NCBI GenBank assembly: GCA_037447655.1
Contig: JBBHKE010003208.1
Location: 62,001-126,000 of the forward strand
Direction: 5' to 3'
Source: Zygnema cylindricum
Taxonomy: Eukaryota; Streptophyta; Zygnematophyceae; Zygnematales; Zygnemataceae
Length of the DNA stretch: 64,000 nt
The stretch's first letter is position 1. The number at the start of each line of letters is the position of its first letter. Below the pieces are notes generated by a model. It saw only the letters and a list, made by a program, of their open reading frames with translations. It did no database searches and was not told the origin of the DNA. The position numbers and the translations under genes were made by a program. This document shows, in pieces, positions 1 through 64,000 of this stretch.

Positions 1-3000
1 CCGGCCACATTCCAGATGAGTTTACAGTTTTTGCCAAACCCTTCCACTGAACCGCTCCCGGATCGTTCGGATCGCAAAAGCCCACCACCACTCCTCTAGC
101 CCCATTGGCCAGACCAGATAGAGGGTCGAGATTCTGCAGCCAATCCCGGTGCGAAAGCACCGTCAAGATGGAATATAATCATAGTACTAATGACATTTAC
201 ATAATGATACAATCATTATCATACAATATTTGATTATCATTATTAGTATTATCATACAAAAATACTAATCAAATTAACATAATGATGCGAACATAAGAAC
301 ATATTAATGTGATGTTCCTAATATAATGACATAAGGAAACTACTACAAGGATACTAACATAATGATAATGATATAATGATATACTAATAGAATACTACTA
401 CAATAATCATACTAATTCAATCTCACAAAAATGATTATACTAAAATAATCATACCAGTAAAATGATATTAATGTAATGCGCCAAATATAAAACAAGCACA
501 ATGGGAACAACCTCCCTTAAAATAGAGGGAAAAAACACAAAATAGATTTTACTTCCTAGAATATTAACTTACAGCAAGTGAAAATTTGAGCAGAAAATCA
601 ACATTATTCAATCGAAAAGTGCAAAATAATTAGTTGTAAGCATGGAGACCCACCAGATTATATTAGGTAGTAAAAAAAAAAAAAACTACTTATTTTCTCA
701 CCTTCAAAAGCATCACTTGAGCTCCTTTTCGTAAAGCCAAAACTTTCTCGACTCTTGTATTCTCCAGAAGCTTCTTGGCATATTCCGTTCTCCCACTGTC
801 TTCTGCTCTGTAGATCATCTCAGTTTCTCGAATTTCTCTGAGTTTTTGTTCATTTTCTCGGCCAACATCAACCTTCACAAACACAGATAGAATTGTTTGA
901 GTCCTTGGAGAAATAGTAGCAAAAATACTACTTTCTCAGATTTTAGATACAAACTATGAAAATATAAATTCAATGAATGAACGTCTATTTGGGCCTACTT
1001 TTGCTAAATAAAAAAAAAAATTATAAATATCAGGAGTTTGTAATCCAGCTCCAGAGTATCACTTTTCAATGGAGAGTTTCTCTTCCAACCATTTGAAGCG
1101 TTGAATTCAAAAGAATTTGAAGAATTCAACACAAAAAATGGAATATTGTCATGGTCCACCACAAAAATACCACTTCTTTACATAACACATGAGACATAAA
1201 GTATAATTGACACCCAAAAGAAAGAAAAGGAAGAAAAGAAAGAATGACAGAAAAAAATGGAAGAAAAGAAACGAAAGCCATAGAAAGCATTGAGCACTGG
1301 AGTTAAAACAACGAAAGCTCTACTTTCAGAGCTATAGAGATTATGTATGAATTCAACATGATATTTGCAGTTAAGGCTTGGTTTTCTTCCTTAGTGAGAC
1401 TACCGGAAGATGCAGTCAAGTGAGTGTCAATAGTTGAACGACAATCTAATATCTCTGATTTTATGAATCCTATGTGTTTTTCACACTTCCCAGCAAATAA
1501 TTCGTTAGTAAAACATTAAGTTTATTGCAATGTGTTCCTTGTCCTGTTAGAACCATAGTTCAAAAGTGCGAAATAGCTCAAACGTGCGAAAACGAGTGGA
1601 AATGGCATATTTGATTACCCCGTGTTACTCGCGTTTTGCACAGGTTATTTTAGTTTAGAAATGCGCATAATAGACTGGATAACCACGTACAGTGCTTCCA
1701 TAGCCATTCACACATTAAAACTAGGGCTGAAAAACACGCGGAAGTCAGAATTAGAATAAGTAATAGAACATAATAAAATTTGGAATAAGAATTACAATGG
1801 TAAAATAAGGATCAGAATAAGAATCAAAAAAATAATTAGAATAAGAAAACTTAATGGGCATCAAAAAGAAAAACAGAGCCCTGTACTGGATGGATTGTTT
1901 CACCTTTTTTGGATACAGTTTTGTCATAATAATTCCGTCATTTGGATACGATCTTGGCATGGAACAATCCGTAAGTCGTTTTAAAGTTTCAGGGGAGCAA
2001 ATACCTCGCCGAAGCTCATTTAGCATATTAATAAATTGACAATCAGATTGTCTGAATACTTGAGTGAACTCAATCTGAAGCTGGAAACAGCTCTTCCAAC
2101 AAGCAGCTTCAAATGCAAAGTTTTTTGGTTGGCTGCCCGGACTGACAGGAGGCAGTTGGAAAAAATCTCCGGTAACGACAAGTTGCAATCCCCCAAAAGG
2201 TTTATTTTTCTTCCTTATCTCTCTGCCAATATAGTCCAGCTTGTCCTGAAAAACGGAATGATAACCCTTCCAAAATCCCATCAGCAGCAATACTTTTCTC
2301 ACATGGGACTCTCCATTTCCATGAAATGAATCTAGAAGCTGGTATATAAAAAGGAAAAAAAGAAATGCTTCATTAAGGCTTTCAAACCTAAAAATGGACA
2401 ACTAAACGAGAGGGCAACTATATCCACAGGGTCGAATCTGCTATACCTACAGCAAAGTTTAAAAACAAACGAATTATTGACATATGTCAAACGACACAGT
2501 ACTGCGATTCTGTACTTTTTGAAGAAAAGTACACAATCGAACAGGTTAAATAAACAATTTGCGTAGTCCTGCCAGCTTTGACACATGTAGAGGACTGTTT
2601 CACCAGTTGTAACACTTGCCACAGACTTTTATGGGACAAAATGCTTTACGTCCATAATCTTTGTCCCCTGTGCAAAAAATTGCAAAGAGTTTCTTACGCC
2701 CATGTAAAAATTAAGAAAGAAGTTCCAACTTCTTGTGTAGCCGGACATCTACTCCAGTAGTTCAAATTCCCAGAGAAGGCGGAGAGGGAGAGGGAGAGGG
2801 AGAGGTAGAGCAACTCTGAACCTGCAATCTCCACCAGTCAATCACACTTGACAAATTCATTGACAAAACTTAGCAAAAGGAAAAAAAAACTCACAAAAAG
2901 CTCAGCATCCACCATGGAGATTTCGTCGATCACCAAAGCCGAGGCTCTCAGCCACCTCGTCTTGCTCTCTCTCCGGCTCCCCACCTTATCAACGAGAATC

Positions 3001-4408
3001 TCTTTGCTTTCCAACCCCAGGCCGATCCCGGCAAAGGAGTGGATAGTGGTTCCCCCAATACTGCAAGCAGCCAAGCCAGTTGAGGCTGTCACAAAAACGG
3101 CAGTTGATCCGTACATAATCCTGCAATAAATCAATACAAAGACAAAAAAAAAAAAAAAAATGTTGAAGGAGAAAAAAAGACAACTGGAGCAAAAGTTCTA
3201 AAAAAAGGCAGCAAAATGCTCCCAAAACTGCACCAAATGCTCTGAAAATCAGAATGCCAAAAATAAGGCAGCAAAAAGCTCCAAAAAACAGCAGCAAAAT
3301 GCTCTAAAAAGCGGCAGCAAAATGCTCTAAAAAGCGGCAGCAAAATGCTCTAAAAAACTGCAGCAATATGCTCTAAAAACCTGCAGCAAAAGGTTCCAAA
3401 AAACTGCAGCAAAATGCTCCAAAAGCTGCAGCAAATCGCTCCAAAAACGTGCAGCAAAATGCTCCAAAAAACTGCAGAAAAATGCTCCAAAGGCTGCAGC
3501 AAAATGCTCCAAAAAATAGCAAAAAAATGCTCCAACAAATTGCAAAAAAATGCTCCACAAAATTGCAGGAAAATGCTCTAAAAACCTGCAAAAAAATGCT
3601 CCAAAAAGATGCAGCTGCAGACAAATGCTCCAAAAACCTGCAGCAAGATGCTCTAAAAGTCTGCAACAAAATACTCCAAAAAAACGCAGCTGCAGAAAAA
3701 TGCTCTTGAATTCTGCAGCAAAAAGCCTTAGGAAACTGCAGCAACATGGCCCAAAAACATGCAGCAGAAGAAGCACGCATACCTTAGCTGCTTAATAGCA
3801 TATTGCAATATGTAGCTTTTTCCTGTGCCTGCTGAACCTGTGAGAAAGACAGACTGTTGAAGTCCAATTGCACTCAGAGCTTTCAACTGCTGCTTTGACG
3901 GCTGAAATTGAATCTCATGAGAATCTCCCTTATTAGCTGGAATTGGCTTTTCCTGGACACCTGGCTTTTCCTCGACCGGAGGACTTTTTTCGACGGCTGT
4001 CCTATAATACGGCGTCGGCAAATTAGGTGTATCACTGTCAACTTTTTGTCTGCTGAGAGGAGAAACAGGTTCCACTGAAGGTCGTTTCCGTACAACTCGC
4101 CAGCCAGAATTCCTATCATCCTCCGAACGGTTCGCCTGAGAAATCTGAGCTTTGATAGACTGTCTGCGAGCAATGGCCGCCTCTCTGTTTTGTCTTATTC
4201 GCTCCTTTTGTGACGGAGTCAATTCCTGCTTCTTCTTTTCTTCCACGCTGTTCAAATTCTGCTCCATTGCTTCCTTCTTTTGCAATGATGGATGATCTTT
4301 CGGAATCTTCTGTGGAGTAAAATATGTCGGTTTATTTCCAGCAGTCCATATTAACAATTCATCGCCATCGTCATCATTATTATTAATTACTGGCACAGGT
4401 TTCATCAT
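1..4408 (-). CDS. PIF1: PIF1-family 5'-3' DNA helicase, five exons, C-terminus beyond the window
   Basis: Superfamily 1B ATP-dependent DNA helicase; the family unwinds G-quadruplexes, telomeric and replication intermediates in nucleus and organelles. Five exons join with consistent phase and GT-AG borders: 3783-4408, 2895-3120, 1904-2245, 702-872 and 1-133 (open at the left edge), about 499 codons. Residues 1-170 are a charged, Lys/Glu-rich N-terminus. Walker A GSAGTGKS is at about 191-198, followed by VTASTGLAA and the GTTIHSFAG motif. Exon 2 ends in Walker B IDEISM. Exon 3 has GDFFQLPPV and the FRQSD segment. Exon 4 gives [18 protein letters not shown] and GAQVMLLK. Exon 5 gives [19 protein letters not shown]. 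No stop or frameshift is seen inside the exons. Start chosen at the first of two adjacent ATGs. The introns and the absence of a Rep domain argue for a host gene rather than a Helitron. Upstream reading is intergenic, so the true start could lie in an unseen exon. Confidence 0.9.
134..701 (-). other. PIF1 intron 4, AT-rich ATGATAAT-type repeats
   Basis: Intron between the GAQVMLLK and NLDPLSG exons. It holds simple AT-rich sequence with many near-copies of ATAATGATAATCAT (about 170-480). No RNA gene or ORF is seen. Confidence 0.7.
3200..3775. repeat. Minisatellite, about 21-bp unit, in PIF1 intron 1
   Basis: Roughly 27 imperfect copies of a unit like GCAGCAAAATGCTCCAAAAA fill most of the 662-bp intron (3121-3782). 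The array is open in several frames on both strands and produces long Cys/Phe/Leu-rich or Gln/Lys-rich translations; these are repeat artefacts, not exons, because exons 1 and 2 join in phase without them. Confidence 0.9.
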
Positions 4409-5146
4409 AATGGAAACTTAAGATTCTAATGATTTTGAAAATCGTTAGGTTTTCCAGTTCCGTAATGTTATCTCCGGCTTATTATTTTTTTAGGTCTTTT
4501 CTCTATGCAAGGTTGGAGAATAAGTCTGACCGCAATTAAAAACAAAGACTGTAGAAGGAATATATACGACAAGAAATAGTACGTACAGTATTTTGATAAC
4601 CAGTGAACACGCACATGAGGATGACAATAGCACAACTATAATTTTATCTCAACTAGTAGATAGCCAAGGGTATTTTAAATTATTTCTAAGGTTTTTCAAT
4701 GTTATCTAGAGTTCCTAAACAAGAACTAATAAATTCTGGTACAACCAAGAACATACTTTCGATTTTATCTCAGAGTATAGATACTTAGATAGCCAACGGT
4801 GTTTTAGGGTTTTTTAAGGTATCTCAGGGTTATTTAACAGAAACTAAAAACATTTGATAAAACTAAAAGACTTACACAGACACGTCTTTCATAAAATGAG
4901 AGCGTCCAAACTGAACGAAAAGAACGTCCATTGTAAACGCCTAGAACTCCCTCTAGAATGAGTCCACGGAAACATGGAAGGGTAGCAATGGTGGAAAGCA
5001 AAATGGGGAAAAGTCCAATTGAAGAACAAACGGAGCGGGAAACAAAATTCAAAAGAAGTTGGAGCTAGAGTTTCGAAAAGTTTCAGCAAAAGCTGCCATT
5101 CGGCGGACGTAAAATGAATTCCTGTTTCCGTGTACTCTAAATACTG
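4409..5146. other. Intergenic, likely 5' flank of the helicase gene
   Basis: No coding sequence recognised. Two related blocks near 4640-4720 and 4760-4840 both read like 'TTTTATCTCA...TAGATAGCCAA(G/C)GGT.TTTTA', a degenerate direct repeat about 120 bp apart. A promoter for the helicase gene probably lies here, but I cannot place it. Confidence 0.5.
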
Positions 5147-5598
5147 TAGTGTTGTGTATCGGCAAAGTGTTGAGTATCGGCAAGGTTTTGCCTATAATCG
5201 ATATGTACTTTTTTTTGGCTTGCCGATAATCAATATATGGTACGATTTATCGAGACTGGTGTTATCGCCAATAACACCGATAGTATCGGTTTTGTATCGC
5301 GATAACACCGCTACCGATAACTATCGGCGATAATTGTACGGCTAGTACTGTACAATTGTACAATTATGTCGTCGTACTGACCGCAGTTATACTGTAACAC
5401 AGAGTACGGAACAGAATGTTATACGTGGCATGCCACGCTATATAGCACAGTATATTATTAGCGTACTCTATATTTTCCACTTATCGTCGATAAGGAATTT
5501 GCTGTTCTCGGAGCGATATATCGGTACCCTTAACCTTTCGATAATGAATAAATGTCGGTATTGGTGGTATCGCGATAAATTTATTGTGCACAACACTA
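5147..5598. mobile_element. Candidate MITE with TAGTGTTGTG terminal inverted repeats
   Basis: Starts TAGTGTTGTGTA and ends in the near inverse TGCACAACACTA, 452 bp apart. The interior is packed with TATCG/CGATA words that form many short inverted repeats. A TA target duplication is possible because both ends lie next to TA; no longer duplication is visible. No transposase ORF is present, so if real this is a non-autonomous DNA element. Superfamily undetermined. Confidence 0.45.
5424..5437. repeat. Perfect 14-bp palindrome
   Basis: CGTGGCATGCCACG, fully self-complementary, inside the candidate MITE. Confidence 0.8.
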
Positions 5599-6399
5599 AT
5601 TAATAGGAATGCATAGCGCATCGGATAAACTGTCATCCGATACGCTACATGTGGAACGGCGGCCTTACCAATACCCAGTACGAAATTCTGTTACATTTAG
5701 GAGGAAGGGAGGAAATGAGGGACGGAGGAAGGCAAATGTCATAATCGAGTATCCCGAATCCTTACTCGATTTGTACTCGGCCGGTCGCGTCGGATCTGGA
5801 ATGGATTCGAGTGCCAAATCTTCGGGGCCGGTCGGATTCGGCCGGGTGATTAACATAAAGGAATTAATAACCGCAGTGACAATTTTTGCTGCGGGCAGGT
5901 AGTTGCGTCAGATTGTCAAAAATTGTACATTTTAAGTACAAATTAGTACAAGCTACGTACGGTTGAGTTTAGACCTGACGGTCAATCTGTCGAAAAACTT
6001 TGACTTGGAATGCATTGTAACAACCTGTTAAATAGTGTGGCGATGCCTAACGTCGACCATCTTAAATAAAGGGAATACATCATGGCAGTGACTATTTTGG
6101 TTGCTCACATTCACTTACGTCATTTTGTGAAAGATTGTACTTTTGAAGTAAACATTGGTGCAAGAAAAGTATTGTAGTGGTATTTGGGTACGTCCCCGTG
6201 TAATCGGTACTTTGATAAAGTATTTTGGACTGTAGTAAAGATTCTCCGTACTACTTTGAAGAGCGTCCCTATGCGCGAAAATGAAATTGAAACTTTGAAA
6301 TGTGACGGTTATAGACATAGGTACAATTTGTGGCGATTGAAGCCGACTACGTAACTTTCGACGATTAGGGTATGTCCCCATGTACTTGTAACTTAGCGA
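5599..6399. other. Intergenic DNA, no gene recognised
   Basis: GC-richer stretch at 5640-5860 with repeated CGGTCG/CGGCCGG words, then AT-richer DNA. Short ORFs on both strands show no recognisable motif and overlap one another. Confidence 0.5.
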
Positions 6400-6874
6400 A
6401 CTAACTTTGTATTTTAGCGCGGATCTGCTGGACTCGAGACCGGATTTGAACCTAGGTCTGCAAAAACTATGTAGTTGTACTCCTTGTCTAATAAGCGTAA
6501 ACGAAACTATACACGAACGTGGTTTGAGCGACGTCAATTTCACTAAAACGGACCAGATTGACAAAACGACACATATAGACAACGGCGCTCGCGGACTCGA
6601 AATCTAACCGTGTGAAATATATGATCGGATGCACGTCATCGCCGCCGCCAAACCCGAGTGAACCTTTGGTGGCTTTCAGACATTACGGCGCGCTGTGCCA
6701 CGTGGCGCCACATCATTGGACGCCGGAAAAGATAGGAGGAGGATCGATGGCTTCCAAGCTGACAAGTATCAATTAGAAGGCCAAGTGGTACAATAACCGT
6801 ACAATAAGTAGAATCAGCCACGATACCTTTTTGTATTATACACTCTTTTTATTGGTCTAGGGTACAGTAGTAAG
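6400..6874 (+). mobile_element. Left fragment of copia LTR family F
   Basis: The 6640-6874 part aligns by eye with the middle of the family C LTR (CACGTGGCGCCACAT, then GTACAATAAGTA, then GGTCTAGGGTACAGTAGTAAG). A tRNA B-box-like word lies upstream on the minus strand near 6445 (GGATTTGAACC on plus). The LTR is interrupted by element C and resumes at 30884 after the GTAAG duplication. The left boundary of F is not resolved. Confidence 0.6.
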
Positions 6875-7172
6875 TGTTAAAAAGAGGTAATTAATAGTTC
6901 ACTTCTTTGTTTTAGTTAGACTCTAAAGAGAGAGAGAGAGAAGATCAAAGACACGCCATGGCTGTCGTGTTATTTAGAAGGTAGCAGATTGGAGAAGAAG
7001 CATTTTTACCAAAATAGGTGCCCCAAAAAAGATTTGAAAACTGCACCTATAGATTCAATATAGCTGTACGCCATAACCATTAAGGCGTTGTTGAAACGAT
7101 ACACTTAGGCGGTGCCACGATACTTTTTTGTATTATACAATCTTTTAATAGGTCTAGGGTACAGTAGTAAGT
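6875..7172 (+). repeat. 298-bp tandem duplication of the F/C LTR junction
   Basis: GTAAG followed by TGTTAAAAAGAGG (LTR C start) occurs at 6870, then again at 7168 as GTAAG-TGTTGAAAAGAG. The segment between contains the first part of LTR C, fused near 7106 to a second copy of the flanking LTR F sequence. This looks like a post-insertion duplication across the insertion junction. Confidence 0.7.
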
Positions 7173-7298
7173 GTTGAAAAGAGTGCAAATCTGTGCCCCC
7201 CATTGGATCACTGAATTCAGGAAGCCTCTAGATAGCTTTTGGCTAGCCCTCTTTCAACTTGGATCACTGCCACCCTAGCAGACAAATAGTGAATCTAG

Positions 7299-7314
7299 CT
7301 GCACCCCTGTGCAG
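7299..7314 (-). promoter_or_regulatory. ARGG-loop hairpin in U5 of solo LTR D
   Basis: Element strand CTGCAC-AGGG-GTGCAG, a perfect 6-bp stem with a 4-nt loop. A neighbouring hairpin (GACTC-AGGG-GAATC, near 7318-7332) and CTGCT-AGGG-TGGCAG (near 7266-7282) complete the series. Confidence 0.75.
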
Positions 7315-7894
7315 TTTGGATTCCCCTGAGTCCACAGAAAAAGGAATCACTGAAAATGCTCAACTAAGCAATTAGTTATCAAGTGGCAAAGATACCAATA
7401 TTTATACAAGCTTGTTGAATAGAGGCGGCTACCTCCTAAATCCTCTAAGTCCTAAACCCCTCTCACAACCCCTATCTACTGATGTATGAACCAATCAGAA
7501 GACTGTATAGTACCGAAAGGTACTAACGCCGATATACTTTCTGTACGGCTTGTGTACGACAAGGCCATGGAGTGGATGTCTGTCTCCTCCAGACTTGTCG
7601 TGACGCTCCCAGGGATTCTCGCTTCCGAAGAATATCTCGCCACGTGTCGATAGATCATGTCACGTCCGAAACCGCCAAGGCGGCTGTTCTGGGATTGCGG
7701 CGATGATGCGGATGGTCGGATCCAAACCGACTTTTAATGTTTGCCGTCTAAAATAACAAATGTCCGGTACATTTGTTTCGAACGCACTAAACCTCAACTA
7801 GTTTATATCTCCTTATTATTATTCCGTTGAACGAATTAATGAACTTTCTAATGTTTAAATAGCTATCAAACAATGTGTATCCTAACGGATTACT

Positions 7895-7973
7895 ACGACA
7901 GACCGGTAAGAGATGACGGCAACGCCATGCTCTGTCGGTTGGAGGTTCGAGTCCTGCCGGACTCAACCTTTTT
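7895..7973 (+). promoter_or_regulatory. tRNA-like module (A box, B box, T-run), antisense in LTR D
   Basis: D-arm-like ACGACAGACCGGTAAGAG (7895-7912), perfect B box GGTTCGAGTCC (7944-7954) and TTTTT at 7969-7973, in tRNA-gene spacing and on the strand opposite to the LTR. The acceptor stem does not pair convincingly, so this is a pol III-promoter-like module rather than a proven tRNA gene. Confidence 0.65.
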
Positions 7974-8040
7974 GTTGAAAGTGACTTAGGTCACTCTTTA
8001 GTCCTGCCTATGGAGCTGAGGCTACCATGGCTCCACTGCC

Positions 8041-8086
8041 CTCTCTCTATTTCAGTGACTACAACAAGTATGGGGGCTAGAGAGAG
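8041..8086 (-). promoter_or_regulatory. U3 hairpin with conserved loop, LTR D
   Basis: CTCTCTCTA/TAGAGAGAG (9-bp perfect stem). The element-strand loop contains ACTTGTTGTAGTCA, shared with the LTRs of E and H. Confidence 0.75.
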
Positions 8087-8237
8087 AAGGTGGAGGCAGG
8101 CTGCTTGTGCTTTTTCTTTTAGTTATTTTACCTAATTATGACCTAAAAAATACCTTCCCTAAATTAGTGATTTCAACAAAGAGGTAATTAATAGTTCACT
8201 TTTATATTTTAGTTAGACTCTTAAGAGAGAGAGGGAG

Positions 8238-9896
8238 AAGATCAAAAACACGCCAAGGCTGTCGCGTTATTTAGAGGGTGGCAGATTGGAGAAGAAGCAT
8301 TTTTACCAAAATAGGTGCCCCAAAAGAGATTTGAAACTGCACCTATGGATTCAATATAGTCATACGCCATAGCCTTTAAGGCGTTGTCAAAACGATACAC
8401 TTAGGCGGTTTGATAAATATTTAATGTTCGAAAAGTCGGCTGAATCATCCCAAATTGACGAAGAGGCCTGTGTGAAACAATTCATGCAGAGACGCGAATC
8501 TGCACCATGTAAATTTAATTGATCGGAAGACCGTCGTTGCAACCACCACTCGGAATGAGCTTTTTGGCGACCTTTGGAGATAGCGTCACGCGTTGCCACG
8601 TGGCGCCACATTATAGGATACGAGGGAAAGATGGGAGGAGGAACCATGATCAGAGACACATCAAAGACAAGCCATGGCTGTCGCGTTATTTAGAAGGTGG
8701 CAGATTGGAGAAGAAGTATTTTTACCAAAATAGGTGCCCCAAAAGAGATTTGAATCTGCACCTATGGATTCAATATAGTCGTACGCCATAGCCATTAAGG
8801 CATTGTCAAAACGATACACTTAGGCGGTCTGATAAATATTTAATGTTTGAAAAGTCAGCTGAATCATCCCAAATTGACGAAGAGGCGTGTGTGAAACAAT
8901 TCATGCACAGACGCGAATCTGCGCTATGTAAATTTTATTGATCGGACGACCGTCGTTGCAACCGCCACTCGGAATGAGCTTTTTGGCGGCCTTTGGAGAT
9001 AGCGTCAGGCGTTGCCACGTGGCGCCACATTACATGATACCAGGAAAGATGGGAGGAGGAACCATGATCAAAGACAAATCAAAGACAAGCCTTGGCTGTC
9101 GCGTTATTTAGAAGGTGGCAGATTGGAGAAGAAGCATTTTTATCAAAAAAGGTGCCCAAAAAGAGATTTGAAACTGCACCTGTGGATTCAATATAGTCGT
9201 ACGCCATAGCCATTAAGGGGTTGTCAAAACGATACACTTAGGCGGTTTGATAAATATTTAATGTTTGAAAAGTCGGCTGAATCATCCCAAATTGACGAAG
9301 AGGCGTGTGTGAAACAATTCATGCCCAAACGCGAATCTTCACCATGTAAATTTAATTGATCGGACGACCGTCGTTGCAACCGCCACTCGAAATGAGCTTT
9401 TTGGCGGCCTTTGGAGATAGCGTCACGCGATGCCACGTGGCGCCACATTATAGGATACCAAGGAAGATGGGAGGAGGAACCATGATCAGAGACACATCAA
9501 AGACAAGCCATGGCTGTCGCGTTATTTAGAAGGTGGCAGATTGGAGAAGAAGTATTTTTACCAAAATAGGTGCCCCAAAAGAGATTTGAAACTGCATCTA
9601 TGGATTCAATATAGTCGTACGCCATAGCCATTAAGGCATTGTCAAAATGATACACTTAGGCGGTCTGATAAATATTTAATGTTTGAAAAGTCGGCTGAAT
9701 CATCCCAAATTGACGAAGAGGCGTGTGTGAAACAATTCATGCACAGACGCGAATCTGCGCTATGTAAATTTAATTGATCGGACGACCGTCGTTGCAACCG
9801 CCACCCGGAATGATCTTTTTGGCGGCCATTGGAGATAGCCTCACGCGATGCCACGTGGCGCCACATTATAGGATAGCAAAAAAGATGGGAGGAGGA
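8238..9896 (+). repeat. Four tandem copies of a 418-419-bp LTR segment
   Basis: The word GTCGCGTTATTTAGA recurs at 8261, 8680, 9098 and 9516. Each unit contains the tRNA-like antisense module and the CACGTGGCGCCACAT block. The 3' LTR of the same element has a single copy, so amplification happened after insertion or in the 5' LTR only. Short ORFs in each unit are repeat artefacts. Confidence 0.9.
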
Positions 9897-10171
9897 ACCA
9901 TGGCTTGTGATTTGACAGGCGTCACGTTGAAGGCCATGTCATACAATAAGTACATCGGCCACTATACCTTTTTGTACTATACAGTGTTTCTATTGGACGA
10001 GGGTTTAGTAGTAGGTTGACGTGAGTAGATAGTCTAGGACTTAGTGAAATTTAGATACCTCTCTCTAAGAGAGCTTGTAACTATAAAGGTCGTCTTTTAC
10101 CAACCATAACTTACTGCTCAGGGGAGCAAAATCAGTGATTCTTTTTGCGTTCAGCTCAGGGGAGTCGGGTC

Positions 10172-10185
10172 CTCACAAGGGTGAG
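10172..10185 (+). promoter_or_regulatory. ARGG-loop hairpin in U5 of copia C
   Basis: CTCAC-AAGG-GTGAG. A second hairpin, TGCTC-AGGG-GAGCA, lies just upstream near 10113-10126. Confidence 0.7.
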
Positions 10186-10291
10186 AATGGTCAAAAAATT
10201 TGTGTGCTTGGGTGGCACTAATTTAGTGGGAATGTGAAAGGGGCGAATATTATCTTAGAGGCTTTACATAGGCTGCCCATTCTGTGGGTGA

Positions 10292-12168
10292 ATGGAGACC
10301 ATATAATTGCAGGTTATGGACCCAACCTCTAAGGTGCCTATATTTGATGGATCTGACGTTCTTTATTCGGAAATGATGATGGAGGGGGAACTTTTAGAGA
10401 AGCATCAATGGGGAATTGTGTCGACACAAATCTGTTGCCCATCTCCACCTGGGTTTGGAGGAACATCCTACTCTAGCATCTCCACCACCTCAGCAGGCAG
10501 AACAACTGCCACCATCACAAATGAATTGATGAGGAAGGGGAGGAGATTGTCATGGAAGGAGAAAAAGGAGGATTTGCACCTCGAGTGACACCCTTGCCAA
10601 AGACTATACTGGCAGAAGCACCACTAGCAACAACAACGGTGACAGTGGGTCATACTAAGCGGTCAGAATATGAAAATTGGAACTATAAAGACAAGGTCGC
10701 TAACTCTTAATTCTTAAAAGTGTAGTGAAAGTTATTGCTATTCCTCTTATGCATGTCAGGTCTTCATCTCAGATTTAGATATCACTAGTTAACAAGTATA
10801 AGAGTGGATCTTTACAGCAGCAACAGTTGGCAGAAAATAAGATTGCAGCCTATACTTATAAAGGAGGAAGCATGAAAAATTATTGCAATGATCTAGGAGC
10901 TTTATTTGGAGAACTAGAGAGTGCAGGTAACTCATGGTCTGAGAGACAAAGAGTAAACACCTTGATTATGAAGTTACCTGAATAGTATGAGAATATCATA
11001 AACCAGTTGCATGATATTGGAGATAGTAATTGGAATTGGGATGATACAGTGAGAATGATTTTAGTAAAAAAAGCTCAAAAGAACTTAGGAGAGGGAGTCC
11101 AAGTAATCAAGCATTGGCTGCTCGATCTGATAGGCGGAAGCGTGATGAGGAGAAAGGGAAAGATCTCTATCGAAACTTTGGAGGAAGAGGACAAGGAGGT
11201 GGCAGATTAGGACTATGCCATTTTTGCAAGAAACCAGGACACTATATGGCATATTGTGTCAAACTTACAGATCTCCGATTGAAAGATGGATAAGGAATCT
11301 GAAGGGATGGAGGAAAGAAAAATGCCTTCTTAACTCAAGTTCATGATGAAAAACAGAAGGATGCGACCGAACCGAAAAAAGAGCTTGAGGAGCTCCTTCT
11401 CAATCCGAAAACCACTGAGAAGCATGTCGACATTCCACGGAGACAAAAGTGTGCTTTCGGAGGTAAGAGGGATCCACCCGAGGAAGGGTGGATCATAGTC
11501 TCAGGAGCCTCAATGCATATGTGCAAGGATAAGAGGTGGTTTACTAAACTAAGGAAAATCCCAAGAGTTGAGATAGATTACAGAGATAGTAGACTAAAAA
11601 CCACTAGTCTCGTCGGATCTATTGAGTTAAAGGTTCTAGTTGATGGGAAAGCCTCAATTGCAACACTCTCATATGTCCTTTACATTCCACAACTTAGCAA
11701 AAACCTAGTCTCTACGGCTGTCCTAGATGAAAAGGAGTTTGAAACAGGAATAAGAAAGGAATTTTCACAGCCAGTTTTGATAATGAGGTTTATTTCATAG
11801 CTGAGATGGGTAGTCAAGGAATGTTCATAATTTTACTTTATGATAAAAATAGTGTTATTTACTCGTGTGCAAGAGATATGATGCTTTGGCACAAAAGATT
11901 GGGGCATGTGCATCTAGATAGATTAAAGAAAATGAAAAAAAAGGGAATGGTCAATGGTATTACATTTGAGGATGATGAGACCTCATATGATTACAGTGGA
12001 TGTGCCCAAAGGAAGATTCATAGACTTCCATTCCCAAAGGCAACAACTTTTAGGAGAGAGAAAGTATTGGATCTAATTCACACTGATGTTTCGGGACCTA
12101 CTAGGTATACTTCACATGGAGGGAAGTGATGGATATTAACTATCACAAATTATTCGTCTAGATACACT
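10292..12168 (+). pseudogene. Copia C gag, protease and integrase N-terminus (broken)
   Basis: Gag would start at the LTR-internal ATG (10292) and reads LQVMDPTSKVPIFDG across the PBS; an early in-frame TAA (ATA TAA at 10301-10306) breaks it. Later pieces show the Gag body (10860-11000), a CCHC knuckle CHFCKKPGHYMAYC (about 11219-11260), the protease block VSGASMHMC (near 11501; the catalytic Asp of DSG is Val here), and the GAG-pre-integrase domain MLWHKRLGHVHLD with YSGCAQRKIHRLPFP (11878-12035). The integrase then runs into element E after SSRYT at 12168 and resumes at 19730. Several stops and frameshifts make it non-functional. Confidence 0.85.
10312..10325 (+). other. Primer-binding site of copia C (half-tRNA type)
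   Basis: GGTTATGGACCCAA directly follows the LTR end CA. It is one base different from the GGTTATGGGCCCA seen in H and B. Confidence 0.75.
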
Positions 12169-12261
12169 TGTTGAAAATAATACATTTCTAGAGTATTTCT
12201 AGGTATAAATATGTTAAAAGAAAAAGAAAAGAAAAGGGCGGACAGCCTGCCTCCACCTCCA

Positions 12262-12305
12262 CTCTCTAACCCCCATACTTGTTGTAGTCAGTAAAGGTTA
12301 GAGAG
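12262..12305 (+). promoter_or_regulatory. U3 hairpin with ACTTGTTGTAGTCA loop, copia E
   Basis: CTCTCTAACC/GGTTAGAGAG, perfect 10-bp stem, loop of 24 nt. In the 3' LTR (18811-18856) the stem has changed to CTCTCTAT/ATAGAGAG while the loop word is kept. Confidence 0.8.
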
Positions 12306-12372
12306 ACTGGTTCAGCCATGGCTGCCTTAGTTCAGCACAAAGGACTAAAGAGTGACTAATGTCACTCTCAAC

Positions 12373-12446
12373 AAAAGGTTGAGTCCGACAGGACTCGAAC
12401 CTCCGACCGGTAGAGTACGGCGTAGACGGTAGCTCTAACGAGTTTA
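12373..12446 (-). promoter_or_regulatory. tRNA-like module antisense in copia E 5' LTR
   Basis: On the minus strand: A-box-like AAACTCGTTAGAGC (from 12446 down), perfect B box GGTTCGAGTCC (12391-12401) and TTTT at 12373-12376. The 3' LTR copy (18924-19000) has a better D loop, AAACTGGTTAAAGC, with the same B box and T-run. Confidence 0.7.
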
Positions 12447-12918
12447 TCGTAGAAGTCCGTTAAGTTACATAGGGTTTAAATTGTATTTAATGTTAAACGT
12501 AGTTTTGTAACCAATTAACCGAAATGTTAACAAAGGAACATAGAAACAGTTAAAGTTTCACTACATTTGTTTCGACGGCCAACATTTAATGTCAGAATTA
12601 ATATGACGGCATACATCACTGCCGAGATCGCGGAATGATCACTTTGACGTTTATGGACGTGGCATAACCTGGCGCCGCGTGGAAGGATGACATTCGGTCG
12701 CTGGAATTCCGGAGAACATACGGACGAGTGGAAAAGTGGCACGCGTCCACCCAGTGGCATTATCGTACAAAGGCCGTACAAAAAGGACATCGGCCGTAAT
12801 ACCTTTCTGTACTTTACAGTCATCTGATTGGTTCGTACCGCAGTAAATAGGGGTTGTGAGAGGGGTTCAGGACTTAGGAAAATTTGGTAGGTAGTCACCT
12901 CTCTCCAAGAGAGCTTTG

Positions 12919-12926
12919 TATATAAT
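12919..12926 (+). promoter_or_regulatory. TATA-like box of copia E
   Basis: TATATAAT just downstream of the CTCTCTCCAAGAGAG hairpin. The equivalent site in H is TATATAAAA. It places the probable transcript start about 190 bp before the LTR end, so the gag ATG would lie in the RNA leader. Confidence 0.55.
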
Positions 12927-13010
12927 TGGCATTTTTGTCGGCTCATAACTTATCAGTTGGTTGGCCGTTTTCAGTGATTCTTTTTGCTACGAACTCAGGG
13001 AAGTCCAAGT

Positions 13011-13024
13011 TGCACAAGGGTGCA
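13011..13024 (+). promoter_or_regulatory. ARGG-loop hairpin in U5 of copia E
   Basis: TGCAC-AAGG-GTGCA, perfect 5-bp stem; same position and loop class as in the other families but a different stem. Confidence 0.75.
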
Positions 13025-13140
13025 GTCAAACTGTCAATTTGCCTTGTAGGGCAGGAATGGTTGTGGCTTGAAGTGGGTGAGTTAAAAACTATCTAAAGGC
13101 TTCCTGTATTATTTGGTCGAATGGAGGACACAGAATTGCA

Positions 13141-13154
13141 GGTTATGACCCCAC
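13141..13154 (+). other. Primer-binding site of copia E (half-tRNA type)
   Basis: GGTTATGACCCCAC follows the LTR end. It encodes Gag residues after MEDTEL. Confidence 0.7.
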
Positions 13155-13395
13155 CCTCTAAGGTGCCCACCTTCAATGGATCTGGGTTCATCTATTGGAA
13201 AACCATGATGATGGGGGCTTTGTGCGAAAAACGATAATGAGGTATCGTCAGTGGACAAGTGAAACGTCCACCTTCGGGAACTCCGCCACGATTTGGAGGA
13301 GTAAGCTATCTTGCAGCAGCGACGGCTTCCGCGGAGGAGGCACATGATGGGGATAGCTGTGTATCCCAAAAGGGGAAAGGGAAGGAGACGTCCCT

Positions 13396-14634
13396 TGTTG
13401 TCCATAGCCATTTTCAGCCATGGATTTACCCTTGGAAGCACCACAGACTACCCAAAAACAACTTACTTTGAATCAACACAGAATTCTACAGAAATGACAA
13501 AACAAGCTGAAACTCTAAATAGAGTTATTTTTAAGGCTAGAAAATGATCTCACAAAGATTAAGACAAAAATAATAAACAGAGTGATCACATCATCTAGTC
13601 AAAGTTGCAGAAAAAACAGTCTGCCAGAACTTTGATAAAACCGACAACTTCACAATAAAGTTACACACAGACCAGACACATAATAGGTCTGAAAATCTGT
13701 TTCAATGTAGAAAATAAAAGGAGGAACATACATGCAAAATTTCACATAATTTTGCCAACAGATCTGAGAGCAATACTCAGACAAAATTACCAAAAATGAC
13801 CATAAACAGTTTTAGGTCCAAAAAGTTCCTAAGTGCGGAAAATGACTGAATCCTACTCATATACACTGAATCCTATGCTGAGCGTACGGAGGAATACCAG
13901 CCGTACGGTGACTACCTAACACAAACTACCTAACACAAGTTACGTCATACAAAAAGAATCATACACTAATCAACTAACCACATAAAGACATAAATTTGCT
14001 AAACTGAATATTAACAAAGGAGTAGGATTCTGTATGCCACGTCATTTGTCGTGTATGTGGTCCACACGGATCAGTATTTGTCGACGGTCTCCGTCCGCCG
14101 TGTCCATATTAGATTCGGCACCATAAACAAATCTCCATGTGCCATTTCGTCCTCAAGTGTATTTATGCACCAACAAGTGGATATTTTGGAGTGTCTTCTT
14201 TCTTGTAGTGACATGTGTCTTGGGAGTGTATACAAAGGTGAACTCCCTACCAAGCTATTGTAAAATCAATTTTGGTGTGTAATGAACCGAACTTACAACC
14301 AAACATATGTTAAGTTGTGAAACTCTCTCTCCCTCACACTCGAGGCATAGAGAGGACTAAAGCTTTCCAAAACAACACCGTACGAACGGCGTACACTTAA
14401 AAACATTTCGAATATTAAACATCGGATTGCTTCGCGATCCGCCGTTCATTTCCTATGCTTGTTCGCGCAACTCAATTAGTCCTTTACGTCCCTTTAAATT
14501 TATCCGTGCATTTACTCCCCCAATCCGTAAATCCATTCGAACTTCCACATTAAATCCAATTAATAAGTTACGCACGAAACCTCGCGTGCGCACAAAATGT
14601 TGCTTACGCACGAAACTTAATTTTCAAAACAACA
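13396..14634. mobile_element. Solo LTR, family G (copy 1)
   Basis: 1239 bp, TGTTGTCCATAGCC ... TTTCAAAACAACA, flanked by a perfect TCCCT duplication (13391-13395 and 14635-14639). A second copy lies at 21794. It has no copia-type hairpins or tRNA-like module and is unrelated by eye to the other LTRs. Orientation is unknown. Confidence 0.85.
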
Positions 14635-15227
14635 TCCCTCACCCCTATTGCCACGGCACCAGGAGCGGCGACCGTGAAGACCGTGGAGAACGATACTAAA
14701 ATGTGGGAAGACGTAAACATGGCTGCCAAGAACATCATTCTAAGGCATCTCACTCAAGCTTTGACCACCCCTCACCTTCACATTTACAAGGCCGAGGAGT
14801 TGTGGGTGAGTTTGGTGGAGATCTATAGAGCTGGTACTATTCAGGAGCTCCAGTTGGTTGAGCAAAAGCTAGTGAGTTACAATTACAAAGGAGGAAAGAT
14901 GTTAGATTAATGTAAAGATCTTTTTTATTTGTATATGGAGATGGAAAAGGCTGGATGGACAGGTACAATGAAATTAAAAGTTAACACTCTCATCATGAAG
15001 TTACTAGATGAGTATGAGAACATAGTGTACCAAGTACGAAAATGATTGATAGTTCATGGAAGTGGAATACTGTGGTCCGGATGATACTTGTGCAGGAAAA
15101 CACCAGGAAGATTAGGAGAGGAGGAAAGAGCATTCAAGCTCTGAGGGGACCGATGGGGGAAGGACCCAAAGAAATCGTACAAAAAGGAAAGAGATCACTT
15201 TGGTGGACCCAAGCTCCTTAAGGGCCT

Positions 15228-18200
15228 TTGTCATTTTTGCAAAAAGACGTGAAAATTAATCGCGGATTGTGTCAAGCTTTCGGAGCTGTTGCTCTAAGTG
15301 AACCGTGGAGGGGGTTCTTCCGAAGGAAGAAAAAGGCACTTGTGGTCACAAAAGTGACAGGAGAAACCGAGGATGAGTCTTACAAGGAGGATGAGGAGCT
15401 TCTTTTTTACGACAGTCTGGAGGAGAAAGAGATCCCTCGGAGACAGAAGTGTGCCCTTGGAGCAATCCGGGAAGCTCCACAGGAAGGATGGATCATCGAC
15501 TCAGGTGCATCGATGCATATGTGTCGTGATAATGAACACTTCACTAAGCTAAGAAAGATCCCTATTGTAGAGATAGAGAATGGGGATGGGAGAGTAATTA
15601 CTATAGATTTAGTGGGGTCATTAGATCTGAAAGTCTTAGTGGAGGGTAAAACTTCTATACTCACATTCTCAAATGTACTCTACATTCCTCGACTGAGTAA
15701 AAATCTTGTCTCTACGTCTGTGTTAAATCACAAAGAGTTTGATACCTTCACTAGAAAGGGTGTCTTTAGAGCTAAGTTTAGGGATGAAGTTTACTTCACA
15801 ACAGATAAGGGTAGCCAAGGAATGTATAGGCTTAACCTGAGTAATGAAAAGATGAATGCTTACTATGTTGGTGTTCCTAAGGTGATGATTAGGCATAAAC
15901 GATTGGGGCATGTGCATTTTGATAGGTTGAGTGAAATGAAAAAGCTTGGGGTAGTAGAAGGCATTCAGTTTGGGGATAATGAAATGATTGATGATTTTAG
16001 TGGCTGTGCTCAAGGTAAGGCTCACAGACTTCCCTTTCCCAAAGCCGCCACATATAGAGGTGAGAAAGTATTAGATCTAGACCACAGAGATATCTGGGGA
16101 CCTGCAAAAGTGCCTTCGGTTAGAGGAAAGAGGTTTATGTTGACAATAACCGATGAGTGGTCTAGATACTCTAGAGTCTACTTCCTAAAAACAAAGTTTG
16201 AAAAAACAACTTACTTCAAAGAATATAAAGTTTGGAGTGAGAAGTTGCATGGAACCCCCATTAAGAGGATAAAGAGTGATAATGGGGGGGAATATACCTC
16301 TAACCTGTTTGAGGAATACTTGAGAGATGAGGGAGTTCAGCACCAGAAAACTATACCATAGAACTCGGAACAAAATGGGGTAGCTGAGAGGTTGAACCGA
16401 ACACTAAGTATCGTGCATGAAGTATGTTGGGCGACAAGAAAATAGGAAAGAGATTTTGAGCCGAGGCCATGAACTCAGCCAACTACATTAAGAATAGAGT
16501 CTTTACCTCAGCTGTAAAGGGAATGACACCTTATGAGAGAAGGGTGGGAAGGAAACCAAATATCTCTCACCTTAAAGTATCCGGTAGCCAAGTTTACAGT
16601 CTTGACACGGATAAGAAAAACTGGAAACTTGATGTTAAGGGAAAACCTCAATACTTTGTAGGATATGATGAGGATGTCAAGGGATATAGAGTCTATGACT
16701 TAGCAAAAAGAGATATCATTCTGGTCAAACACCTAGTTGTCATGGATGAAGGGAAGCCATTTGACCCCTTTAAATATACCAAGAAGATAAGAATCAGATT
16801 TGAGTTTGAAGGTGAAGAGGACTCCGTCTTTCTTGAAACGGACATGAGTGAAAGAAGTATTTGAGATTCAGGCGAGATCCAAGACACTGGAGATCCACCG
16901 GAAACCTCACATATTCCTATGGACTTCGAGGAGACAAAAGAGGAGGAATCCGAACCGACTTCCATGGATTGGGGAGCCGATGAGACAGTAAGGAGAAATC
17001 CAAGACTTCCCTCCATCCCAGCTTCGGAGTTCGAAGGGGGGAGAAGGAGCAACAAACGAATTCAAAAAAAACAGGCCGCTCATAAAGTAACTAAGTTATC
17101 TCACAGAGATGAGCCTCAGTCATACTCGGAGGCGGTAAACAGTCTGGAGAAAGACAGATGGATTAGAGCCTTAAATGATGAGATGGCCTCTATCATGGAA
17201 ATAAATACTTGGGAACTAGCGGACTGTCCTCCGGACAGAAAAACTGATTGGTTGTACATGGGTGTTTAAACTAAAACTGAAACCAGATAATACCATTGAG
17301 AGATATAAGGCTCGTTTGGTGAAAAAAGGGTTCACCCAAAAAGAGGGGATTGACTATGAGGAGACCTTTGCTCTAGTTGTTCCGTTCCCATTAGTAAGGA
17401 TTCTCCTCAATCTAGCAGCAGTGGAAGACATGGAAATACACCAGATGGATATTAAGACTGCCTTTCTTAATGGTGAGTTAAAGGAAGAGATTTTCATGAG
17501 GTATCTAGAGGGATTTGTGGAGGAAGGAGAAGAGAGCAAAGTGTGCAGACTCATAAAGTCCTTATATGGACTTAAGCAGGCTCCTCGACAGTGGAATAAG
17601 AAACTAGATGAGTTTCTCACCGGTCTAGGATATATCCGGATTAGTACTGACCATTCTATCAATATGTTTGAGGATGAGAATGGTGTCATATGTTATTGCA
17701 ATCTATGTGGATGATCTCCTAGTGCTTAGTAAGTCTTTGGAAAATATGAATAGGCTAAAAAAAGATCTTAGAAGCAGATTTGATATGAAGGATTTAGGAG
17801 AGGCAAAATAAATTTTGGGGATCCAAATGAGGAGATAGAGGGGGAAAAGGATTATCAGACTTACTAAGAAAGAAGCAATAGGTAATATGCTTGAGAAATT
17901 CTAGATAGAAAAGACTAATAGTTGTACCACTCCCATGGACTTGAAAAAAGTAGGTAATAGGAGTGTAGAAAAAGGAGTGATGATCTTAGATGATCAGTTG
18001 AGTCTAGAAGGGAGAGAGTTTATCAAATCTATCCCTTATAGACAAATCGTAGTAAGTTTGATCTATTTTATGAACTGTACCAGGCCGGACATAGCGGCAG
18101 CAGTTGGAGTACTCAGTAGGAGTCATAATGATCCTAAGAAGAGAGTCTGAGAGGCAACCAAAAGAGTCATGAGATATCTGGTGGAAACCAAAGAGTTATG

Positions 18201-18706
18201 GTTGCATTTGGGATGGGAGTAGACTGACATCACTACTTCGAGTGATGCCAGTTATGGGGCAAACCTATGACAAGATGCACTTCTGGGTACGTGTTCTATG
18301 TGAGGGAAGGTGCTTGCCGTTGGTTCGTAAGCAACAAAAGGTTGTTGCTCAGTCTACTATGGAACTGAGCACATGGCCTCTTATTCTACTGTGAAAGAAA
18401 TGATTCTACTGGGTCAAGTCCTTGTTGCAAGATCTGGGGTATATGAAGGAGGGAGTGCATGAAGTGTTTTGTGATAATCAAGCTGCCATTCCAATTAAAG
18501 CTAATCCAAAACATCATTTCAAAGCTAAACATATGGACATAAGATTGGGTTTTATGAGGGAAAAAGTTGAGAATAAGATTGTGAATCTTGTATATAGATC
18601 TGATGAGAAAATGGTGGCTGATATGATGACAAAACCTGTGCCCTCTCCTAAATTGAAATATTGCAGAGAAAAATGTGGACTACAACTGAAGTTAATATTA
18701 GACTAG
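15228..18706 (+). pseudogene. Copia E Pol: protease, integrase, RT, RNase H (broken)
   Basis: Protease IIDSGASMHMC near 15490, intact at the active Asp. GAG-pre-integrase HKRLGHVHFDRL with FSGCAQGKAHRLPFP. Integrase core with DNGGEY near 16280 and, after an in-frame TAG at 16359, NGVAERLNRT. Then come the KPNISHLKV and GYDEDVKGYRVYDL segments, RT N-terminus LVKKGFTQKEGIDYEETFA (17310-17370), QMDIKTAFLNGEL and LYGLKQAPRQWN. YVDD is present only in a shifted frame at about 17705. RNase H tail CDNQAAIPIKANPKHHFKAKH is at 18468-18530. The longest open piece is 15228-16361 (377 codons). The order protease-integrase-RT-RNase H defines Ty1/copia. Confidence 0.9.
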
Positions 18707-18719
18707 AGAATAAGGAGAG

Positions 18720-19724
18720 TGTTGACATTAATAGATTTCTAGAGTATTTTCTAGGCATGAATATATTAGTATAAAAGGAAAAAAAAGGGCGGACAACGTG
18801 CCTCCACCTCCTCTCTATAACCCCCATACTTGTTGTAGTCACTAAAGGATAGAGAGAGTGGTTGAGCCATGGCTCCCTTAGTTCAGCAGGAAGGACTAAA
18901 AAGTGACTAATGTCACTCTCAACAAAAGGTTGAGTCTGGCAGGACTCGAACCTCCGACCAGTAGAGTACGGCGTAGTTGGTTGCTTTAACCAGTTTGTCG
19001 TAGAAGTCCATTAAGTTACATAGGGTTTGAATTGTATTTAATGTTATACGTAGTTTTGTAACCAATAAACTGAAAAGTAAACAAAGGAACATAGAAATAG
19101 TTAAAGTTTCAGTGCGGAAGTCATTTCGCACGAAACAAATGAATCCGATATTTGTTTCGACGACCAACATTTAATGTCAGAATTTATCTCACGCATACAT
19201 CACTGCCGAGATCGCGGAATGATCACTTTGGCGTTTATGGACGTGGCATGACATGGCGCCGCGTGGAAGGATGAAATTCGGTCGCGGGAATTTTGGAGAA
19301 CATACGGACGAGTGGAAAAGTGACACGTGTCCACTCAGTGGCTTTGTCCTACACAGGCCGTACAGAAAAGACATCGGCTGTAAAACCTTTATGTACTTTA
19401 CAGTCATGTGATTGGTTTGTACCTCAGTAGATAGGGGTTGTGAGAGGGGTTTAGGACTTAGGAAAATTTGGTAGGTAGTCACCTCTCTCCAAGAGAGCTT
19501 TGTATAAAATTGGCATTTTTGCCAGCTCATAACTTATCGGTTGGTTGGCCGTTTTCAGTGATTCTTTTTGCTACGGACTCAGGGGAGTCTAAGCTGCAAA
19601 GGGTTAAAGTCAAACTCTCTGTTTGCCTTCTTGGACAGCAGTGGTTGTGGCTTGAAGTGGGTTAGTTAAAAACTTTCTAGAGGCTTCCTATCTTCTGTAG
19701 TCTAATGGAGGACTCAAAATTGCA
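18720..19724 (+). repeat. 3' LTR of copia E
   Basis: TGTTGACATTAATAG ... CAAAATTGCA, 1005 bp. Hairpin at 18811-18856, antisense tRNA-like module at 18924-19000. It diverges clearly from the 5' LTR, so the insertion is not recent. Confidence 0.9.
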
Positions 19725-19729
19725 ACACT

Positions 19730-21051
19730 AAGGTTTACTTCCTGAGACATAAGTTAGATGTATTGAGATGTTTTAAAGTATACAAAGTATGGAGTGAAAA
19801 ATTACATGAAACCTCAATAAAAGAGATAAGAAGTGATAATGGGAAAGAATACACCTCAAGAGAAATTGAGGAATTTCTTAAAGAATAAGGAATTCATCAT
19901 GAGAAAACTGTTCCTTATAATCCGAAACAAAATGGAGTAGCTGAAAGAGTTAATAGAACTTTAGGGGATATGTATAGAAGTATGTTAACTGATAAGAGGA
20001 TAGGATTGCAATTTTGGGCCGAGTCAATAAATTATGCTAACCACATCAAAAATAGAGTCATAACTTTAGCAAATAAAGAGGAAACTCCATATGAGAGGTG
20101 GACAGGAAAAAAACCAGATTTGTCTAGTTTGAGAGTGTTCAGAAGTCAAGTCTACAATTTGGATTCCAGTAAGACTAAATGAAAAATTGAGGGAAGAGGG
20201 AAACCGGGATATCTTGTAGGATATGATGAGAGCACAAAAGGATACCGAGTGTATGACTTAAAAAAGAGAGATACCATTTTGGTAAAACACATAGTGGTGA
20301 TCAATGAAATAAATTCCATTGATCCATTCAAATATAATAAGGAAGCAAATATCAGATTTGAACCGGATCGGTTTTCTGACCTTAACTTTGGAAATGAAGA
20401 AAAATAGGGGGTAAAAGAAAAAATTGTAAAGTTATTGAAGGAGAAGGAGGAAATGACAACAACCGAGGTAACACCACAATATGAAGTGGAAACCGATGAG
20501 CAGCTTGTTAAGGCACCGAATTTGGAAGATAGGGGAGCTGAAGATATTATGAAACAGAATCCGACGATGCCTTCCATACCGACCTTAGACTTTGAAAGAG
20601 GAAGAAGAAGTAGTAAACGACTTCAAGAACGACAAACAAACAACAAACTCACAAAGATGTCGCATCCGGATGAACCTCAAACATACTTAGAGGCCATAAA
20701 TACCCCAGATAGTGGCCGGTGGATCACGACTATAAATGAAGAAATGGCCTCCATCATGGAAGCCAATACATGGGAGTTCGCAGATTGTCCCCTAGACCAA
20801 AAACCAATTGGGTGTAAGTGGGTTTTTAAACTTAAACTAAACCCAAATAATACCATTGAAAGATACAAAGCTAGGTTGGTTGCTAAAGGTTATACTCAGA
20901 AAGAAGGAATAGACCATGAAGAAACCTTTGCACTGGTAGTCAAATTTCCCTTTGTCACAATTCCCTTAAGTTTAGCCGCAGCAAACGATAAGGAAATCCA
21001 CCAGATGGATATGAAGACCGCCTTCCTACACGGAGAGTTAGAAGAAAAAAT
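19730..21051 (+). pseudogene. Copia C Pol, middle part (integrase to RT N-terminus)
   Basis: Continues element C after E. KVYFL is followed by degraded sequence, then VWSEKLHETSIKEIRSDNG, NGVAERVNRTLGD, GYDESTKGYRVYDLKKRD, a long acidic linker and the RT start NTWEFADCPLDQKPIGCKW, KARLVAKGYTQKEGIDHEETFA and QMDMKTAFLHGELEEK. Cut by copia B at 21051 and resumed at 28779 (IYMKQLEGF). At least three in-frame stops. Confidence 0.88.
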
Positions 21052-23373
21052 TGAAACTCTGAGACCTCCATAAGTCCTCAGAGTGGACAGCTTCCAAGAA
21101 GCCTCTAGGATCATCCTGACCCCTTTGTGTTTAAGCAAAAATAACTGCCACCCTGGCAGACAAAAACTCTAACCACCTTCACCTCTGTGAAGAGAAGACT
21201 CCCTTAAGTCGATAGCAAAAAGAATCTCTGAATTTGCTCCCCTGAGCAGTAAGTTATGGAGGGTGAAAGTTGACCTTTTGTACAGAAGCTCTCTGGGAGA
21301 GAGGGTCCTATCTTCTAATTTTTCTAAGTCCTATCTCTCTCACAGACTCTATCTACTGATGTACGGAACCAATCAGATTACAGTTCCGTACGCAAAAGTA
21401 CAGCTGCCGGTGTACTTTATGTACGGACACTGTACGACATGCCTTAAATGTCGACACGTGGTATGTCCGGATTGCTCCTTTAATCCTCGGAGATGCCGCG
21501 CTCCAATGTAACTTCGCCACGTGTCATCCGATGTGGCGATGCCCACAAACCGCCGAATTCTCCTTCCGCGATCTCGGCGCTAATTCCGGCCGTCCGATTA
21601 AACTCGCATTTGATCGTAGCCGTAATAAATACATGCGCGGTATTTGTTTCGCTTACGAAATCAATGCGCGGTATTGATTTCTTATCCGTACCGCAATTCG
21701 TACTTTTATACTACCATATCTATGTATCCCGTTAACAGTTATAGTTAAATGACTTATTCTACGTGTACATGTTTAAATAATTATCGTACTATATGTTGTC
21801 CATAGCCATTTTCAGCCATGGATTTACCCTCGGAAGCACCACAGACTACCCAAAAACAGCCTACTTTGAATCATCACAGAATTCTACAGAAATATCAAAA
21901 CAAGCTGAAACTGCAAACACCGATATTTTCTAGGCTACAAAATAACCTCACAAAGTTTCAGAAAAAAATAATGAGCAGAGTGATCACATCATCTGGTCAA
22001 AGTTGCAGAAAAACAGTCTGCCAGAACTTTGATAAAACCGGCCAGCTTCACAATGAAGTAAAACACAGACCAGGCACACAATAGGCCTGAAAATCTGTAG
22101 CAAATTAAAAAATACAATGAGGAACATACATGCAAAATTTCATATAATTTTGCCAACAGATCTGAGAGAAATACTCAGACAAAATTACCAAAAATGACCA
22201 TAAACAGTTTTTTTGGTACAGAAAGTTCCTATGTCTTAAAATGACTAAGTCCTACAAATATAAACTAGAGATCACTACTAAACGTACGGAGGCATACCAG
22301 CCGTACGCTATCTACCTGCTACTTCAATTAATGTTAATATACCCGAATACTTCAAAGTATGTCAAAATGAGTAAAAGTACACTAATAACTAATTCACAAA
22401 AAGACAAAACAATGTTTAACCAAATATTTACACCGACACCAAAATCGTATGCTGAGTCATTGCGTGTAAGTCAACAAGACTCCACGAATCTCGTAAAACA
22501 ATCCGAGCCGTCCAAAAATAGATATTGTGTGATTGACGCGATTTCGCGTCACCACTACTTGAAAAATACCGGCGGCCTTTGTCCGTCGTCCGTCGCTCTT
22601 GTTCGGCACCCTCGATGTCACGCCACGTAATCCCAAATTCCACTTGACGAAACGACGTCAAACCATCCAAATTTGTCCGTACCGCAATTACGTACTTCGC
22701 CATAAATTACGCTTACCAATTTTAAGTTCTCCTGTAAAATAGGATTCTTTGTACCGTCGCGTCCTTTTCATAAATGCCACCTGTCGCATTATGTTTCGTA
22801 CGTGCAAAGTACCATTTCAATCTCTTCGAATATTTTACGTCGGATCGCGTCGCAATCCGCCATCCATTTCTTAACGCATTCCGCGCCACTCAATTACTCC
22901 ATCACGTCCCTTTAATTTTACTCATATATTTACTCCCCCAATCCACAAATCCATTCGAACCTCCATTTGTATAACCACATTACTTCCGGTAATAACATAC
23001 GCATGAAACGTCGCGTGCGAACAAAATGTCGCGTACGCACGAAACTAACATTTCAAAACAACACTATATACTACGTAACACTACCTTTAGACTTAACGGC
23101 TAAGGCTACCGGCTATCTATTCACTGACGGCCGGCAGGTACCGGGATCAAATCCTGTCGCCGTCACATATCTTTTAGTAATTAATCCCTAGATTAATATA
23201 AATTTCCCGTAAACCTGAGGATAGCCTAGGTAGCCATGGCTATAGCTTCCTCTCCAATTTCTCAGTGACTGCGACAAGTTTGAGAGTTGGAGAGAGAAGT
23301 TAGAGGTAGACTGCCTCGGCTTCTTTATTTCTATTCAGACCTAGAAAATACTTAAAAACGATTAATTTCTACA
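21052..23373 (-). repeat. 3' LTR of copia B, split by solo LTR G2
   Basis: Plus-strand ends TGAAACTCTGAG and TTTCTACA. Contains the ARGG hairpin series near 21146-21252, the tRNA-like module (23088-23175, plus strand) and the conserved-loop hairpin near 23250. Confidence 0.9.
21794..23063. mobile_element. Solo LTR, family G (copy 2)
   Basis: 1270 bp, TGTTGTCCATAGCC ... TTTCAAAACAACA, with perfect CTATA duplication (21789-21793 and 23064-23068). Lies inside the 3' LTR of copia B, so it is younger than B. Confidence 0.88.
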
Positions 23374-23379
23374 CTCCCA

Positions 23380-26300
23380 TTATTTTCTAGTGAATCTTTA
23401 ATTTCAGACCACACTTCTCCCTGCAAAAAATAAGCTTAGGGGAAGGCACAAGTTTGGTCATCATATCTGCTACCATCTCACTATCTGGTCGGTACTCTAA
23501 ACTGATTATTTTATTTTCTACTCTCTCTAACAAAGCTGAGTCTAATGGCCATGTGTTTAGCTTTAAACTGATGTTTAGGATTGGCACAAATAGCGATTGC
23601 TGCTTGATTATCACAAAATATTTTCTGCACACCACTCTTAAGATGACCAAGTTCACCAAGTAAAGACTTGACCCACATCAATTCTTTTACAGCAGAGCAA
23701 GAGGCCATATACTCAGCCTCCATGGTGGACTGAGCAATAACCTTTTGCTGTTTGCTACTCCAACTGCAAGCCCCATCACCCACATATAATACATATCCAG
23801 AAGTGCATCTCCTCATCGGAGCATCACCATAACTAGCATCACTCCAAGTAGTGATGTCAGTATTCTCCCCACCCAAATGCAACCATAGATCCCTAGTTCC
23901 CATCAAGTATCTAAGAACTCTTTTAGCTGCCTCCCAATCCCTCTTAGTGGGAGCAATTAGACTTCTACTCAGCACTCCAACAGCTGCAGCTAAATCCGGC
24001 CGGGTACAATTCATAAAATAGATTAGACTTCCCACTACTTGCCTGTAAGGAATAGTCTGCATGAACTTCTGTTCTTCAGGAGATAATTCCTCGTCTAAGA
24101 CTATGACTCCTTCTTCCTCACTCCCCTCACTTCCCTTCTTCAATTCCATTGGAGTTGTACAACTATTAGCTTTATCCATTTGAAATTTTTCAAGCATGTT
24201 CCCTATTGCTTCCTTTTGAGTCAATCTTATAATTTTTCTTTTTCGGTCTCTCTCTACTTGAATTCCCAAAATATATTTTGCTTCCCCCATATCATTCATT
24301 TCAAATCTCCCCTTAAGATCGGTTTTCAGTTTATTAATTTTTTCCATTGATTTACTTAAAACATGTAAATCATCAACATAAATTGCAATAAATATAAAAC
24401 CTTCCTCATCTTCGAAAACATAGATTGAGTGATCTGAGCTGATCCGGATATATCCCAGACCGGTAAGAAACTCATCAAGCTTCTTATTCCACTGTCGAGG
24501 CGCCTGTTTCAAACCATAAAGAGATTTAATCAGCCGGCATACCTTACTCTCCTCTCCTTCTTCCACAAACCCTTCGGGTTGTCGCATGAAGATCTCCTCT
24601 TCCAATTCTCCATGCAAAAAGGTTGTTTTGATGTCCATCTGGTGCACTTCCATGTCTTTCGCTGCTGCCAGGCTGAGAAGTATGCGGACGGAGGGAAATC
24701 TGACCACCGGGGCAAAGGTTTCCTCGTAGTCAATTCCCTCCTTTTGTGTAAATCCCTTTGCCACTAGTCGGGCCTTGTAGCGCTCGATTGTGTTATCTTG
24801 GTTCAGTTTTAATTTAAAAACCCACTTACAACCGATTGGTTTTCGGTTAGGTGGACAATCCACCAGCTCCCAAGTATCGGCTGCCATAATTGAGGCCATC
24901 TCTTCATTGATGGCTGTCTTCCACCGATTTCTTTCTGGACAAGTCATCGCCTCTCCATAAGTTTGAGGTTCATCTTGATGAGATAGTTTTGTTACCTTGT
25001 TATTATTTTATTTTTCTTGTAGTCTTTTACTACTTCTCCTTCCCCCTTCAAAATCTGAGGCCGGAATAGATGGTTCTCGTGGATTCTTTCGAACAAACTT
25101 GGTTTCTCCCCTATCCGTTGATTCCGAATCAATTTCCACCACGTCTTCCGCTTCGGGTAGAGTTGTCACTGGAGTTTCAACAGCCGAGTCCTTTTCAGTC
25201 TGATTTGTACCTGCAAGAATGTCATCGTCTCTAAAACTTGGATAGTTAGGAAGCTCAAAGTCATCAGAATTTTCTGACTCAAATCTGATTTTTACTGACT
25301 TTGTATATTTGAAGGGATCCACAGACTTTCTTTCATCCATAACTACTAGATGCTTTACTAAGATTATATCTTCTCTTTTTAGATCATAATTTCTATATCC
25401 TTTAACATCCTCATCATATCCTAATAAGTATCCCGGTTTTCCTTTAGGATCTAGCTTCCAATTAGACCGATCTGTATCTAGACTGAATACTTGACTGCCG
25501 AAAACCTTTAAGTGAGATATGTCTGGTTTCCGGCCTGTCCATCTCTCATAAGGTGTTTGATCTTTTATAGCTGAAGTAAGAAATCTATTTTTGAGGTAAT
25601 TAGCACAGTTCATTGCTTTTGCCCAAAACCTTTTTCCTATCTTCTTATGCGACAACATACTTCTAGCACTATCACTTAGTGTTCTATTTAACCTTTCAGC
25701 TACCCCATTCTGTTCCGGATTTTCTGGAACTGTCTTTTGGTGTTGAACCCCATCTTCCCTCAAAAAATCCTCAAACTGGTTAGAAGTATACTCTCCACCA
25801 TTGTCACTCCAAACTCTCTTGATTGGAGTTTTATGGAGTTTTTCGCTCCATGCTTTATATTGTCTAAAACAATCCTCAACTTTTGACTTGTTTTTCAAAA
25901 AATACACCCGGGAATACCGAGACCAATCATCAGTTATAGTCATCATAAATCTCTTCCCCCCCGGTGAGGGCACTCTAGACGGTCCCCAAATATCTGTGTG
26001 TACTAAATCTAGAAGTTTTTCTACCTTGTAGTTGGCTGTTTTAGGAAAGGGTAATCTGTGTGCTTTACCTTGAGCACACCCACTACAATCACTTATAACA
26101 TCACTCTCACTGAATTGAATCCCTTCCACCACTCCCATTTTTTTCATCTCTCTTAACTTATCTAGATTCACATGCCCAAAGCCTCTTATGCCACATCATA
26201 ATATCATGAACACCAGCATAATAAAGTTTCTTCGTTTCATTACTTAAGATCAGTCTAATAATCCCATGGCTACCTTTCTCAGCAATGAAATAGACATCCT

Positions 26301-26640
26301 CCTCAAAACTAGCAGTAAAGACTCCTTCCCTAGTGCTAGTAAAAAAACCCTTATCATCTAATACAGATGTAGAGTTAAGGTTTTTGTTCAGCTCCGGAAT
26401 AAACAATACATCGGAGAATGTTAATATGGATGTCTTTCCTTCTTCTAACACTTTCAGATCTACCGATCCTACAAGAGTAGTGGTGACTATCCTCCTAACC
26501 CCGTACTCTATCTCTACGGTGGGAATCTTTCTTATCTTAGTGAACAAGTGCCTACCCATACACATGTGCATTGTGGCACCTGAATTTATAATCTAGCCTG
26601 CTTCACCTTTCAATCCACCGTAAGCACATTTCTGCCTTCG
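23380..26640 (-). pseudogene. Copia B Pol: protease, integrase, RT, RNase H
   Basis: Reading down the minus strand: protease at about 26590 with INSGATMHMC (catalytic Asp replaced by Asn), GAG-pre-integrase and CSGCAQGKAHRLPFP (about 26050), integrase DIWGPSRVPSPGGKRF, SDNGGEYTS and NGVAERLNRTL (26000-25680), linker, then a 478-codon open piece (23511-24947) with KARLVAKGFTQKEGIDYEETFA, QMDIKTTFLHGELEEEI, LYGLKQAPRQWNKKLDEFL, the RT active site YVDD (near 24380) and RNase H with STMEAEYMASC and DNQAAIAICANPKHQFKAKH. Frameshifts near 23510, 25000 and 26165 break it; the Asp-to-Asn change would also inactivate the protease. Confidence 0.9.
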
Positions 26641-27745
26641 TGGAATTTCAACCTCTGTTTTCGCCTCCAACTCCTCATCCAAAACGAGCTCATCGTCCTC
26701 GTCCTCGGATTCCGACTCAAGTACCTGTGTGACAAAGGCCTTTTTCTTTCCTCTCGGGGTACCACCGGTCTGCCCCTCCTTTAACGGAAGCTCGGTTAGC
26801 TTAGTGCACCCTGCCATATAGTGCCCAGGTTTCTTACAAAAATGACATAAACCTTTGGGAGCCCTTGGTCCGAACTCGTCGGTCTGATTCTTCTGCTCCC
26901 TACCCCCATAGTTTCCGACTGGTTTCCGGGAATCCTTGTTCCTCCAATCGGTCGCTGTTGCCAAGGCTTAGCCACTCTTTCCTCCCCTTCGGATCTCAAT
27001 CGTATTCTCTCGAACGAGAATCATCCCTACCACTGAGTTCCATATCCACCTTGAGTCCGGCAAGTCCTGCACACGGTTGACTATGTTCTCGAACTCATCA
27101 GGTAACTTCATTAGTAAACAGTTAACCTTTTCTTTTTTCACTAAAAACTTTTCCTACACTCTCTAGCTCCATGAAGAGTGTAGCAAGCTCATTGCAAAAA
27201 TCCAACATATTTCCCCCTTTGTATACATACTCCTTAACTTTATGATCAGCCAACTGTTGTTGCTGAATCGTACCACTTCGGTCCATCTCTATGAGAGCCA
27301 TCCAAAGATTGGATGCCCTCTCTACCTGCAAATGAGGACATGCAAGTCCTTGAGTGAGATGGCGTAGGATGAAGTGCTTTGCCGCCATATTGTTGAAGTC
27401 CCAGGTTTCAGTATCATTCTCCTCGTTCCTCGGAATAGGTGACATGAATGCTAAACCAGTTGCTATTGGTGTGGTCTCCTCCTTCTCTTTTCCTTTGTCC
27501 ACCACCTCTCCTTCCTTTGTTTCCTCTGTTGAAGGTGAATCCTCTTTCCTGGTGAATCTGCTTCCTTTAAACCCTGGAGGAATTCCAAGACTTGATGGAC
27601 GCCCAAATCGTCCACTCACTATCCCCCAAAACCTTTTTTCGCATAGAGCTCCTATCATCATACTTTCCCAGTATATGAAGCCAGTTCCATTAAATATTGG
27701 TACCCTAGAGGGTGGGCCCATAACCTGAAACTCTGAAACCTCCAT
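26593..27745 (-). pseudogene. Copia B gag
   Basis: Starts at the ATG inside the 5' LTR (27743-27745): MEVSEFQVMGPPSRVPIF, then FNGTGFIYWESMMIGALCEKRFWGIV, an acidic/serine region, and the Gag core ENDTETWDFNNMAAKHFILRHL with SNLWMALIEMDRSGTIQQQQL. A CCHC knuckle CHFCKKPGHYMAGC lies near 26850-26810, followed by an acidic patch and the protease. A frameshift near 27120 splits it. The length and order are typical of copia Gag. Residues 7-11 (QVMGP) are encoded by the primer-binding site. Confidence 0.88.
27712..27725 (-). other. Primer-binding site of copia B, complementary to the initiator tRNA-Met anticodon arm
   Basis: Element strand GGTTATGGGCCCAC directly after LTR end CA. It is the exact complement of GUGGGCCCAUAACC in the anticodon arm of plant-type initiator tRNA-Met (as I remember that sequence). 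Drosophila copia uses the same internal, half-tRNA priming mode. Confidence 0.85.
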
Positions 27746-27818
27746 AAGTCCTCAGAATGGACAGCTTCTAAGAAGCCTCTAGGATAATCGTGACCCCTTT
27801 GTGTTTAAGCAAAAAAAA

Positions 27819-27921
27819 CTGCCACCCTGGCAGACAAAAACTCTAACCACCTTCACCCCTGTGAAGACAAGACTCCCTTGAGTCGATAGCAAAAAGAATC
27901 TCTGAATTTGCTCCCCTGAGC
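27819..27921 (-). promoter_or_regulatory. Array of four ARGG-loop hairpins in U5 of copia B
   Basis: Element-strand hairpins: GCTC-AGGG-GAGC (27910-27921), GACTC-AAGG-GAGTC (27871-27884), CTTCAC-AGGG-GTGAAG (27851-27866) and CTGCC-AGGGT-GGCAG (27819-27833). All stems are perfect. It lies between the TATA region and the gag start, so it is expected in the RNA leader. Confidence 0.85.
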
Positions 27922-28487
27922 AGTAAGTTATGGAGGGTGAAAGTTGACCTTTTGTACAGAAGCTCTCTAGGAGAGAGGGTCCTATCTTCTAATTTTTCTA
28001 AGTCCTATCTCTCTCACAGACTCTATCTACTGATGTACGGAACCAATCAGATTACAGTTCTGTACGCAAAAGTACAGCTGCCGGTGTACTTTATGTACGG
28101 ACACTGTACGACATGCCTTAAATGTCGACACGTGGTATGTCCGGATTCGCTCCTTTAATCCTCGGAGATGCCGCGCTCCAATGTAACTTCGCCACGTGTC
28201 ATCCGATGTGGCGATGCCCACAAACCGCCGAATTTTCCTTCCGCGATCTCGGCGCTAATTCCTGCCGTCCGATTAAACTCGCATTTGATCGTAGCCGTAA
28301 TAAATACATGCGCGGTATTTGTTTTGCTTACGAAATCAATGCGCGGTATTGATTTCTTATTCGTACCGCAATTCGTATTTTTATACTACCATATCTATGT
28401 ATCCCGTTAACAGTTATAGTTAAATGACTTATCCTACGTGTACATGTTTAAATAATTATCGTACTATATACTACGTAACACTACCTT

Positions 28488-28575
28488 TAGACTTAACGGC
28501 TAAGGCTACCGGCTATCTATTCACTGACGGCCGGCAGGTACCGGGATCAAATCCTGTCGCCGGCACATATCTTTT
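28488..28575 (+). promoter_or_regulatory. tRNA-like module antisense in copia B 5' LTR
   Basis: D-arm/A box TAGACTTAACGGCTAAGGC (28488-28506) with GG and A at the conserved D-loop positions, B box GGATCAAATCC (28544-28554, one mismatch to GGTTCRANTCC) and TTTT at 28572-28575. The 3' LTR copy is at 23088-23175. Confidence 0.7.
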
Positions 28576-28649
28576 AGTAATTAATCCCTAGATTAATATA
28601 AATTTCCCGTAAACCTGAGGATAGCCTAGGTAGCCATGGCTCTAGCTTC

Positions 28650-28694
28650 CTCTCCAATTTCTCAGTGACTGCGACAAGTTTGAGAGTTGGAGAG
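28650..28694 (-). promoter_or_regulatory. U3 hairpin with conserved loop, copia B
   Basis: CTCTCCAA/TTGGAGAG stem; element-strand loop contains ACTTGTCGCAGTCA, a variant of the word in D, E and H. Confidence 0.7.
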
Positions 28695-28778
28695 AGAAGT
28701 TAGAGGTAGACTGCCTCGGCTTCTTTATTTCTATTCAGACCTAGAAAATACTTAAAAACCATTAATTTCTACAAAAAT

Positions 28779-29985
28779 CTACATGAAACAACTGGAAGGT
28801 TTCATGGAAAGTGGAGAAGAAAGCAAGGTAAGCAAACTGATAAAATCACTTTATGGCCTTAAGCAGGCCCTGAGACAATGGAACATAAAGTTGGATGAAT
28901 TTTTGACCAGTTTGGGGTATATCAGAAATAGTTCATATCATACCTTTATATCTTTTTGAGGATCAGAATGGAGTGATATTTATTGTTATTTATGTGGGTG
29001 ATTTGTTAGTCTTAAGCAAGTCTTTAGATAAAATTAACAAACTAAAACAGGATCTAAGAAGCCGGTTTGACATGAAAGACCTTGGTGAAGCAAAGTATAT
29101 TTTGGGGATTCAAATGGAGAGGGATAAAGGAAACACATTTATAAGACTCACCCACAATAAAGTTATTGGTAATATGCTAGAAAAGTTTCAAATGGACAAA
29201 GCAAATGGATGTACTACTCCCATGGATCTAAAGAAAATATCAGAGGGGAGTGAATAGGGAGGAATATTGATATTGAATGATTAGATGGATGAGGAAGAAA
29301 TGAGGTTAATGGAAAGATTTCCATATCGCCAGATTGTAGGCAATTTAATTTACTTTATGAACTATACTCGTCTTGACATAGTTGCAGCTGTAGGAGTCGT
29401 CAGTAGGAGTCTAAATGACCCGAAGAAGAGAGATTGGGAAGCAGCCAAAAGGGTGATAAGATATTTGGTGGGAACAAGGGAATTGTGGTTGCATTTGGGA
29501 GGGGAGCACACTGACATCACTACTTGGAGTGATGCCAGTTATGGGGATGTGCCTTTAAGGCGGTGTACAACTGGATATGTGTTGCAAATTAGATCCGGTG
29601 CATGCTGTTGGAGTAGCAAACAGCAGAAAGTAGTTGCTCAGTCCACTATGGAGGCTGAGTACATGGCTTCCTGTGCTGCCACCAAAAAATTAATGTGGGT
29701 AAAGCTTTTTTTGAAAAACTTGGGTTCATGAAGTTTGGAACTCAAAATGTTTTTTGTGATAATCAAGCTGCTATCGCTATAGCTGCTAATCTGAAACATC
29801 ACTTCAAAGCTAAGCCTATAGATATTAGACTAAGCTTTGTCACAGAGAAGGTTGAAAATAAAATAATGAAACTGGTTCATAAAATTGATAAAGAAATGAT
29901 TGCGGACATTATGACAAAACCAGTGCCTTCCCCTAAGTTGATTTATTGCAAGAAAAACTGCGGATTAAAATTGAAAATTGACTAA
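28779..29985 (+). pseudogene. Copia C Pol, C-terminal part (RT, RNase H)
   Basis: Resumes at IYMKQLEGFMESGEE, then LYGLKQALRQWN. The RT active-site region reads YVGDLLVL: the first Asp of YVDD is Gly. RNase H covers YFMNYTRLDIVAAVGVVSRS, TTWSDASYGD, STMEAEYMASC and DNQAAIAIAANLKHHFKAK, ending LKLKID-stop at 29985. Stops at 28957-28962 and 29255, and a frameshift near 29730. Confidence 0.88.
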
Positions 29986-29997
29986 GAATTAAGGGAG

Positions 29998-30883
29998 TGT
30001 TGAAAAAAGGTAATTAATAGTTCACTTCTCTATTTTAGTTAGACTCTAAAAAGTGAGAGAGAAGATCAAAGACACGCCATGGCTGTCGCGTTATTTAGAA
30101 GGTGGCAGATTGGAGAAGAAGCATTTTTACCAAAATATGTGCCCCAAATGAGATTTGAACCTAGGACCTGTGGATTCAACATAGCGATTCGCCGTAACTA
30201 TTAAAGCGTTGTCGAAACGATATACTTAGGTTGTTTGATATATAATTAATGTTTGACAAGTTGGCTTAATCATACCAAAACGAAGATGTGTGTGAAACAA
30301 TTCATGCACATACGCAAATCCGCACCATGTAAATTTAATTGATCGGACGACCGTCCTTGCAACCGCCACCCGAAATGAGATTTTTGGCGGCCTTTGGAGA
30401 TAGTGTCACGCGATGCCACGTGGCGCCACATTATTGGATACCGGGGAAGATGGGATGAACCATGGCTCTTGATTTGATAGGCGTCACCTTGAAGTCCATG
30501 TCTTACAATAGTCGTACAATAAGTACATCGGCCACTGTACCTTTTTGTACTATATAGTATTTCTATTGGACAAGGGTTTAGTAGTAGGTAGACGTGAGTA
30601 GATAGTCTAGGACTTAGTGAAATTCAGGTACCTCTCTCTAAGAGAGCTTACAACTATAAAGGTCATCTTTGACCAACCATAACTTATTGCTCAGGGGAGC
30701 AAATCCATTGATTATTTTTGCGTTCGGCTCAAGGGAGTCAGGTCCTCATAGGGGTGAAGGTGGTCCGAATATTTGTGTGCCTGGGTGGCACTTATTAAGT
30801 GGGAAAGTGAAAAGGCAAATATTATCCTAGAGGCTTTACATCAGCTGCCCATTATGTGTGTCAATGGAGACCACAGAATTGCA
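29998..30883 (+). repeat. 3' LTR of copia C
   Basis: 886 bp, TGTTGAAAAAAGGTAATT ... CACAGAATTGCA, followed by the GTAAG duplication. Single copy of the segment that is fourfold in the 5' LTR. Confidence 0.92.
30132..30215 (-). promoter_or_regulatory. tRNA-like module antisense in copia C 3' LTR
   Basis: Minus strand: B box GGTTCAAATCTC (30150-30161), an anticodon-arm-like segment CTATG-TTGAATC-CACAG that would present GAA, and TTTT at 30132-30135. The 5' LTR copies have a CGCC/GGCG D-stem. The spacing between arms is not fully canonical. Confidence 0.6.
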
Positions 30884-31060
30884 GTAAGTAGCAGTGAGTA
30901 GGATTTTTGGAACTTAGCGTGTTTGAGACACCTTTGTCTAGGTGACCTTTTGTATTTATAGGCCATTTTTGGCAAGCCATAACTTTCTGCTCATGAGAGC
31001 AAATTTAGTGATTTTTTCAAGCTCGTGTGGCTTCCTGGCACACCCAAATATATCTTACGT
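30884..31060 (+). mobile_element. Right fragment of copia LTR family F
   Basis: After GTAAG, continues TAGCAGTGAGTAGG, CTTTGTCTAGGTGACC, TATTTATAGGCC and TGCTCATGAGAGCA, which is the same order as the 3' halves of the other copia LTRs. The right end of F is not clear. Confidence 0.6.
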
Positions 31061-32944
31061 TGCCGGAACCCCTTTTTCCCATACAGTCATCAGCGTACGG
31101 ATGTTTTGGCTTAACATACCGGACCTGAGTCCTAAATTTTCCACAAGGAGCGTGAAGCAATTTGGTTTATGTCTAACGGAGGCCGGACGACGAAGTAATT
31201 CCACTTCTTAGATTGCAGTTTCGCCACATGGAAGCAGTTTCCCACATCCTTGGCGGAGGGCACATTGTGGATTTGCACGTAAATTTTGGAATTGCAATCT
31301 AGATTATGCTATTAGACGTCAGTCAGACTTTAGTTCAGATCCAACTGACTTTTGGTTCATTAATTACCTTAGGTCAAAGTCGGGTGTTTCAACGCCATTT
31401 CAGGACTTTTGGTAGATTAGTGGATCCGATTTGGACTCTCAGTTCCGGATTAAGCCGGAGTCTTAAATATGACTTTTTGCCCTATGTGTGGTACGACCTT
31501 ATTTTTCCTATGTTAGTTCGATAGCAATTGCTCTCCTCTCATTGGCTCCTTGCATTGCGTTGACCTTTTCGATCTAAAACTGTACAAACTTTGTTGTATA
31601 AGGCACTTGGGGCCGAAGAAGACAGGTTGTTGTTTCATTACTGTCTCCTGAGAAAACCCTTAGAAAATTCCAGCAAACTTCTTGTGGAGAACATTTGTTT
31701 GTTATGTGATTTTGACCCTACTGCCATCTTGGTTTGTGTTTGTGCTTTGTGGAAATCTTAGTCCGGGTGGGTAGTTGGCACTATCTTTCCTTCTTGGGCG
31801 ATTTGAAACTTGTGGCTATTTGATATCGGGAGGGGTTTTCACGGTTCCGGTTTGCGCAAATCGAGGAGTTAAGGAGGACATTACCTGTTTCGGTGTCTTC
31901 AAGAGAGATTTTGTCTCCTCTTGTTGTCATCGTTGCTTTTGGAGGTATGTTGAGCTCGCTTGCTATTATTCTAAATCCTATCTTTATCTCTATTTTTCTA
32001 GGGCAAGGTGATATTGTTAATTTTGAAACAACTTATTATTCTTTTATTTTTCCGTTATTCTGCGTGGAAGTGCCTTTGTTCTCTCGTTGGTAGTCCTTTT
32101 TGGGTTTTTGTTGCATTTCAGCCAAGGTTTGCTACTAGAATCTTAAGGACCAAAACAGTGAGTTTTGAGGGAATCTTTCTTAGACTTCCAGCGGAGCAGC
32201 ACAGTACTGAAACAACAACCTTTCTCTTTCGGCCTAGAGGAGATAGGAGTTTTAGTTTAGAGAACCTCATCTTCTTTGGAGGAGTTAGAGTTGCAATTTA
32301 GGTTTACTTTTTAGGCCTTCGTTACTTCATGGGAGGAGGAGAGGTTCTAGAGAAAGGGGTTCAAGATAACGCATTTAGAGAGCAAGATAGACCAGAGGTA
32401 CTAACAACAGAACGCGATACTCAGATATCCGAGGAATCCGTCCCGGTCGCATATGTTTTCGATTCTCCGGCTAAAGAACCGGTAGGGACGTCCTCTCCTA
32501 CCCCTCCTCCTAGCCTAACTTCTTAGGAGTTCCCATCATTGGCCGAGGCCGCCAAGGCCCAAGCCAAGGAAAGAAAGAAGTCGTCTCCTACTGCCCGTCG
32601 GAAGGTGGTGGCCCATAAGGAGCCATTTTCGGGACACTTTCCTGAAGTTGGGTTTCATATTAGATCTAAGGTTCCTAGGCCTAAGATCCAATAGACCAAG
32701 AGATTTTGGCAGATCCTCAAAGGCCCGGTTGTTAAGAGATGTTGGCCCTTCACAATGTACACGAGTTGAAGGTGAAGAAAGAGTTTGTTCAGAGAATACC
32801 CCGCATCGATTGAGCGCGTGTAGTCAAGTCGGTAGGAGGGGTAGTGGAGATTCTGAGTAGCTCATCAAAAAGCAGTTCCTCTCAGTCCATACCAGACCAA
32901 CACTGGAGTGAACGCGCTTCTCGTCCTCAGGCCGCTCATGCAAC
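31061..32944. other. Unassigned region with gag-like open pieces
   Basis: No recognisable domain. 31740-31790 contains GGTGGGTAGTTGGCACTATC, like the leader of element H (GGAGTCGGCACTATC). 32329-32526 is open for 65 codons (Pro/Glu/Ser-rich), followed after one TAG by a Lys/Arg-rich stretch (about 32530-32690). This could be the decayed leader and gag of another retroelement. The 201-217-bp ORFs here show nothing I recognise. Confidence 0.35.
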
Positions 32945-33987
32945 TGTAAAACTACCATAGGTCCTCAGAGTAGGCAGCTCACACGAATCCTCTAGGATTA
33001 CCTTGACCCTTTTGTGTTTCAACAAGAATAACTGCCACCGTGGCCAACAAAAACTCTGACCACCTTCACCTTTGTGAAGGCAAGACCCCCCAAAGTCGAT
33101 AGCAAAATCAATCTCTGAATTTGCTCCCTTGAGCAGTAAATTATGGTGGGTCAAAGTTGACCTTTTGAACAAAAGCTCTCAGGGAGAGAGGGTCCTATCT
33201 ACCAAATTTTTCTAAGTCCTATCTCTCTCTAAAACTCTATCTACTGAAGTACGGCACCAATCAAAATATAATGTCGTACAAAAAGGTATAGGTGCCGTTG
33301 TACTTTTTGTACGGCCATTGTACGACATGGCCAACCAGTCGACACATGTCATATCTGGATTCGTTTTTATAATCCGCGGAGATGCCGTAATCCAATGTGG
33401 GCGCGCCACGTGTCAATCGATGTGGCGATGACCAAAAACCGACAAAATCCTATTCTGCGATCTCGACATCGTTCGCGGTCGTCCGATCAATATCGGGTTT
33501 TAATCGTAGCCGTCATAAATCTTTGCGCGATATTTGTTTCGCCGTCGAAACAAAATGCGCGGTATCTGTTCTGGAACCATACCGTACTCCGTACTTTAAA
33601 TAATTGTATCCATGCGCAACGTCCATAGTTTGTGTTAAATGAATTAGTTTACGCTTAAAAGTTTATATATTTGTCAAACCCTATATGTCTCAGCACCCAT
33701 CATAGACTTATAGGATATAGCTAACCGCTACCGGCTAGTTTCACATACGGTAGGTACCAAGATCAAATTTTGGGTCTATCAAGTACCCTTTTAGTAAATC
33801 TTCTAAAACATCTGCATGTCTCTCTATAGATAGCACAAGCAGCTATGGCTCTATCTCCCTCTTCAACCGTTAGTGAATGCTACAAGTGTGGGAGGTGAAA
33901 AGAGTAGTTAGAGGTAGACTGCCTTGGCTTTTTTTCTGCATTTAATTTTAGACCTAGAAAATACTAAAAGAACCATTAATTTCCACA
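32945..33987 (-). repeat. 3' LTR of copia B2
   Basis: 1043 bp, plus-strand TGTAAAACTACC ... AATTTCCACA. It has a CCTTCAC-AAAG-GTGAAGG hairpin (33063-33080), a tRNA-like module (33703-33792, decayed B box AGATCAAATTT, TTTT at 33789-33792) and the U3 hairpin (33859-33904). Confidence 0.88.
33063..33080 (-). promoter_or_regulatory. ARGG-type hairpin in U5 of copia B2
   Basis: Element strand CCTTCAC-AAAG-GTGAAGG, perfect 7-bp stem. Confidence 0.75.
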
Positions 33988-33989
33988 CT

Positions 33990-35422
33990 CTCTTTATTTT
34001 CTAGTCACCTTTTAATTTCAGACCACACTTCTCTTTGCTCGAAATTAGCTTAGGGGGTGGCACAGGTTTGGTCATCATATCTGCTACCATTTCACTATCT
34101 GGTCTATATTCTAAACTGATTATTCGGTCTTCTACCTTTTCTCTAACGAAGCTAAGTCTAATGTCCATATGTTTTGCTTTAAAATGGTGTTTACGATTGG
34201 CAAAAATGGCAATAGCTGCCTGATTCTCACAAAACACTTTTTGAACACAACTGTTAAGATGACTAATTTCACCAAGCAAGGACTTGACCCACATCAATTT
34301 TTTTACAGCAGAGCAAGAGGCCATGGGTGTTAGAGTTAGGCCAAGAGACCACCATGTTAGATTGAGCAATGACCTTTTATTGATTGTTGCTCCAGCAGCA
34401 AGCCCTATCACCCACATATAATACATACCCAGAAATGCATCTCCTCATACTATCATCCCATATTTGGCTTCACTCTAAGTGGTGATGTCAGTATTGTTCC
34501 CACCCAAATGTAACTATGCATCTCTAGTCCCTATGAGATATCTAAGGACTCTCTTAGCTGCCTCCCAATCTTTCTTAGTGGGAGCATTTACACTCCTACT
34601 TAGTATTCCTACAGTTGCGGCTATGTCCGTACGGGTACAATTCATGAAATAAATTAGGCTGCCCACTACTTGTCTATAAGAGATGGTCTGCATAAATCTT
34701 TTCTTTCCCGGGCCTACCTCATCATCTAAGATTATAACTCCATCTTCCACACTCCCCTCACTTCTTTTCTTTAGTTCCATATGAGTGGTACAACTATTAG
34801 CCTTGTCCATTTTGAATATTTCTAACATGTTTCCAATGGCCTCCTTTTGAATTAATCTTAGTATCTTTCTATCTCTGTCCCTCTCTACCTGAATTCCCAA
34901 AATATACCTTGCTTCTCCCATATACTTCATCTTAAATCTTCCTTTTAGATCATTTTTCAACTTATTTATTTTATCCATAGATTTACTTAAAACTTGCAAA
35001 TCATCAACATCAATTGCAATAAAAATAATTCATTTCTCATCTTCAAACAAATAAAGGAAATGATTTGAGCTGATCTAGATATATCCCAAAACTGTAAGAA
35101 ACTCATCGAGCTACTTCTTCCATTGCAGGGGCGCCTGTTTCAGCCCATACAAATATTTGATCAATCGGCATACCTTGCTCTCCTCCCCTTGCTCCACAAA
35201 TACTTCGGGTTGTCGCATAAAAATCTCCTCTTCCAACTCTCCATGTAGGAAGGCCGTCTTGATGTCCATCTGATGTACTTCTATGTCATCTGTTGTCGCC
35301 ATACTGAGAAGTATCCAAACAGAGGGAAACCTAACGACCGGAGCAAAAGTCTCCTCGTAGTCAATTCCCTCTTTCTAGGTAAATCCCTTCACCACTAACC
35401 GAGCCTTGTAGCGCTCAATGGT
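33990..35422 (-). pseudogene. Copia B2 Pol, RT to RNase H
   Basis: RNase H tail KHHFKAKHMDIRLSFVREKV with EYRPDSEMVADMMTKPVP at the 3' end, and RT-connection NKLKNDLKGRFKMKYMGEA. The active-site region near 34995-35010 is damaged (ATTGATGTTGATGAT reads IDVDD). Then QMDIKTAFLHGELEEEIFM. Several stops. Interrupted at 35422 by element H. Confidence 0.85.
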
Positions 35423-35609
35423 GTTATTGTTGATATTTGAGTATTTTCTAGGTTTGTATTAGGATAGGAAAAGAGCAGAGGCAGGATGCCTCTAACTCCC
35501 CTTTCCCGCCCCCACACTTGTTGTAGTCACTGAAGGCTAGACAAGGGATATAGAGCCATGGCTGCCTAGGTCCTCTACAGAAGAGATGGAATAGAGTGGG
35601 TAGATCCAC

Positions 35610-35699
35610 CAAAAAGATAGTTGACAGACCCAGGATTTAAACCTGGAACTTGCCGTTCGTCAAGATAGCCGTTATCCGGTAGCTTTATCCAATTAGTCT
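35610..35699 (-). promoter_or_regulatory. tRNA-like module antisense in element H 5' LTR
   Basis: Minus strand: A box TAGACTAATTGGATAAAGC (35681-35699), perfect T-arm CCAGG-TTTAAAT-CCTGG around the B box (35632-35642), TTTTT at 35610-35614. The 3' LTR copy (38619-38708) has a perfect B box GGTTCAAATCC. This is the best T-arm of the set. Confidence 0.72.
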
Positions 35700-36214
35700 A
35701 GGACGGCTGCTAATTACTGTTGGGTTTCATAAACATATAAATGTTATCAAGTAGATCAATTCATTTAACCAGACGAATTGATTCCTATTACATAGAAACA
35801 ATTCAAATATAGTACGATCTTATGTACATTTCGAAAAGGAAACCGCGCATTTGTTTTGACCGCGAAACAAATACCGCGCACCCATTTTCAACGGTTAAAA
35901 TTAAAGTCCGTTTTGATCAGACGGCCGCGATAGGCGCCGTGATCGCGGAATAGGTACTTTTGGCGTTTTATGGTCATTGCCACCTCGAGTGACACGTGGT
36001 GCGACAACATTGGATTGCGGCAACTCCAGAGATTACGGGAACAAATCCCGATTTGACACTTGTTGACATTTTGGCCATGTTGTACGATGGCCGTACATTA
36101 AGTACATCGGTACTTGTACTTTTATGTACGACATAGTAATTTTATTGGTGCTGAACGTGAATAGATAGAGTTTTAGAGAGGGAATAGGACTTAGAAAATT
36201 TAGTAGGTAGCGGC

Positions 36215-36242
36215 CTCTCTCCGAGAGAGCTCCTATATAAAA
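36215..36242 (+). promoter_or_regulatory. Core promoter of element H: CTCTCTCCGAGAGAG hairpin and TATATAAAA
   Basis: The 15-nt inverted repeat and the TATA box are adjacent. The same pair, with substitutions, occurs in C, E and (reverse) A and B. It suggests the RNA start lies near 36265, so about 340 nt of leader precede the LTR end. Confidence 0.6.
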
Positions 36243-36589
36243 GGTCATCTTTGACTTTTATAACTATCAATTTACTTGACCATTTTTAGTGATTCTTTTT
36301 GCTGCGTACTCAAGGGATTTCACGCTACATAGTGGTGTAATCAGTCAGAGTTTTTGATTGCCAAGGTGGGTGAATTTGTAAGGGAAAGTCAAAGTGGGTG
36401 AATGTGTCCAAAACTCATATTCTAACTTTGCATTCTGTGGTGGAACTGAGCACACATAAAGTCTTATTTCACAAGGGTGAAGCTATAATGGGTTTCTGAT
36501 TTTCAAGGGGTCAGTCATTTGGGTTTATATCAACTTGGAGTCGGCACTATCTAGATTAACTTTTTTTGGATCTGCGATTTCTGTGGGCA

Positions 36590-37612
36590 ATGGAGCACAC
36601 AAATTTTCAGGTTATGGGCCCAACATCTAGGGTGCCTATGTTCGATGGAACAGACTTCACTTTTTGGGAGTTTACAATCGAGGGATTGCTTTTCGAGAAG
36701 CACTTATGGGTAATTGTTTTGGGACAAGTGAGATGTCCGCCACTTTGCTTTGGAGGAGTTTACTATGGAGAATCGTCTGAGGCTTTCCAGAAAACCAACC
36801 GTATTTCAGATGCAACGGAAGGTGAAGGGAAAATTATTGCCATGGAAGGGAGAAATGGGGAGAAGGATAAAGGGACACCTATGGTGAGGGGAGCTAGGCT
36901 CTCCGCCACAGCTCCACTTAGAGGGGTTATAAGTAAAATTGAAGAAAATGATGATAAAATTTAGGAGTATAAAAACACTATAGCAAAACATCTCATACTT
37001 AGAAATGTGTCTAAGTCCATAGCTATCACTCTTTTGAATCTAACTAAGTCTTCGGAAATTTGGGAAACACTAAGTCAAATTTATAAGAGTGTGTCTATTT
37101 AGAGGCATCAATTAGTAAAACAAGAAATAGATGCCTATTTTTATAAAGGCGGTAAAATGATAGAGTTTTGCAATTATATTGCTGCGTTATATGTTGAGCT
37201 TGCTAGTGCGGGATATGTAGAATTTGAGGAGAGGAATATTAATACACTACTCATGAAACTCCCAGATGAGTACAAAAACATCATTTGTCGTATGCAGGCA
37301 ATGGATGTCTCCTCATGGACTTGGAGCTTTACCATGGGGATAATTCTTGTGAGGGAAAGCACTTTGGAGCTTCGTAGGGGAAGTGACAGAGTGAATGCAT
37401 TTACAGCTGGTGGTGATTGGCGGAAGCGTGATGAGAGGAACGGCGATGACGAGCGGAAGCGTGATGAGAGGAAGAAAGACAAAGGTAAACCTTATCGGAA
37501 CTTTGGTAGAAAGAGAGGGAGAGGAAAAGAAACAAGAGCTTTGAAAAAGTGGGTTTGCTTCTTTTATAGGGAACCGGGTCATTATATAGAGGAATGCCTT
37601 TGTTTGAAATAA
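36590..37612 (+). pseudogene. Element H gag with CCHC-like region
   Basis: Starts at the LTR-internal ATG: MEHTNFQVMGPTSRVPMF, FDGTDFTFWEFTIEGLLFEKHL. Two in-frame TAGs (36962-36964 and about 37100). The second part is open from 37157 to 37612: YKGGKMIEFCNYIAALYVEL, MKLPDEYKNIICRMQAMD, an Arg/Lys/Asp-rich tract (DERKRDERKKDKGK) and CFFYREPGHYIEEC, a damaged CCHC knuckle in which the second Cys is Tyr. Same Gag class as B and C. It is the only recognisable protein of this element. Confidence 0.85.
36610..36623 (+). other. Primer-binding site of element H (half-tRNA type)
   Basis: GGTTATGGGCCCAA follows the LTR end CA; 13 nt match the initiator tRNA-Met anticodon-arm complement. Confidence 0.82.
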
Positions 37613-37828
37613 CTTAGAAGTTAGAATTTGGATGAGGAGGAAGAAGGGAAAGAGGAGAAAGAAGATGAAGATATGTTGGAGCTTCTCCGCATCGGTAGTA
37701 TGGGGAAGAGATAAAAGCACACAAAAATTCCACGTTAGCAACAGTGTGCTTTTGGAGGTATAAAGGAAGTAAAGAGAGAGGAGATACTTGAGGGAGTTCA
37801 AAATATTGAGGACAGTTTCATACATATT

Positions 37829-38125
37829 TTGGAAACACAAAAATGGTCGGAAAGGGAGATTTCAACGGATTCCGAGAAAAGGGGAGAACTGAAACTAGAA
37901 GGGGTTCTAAACGATAAGAAAGAAGAGGAATATTTAATGAAAGGTATAGTGGAAGAAAAATATTTATTGGGAATATATTTAGAAAGTGAGAGTGGAAAGA
38001 AATCCATGGGAGAGAGTGAGGAAAGTTCATTTTTTGGGGGTAATGGGTTTGACATCACTAAAGGAAGTGATGATATTTATGAAGGTGTGCAGGTAAAAGG
38101 GTTAGCATCTGGGTGTATACTGTAG
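37829..38125 (+). other. Acidic open reading stretch in element H, function unknown
   Basis: About 98 codons, Glu/Lys/Ser-rich (SEREISTDSEKRGELKLEG, YLESESGKKSMGESEE), downstream of gag. It occupies the place of the Gag-protease acidic linker and integrase/RT of full elements. No family recognised. From 38131 to 38420 there is decayed RNase H sequence (WIKSLLGFMK) and a Lys-rich run. Confidence 0.45.
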
Positions 38126-38434
38126 ATTGGAGATGGGGTAGGCTGTTTGGATTGCAAGAGGGAAATCGGGTTGTGTGTGGATAAAAAAGTGATGAGATGG
38201 ATAAAATCTTTGCTCGGATTCATGAAATGTGGGATGCTAAAAAAATGTGTGATGCAATTATTATTTCGGTTAATCTAGAGCACTGTGTTAAATACGAGAG
38301 TATTTCCTTAAGTTTTATGAACGGGAAAAGAAAAAGGAAAAAAAAAAAGGAAAAAGATAAAGAAAAAGGGGAGGGGGTATTTGTTTATTTGTTTGTGGAA
38401 GTTGAAAGGAAAATAGACTAGAAAATAAGGGGAG

Positions 38435-39620
38435 TGTTGATATTTGAGTATTTTCTAGGTCTGTATTAGGATAGGAAAAGAGCAAAGGTAGTCTGCCTCT
38501 AACTCCCCTCTCCCAGCCCCCACACTTGTTGTAGTCAATAAAGGCTGGACAGGGGATATAGAGCCATGGCAACCTAGTTCCTCTATAGAACACATGGAAT
38601 AGAGTGGATAGATTCACCAAAAAGACAGTTGACGGACCCAGGATTTGAACCTGAATCTTGCCGTCCGTCAAGATAGTCGTTAACCGGTAGCTTTATCCAA
38701 TTAGTCTAGGACGGCTGCTAATTACTGTTAGGTTTGATAAACATATAAATGTTATCAAATAGATGAATTCATTTAACTATACGAATTGATTCCTAGTACA
38801 TAGAAACAATTCCAATATAGTACGGTCTTATGTACATTACGAAAAAGGATACCGCGCATTTGTTTCGACCGCGAAACAAATACCGCGCACCCATTTTCAA
38901 CGGTTAAAATTAAAGTCAATTTTGATCGGACGGTCGCGATAAGCGCCGTGATCGCGGAATAGGTATTTTCGGTGTTTTACAGTCATTGCCACCTCGAGTG
39001 ACACGTGGCGCGACAACATTCGATTGCGGCAACTCCGGAGATTACGGGAACAAATCCCGATTTGACACGTGTTCACATTTTGGCCATGTTGTACGATGGC
39101 CGTACAGAAAGTACATCAGTACCTGTACTTTTTCTGTACGACACAGTAATTTGATCGGTGCCGTACGTGAATAGATAGAGTTTTAGAGAGGGAATAGGAC
39201 TTAGAAAATTTAGTAGGTAGCAGCCTCTCTCCGAGAGAGCTAATGTACAAAAGGTCATCTTTGACCATTCATAACTATCAATTTACTTGACCATTTTCAG
39301 TGATTCTTTTTGCTACGTACTGAAGGGAGTCCACACTACACAAAGGTGTAGTCGGTCAGAGTTTTTGCCTGCCAAGGTGGTTTCATTTCTAAGGGAAAGT
39401 CAAAGTGGGTGAATGTGTCCAAAACTCATATTCTAACTTTGCATTCTGTGGTGGAATTGAGCACACAAAAAGTTTTATTTCACAAAGGTGAAGTTATTAT
39501 GGGTTTTTGATTGTCAAGGGGTCAGTCATTTGGGTTTATATCAACTTGGAGTCGACACTATCTAGATTAGCTTTTTTTGGATTTGCGATTTTTGTGGGCA
39601 ATGGAGCACGCAGAGTTTTA
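38435..39620 (+). repeat. 3' LTR of element H
   Basis: 1186 bp, same plan as the 5' LTR. The terminal CA has become TA. U3 hairpin CCAGCC/GGCTGG with outer CCCCT/AGGGG (38504-38555). U5 hairpin CTACAC-AAAG-GTGTAG at 39336-39351. Confidence 0.92.
39336..39351 (+). promoter_or_regulatory. ARGG-type hairpin in U5 of element H
   Basis: CTACAC-AAAG-GTGTAG, perfect 6-bp stem. Confidence 0.78.
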
Positions 39621-39625
39621 GTTAT

Positions 39626-41344
39626 CCGGGTTGAGTTTCAATTTGAATACACACTTACACCAGATTGGCTTCCTATCAGGGGGACAGTCCACCAATTCCC
39701 ACCTAATGGCTGCCATATCGAAGCCATCTCCTCATTATTGGTTGTCTTCCACTGGTTCCTCTCAGGACATTTCATCGCCTCACCATAAGTCTGGTGTTCA
39801 TCGGGATGAGAAAATTTGGTTACCTTGTTGTTAACTTATTTCTTTTGCAGTCTTTTGTTGCTTCTCCTTTCGCCCTCAAACTTTGATGTCGGAATGGATA
39901 GCTCTCGTGGATTCTTTCGAATAGTTTCGACTTCTCCCCTATCTCTGGATTCTGGGTCTATTTCCACAACGTCTTCCGTTTCGGTTGGAGTTGGCAATAA
40001 AGGTTCCACGGCTGAATCCTCCTCGGTTTGATTTGTACCTGCAAGATCATCGTCTTCTCGAAAACGTGGATAATTAGGAAGCTCAAAGTAATCAGAATTT
40101 TCTGACTCAAATCTGATTTTGACTGTGTTTGTATGCTTAAAGGGATCTATAGATTTCCTTTCATCCATGACAACGAGATGCTTTACTAGGATTATATCTT
40201 CTCTCTTGAGAATATAGACTCTATATCCATTTACATCTTTATCATATCCTAGCAAATATCTTGGTTTTCCTTTCAGATCAAACTTCCAATTTGACCGATT
40301 TGTGTCTAGACTGAACATTTGACCACCGAAAACCTTTAACTGTGAAACATCCGGTTTTCGGCCGGTTCATCTCTCATAAGGAGTTTGGTCATTTACTATT
40401 GAAGTAAGAACTTTATCCTTGAGATAATTTGCACAGTTCATAGCTTCACCCCAAAATCTCTTTCTTATCTTCTTATGTGAGAGCATTCTCCTGGCACTAT
40501 CACTTAGTGTTCTATTTAACCTCTCGGCTACACCATTCTACTCCAGATTTTCAGAAACTGTCTTTTAGTGTTGCACTCCATCTTCTCTTACAAAATCCTC
40601 AAACTGATTGGAGGTATACTCTCCCCCATTATCACTCCTTACTCTCTTAATACAGGTTTCATGGAGTTTTTCACTTTATGCCTTATATTCCTAATAAACC
40701 TATTGGGCCTCTGATTTATTTTTCAAAAAATATACTCTTGAGTATCGAGACCAATCGTCAATGATTGTTATCATAAACGTTTTACCACCGGGTGAGGGCA
40801 CTCTGGCTGGTCCCCAAATATCAGTATGTACCAAGTCTAACACTTTTTCTCCTTTATAAGTGGCTTCCTTTGGGAAGGGAAACCTGTGCGCCTTACCTTG
40901 AGCACAACCACTACAATCACTTAGGTTTTCTCTTTCTCCAAACTTAATTACTTCCATTATTCCCATCTTTTTCATTTTTTTCAACTTATCTAAATTCACA
41001 TGTCCAAGCCTCTTATGCCACAACATGATATCATGAACGCCAGTAGAGTAACGTTTCTTCTTTTCATTGCTTAAAATCAGCCTAAATATCCCTTGGCTAC
41101 CTTTTTCAGCAATGAAATAAACTTCCTCCTCAAAGCTAGCAGTAAAGGTTCCCTTCCTAGTGCTAGTCTCAAAACCCTTATCATCTAACACAGGCGTTGA
41201 GATGAGGTTTTTGTTTAACTCTGGAATAAACAACATATCAAGGAATTTCACTATGGATGTCTTTCCCTCCACAAAGACTTTCAGATCTACCGATCCTACC
41301 ATAGTTGTAGTGACTACCCTCCCATCCCCATACTTTATCTCTAC
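39626..41344 (-). pseudogene. Copia B2 Pol, protease end to RT N-terminus
   Basis: Reads upward from 41344: VEIKYGDGRVVTTTMVGSVD, GAG-pre-integrase MLWHKRLGHVNLDKLKKM, CSGCAQGKAHRFPFP, HTDIWGPARVPSPGGK, damaged integrase core (stops at 40560-40700), FSLDTNRSNWKFDLKGKPRY, the ELPNYPRFREDD linker, and at 39640-39780 the RT N-terminal segment on the minus strand. Gypsy M interrupts it at 41344, H at 39626. Confidence 0.87.
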
Positions 41345-42550
41345 TGTCATGCCGCATCACGTCGGTGCACCTAATTATACTTAATAGCATAGAAAGGGTC
41401 ATTCAAAAAAGACTCCACACTAACTTAAACGTGGGTATGTTGCGGTGGCGACAAGATCGTACACCTTTCGGTCCGACACCGTAAAATCCACGGGCCGTTT
41501 AGATTTTCCCCGCAAATTTGTCATTCGACAGAAATCTCGCAAACCGACGTGAGATGTCGTCCGAGATTTTCGCGGACCAACTTTCTCTGCAAGCCGGAAT
41601 TTCTCGCAAACCGACTAAATTTGCTCTCCGGGAGTTTTTCACGAACCGACTTACTTCGTCGGCCGGAATTCCCGCGACCAATTTATGTCGATGTACGCAC
41701 GGCCGCGAACCGAAACATGAACTCGAGGTGGGGTCAGCGCCATCGTGGATTTGAAACGTGAATGGACGGCCACCAATGATGCAGGCGAATGGACACTCCG
41801 GATGCAGACTGCATGCAGGTTCATTTTAAGTCATGGACCCTTGGAGGTCGCACGCATTCACATGTAGCGTAGGAAGGGTTTTTATCCGCAAGTTGTGATT
41901 CTGTAACGTAAGGCATACGTTTTTGGTCGCCTATTGGCCATAATCCAAACTAGGAGCAAACAGCTACAAAGAACGCATGTATTCGTAGTAAGGTAGACTC
42001 TCACCTGTAGACTTTGTACTTAGCGAATTTTAGGTGAATTCAGTGCTCACAATTTCAAGAGCACAGGAATTCTCTTTTTGGAAGATTTAACCTAAACTTT
42101 TATTATTTTTTTGTGAAATTGTCAAGATAGGTTTAGTGACTATTTTTCTGGTCATTGAGCATTCTGCCTAGCTCGCTCTCAACTTTCTTTTTAATCTGCC
42201 TTGCAATTTAATCTACGCGGCTCACGCCGAGGCCTAACCGGTTTCCCTTCACTTCTTCTCTCTTCATGTCAAGTAGATAACGGCTCAGCTTTCTATCTCA
42301 GGCTGTTGGTGAACCATGGATTGTGATTGGACAGTTTTGGGTTTGCTTGTGTGGTTCCTTGGTGATAGTGGATTAGGGTTGACTTTTTTTATTTGTTTTG
42401 TTTCTGGTTAAATCTGGTTATCTCAGATTTGCCCGTGGTTTTCTACATTTTCAGTTTATGTGTTGTGATATTTAGGTTCGATCTTTATTTATTGAACTCC
42501 TGTTAATAATATAAACAGAGCAAGGAGCCTAATGGCTATCTATTGGCTTA
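41345..42550 (+). repeat. 5' LTR of gypsy M
   Basis: Matches the 3' LTR over about 1206 bp, including the GCGGCTCACGCCGAGGCC block and the run of Gly/Arg-type GC-rich sequence near 41460-41760. Beyond TTGGCTTA the copies diverge, so the exact LTR end and the PBS are uncertain. Confidence 0.8.
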
Positions 42551-43012
42551 ATATTCCTTTGTTCTTGAAATTGTCTCTTTTTCTTCTATTTTCTTCAATT
42601 TGAAATTGTCTCTTTTTCTTCTATTTTTTGCAATATCAAATTGTCTCTTTTTCTTTTATTTTCTGCAATTTGAAATTGTCTCTCTTTCTTCTATTTTCTG
42701 CATTTTAACATTTTCAGTTTTGCTCCATTTTTTGCAATTTGAAATTGTCAATTTTTCTAAGTTTCTTTATTCCTTGTGTCAATCGGTTCTTCTATCTAGT
42801 TTTTGTCAATTTGTTTGTATGTTTAGATTTCTGCAATGTTTTATTTTCATTTCATTTGTTGTCTAGTTTGTTTTTGAGTTGTTGAATCTAAGATTGCTGA
42901 ACTGTCCGGTATCGTTTTCTCTTCTTTCTTCCTACCGGATTAACTCACTAAAAAAACCTAGCAAAATTAAAAAAAAACCTTGAGATATATATATATATAT
43001 ATATAGATATAT
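42551..43012 (+). repeat. Pyrimidine-rich tandem repeat and TA microsatellite in the M leader
   Basis: Four to five copies of a ~40-bp unit (GAAATTGTCTCTTTTTCTTC TATTTTCTGCAATTT-like, split here for length) at 42566-42745, then TATATATATATATATATA at about 42985-43003. Confidence 0.75.
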
Positions 43013-43662
43013 TGGGTTGCGCAATTATCACCAAAATTACCATTCTTGTTTTTATTTGGGCGTGGCATAGTCATCGTACCCTAAGGTACTTAGTTGGTAA
43101 TGAGTTGTGGTTGTTTGGGCAATTTGGGTGGAATAGTGGGCGGTCGTTTTGGGATCTCACCCAAAACTTCTGGCGGTTCACCTGGCAATCACCATATGCT
43201 GGGTGGTTTTGTAATTTCGCGAAACGCTGGGTCAGGCGTCGGATAGTTGTTGTCATTTAAAGGGGTGAGTGGATGGTCCCCTAGACCTAATTGTATTGAG
43301 CAATTGCCGTCCACGCTTTGTCTTCCATCTAGTAGTGAGTGGCCGTGTTTTTCTTGTTGTCTGTTTGGCATGGAATTTTATTGTTAGATTGCCGTTGAGC
43401 CTTGGATAGAACTATTTTGATGGAGCTTAAATTACTCCGGGTGCTTGTTTATAATTTATGCCTTTATAGTCTAGCCCTTTGGCCCACTCGTTTGCAGGGT
43501 AGAGGTTTCGGTAAAACCAGCCTCATGACTAGATCTGGCTTTCGTGGCCTTGTTAGAGACTGTTTGAGATTGTTGCCTACGTTTGTTGTATGGTTTGGCA
43601 TTTGTTCCACCTCGTATAGGGCTTATCCATTAGCGGATTAGTTTGTTATCTCTATCATTTTT
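43013..43662 (+). other. Gypsy M leader, no coding sequence recognised
   Basis: Low-similarity sequence with short ORFs on both strands lacking motifs. Probably untranslated leader between LTR and gag. Confidence 0.4.
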
Positions 43663-44004
43663 ATGCCCACTGAATGGAATAATCTTGACCACTCATACGG
43701 ATCTACACGTAGTGGTGGAACTTTCCGTTCATCAAATTTTGATCAATCGAATTTATCAAATTCGGTTCCTTTGACGTTAAGTCCTTTAATTGAATCTAGA
43801 GCGTCCTCTACTCGTTCAGATTTAACCACAGTCTCATCTTTGTCATCTATTCTTTCCACGCTATCTGTGGAAGAGGTTGATAACGAAAGGGAACCCGATT
43901 CAGATTTTCCTTTCTTTTTGGTCTCCGTTAGCACCGATTCATGCTTGGAATGCGACCAACTCGTATCTTTTGATGGCCTCCACATCGTAGGGCACTCGTG
44001 GTAA
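43663..44004 (+). CDS. Serine/acidic-rich ORF upstream of gypsy M gag
   Basis: 113 codons, Ser/Thr-rich then acidic (VEEVDNEREPDSDFPFF), no recognised fold. It is in the same frame as the gag piece at 44203, with a TAA and frameshifted sequence between. It may be the N-terminal part of Gag or a leader ORF. Confidence 0.4.
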   Translation: MPTEWNNLDHSYGSTRSGGTFRSSNFDQSNLSNSVPLTLSPLIESRASSTRSDLTTVSSLSSILSTLSVEEVDNEREPDSDFPFFLVSVSTDSCLECDQLVSFDGLHIVGHSW

Positions 44005-44060
44005 ACTCCAATTCTGCTTTTCCGGAATGAAGGATATTGTGAGTTAATCTGATTTTCGAA

Positions 44061-45137
44061 TGCTATTCGACACTGAAATGCAAGATCTACCTTTCCGTTA
44101 TCAAGATAGATTTGACATGGTGTCGCTTTCTCCCTTCTCGGGCGTTACCTTCGCGGGTCCGCCCTTACCTTATATTCCCGCAAGTATGATGGCATACTTC
44201 CGATGATTGAATATTCTCCACAGTTTGCTTGTAAGCCTGAGGTTATAGGTCAAGCAGAAATTCCGTATAAAGTTGCTATTCCCGAGGTCTTAGATGCGCT
44301 TGGCAATGTTCTTAACCCAGTTGAGGCGGAGTTTCCCCACCAATATGCCATTGCAGCCCGAGCCGCCGTCCCGGCACGACCCGGGATGACTATTCCGTTA
44401 CGAGACCCTCTCACCATAATGTTTAGTTTGTTACAAGAGGAGTATCGCATGCAAAATCCTGACCAAGTTAAGGAATTAATGAATTTTGAGCGTAAATCGG
44501 GCGAAAATGCCCGCGCTTTACGAGCCCGCATGGAGACCTTGCGGGAAGCGTTACCCGATTTGATATATTAGATGTGGAAGTTGTCCAGAAGTTTGTTGGA
44601 CATTTTCCTTTCCAGTCAAAGAAATTTATTTATAGCCATCTTACCCAAATATACTGTCTCAAATTTACGTTCGACCAAGCAGCTCAATACGCCATAGAAT
44701 ACAAGATGACGAATTGTTGGTGGGAGACCCACGATCGACCTAAAGCCCCTCAAACAGAACCTAACCCTTTCAATTCTCCAAATCCTCGTAACTTGGGGCC
44801 AAATAATCGGCCACTAAGGGTCCCAGCCATGGGGGCCCCACCAAATCAACCATCCAATCAGATATGTTTTCGATGTTGCAAGACCGGGCATGATGCTCAG
44901 ATGTGCCTGGATAAATCTGCGACGTGTACAGACTGCAAGCAGACCGGCCACTTTGTGTATCGTTGTCACATCAAAAACCCTGAATTTTCATATCAAAATC
45001 AGATTCGAAATGGTGGCATATCGGCTAGATCTGCCAAAGCAGTCCATCCAGTTAAAGAGCCAGAAAAAAACTCTCTACCTAAAGTGTCTCGGAGAAAAAA
45101 GAAAGAGAGGAAATGCAAACTCAAATGGTTACTATGA
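44061..45137 (+). pseudogene. Gypsy M gag with two CCHC zinc knuckles
   Basis: Likely start near ATG 44061-44075 (MQDLPFRYQDRFDMVSL), frameshift near 44200, then 44203-44570 with the retrotransposon Gag-like helix region (QVKELMNFERKSGENARAL), a second frameshift at 44572, then 44574-45137 with CFRCCKTGHDAQMC and CTDCKQTGHFVYRC, two consecutive CCHC knuckles at about 44865-44970, and a Lys-rich tail. Gag packages the element RNA in the cytoplasm. Three reading frames are needed, so the copy is broken. Confidence 0.8.
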
Positions 45138-45367
45138 TCAAAGACCAGTTTGTAGCCCTTATGGCTCAAATGAAACCGCTGACTCACCTAACTTGTATGG
45201 CTCGTACAGTTGTCCACCTTCCCACGCTAGGTGGTCGAGTTTTATGAGATTCAACCATTCAAAAGCGGGCAACCACGTTTGACAAGGGGACAGTTGATCA
45301 CAATTGCGATAGTAAACAATCTAACACACGTCCACCATTATCATTTTCCAAAGAGACCGCAACGAAT

Positions 45368-46330
45368 TTGCCCGAAACAACTTCCACCATCACGGCTGAA
45401 GCACTCACTATTCTTGACCGCTCTATTCAGGACAACCATTGGGTTAAGGAAAGATTATGTATTTTGTCTACTATGATTTCCAATTCACCCAACCTAAAAA
45501 CTACGGTCACATCCATCCCATTTGCAGTATTACAGGCTTTACAAATGAACCATAATCTTGACGCTCTTAGGCCTATCTCTACCGACGAGCGTATTTCACT
45601 TGACCCACACATCAATTTTCTTGATAATGGGAAGGGTGCATTTTTAGTCAATGGTGTCATACCGTCATTACCACTTATGGACACCAGTGCAAAACAAGTT
45701 ATTTTGAGGTCATCTTTTGCACTGAAACTAGGTTTGACAGTTGATAAATTTTAGTCCACTTCCATACGTTTACTCACCTCAGCGAGAACAACGAAACCAG
45801 TTTTGGGCATTACGAAAGATCCACTTTGTTTTAGGTTTCAAAATGGTACAGAATCTGATTTTGCGGAAGTTCGTGCTCACGTATTGGTCACCAAATGTAG
45901 TGATTACGAGTGTTTAGTGGGGCGAGATGTGATTTTCAGAGAAGGAGGCGGCGTTGATATGTTCGATCAGACTCTTTCCTACCGTCCTACCAATTATCCG
46001 GAAAAGAAAATCTATCTCCCTCGAATTTCAGCACGCCAACCCATACCCATTATGGCTCATGCAGCCCAATCTGTCCCTGCTTATTCCGAAAATTTGGTGG
46101 GATTTGAAATTTTTCATTCTCTTTCCGCAGAGGAAATTCTGCCTGACAGTCCTTTTTTGCCTGAACTTTTCGATAATCCAGGATTTATTATTGATTCTCG
46201 CGAGTTTGATCACATCTACAAACACACACTTCAAATTCCTTTATCGCGAGTTCCACCTCTTCCTCTTATTTCAGTAGATCCTTCCGGTTTTCTTCCCATT
46301 AATTGGAAACCAATTCAGGTCAAACATCAT
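45368..46330 (+). pseudogene. Gypsy M protease and linker region
   Basis: Reads in one frame with the downstream methyltransferase, apart from a TAG at 45752-45754 (CAG by one transition). Protease-like strand FLVNGVIPSLPLMDTSAKQ, where DTS is the aspartic-protease signature (45670-45710), and LVGRDVIF about 75 residues on (45915-45940), matching the ILG-D element of retropepsins. A Pro-rich linker follows. Confidence 0.65.
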
Positions 46331-47467
46331 CAAGATGGTCTAGTCATTTTAGACTTATTCGCAAGCATAGGTACCTCTCTACTCTCATGCCTTCGCAACG
46401 GATTACTTATCAAGCGCTACTACTCAATTGACACTGACCATTTAGCTCGAAAAGCCCAAACACATCACTGTAATCTTTTACATGGACAGTATCCACATCT
46501 TTTCCATAAATCTGCCTTTGCTCACATACATACAGCCTTACCTCAAGATATTCGTTTGATAGGCAACCAACACCTTCTCGATGTGGAACCAATCGATCTT
46601 ATTTTTGTTGGTTGGGAGTGTCAAGAAATGTCATGAGCAGGCAAAGGTCTCGGCTTAGTTGACCCTCGCACTAAATTATTATTTGAATTACTTCGTATCA
46701 TGCATTTTCTGCAATCTTTCGATCGACCATTGGGATATATTTTGGAAAACGTGGCAACCTATAACGATCCTCGACCTACAGTGTTAGCTGATTACAAACG
46801 GATAGAAGCATTAAGTGGTCCTCCTCTTATTATTGATGTCGCTCGCTACGGGTCCTTAGCTCATCGGGTCCAATCTAAATGGACCAACTTGATTGATATT
46901 GGACACCTTAGAGAAGGAAATGTTTTTGTCAAAACCCCTTTTACAAATATTCAAACTGCACTTCTTCCTTTTCACAAAGTCCAAACATGTCTGCAGCCTG
47001 AACACCCGCCGAATTACAACATTAAAATCTCAGGCCAACCACTGAAAGTTCTCCCCACTCTAGTGTCTTATCCACACTCTCATGCTTTCTCTGGTGATGG
47101 GCCCGGCCTGCTCAAAAATATTCATACAGGCGGCCTAGATGAACTTAAAACCACAAAACAGGAACACCTTATGCATTTCCTTCCCAACAATACGGCTGCC
47201 CATGGTCTCACAAAACGACAACGTTGCATCCTTTTAGGTCGTGTCATGGACCCTCAATCTCTCTCATTTGTCTTAGCCCTCGGATTTGCAGCAGGTCGTT
47301 ACGCACAAACACATCCGTATCACCCACGTGGGGGGGGGGACGCATCACCAATTTCTAAACACATACCTACACGATCGACTGTCACCCTTAGAGGGACACC
47401 TTCTCAATTTTTCCTCTTCCCATCCTTTATAAAACCTTCTTCTGATGTCACAATTACGATTTTTTGA
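46331..47467 (+). pseudogene. DNA cytosine-C5 methyltransferase domain inside gypsy M Pol
   Basis: Transfers methyl from S-adenosylmethionine to cytosine. Motif I LDLFASIGTSLLSCLRNG (46348-46400) with an acidic SIDTD (motif II) after it. Motif IV FVGWECQEMS: catalytic Cys at 46619-46621, though the usual Pro before it is Glu. An in-frame TGA (46634-46636) sits where Trp (TGG) would continue to AGKGLGLVDPRTKLLFELL. Motif VI LENV (Glu at 46745). Motif VIII-like HRVQSKWTNL (about 46862-46892). Motif X-like RCILLGRVMDPQSLSFVLALG (47222-47285). About 320 codons, one frame, one stop. It lies between protease and RT, so it was made as part of the polyprotein. The spacing and GW-CQ-S--G signature suggest a standalone catalytic domain. 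Closest subfamily not determinable by eye. Confidence 0.88.
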
Positions 47468-48500
47468 ACCCTAGCCACATATCACGGTCCATTCCGGCAT
47501 ATAGTGCTGCCCAATCTGCTCCCTCTAGTCATATGTCAACACCTCCTCACTGGACTGCAGTCTTTCCTACTCGCAACAGGCACCATTGGACAAACTGCTT
47601 ACAGGAAACACCATTATTTTACTCATTAGGTCAGTCACTTATCGCGGATGAACAACTAGCATTTGCACAAGCCATGGAAGCAATGGCGATTAAAGGTTCG
47701 GAAACTCCTAAATGGAAATTTGGCTCTAATCTCTCTCAATCTGAACATGATCTACTGAACAAAGTGATTCTCCGGAATATCGACGCTTTTGCTTTCTCTA
47801 TGAATGATTTTGGTCGCCATACCACCTATAAAATGTCTATAGATCTGGAAGACGATCGTCCCATTTTTAAGCTGAAACACCGCTTACCTGAAACGGAATG
47901 GGAATTAGTGGACCAACGTTATGTTTAATTGGAGGAAGCTAGCCTCATTTATTGGTCGGATTCTAGTTTTGCAGCACCCATTGTCATTCCCTATAAAAAA
48001 CATGCCGAAGGAAACTTTTCCGATCGCCGGATGTGCGGCGATTACCGTGAACTCAATGCTAGAACGATACAAGATCGACATCCAATGCCATTGGCCGAAG
48101 AAATATTTGATCATGTAGGAGGCGCTAAATATTTCAGTATTCTGGATTTACGACAAGGCTTTAACCAGATTGAAATAGACGAGAAGGATAGGCATAAAAC
48201 CGCCTTTTGGGGTAATGATGGTCGTTAGGAGTGGTCTGTCATGCCTTTTGGACTTAAGAACGCCCCCGCAGTTTTTCAAAAAGTAATGGATTTTGTTTTA
48301 GGTGGTTGCAAGTTTGCACGATGTTATATTGATGATTTGATTATCGCCTCAGCCACAATTGAAGATCACGCAGCTCATATCGAATGGGTCCTAAGTGAAC
48401 TGAAAAATGTCGGATTAAAATGTCATCCACCTAAATATACTTTCGGGTCCGAGGGTGTGCCTTACCTTGACATTTCATTTCCTTTGAGGGAATCACACCA
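47468..48500 (+). pseudogene. Gypsy M reverse transcriptase
   Basis: Preceded by a frame change at 47464. KMSIDLEDDRPIFKLKHRLP, then after a TAA at 47926-47928 VIPYKKHAEGNFSDRRMCGD, YRELNARTIQDRHPMPLAEE, FSILDLRQGFNQIEID, a TAG at 48226-48228 (CAG by transition), MPFGLKNAPAVFQKVMD and the active site YIDD (48325-48336). A one-base deletion near 48468 shifts VPYLGHFISFEG. Clear Ty3/gypsy RT. Confidence 0.9.
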
Positions 48501-49298
48501 CTAGAAGCAAAAACCGAGGCTATTAGCAAGATGCCAACTCTCGTTCATCTCACCAGTCTTCGAGCCTTCCTAGGATTAGCTAATTATTATCGCAGATTTT
48601 GTCCCTAGTTTCAGCACTGTCGCTTCACCATTGAAACGATCTATTCAAAAAAGAGGTCATTTTCGTATGGGGACCTGATCAGATTTTGGCTTTTCATAAG
48701 TTGAAAGATGCCCTCTCTAGTGCTCTCATCCTCCGACCTCCTAATCACAAATTACCTTTCTGCTTACAAACAGAATTTGGAAAGCCTAGCATTGCGGCCA
48801 TCTTAACTCCAACGTGAACTAACAGGAGAAGAATACGTGGTCCTTTACGCAAGCATGAGTAATAATCGTGCGGAGTCAAATTACAGTAGTTATGGATGAG
48901 AATGTTTGGCAGCAGTTTGGGGTATTGTACACTTTCGTCACTACCTTTACGAAAAATTGTTTACCCTTCTAACCGACCATCAACCTTTACATTGGCTGAT
49001 GACGAACGATAAACTGTCAGGAAAATTAGCGCGATGGGCATTAATTTTACAAGAATGTGATGTGGAAATATTTCACCGTCTTGGATTACTTAGCCTGAAT
49101 GCAGACGACATTTCCCGAAATCCTTTGCCAAGGACCACTGACAATGGAGTCCGGCAGGATTTCGATGACGACTTAGCTTCTATGTCAGCACGGTTTTATA
49201 TCACACCTTCTTTCGCTTCGATGCGCGACTCCCGTTCTACCCCAGATCCATGGCAAGACGGAGCACTAATACTTTTCCTCTCCTTACAAACCTTCTGA
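48501..49298 (+). pseudogene. Gypsy M RT connection and RNase H
   Basis: ITPLEAKTEAISKMP and LRAFLGLANYYRRFCP (48496-48607), then VWGPDQILAFHKLKDAL (about 48668-48720), CLQTEFGKPSIAAIL (RNase H first Asp replaced by Glu), SNNRAESNYSSYG-stop-ECLAAVW (TGA at 48898-48900, TGG by transition), LLTDHQPLHWLM and SLNADDISRNPL. At least three frameshifts. Confidence 0.85.
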
Positions 49299-49399
49299 CT
49301 AGCTACTACATCCGAGGAGGAGGAAAGAGTAAAGAAAAGAGCTAAAAATTATCTTTGGTTAGGTGGATCGCTAGTTTGATTGTTAGCGGACAGTAGTCA

Positions 49400-50263
49400 C
49401 ATGCACGTGCCTCGCCTGACTAAACGCCTCTCGCTGATTGAACAAATTAACACAGAGTTGGGTCATTATGGGACCAAGCGCACCTTAAGCTTGTTGTAGG
49501 CATGCTATTGGTGGTCAGGGATGCAATCTGATGTCCCAGCGGTATTGCACAAGTGTGCAATATGTGATTGTCTACGTACCTCTTTCAGCAACCGGCAGAC
49601 TACCCTCCCACCACTACCCATCAAAGGGTTATTTTACCGTTGGTCGTGCGATTTCGCAGGTCCCTTTCCCATATCATGGAGGGGGAAACAATATATAATA
49701 ATCATGATTGAAAATTTTAGCAAATGGGTTGAAGTAGTGGCGTTACCACACAAAACTGCAAAGCTCACCACCGCCGCTTTTAAGGAACATGTCCTCATGA
49801 GATACGGCGCGCCAGCCGAAGTCCTCACAGATCAAAGGACTAAATTCCACGGAGAATTCCAAGAAATGCTAGATGACACTCTTATAGACCATCGTCAAAC
49901 AAGCCGCGATCATCCACGAGCTGATAGATTGGCAGAACTTGCAGTTCAGACCTTCAAGCGGGCATTACGCAAGCATTGCTTAGAGAAACATATAACAGTC
50001 TGGGACGAGTCACTTGGCTATATTGCCATAGGGTATCGAATGTCCGTACAGGAGAGTCTTGCTAATTTCAGTCCATACTATATCTTATTTGGGTGTCAAC
50101 CCTTGTTGGATAGGAATATCCAAAAAGCTGCAAGCTTTCCGCTTCCCTTACTATCTGACGGGGTTTTTTTTGAAGAACTTACACACAGGGCGTTGTTTTT
50201 TTCCCAAGAGATGCCCATGGCTTTTGATAAACTGCAGATCGCCTAGCACAGAGATACTTTGCG
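49400..50263 (+). pseudogene. Gypsy M integrase, N-terminal and catalytic domains
   Basis: HHCC zinc finger HYGTKRTLSLL ... CAICDCLR (49463-49575; TAG at 49497-49499). Catalytic core with Asp in CDFAGPFP (49646), Asp in LTDQRTKFHGEF (49825) and Glu in RADRLAELAVQTFKRAL (49935). The frame ends at the copia A insertion (50264-50268 CTTCG) and continues at 55359 as LRHDTQRELPAQAQA, confirmed by the duplication. Confidence 0.9.
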
Positions 50264-50361
50264 CTTCGTGAAACTCTGAGACCTCCATAAGTCCTCAGAG
50301 TGGACAGCTTCCAAGAAGCCTCTAGGATAATCGTGACCCCTTTGTGTTTAAGCAAAAATAA

Positions 50362-50464
50362 CTGCCACCCTGGCAGACAAAAACTCTGACCAACTTCACC
50401 CCTGTGAAGACAAGACTCCCCTGAGTCGATAGCAAAAAGAATCTCTGAATTTGCTCCCCTGAGC
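50362..50464 (-). promoter_or_regulatory. Array of four ARGG-loop hairpins in U5 of copia A
   Basis: Element strand: GCTC-AGGG-GAGC (50453-50464), GACTC-AGGG-GAGTC (50414-50427), CTTCAC-AGGG-GTGAAG (50394-50409) and CTGCC-AGGGT-GGCAG (50362-50376). Confidence 0.85.
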
Positions 50465-51030
50465 AGTAAGTTATGGAGGGTCAAAGTTGACCTTTTGAAC
50501 AGAAGCTCTCTGGGAGAGGGGGTCCTATCTTCTAATTTTTCTAAGTCCTATCTCTCTCACAGACTCTATCTACTGATGTACGGAACCAATCAGAATTGAG
50601 TTATGTACGCAAAAGTACAGCTGCCGGTGTACTTTATGTACGGACATTGTACGACATGGCCAAAATGTCGACACATGTCAAATCCGGATTCGGTGCCATA
50701 ATCTCCGGAGATTCCACAATCCAACGGAATTTCGCCACGCGTCATCCGATGTGGCGAGTGCCAAAAACCGCCGAAATCTTCCTCCGCGATCTCGGCGCTA
50801 ATCCCTGCCGTCCGATTAAATTCGGCTTTAATCGTAGCCGTAATAAATACATGCGCGGTATTTGTTTCATTTACGAAACAAATTCGCGGTACTGATTTGT
50901 GTCCGTACCGTAAGTCGTACATTATATATTACTGGATCTATGTATCCCGTAATTCATTGCAGTTAAATGGTTTTTCGCACGTATACCTATTTAAATAACT
51001 ATCAAACTATATGCTACCTAACAATACCGC

Positions 51031-51118
51031 TAGACTAAACGGCTAAGGCTGCCGGCTAATTCCTGTCTGCCGGCCGGTAGGTACAAGGATCAAATCCTGC
51101 CGCCGGCACATAACTTTT
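51031..51118 (+). promoter_or_regulatory. tRNA-like module antisense in copia A 3' LTR
   Basis: A box TAGACTAAACGGCTAAGGC (51031-51049), B box GGATCAAATCC (51087-51097) and TTTT at 51115-51118. Repeated in the 5' LTR fragment at 55072-55159. Confidence 0.7.
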
Positions 51119-51330
51119 ACTTAAATAAATAAACCCTAATATAAATTTCCCGTAAACCTCAGGATAGCCAAGGTAGCCATGGCTCTAGCTTCCTCTCCAA
51201 TTTCTCAGTGACTGCGACAAGTTTGAGAGTTGGAGAGAGAAGTTAGAGATAGACTGCCTCGACTTCTATATTTCTTTTCAGACCTAGAAAATACTAATAA
51301 AACCATTAGTTTCTACACTCCCCTTATTTT

Positions 51331-54300
51331 CTAGTCAATCTTTAATTTCAGACCACACTTCTCCCTGCAAAAAATTAGCTTAGGGGAAGGCACAGGTTTG
51401 GTCATCATATCTGCTACCATCTCACTATCTGGTCTGTACTCTAAACTGGTTATTTTGTTTTCTACTTTCTCTCTAACAAAGCTGAGTCTGATGTCCATGT
51501 GTTTGGCTTTAAAATGGTGTTTAGAATTGGCAGAAATAGCGATTTCTGCCTGATTATCACAAAATATTTTCTGCACACCACTCTTAAGGTGACCAAGCTC
51601 ACCAAGCAAAGACTTGACCCACATCAATTCTTTTACAGCAGAGCAAGAGGCCATATACTCAGCCTCCATGGTGGACTGAGCAATAACCTTTTGCTGTTTG
51701 CTACTCCAACAGCAAGCCCCATCACCTACATATAATACATATCCAGAAGTACATCTCCTCATCGGAGCATCACCATAACTGGCATCACTCCAAGTAGTGA
51801 TGCCAGTATTCTCCCCACCCAAATGCAACCATAGATCTCTAATTCCTACCAAGTATCTAAGGACTCTCTTAGCTGCCTCCCAATCCTTCTTAGTGGGAGC
51901 ATTTAGACTTCTACTCAGCACTCCTACAGCTGCAGCTAAATCCGGCCGCGTACAATTCATAAAATAGATTAGACTTCCCACTACTTGCCTCTAAGGAATA
52001 GTCTGCATGAACTTCTGTTCATCAGGAGATAATTCCTTGTCTAAGACTATGACTCCTTCTTCCTCACTCCCCTCACTTCCCTTCTTCAATTCCATTGGAG
52101 TTGTACAACTATTAGCTTTATCCATTTGAAATTTTTCAAGCATGTTCCCTATTGCTTCCTTTTGAGTCAATCTTATAATTTTCCTTTTTCGGTCTCTCTC
52201 TACTTGAATTCCCAAAATATATTTTGCTTCCTCCATATCCTTCATTTCAAATCTCCCCTTAAGATCGGTTTTCAGTTTATTAATTTTTTCCATTGATTTA
52301 CTTAAAACAAGCAAATCATCAACATAAATTGCAATAAATATAAAACCTTCTTCATCTTCGAAAACATAGATTGAGTGATCTGAGCTGATCCGAATATATC
52401 CTAGACCGGTAAGAAACTCATCAAGCTTCTTATTCCACTGTCGAGGCGCGTGTTTCAAACCATAAAGAGATTTAATCAGCCGGCATACATTACTCTCCTC
52501 TCCTTCTTCCACAAACCCTTCGGGTCGTCGCATGAAGATCTCCTCTTCCAATTCTCCATGCAAAAAGGTTGTTTTGATGTCCATCTGGTGCACTTCCATG
52601 TCTTCCGCCGCTGCTAAACTGAGAAGTATGCGGACGGAGGGAAATCTGACCACCGGGGCAAAGGTTTCCTCGTAGTCAATTCCTTCCTTTTGTGTAAATC
52701 CCTTTGCCACTAATCTGGCCTTGTAGCGCTCGATTGTGTTATCTGGGTTCAGTTTTAGTTTGAAAACCCACTTACAACCGATTGGTTTTCGGTTAGGTGG
52801 ACAGTCCACCAGCTCCCAAGTATCGGTTGCCATGATTGAAGCCATCTCCTCATTGATGGCTGTCTTCCACCGGTTTCTTTCTGGACAAGTCATCGCCTCT
52901 CCATAAGTTTGAGGTTCATCTTGATGAGATAGTTTAGTTACCTTGTTATTAACCTGTTTTTCTTGCAGTCTTTTGCTACTTCTCCTCCCCCCCTCAAAAT
53001 CTGAGGCCGGAATAGATGGTTCTCGTGGATTCTTTCGAACAAACTCGGCTTCTCCCCTATCCCTTGATTCCGAATCAATTTCCACCACGTCTTCCGCTTC
53101 GAGTAGAGTTGTCACTGGAGTTTCCACAGCCGAGTCCTTTTCGGTCTGATTTGTTCCTGCAAGAATGTCATCGTCTCTAAAACTTGGATAGTTAGGAAGC
53201 TCAAAGTCATCAGAATTTTCTGACTCAAATCTGATTTTTACTGACTTTGTATATTTGAAGGGATCCACAGACTTTCCTTCATCCATAACTACTAGATGCT
53301 TTACTAAGATTATATCTTCTCTTTTTAGATCATAAACTCTATATCCTTTAACATCCTCATCATATCCTAATAAGTATCCCGGTTTTCCTTTATGATTTAG
53401 CTTCCAATTAGACCGATCTGTATCTAGACTGAATACTTGACTGCCGAAAACCTTTAAATGAGATAAGTCTGGTTTCCGGCCTGTCCATCTCTCATAAGGT
53501 GTTTGATCTTTTATAGCTGAAGTAAGAACTCTATTTTTGAGGTAATTAGCACAGTTCATTGCTTCTGCCCAAAACCTTTTTCCTATCTTCTTATCCGACA
53601 ACATACTTCTAGCACTATCACTTAGTGTTCTATTTAACCTTTCAGCTACCCCATTCTGTTCCGGATTTTCTGGAACAGTCTTTTGGTGTTGAACCCCATC
53701 TTCCCTCAAAAAATCCTCAAACTGGTTAGAAGTATACTCTCCACCATTGTCACTCCTTACTCTCTTGATTGGAGTTTCATGGAGTTTTTCGCTCCATGCT
53801 TTATATTGTCTAAAACAATCCTCAACTTTTGACTTGTTTTTCAAAAAATATACTCGGGAATACCGAGACCAATCATCAGTTATAGTCATCATAAATCTCT
53901 TCCCCCCCGGTGAGGGCACTCTAGCCGGTCCCCAAATATCTGTGTGTACTAGATCTAAAAGTTTTTCTCCCTTGTAGGTGGTTGTTTTTGGAAAGGGTAA
54001 TCTGTGTGCTTTACCTTGAGCACACCCACTACAATCACTTATATCATCACTCTCACTGAACTGAATCCCTTCCACCACTCCCATCTTTTTCATCTCTCTT
54101 AACTTATCTAGATTCACATGCCCAAGCCTCTTATGCCACATCATAATATCATGAACACCAGCATAATAAAGTTTCTTCGTTTCATTACTTAAGATCAGCC
54201 TAAACATCCCATGGCTACCTTTCTCAGCAATGAAATAGACATCCTCCTCAAAACTAGCAGTAAAGACTCCTTCCCTAGTGCTAGTGAAAAAACCCTTATC

Positions 54301-54627
54301 ATCTAATACTGATGTAGAGATAAGGTTTTTGTTCAGCTCCGGAATAAACAATACATCGGAGAATGTTAATATGGATGTCTTTCCTTTTACTAACACTTTG
54401 AGGTCTACCGATCCTACAAGAGTAGTGGTGACTATCCTCCCATCCCCGTACTCTATCTCTACGGAGGGAATCTTTCTTATCTTAGTGAACAGGTGTCTAT
54501 CCTTACACATGTGCATTGAGGCACCTGAATCTATAATCCAGCCTGCTTCACCTTTCAATCCACCGTAAGCACATTTCTGCCTTCGTGGAATTTCAACCTC
54601 AGTTTTCGCCTCCAACTCCTCATCCAA
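51331..54627 (-). pseudogene. Copia A Pol: protease, integrase, RT, RNase H, one in-frame stop
   Basis: One frame from 54627 to 51331 (about 1099 codons), broken only by TAG at 51991-51993, where relatives have TAC (Tyr of IPYRQVVGSLIYF). Protease IIDSGASMHMC intact. Then GAG-pre-integrase MMWHKRLGHVNLDKL and CSGCAQGKAHRLPFP. Integrase triad HTDIWGP, SDNGGEYTS and NGVAERLNRT. RT KARLVAKGFTQKEGIDYEETFA, QMDIKTTFLHGEL, LYGLKHAPRQWN and YVDDLLVL. RNase H WSDASYGDAPMRRC, STMEAEYMASC and HHFKAKHMDIRL. All catalytic residues I can check are present. It is the best template in the window for this family, but it lacks gag and its 5' LTR promoter half, so it could not move alone. Confidence 0.93.
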
Positions 54628-54749
54628 AAGGAGCTCATCGTCCTCGTCCTCGGATTCCGCCTCAAGTACCTGTGTGACAAAGGCCTTTTTCTTTCATCTC
54701 GGGGTACCACCGGTCTGCCCCTTCTTTAACCGAAGCTCGGTTAGCTTGA

Positions 54750-55358
54750 AGATTCCACAATCCAACGGAATTTCGCCACGCGTCATCCGATGTGGCGATG
54801 GCCACAAACCGCCGAAATCTTCCTCCGCGATCTCGGCGCTAATCCCGGCCGTCCGATTAAATTCGGCTTTAATCGTAGCCGTAATAAATACATGCGCGGT
54901 ATTTGTTTCATTTACGAAACAAATGCGCGGTACTGATTTTTGTCCGTACCGTAAGTCGTACATTATATATTACTGGATCTATGTATCCCGTAATTCATTT
55001 CAGTTAAATGGTTTATCGCTTGTATACATATGTAAATAATTATCAAACTATATGCTAGGTAACACTACCGCTAGATTAAACGGCTAAGGCTACCGGCTAC
55101 TTCGTGTCTGCCGGCCGGCAGGTACAAGGATCAAATCCTGCCGCCGGCACATACATTTTAATTAAATATATAAACCCTAATATAAAATTCCCGTAAACCT
55201 CAGGATAGCCAAGGTAGCCATGGCTCTAGCTTCCTCTCCAATTTCTCAGTGACTGCGACAAGTTTGAGAGTTGGAGAGAGAAGTTAGAGATAGACTGCCT
55301 CGACTTCTATATTTCTTTTCAGACCTAGAAAATACTAATAAAACCATTAGTTTCTACA
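54750..55358 (-). repeat. Truncated 5' LTR of copia A
   Basis: Corresponds to 50710-51317 of the 3' LTR. Keeps the tRNA-like module and U3 hairpin but lacks the TATA region, the ARGG hairpins and the gag start. Confidence 0.92.
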
Positions 55359-55363
55359 CTTCG

Positions 55364-55793
55364 CCATGACACGCAGCGTGAGCTACCGGCCCAAGCACAA
55401 GCCTTACCGAGTGGAATATTATGTCTACTTACTACGCCTATCATTCGATACCCTGAACACAGATGTTTCACCTTATATCCTCTGAATTATCGAAGTTGAC
55501 ATGAATGGCATGCTAGGACTTCAAAGAGCAGATACGCGAACCTTTCAAGAGCATTCGAAGAACTGTTCTCCATGTTATTTACATGATCCCTCCTATGACA
55601 TGGACCCAATGCGTATGCCTATCACAGAGGCTACAGAATGCACACTTTGCAACCGAGCCGATGGAGAATCGTCAATGCTTCTATGCGACCATTGCAACCA
55701 GGGATTTCACATAGAGTGTTTGGTTCCTCCATTAAAAGCGTTTCCGGACGGTCATTGGGTTTGTCATGGCTGCCGAGAGTTACCAGTCGTATA
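55364..55793 (+). pseudogene. Gypsy M integrase C-terminus and PHD finger
   Basis: The frame from 50263 continues as HDTQRELPAQAQA, then shifts. 55501-55793 is open for 97 codons: MNGMLGLQRADTRTF and HSKNCSPCYL, then a full C4HC3 PHD finger: CTLC (55640), CDHC after LL (55684), FHIEC, and WVCHGC (55758-55775), ending at a TAG. PHD fingers read histone H3 tails, so the expected role is steering integration or chromatin state, as chromodomains do in other gypsy elements. The Trp before the last Cys pair is present and the zinc ligands are complete. Confidence 0.88.
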
Positions 55794-56031
55794 GGCCAGC
55801 TCTTCAGCAGGCTAAAGAGTTGGGGGGGGGAATAAACTGAGCTTTCAGCTTCCTCTCCCACCCTACCTTTATTTTTCTTATAATATGTTTATTTGTTGTT
55901 TGCTACTTGTAAATATTCAATTTCACTTGTTTTCTGAGATGTTCATGACTTTCTCGCTTATTTCATTATTATTTATCTTTCAGCTGGTTGTGTTGCAAGT
56001 TTATCATAATATTTGTCACATGCACGACAGT
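55794..56031 (+). other. Gypsy M 3' untranslated segment with purine tract
   Basis: AAAGAGT-TGGGGGGGGG at 55814-55830 is the best polypurine-tract candidate, but it lies about 200 bp before the 3' LTR start. The last 30 bp (56001-56030) resemble the LTR end, with TTATCATAAT and TTGTCACATGCAC. Confidence 0.6.
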
Positions 56032-57264
56032 TGTCATGCTGCATTATGTCGGGGGACCAAATTATACTTAATTGCATAGAAAGGATCCTTCAAAAACGAC
56101 CCCTCACTAACTTAAACTTAGGTATGTTGCGGTGGAGACAGGATTGTACACCTTTCGGTCCGAGGCCGTGAAACCCGCGGGCAATTTAGATTTTGCCCGC
56201 AAATTTTCAGTCTCCGGAAATCTCGCAAACCGACTTGAGTTTTCATTCGGGATTTTCGCGAACCAACTTTCTCTGCCGGCCGGAATTTCTCTCAAACCGA
56301 CTAAATTTGTTGTCAGCAAGTTTTTCACGAACCGACTTTCTTCGCCGGCCGGAATTCCCGCGCCTAATTTATGTCGATGTACCGACGGCCGCGAACCGAA
56401 ACATGAACTCGAGGTGGGGTCAACGCCATCGTGAATTTGAAACGTGATATCAACGGCCACCAATGATGCAGACGAATGGACGCTCCGGATGCAGACTGCA
56501 CGCAAGTCCATTTTAAGTCGTGGACCCTTGGAGGTCGCACGCATTCACATGTAGCGTATGAAGGGTTTTTATCCGCAAGTTGTAGATTTTGTAACGTAAG
56601 GCATACGATTCTAGTGGTCTATTGGCCAGAATCCAAACTAGGAGCAAACAGCTACAAAGAACGCATGTATTCGTAGTAAGGTATAATCTCACCTGTAGAC
56701 TTTGTACTTAGCAAATTTTAGGTGAATTCTGTGCACACAATTTCAAGAGCACGAGAATTCTTTTTTTGGAATATTTAACCTAAACTTTTATTATTTTCTT
56801 GTGAAATTGTCAAGATAGGTTTAATGACTATTTTTCTGGTCATTGAGCATTCTGCCTAGCTCGCTCTCACCTTTCTTTGTTATCTGCCTTGCAATTTAAT
56901 GAACGCGGCTCACGCCGAGGCCTAACCGGTTTCCCTTCACTTCTTCTCTCTTCATATCAAGTGGATAGCAGCTCAGCTTTCTATCTCAGGCTGTTGGTGA
57001 ACCCTGGATTGTGATTGGACCATTTTGGGTTTGCTTGTATGAATGCTTGGTGATAGTGGATTAGGGTTGAATTTCTTTATTTGTTTTGTTTCTAGCTAAA
57101 TCCGGTCATCTCAGATTTGCTCGTGGTTTTCTACATTTTCAATTTATCTGTTGTGATATTTAGCTTAGATCTTTATTTATTGAACTCATGCAAGGAATAT
57201 AAACTGACCAAAGAGCCTAGTGGCTATCTGTTGGCTTATCATAATCTTTGTCACATGCACTACA
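56032..57264 (+). repeat. 3' LTR of gypsy M
   Basis: 1233 bp, TGTCATGCTGCATTATG ... CACATGCACTACA, then CTAC. Similar to the 5' copy along its length with many substitutions, so an old insertion. The small ORFs on both strands at 56100-56550 are shared by both LTRs and not protein-like. Confidence 0.85.
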
Positions 57265-57268
57265 CTAC

Positions 57269-58496
57269 CGTGGGAATCTTTCCCATCTTAGTGAATTGGT
57301 GTTTATCCTTACACATGTCCATGGAGGCACCGGAATCGACAATCCAACCTCCTTCACCTTTCAAACCTCCAAAAGCACATTTCTGCTTTCGAGGAATTTT
57401 GACCTCGGTCTTTGCCTCCAACTCCTCATCCAACAAGAGCTCACCGTCCTCGTCCTCGGATTCCTTATCGTGTACCTGAGCCACAAGAGCCTTTTTCTTT
57501 CCTCTTAGAGGTCCACCGATCTGCCCCTCCTTTAATCGAAGTTCGGTTAGCTTAGTGCACTCTGCCATATAGTGTCGTGGTTTCTTACAAAAATGACACA
57601 AACCCTTAGGAGCCTTTGGTCCAAACTCCTCGGTCAGATTTTTTTGCCCCCCCCCCTCTATAATTTGCGACCGGTTTCCTAGAATCGTTATTCCTCCAAT
57701 CGGTCCCAGCTGCCAAGGCTTGCCCACTCTTTCCTCCCCTTCGGATCTCAATTGTGTTCTCTGGAACAAGAATCATCCCTACCACTAAATTCCATATCCA
57801 CCTTGAGTCAAGCAAGTCTTCCACAGGGTTGATTATGTTCTCGAACTCATCTGGTAACTTCATGAGCAAGGAGTTAACCTTCATCTTTTGAGTTTCAACC
57901 TGTCCACCACTCTCTAGCTCCATAAAAAGTGTTGCGAGCTCATTACAAAAATCCAACATCTTCCCACCTTTGTATACATATGTGTTAATTTTGTGATCAG
58001 CCAACTGTTCTTGTTAAATCGTACCACTTCAGTACATCCCTATGACAGCCACCCAAATATCGGATGCCCTCTCTACCTGCAAATGAGGAGATTTTAGCCC
58101 TTCAGTAAGATGGCGGAGGATGAAGTGCTTTGCCGCCATATTGTTGTTGTCCCATGTATCAGTATCATTCTCCTCGTTCCTCGGAATAGGTGGCATGAAT
58201 GTCGAACCGGCTACTATCGGTGTGATCGTCTTTTCCTCCTTTCCTCTGTCCACCACCTCCCATTCCTTTGTCTCCTCCGTTGGAGATGGATTTGCATTTA
58301 TGGTGAATCTGCTTCCTCCAAACCCTGGAAGGATGCCAAGACTAGATAAAAGCCTCACCCGTCCACTCACTATTCCCCAAAACCTTTTCTCACATAGAGC
58401 TCTTGTCATCAAACTCTCCCAGTATATGAAGCCATCTCCATTAACGATGGGCACCCTAGAGGGTGGGCCAATCACTTGTAACTCTGAGACCTCCAT
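57269..58496 (-). pseudogene. Copia B2 gag and protease start
   Basis: Gag begins at an ATG 20 nt inside the 5' LTR (58494-58496): MEVSELQVIGPPSRVPIV, then NGDGFIYWESLMTRALCEKRF, ENDTDTWDNNNMAAKHFILRHL, KINTYVYKGGKMLDFCNEL, and the CCHC-like CHFCKKPRHYMAEC (Gly before His is Arg), near 57600-57560. Protease follows: GGWIVDSGASMDMCKDKHQF at 57370-57310. A TAA near 58016 and frameshifts near 58010 and 57650 break it. Confidence 0.88.
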
Positions 58497-59166
58497 AGGT
58501 CCTCAGAGTAAGCAGCTCACACGAAGCCTCTAGGATAACCCTGACCCCTTTGTGTTTGAGCAAGAATAACCGCCACCCTGACAGACAAAAACTCTGACCA
58601 CCTTCACCCCTATGAAGGCAAGACTCCCTTGAGTCGATAGCAAAAAGAATCTCAGAATTCGCTCCCCTGAGAAGTAAGTTAGTAAGTTATGCAGGGTCAA
58701 AATTGACCTTTTGTAAAGAAGCTCTTTGGGAGAGAGGGTCCTATCTACCAAATTTTCCTAAGTCCTATCTCTCTCTAAAACTTTATCTACTGAAGTACAG
58801 CACCAATCAAAATACTTTGTTGTTTAGAAAGGTACAGGTGTCGGTGTACTTTCTGTACGGCCATTGTACGACATGGCCAACTACTGGACACATGTCATAT
58901 CTGGATTCGTTCTTGTAATCCGCGGAGATGCGGTAATCTAATGTGGGCGCGCCACGTGTTAATCAATGTGGCGGTGACCGAAAACCGCCAAAATCCTATT
59001 GCGCGATCTCGGTATCCTTCGCGACAGTTCGATCAATACTGGGTTTTAATCGTAGCCGTCATAAATCATTGCGCGATATTTGTTTCGCTATCGAAAAAAA
59101 ATGTGCGGTATCCGTTTCGGAACCGTACCGTACTCCGTACTTTACAAAACTGTATCCATGCACGTC
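58477..59166 (-). repeat. Truncated 5' LTR of copia B2
   Basis: Matches 32945-33620 of the 3' LTR, then stops after GTATCCATGCAC; the outer ~350 bp, including the tRNA-like module and U3 hairpin, are missing. The PBS at 58463-58476 is degenerate (AGTGATTGGCCCAC). Contains GACTC-AAGG-GAGTC near 58622-58635. Confidence 0.85.
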
Positions 59167-59545
59167 ATTTCTTTGTGTGGTTTCAGTGGATGATTGTGCC
59201 CCCATGTGGTTTTCATTTATCATACATTTATTTTGTTTCAATAGACACAAATTGTATACAATGATTTATTTTATGGGGTCGGATTCAAATTTAACCGTCA
59301 CAACGTTTAATAGTGTTGGCCGTAAAGCAAAAAGCATCAACACTAATAGAGTAATAGTGATTCACGCTGTACTGCACAGTAATTAATATTTAATAACTGC
59401 CCAAATTTTTAGCATCGATACTATTTAAATTGTACCTACATTAACGTAAAGGAAAAAATAGATTCACTAATCTTATTTTAGGTTTGGGTTTGAAATTTAC
59501 GGGTACTAAATTAGTAATATAAACACTAAAAACGATTCGTGGTGT
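59167..59545. other. No gene recognised
   Basis: AT-rich sequence. A 147-codon ORF that begins in the LTR and crosses the LTR edge (58943-59386) has no recognisable domain. Confidence 0.4.
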
Positions 59546-59775
59546 ACTTACACAAAAATAAGTATGGACACGCTTGAAATAGTGGGTTCGGTTCGCCTGT
59601 TGACGGTCACGTCCATGCTGAAAAAATTTGCACGGCGCAATGTACGGCGATTGACCATATACTTACACAAAAATAAGTACGGACACGCTGGAAATAGTCG
59701 GTTCAGTTAGCCTATTGACAGTCATGTCCATGCTGAAAAAATCAGCACGGCGCGATGCACGGCGGCCCACCATAT
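59546..59775. repeat. 115-bp tandem duplication
   Basis: ACTTACACAAAAATAAGTA begins at 59546 and again at 59661; both units end CCATAT and differ at several sites (e.g. GGTTCGGTTCGCC versus CGGTTCAGTTAGCC). Confidence 0.9.
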
Positions 59776-60239
59776 TGAAAATTTGTACATTCTGGATTTC
59801 ACCAATCGGCAGATTCTCAACGAGCGACAGTGGTACTGTACCGTACAATGCAATACTATACATCGCGAATCGCTACCATTACAACCACGCAAAATACAAC
59901 AAATAGGATTGTACCACGTGTCTCTTTTCATTACATCAAAATTGGACCATGACAAAGCTAATCAAAACTCAAATCACTCAACGGCTCACGATCTTACACA
60001 AAAACAATCGACTATCAATTATCATTGTCATTGGAGACGAATGCGACTAGAATGCTTTTCCCTTTTAGAAAAAGGGCAAAGCAAAAATATCACACCAGTA
60101 TTGCACGAGTATTTTGAAAGGAGGAGAAAGTATTTTGAAAGCGGAGAAGTTATGTACATTCAAATTTTAAAAAGTACAAGACAAATCAGCGTGTACAATT
60201 TACTTACTCCAAAATGTGACGTTACTAGTCGATTTTCGT

Positions 60240-60430
60240 ACTGTCGAAAGGGAAATTCCGTACTTTTCAATGTATATTCACTCTCCTCGCGGATGTCGGT
60301 ACGTGGTAATATTGAATTCTGTACTCTCCAATGTAGATTACCTCTCCGCACAAATTCTGTACGCTCCGTACTCTCCAATATAAATTAACTCTGCTCGCAA
60401 ATCACGTACGCTCTAATGTGAGTCAACCTT
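60240..60430. repeat. Three to four imperfect tandem copies, about 60 bp
   Basis: CCGTACTTTTCAATGTATATT, CTGTACTCTCCAATGTAGATT, CCGTACTCTCCAATATAAATT and ACGTACGCTCTAATGTGAGT recur, each followed by CTCTCC/CTCTGC and GC. Confidence 0.7.
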
Positions 60431-60593
60431 CGCAAATGATTACGTTTCAAATTGTATTGTTTTGAAACATAAGTAAACATGGGCGTACGTTAATCTATCT
60501 TTTACGTACGCTTTAACCATAGGTTTTGATTTACATTTTAATGTATATGGTGTCGAAACCTACAGCTAAATCTTACAACGTAATCGTCAATCA

Positions 60594-60653
60594 TAACCCT
60601 AAATCCTATAGCCTAGCCCTAAATCCTACAGCTTAACCCTAAATCTTACAATT
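60594..60653. repeat. 20-bp telomere-like repeat, three copies
   Basis: TAACCCTAAATCCTATAGCC, TAGCCCTAAATCCTACAGCT, TAACCCTAAATCTTACAATT. CCCTAAA is the plant-type telomere word, here at a fixed 20-bp spacing rather than a 7-bp array. A weaker fourth copy lies near 60559. Confidence 0.75.
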
Positions 60654-60898
60654 TTGTATTTTAGTCATGGTTTTGTTTTTTTTTTTTGTTATTTCATCTT
60701 TTTTTATTATTTTACTTGTTTTTCTTTCAACTCCTTTTTTTTTAATTAAATTTTTCAAGGTTTTTCATATTATTTTCTTTTTATTATTTTTTTTTTCTTC
60801 ATGTTTTTTTTCTTTTCAATTTTTATTGGCGTAAGGAAATTTTCCAAATTTTTCCTAGTATTGTCTTAGGGCTCGCATTTATAAACTGACAAAATATT
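60654..60898. other. T-rich low-complexity DNA
   Basis: Poly-T and TTTTATT runs, no coding signal; upstream flank or intron of the following Crypton. Confidence 0.5.
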
Positions 60899-63800
60899 GA
60901 TCATTTAGAAGGTGAAGATATCAATGTAGGAATAAAAATCCCCCCACAATACAATGAGTCAGGAAGAGCACGGATCATCAGCGATACGTTAAAATAACGT
61001 AACCCAAACACAGCACAAGCTTATCAAGTTGGTTTAAATCAGAATGATTTTTTTTGGATTGGACAAGGACACCCAAGTATAACTATTGACCATGATGGGG
61101 TTATTGGACTATTAGAGAATAACAAAAATAGGAACTATACCACACTCATACAATGTGTGAAAAGACTCCAAGTCTCATATAAAACGCAATTAGCCATAAA
61201 AAGAGAAGGGGGTGAATACCTTAGAGAACAATATCATCCAAAAACTTTTACAGGAGTCTAGAAAAAAATACATCAAATTTCAAAAATAATAACCATGAAG
61301 ACCGTCAAAAAGGCATACGAGAAGCGTATTCTCTCGAAGATTACAAAGGGTTTTCAACATTTTGGTTGGAGTTGGCCAAAAGAAACTACAAAGAAAAAAA
61401 TTTGGGGATGGAACCATACACCAGCATTCAAGTGAGGTATGTATCGATAAAAATATTAAATCTTGTATTTCATTTTTTCGATTCATGTTCGTTTTTTACT
61501 TTTCACCTTTTTTATTGGGTGCATTTTTTTTCAATTTCTTTTCCGGTTTCTTTGTTTTAGGGTTCGGATTTTATTTTTTGACTTCATTTTACATTTTTTT
61601 TAAATGTTTTTTAGAGATTCTAAAAGTTTTTTAGAGTTAACTCCAAAATCCATTTAAAACGCGAAAATTATATGCATTTTTTGTTTTTTGGGAGGAAGAA
61701 TACATTCTTTTTTTTGTTTGTGTTGTTTTGTTTTTTTTATCTGAAGTAATTTTTGTTTTTTGGGAGAATAAGTACATTCTCCTCAAAAAAATATCACATC
61801 ATATTTGTAACATTGTTATTTTTTTGACTCTTTGTTGTTTTGTTTTTGTTTTTTGTAGGAGTCAATTTATCATGAACCATGCGTGTATAAGTCGTGGCGA
61901 TGATTCCATAAATGCTCAGTTAGCAGATGTTTTTTCGTATAATCTTTCTTATCTTGGGCCGGACAAGGGTAATGTTTTGTCAATGGTTACAAGAAATGGG
62001 AAAACTAATACGGTAAGTAATCTATATCACTAGAGCTTTAACGAAATTGTGTATTTTTTTAATGTTTTGTACATAACCCAAAAACAAATTTTACTAATTT
62101 TTTAGTGTTTTTTTTATGGTATTTTTTATCCGCAGAATGGTCGTGCAGAATTTATCAGATGCATACGCCTTTTAGACTTTCTTATATATCTGGTAGGTGC
62201 TTTGGCCCAACAGTTTTTTTGGAGGTGGAAATTAGCTACAAATAAAAATGGAATTCCAAAGTTATCGACAAAATTAACCTAGTACGGGGAATCTTTCTCA
62301 GATGGGAGAGTTTTAGCGAAAGATCAAGAAAGAAAAGAAACACCTTTTCAGGAGCCTCTTTGTTATAATACACAGTTTCATTTTATAAAAAAAACATTCA
62401 AAACCAAAAATATTTCTTTATCTCATAAAACCCATGACGGACCTGGTCAAGGAGCAACGATGTTGGCGACGGGAGGGTGCGCTTTTGTAAACTCAACATT
62501 TGATTTTTATCATGCATTTATTTGAAATAATGAAGTTTTGTTATCTATGTTCTAATTTTTCAAGTTTGATTTTTTTTATGGTAAATATTTCAGTGCTGAT
62601 CGAGAAGCCATCAAAGTGATGGGACATTGGACATCCGACCACTTCTCATATTCATACGTCACGGATTTGCCAACAGATATTCTACTTCAAACTTTGGGCC
62701 ACGAGAACAACACTAGGAAATATTTTCTACCTCGTTCCAGAGTGAAACCCCCTACTACTTTTTCTGCTATGTTTTAGACGTGGGTTGAAACGGCATATGC
62801 TGAGCTGCCAACAGTATGTTTAAAAAAAATGTTTAAAAAAACTCCTGCCATTTATATCATTACTTTGTGTGTTAAGTAAACTTTGGTGTTTTATGTTCGT
62901 TACATTTTCTCTATATTATTCTATTTTTTTGTTGTATATATTGATTTTTTATTTTTTTGACTTTTGTTTGTTATGTTTTTTTTTTTTTTTTGTTTGATTT
63001 CGTCATTTTTTGTCTTTTCAATTGTTTTTTCTGTTTTTATGTTGTTTTCTATATATTTTTTGGATAATTTATGTTTTTTTTCCTTTAATTGTTTTTTCTT
63101 TCTCTGGTTTTTTTTTTCTCTCTTTCCATCTATTCTATTTTTATTTCTTTCATTTTTTTTCTCTCTGTCACATTTTTTTTGTTTTTTATTTAATGAAATG
63201 TCCTTATATGAAAAACATACAAATGTTTTTTTGTGCAGAAAAATGCTCGAGCTTCCAAGTCTGAACGAGATTTAAGCGCTCAAAATTTCCATCAAACGAT
63301 GTTGTGGCTTAAAACTGTGTTTTTACAGGACACAAACTGTTCCAATCTCCTTTGTGATCGTCTTTTAAAGACAAAGTAAAAAAAACTTGTCTTAAAACAT
63401 CAGATATGTGGGCTTCAATTGCTGATGTCGAAGCAAATGTGCCGATTACTATCTCACAAGTGGGAAAATCAGGTGATTCATTATGTATGTGGAGTCAAAC
63501 TTGTGGAGGAAAGATTGAATTTATGGGAGAGGAAATGTGTTGTGTAAAAGAGACACTTTCAAGTTTAAGAGAGAAAATGTGTAATATAGATGAGAAGTTA
63601 ACCCATATAATGCACATGATGAATGGTCAAGGAGAGACTTTCTAGGAAAGACAACCCTCTCAAAATCAGAATAGACCATTCGAATGTGAATCATCCATGG
63701 AAATGGGGACTCTTGAATGTAATCTTCCTCGAAGTGAAGACGAGCGACGTGAAACCTATTTGGAAACGACAAGAGCAACTGAAGAATTTCCACCTCATGT

Positions 63801-64000
63801 TCCTTCACAAGAAAAATCTTATCAAGTTCCTTTAATGACTCCAATTGGTGCCCTACTTCACAAGGTAAAAGATGTGTGGAAAGCATACCGTGTGGAAAGC
63901 ATACCGTGATGGTATAGGTGGGCTTCCTTCCATCGCCGATTTAGAATCAAATGGAACTAGTTGGAGGAAAGGAGAATCTCGGAATTTTTATACTTGGAAT
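60899..64000 (+). pseudogene. Crypton-type tyrosine recombinase with GCR1_C-like domain, intron-containing, 3' end outside window
   Basis: Exons joined in phase through GT-AG introns: 60899-61436, 61859-62012, 62136-62476, 62594-62813, 63239 onward. N-terminal SAM-like block NPNTAQAYQVGLNQNDFFW and ITIDHDGVIGLLEN (61000-61130). Core with ACISRGDDSINAQLADVF (candidate catalytic Arg), GKTNT joined to NGRAEF, a VGALAQQFFWRW block, LCYNTQFHFIKKTFK, KTHDGPGQGA (the HxxR Arg is not kept), then MGHWTSDHFSYSYVTDLP, holding the HW pair and candidate Tyr nucleophile, and RKYFLPRSRVKPP. This matches the Ndc10-like recombinase fold of Cryptons. After a coiled, Glu-rich spacer, the end reads WKAYRDGIGGLPSIADLE and WRKGESRNFYTW, like the GCR1_C DNA-binding domain. 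Broken by TAA near 61000, TAGs at 62774 and 63643, a frameshift near 61258 and a 16-bp duplication at 63876-63907. Confidence 0.82.

Follow-up and report, generated by a model that had tools for sequence, protein, structure and literature searches.

The window, i.e. the whole 64,000-nt stretch of the host genome that was analysed (host assembly 353 Mb, 2689 contigs), carries a dead member of a Ty3/gypsy lineage that is old and abundant and has been active recently, and in whose polyprotein a C5-cytosine methyltransferase (DNMT) is a resident domain, a proposal of the preliminary description that the many copies and open frames elsewhere in the genome uphold. The element is a Ty3/gypsy LTR retrotransposon, with protease, reverse transcriptase (RT), RNase H and integrase in that order between direct LTRs, as established from the window pieces, the open genomic copy L009 and the LTRs. 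The explanation preferred here, held as a whole at a probability of about one half, is that the DNMT would be packaged and would pre-methylate the element's cDNA, while a PHD finger would guide integration.

The gypsy element lies on the forward strand between a 5' LTR (41345..42562) and a 3' LTR (56032..57251), which are 89.9% identical across 1222 columns and begin with TGTCATGC, as in L009, the start of the 5' LTR being shared with other copies. A tandem array of 35-base units (42533-42776) overlaps the end of the 5' LTR and continues just past it. Comparison by tblastn with pieces of L009 placed, on the same strand, a gag-like region spread over three frames (43973..45017) with two CCHC zinc knuckles (44865-44906 and 44925-44966), an aspartic protease with DTS at about 45680 and one internal stop (45590..45862, also weakly matched by Pfam gag-asp_proteas, E 0.11), a DNMT3-type cytosine methyltransferase region (46235..47317, also identified by motifs, a profile test and shuffles), an RT with YIDD at 48325-48336 and five stops (47824..48633), an RNase H in two frames with one stop (48668..49070, Pfam RT_RNaseH 4.9e-16), and an integrase in two parts, the first at 49395..50268 (Pfam rve 6.6e-12) and the C-terminal part, with one stop, at 55359..55602, both also placed by alignment to gypsy copies. 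A PHD finger follows at 55639..55773 (Pfam PHD, E 6e-11 on 55486-55791), and the 70-residue piece around it (55603-55812) is 73% identical to L009. The integrase is interrupted by a nested copia element on the reverse strand, separate from the gypsy element (50269..55358; Pfam RVT_2 2.1e-80, in a scan of 51991-54693 only), which fills the gap where gypsy homology, by comparison with other gypsy copies, breaks at about 50268 and picks up again at about 55359; the copia repeats at 50709-51319 and 54750-55360 are 95.7% identical. Further copia elements or pieces were observed in the window at 39621-41344 (81% identical to 52738-54462 of the nested element), 23511-26195 and 15222-16361, and no tRNA or Rfam matches were found within the 64 kb.

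Reading of the sequence confirmed that LDLFASIGTS, WECQ, LENV and KWTNL all lie in one frame at 46331-47467, with motif I from about 46340, the Glu codon of WECQ at 46616-46618 and the catalytic Cys codon at 46619-46621. The described order between protease and RT also stands, but an in-frame TGA (46634-46636), unmentioned previously, separates WECQ from LENV; the protease shares this frame upstream, beyond one more stop, and the RT follows downstream in a different frame. The in-frame stop, the other breaks, the PHD finger, the nested copia element and a second clade with an ordinary PCQ motif were all absent from the preliminary description. Stops or frame changes occur in the gag, protease, DNMT, RT, RNase H and integrase regions, the DNMT having one stop and no frame changes across 361 residues. 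Because of the TGA in the DNMT and these other breaks, the window copy is dead.

A chance motif match, by which the DNMT would be an artefact of short conserved strings, draws some support from the window copy taken by itself, which falls under the Pfam DNA_methylase cut-off. Its two halves had no match in Pfam up to E 1, no methyltransferase in NCBIfam, no C5-methyltransferase in the PDB up to E 10 and only a weak methyltransferase match in PHROG (E 0.014), and none of 927 candidates in a protein database matched the second half up to E 1. Against this, when a DNMT3 profile, made from human DNMT3A and 66 further domains, was run on all 751 stop-to-stop open reading frames of at least 40 aa in the window, the two halves took the top two ranks (E 9.7e-6 and 0.0089; next best 0.3). 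They scored 11.1 and 20.8 bits, with best shuffled scores of 4.7 and 3.3 bits, respectively, in controls comprising, for each half, the reversed sequence and 2000 shuffles of its residues, 835 and 824 of which received a score. Given this ranking and these controls, the match is beyond chance, and many genome copies hold the domain at the same place, so that a chance match can be set aside as having a negligible probability. The Pfam check proposed for the domain thus failed on the window halves and succeeded on open genome copies, since L009 (44.4 bits) and L012 (41.2 bits) exceed the 22-bit cut-off, and open copies carry motif I, the motif IV Cys, the motif VI ENV and motif VIII in the order expected of a C5-methyltransferase.

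Two profile and sequence searches combined located at least 237 distinct DNMT places in the host genome, at least one of which is a host gene (L007). In a Pfam DNA_methylase search all 123 scored candidates matched (782 candidates at first look), and the second DNMT half of the window gave 142 matches from 140 scored of 1525 candidates, the window included. The search for intact copies suggested previously was successful in that L009 is a single open frame of 2395 aa in the order zinc knuckle, protease, DNMT, RT, RNase H, integrase and PHD finger, with Pfam matches to DNA_methylase, RVT_1, RNase H, integrase and PHD, the CCHC and protease matches being below cut-off. An RT_RNaseH_2 match was also observed at G000:C961:71386-71685, within an open frame whose reported length is 5743 aa. 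Among 92 related RT places, for at least 48 a DNMT was listed no more than 3 kb upstream, and 20 of the other 44 were read: 11 keep at least 356 of 365 DNMT residues, seven keep 27 to 278, and two (L091 and L092) have none within the 1.25 kb read, deletion and insertion not being distinguished there. Family copies lacking the domain, which would have marked a one-off insertion, are therefore not the rule, as, of 68 RT places listed or looked at, 66 have a DNMT upstream, and this, with the many DNMT places, excludes a one-off capture. LTR pairs from five copies are 100% (931 bp), 99.6%, 99.5%, 96.3% and 80.3% identical, and insertions therefore span from very recent to old.

The family comprises two old, deeply split clades, one with the motif GWPCQGYS (clade P) and one, to which the window copy belongs, with GWECQGMS (clade E). 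The Pro preceding the catalytic Cys, which is near-invariant in C5-cytosine methyltransferases, is present in clade P and absent in clade E. In a motif table with 38 usable sequences out of 41 (L014, L021 and L023, all clade P, had no usable match), Glu occupies this position in all 34 clade-E copies, Pro occurs in four clade-P copies, and the Cys is found in 38 of 38; in the set of RT places, where 12 of 20 cover the motif, the counts are Glu 11, Val 1, Pro 0 and Cys 12. Overall, of the 46 clade-E copies read, 45 have Glu in place of Pro and all keep the Cys, although these counts are not independent because some copies are near-identical. The WECQ variant, flagged as unusual in the preliminary description, is thus a family trait and not the decay of one copy; changes at its first residue were seen in L017 (GSECQ) and L015 (a stop). 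Across both clades, all 38 copies keep the Asn of ENV and 36 keep its Glu, and the motif VIII arginines are retained in 35 and 33 of them.

Selection on the domain was estimated from pairwise comparisons. The dN/dS ratios were 0.18 for the DNMT and 0.07 for the RT in L009-L020, 0.16 and 0.12 in the clade-P pair L010-L013, and 0.29-0.44 for the DNMT in four other close pairs, the window DNMT giving 0.36 against L027 and 0.35 against L017. Comparisons among L009, L012 and L018, for which synonymous sites are saturated and no ratio is estimable, gave dN of 0.13-0.18 for the DNMT and 0.04-0.05 for the RT. The low dN/dS and dN values therefore indicate that the Glu form has been maintained, less tightly than the RT. 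That the DNMT is a passive passenger with no selected function might be argued from the many decayed copies, that of the window included, and from the two RT copies without a DNMT in the stretch read, but the open frames and the low dN where synonymous sites are saturated make this highly improbable. As the Cys, the ENV motif and the motif VIII arginines stay conserved, the clade-E enzyme is predicted to be probably still catalytic, perhaps with an altered rate or substrate. It could instead be a catalytically dead accessory comparable to DNMT3L, kept for nucleic-acid binding or for recruiting a host methyltransferase, which would fit a Pro-to-Glu change in 45 of 46 copies of a domain that remains constrained; a dead enzyme need not retain the Cys in every copy, nor the ENV and arginine residues, and this alternative is considered rather unlikely.

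Profile comparisons with PDB sequences placed both clades nearest to DNMT3A/3B, with E-values for clade E of 1.4e-12 (DNMT3A/3B), 5.6e-4 (HaeIII), 6.4e-4 (HhaI), 3.1e-3 (DNMT2) and 7.5e-3 (DRM2), and for clade P of 3.7e-14 (DNMT3A/3B), 1.4e-6 (HhaI), 1e-4 (4onj), 1.5e-3 (DRM2) and 0.46 (DNMT1). The 4onj chain is named only as a DNA methyltransferase and is presumably tobacco DRM. Membership of the DRM class was rejected, as the motifs run in the order I, IV, VI, VIII, IX-X and are not rearranged, and the DRM2 matches of both clades are weak. The domain might alternatively methylate RNA (the element's RNA or its tRNA primer) and not cDNA, a substrate weighed for the LINE type in the 2018 paper on retrotransposon methyltransferases (PMC5890265) and one that the catalytic oddity of clade E could accommodate; with DNMT3A/3B as the nearest solved relatives and DNMT2 much weaker, this is improbable.

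The phylogeny that had been called for agreed only in part with the profiles. In a DNMT tree of 26 sequences and 272 columns, which included animal DNMT3 but no plant DNMT3 or DRM, clade E and L059 grouped at 100/100 and all carriers at 68.6/81, and the carriers did not nest within animal DNMT3 but were joined, at 99.9/100, by a phage enzyme on a branch of length 2.38. This placement might suggest that the DNMT was acquired from a virus or bacterium and not from a host DNMT3 gene, its function being as in the preferred explanation. Such a source is unlikely, given that the phage branch is very long, that plant DNMT3 and DRM are missing from the tree and that the profiles prefer DNMT3A/3B by many orders of magnitude. 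Moreover, scans of prokaryotic and viral contigs gave no close relative except L059, in which protease and RT flank the DNMT: the prokaryotic scan yielded L059 alone, and of four viral-contig scans two had no relative, one gave 12 loci with best segments of 28-61% identity (the 61% spanning 28 residues) and one gave a single locus at 27% identity. L059 (CADCWO010000201.1; positions 1-3990 of the locus), which is filed in a cyanobacterial MAG, shares the protease-DNMT-RT order and a PCQ motif, its DNMT being about 41-42% identical to both clades, and it is probably a eukaryotic contaminant of that bin from another organism. RT sequences of clade E, clade P and L059 are 51-57% identical to one another and 36-41% identical to two gypsy families without the domain, represented by four loci (L096 and L097 by their RT stretch only); in L093 and L094, one per family, the protease passes into the RT without a DNMT. 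An RT tree (12 sequences, 373 columns) split carriers from DNMT-less gypsies at 100/100 and, differing from the DNMT tree, left L059 unplaced, its support with clade P being 31.8/60. The simplest reading of these few outgroups is that a single DNMT capture would have preceded the split of clade E, clade P and L059.

The integrase-PHD piece of L012 matched 50 PDB sequences at E <= 1e-6, part of them through the integrase, and the PHD relatives included PHF12, KDM5/Lid (3.8e-13), KAT6A/B, BAZ2A/B, DPF3, UHRF1 and AIRE, most of which are readers of the unmodified histone H3 tail; the finger of the family is a probable histone reader. The Pfam PHD cut-off was passed in the window and in clade E, and the three clade-P proteins scanned to their ends remained under its 24 bits (L010 17.5, L013 21.5, L026 18.6). 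No chromodomain was found among the Pfam matches of the copies scanned, and a chromovirus identity was accordingly rejected. Between protease and DNMT, nine of 11 distinct clade-P copies (L001, L002, L003, L008, L010, L013, L014, L026 and L028) have a conserved stop codon in frame (eight TAG, one TAA) with CAA TTC after it; L021 and L023 were unmatched by the search string. L003 and L010, with DNMT domains 56% identical, both keep this stop, a candidate site of programmed readthrough that would meter DNMT and Pol; L009, the open copy of clade E, lacks it.

As regards the methylation background of the host, the separate exon L007 matched PDB chain 4fsx, presumably the maize chromomethylase (CMT) ZMET2, at 3.7e-29 (best other DNMT1-named chain 1.2e-12). 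Because CMT arose in streptophytes (PMC12344493), this exon points to a host that is probably a streptophyte. Among decayed copies of the window subfamily, C-to-T differences were counted at 36 of 410 CG, 55 of 403 CHG and 58 of 1678 CHH sites, with 57 of 3053 A/T transitions. Three other subfamilies showed the same direction more weakly (CG 0.076, 0.104 and 0.044; CHG 0.105, 0.091 and 0.067; CHH 0.061, 0.044 and 0.034), but transversions there are also commoner at CG (0.042, 0.046 and 0.072) than at CHH (0.020, 0.034 and 0.032), so that the window subfamily alone gives a clean signal. All these counts were made within subfamilies, an earlier polarised count having been too small (CG 3/25). 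The pattern suggests only that CG and CHG sites of old copies acquired methylation, as is typical of plants, and host enzymes could account for this bias. CpG observed/expected ratios are not low in the elements (0.84 for the window gypsy, 0.75 for the whole window), and in this comparison elements were not separable from background.

Under the preferred explanation, the DNMT would be produced as part of Pol and packed alongside the cDNA, which it would methylate de novo before or at integration, such that each new copy would land already methylated, and the PHD finger would steer the integrase toward chromatin tolerating such a copy. Self-methylation by the element is plausible in view of the domain order in open frames, the DNMT preceding nearly every RT looked at, the near-identical LTRs of three of the five copies measured and the CG methylation that other retrotransposon DNMTs perform in yeast (PMC5890265). 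It is opposed by the loss of the motif IV Pro in clade E, the weaker constraint on the DNMT than on the RT in several pairs, the CpG ratios, the two of 20 RT copies without a DNMT, the sub-threshold clade-P PHD finger and the inactivity in yeast of the gypsy DNMT of Klebsormidium nitens, which was called inconclusive there (PMC5890265). A bolder version, to which perhaps a minor share of credence is due, would see a complete writer-reader pair in one polyprotein, rebuilding the two halves of host DNMT3 logic, with a DNMT3-type enzyme that would mark new cDNA, a PHD finger reading unmodified H3 that would place the copy in matching chromatin, and Glu-Cys as a new, selected catalytic subclass of C5-methyltransferases. 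Because plants silence transposons by DNA methylation, an element keeping a selected methyltransferase inverts the usual picture. Open copies in both clades make methylation of self-cDNA by such enzymes directly testable, the fixation of Glu for Pro in the catalytic loop is relevant to the C5-methyltransferase mechanism, and the PHD-tipped integrase suggests histone-guided insertion beyond chromodomain elements.

Chromoviruses, in which a gypsy integrase carries a chromodomain, likewise have a chromatin reader at the integrase C-terminus, where the present family has a PHD finger instead. Animal DNMT3A/3B, the nearest solved class, combine their DNMT domain with the ADD, a histone reader resembling a PHD finger, whereas here the reader is a PHD finger lying far from the writer in the polyprotein, and clade E has Glu-Cys. 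The statement in the preliminary description that retrotransposon-encoded DNMTs have precedent was correct (PMC5890265). SymbioDIRS-Dnmt3 and SymbioLINE-Dnmt of Symbiodinium are likewise retrotransposon-encoded cytosine methyltransferases, the SymbioDIRS type methylating CG in yeast, but they belong to DIRS and LINE elements and not to gypsy (PMC5890265). A gypsy DNMT with a PHD finger was not found in the open-licence PMC literature, an absence in print that is weakly supported, and neither the fixed Pro-to-Glu change nor the conserved clade-P stop was met in the open-licence literature searched, WECQ itself not being a search target; the main text of PMC5890265 uses neither the word PHD nor the word proline. 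A DNMT-carrying gypsy element is already known, namely KnitGypsy-Dnmt3 of K. nitens, whose host carries CG, CHG and CHH methylation (de Mendoza et al. 2018, PMC5890265). The repeats of that element have been called DIRS-like, whereas those here are plain direct LTRs, and its key residues are reported as conserved, in contrast to the Glu at the motif IV Pro in clade E (PMC5890265). Compared by description and not by sequence, the present family is nevertheless of the KnitGypsy-Dnmt3 type, in that both are LTR gypsy elements encoding a DNMT3-type domain within the Pol frame, and both are intronless, multi-copy and under purifying selection (PMC5890265).
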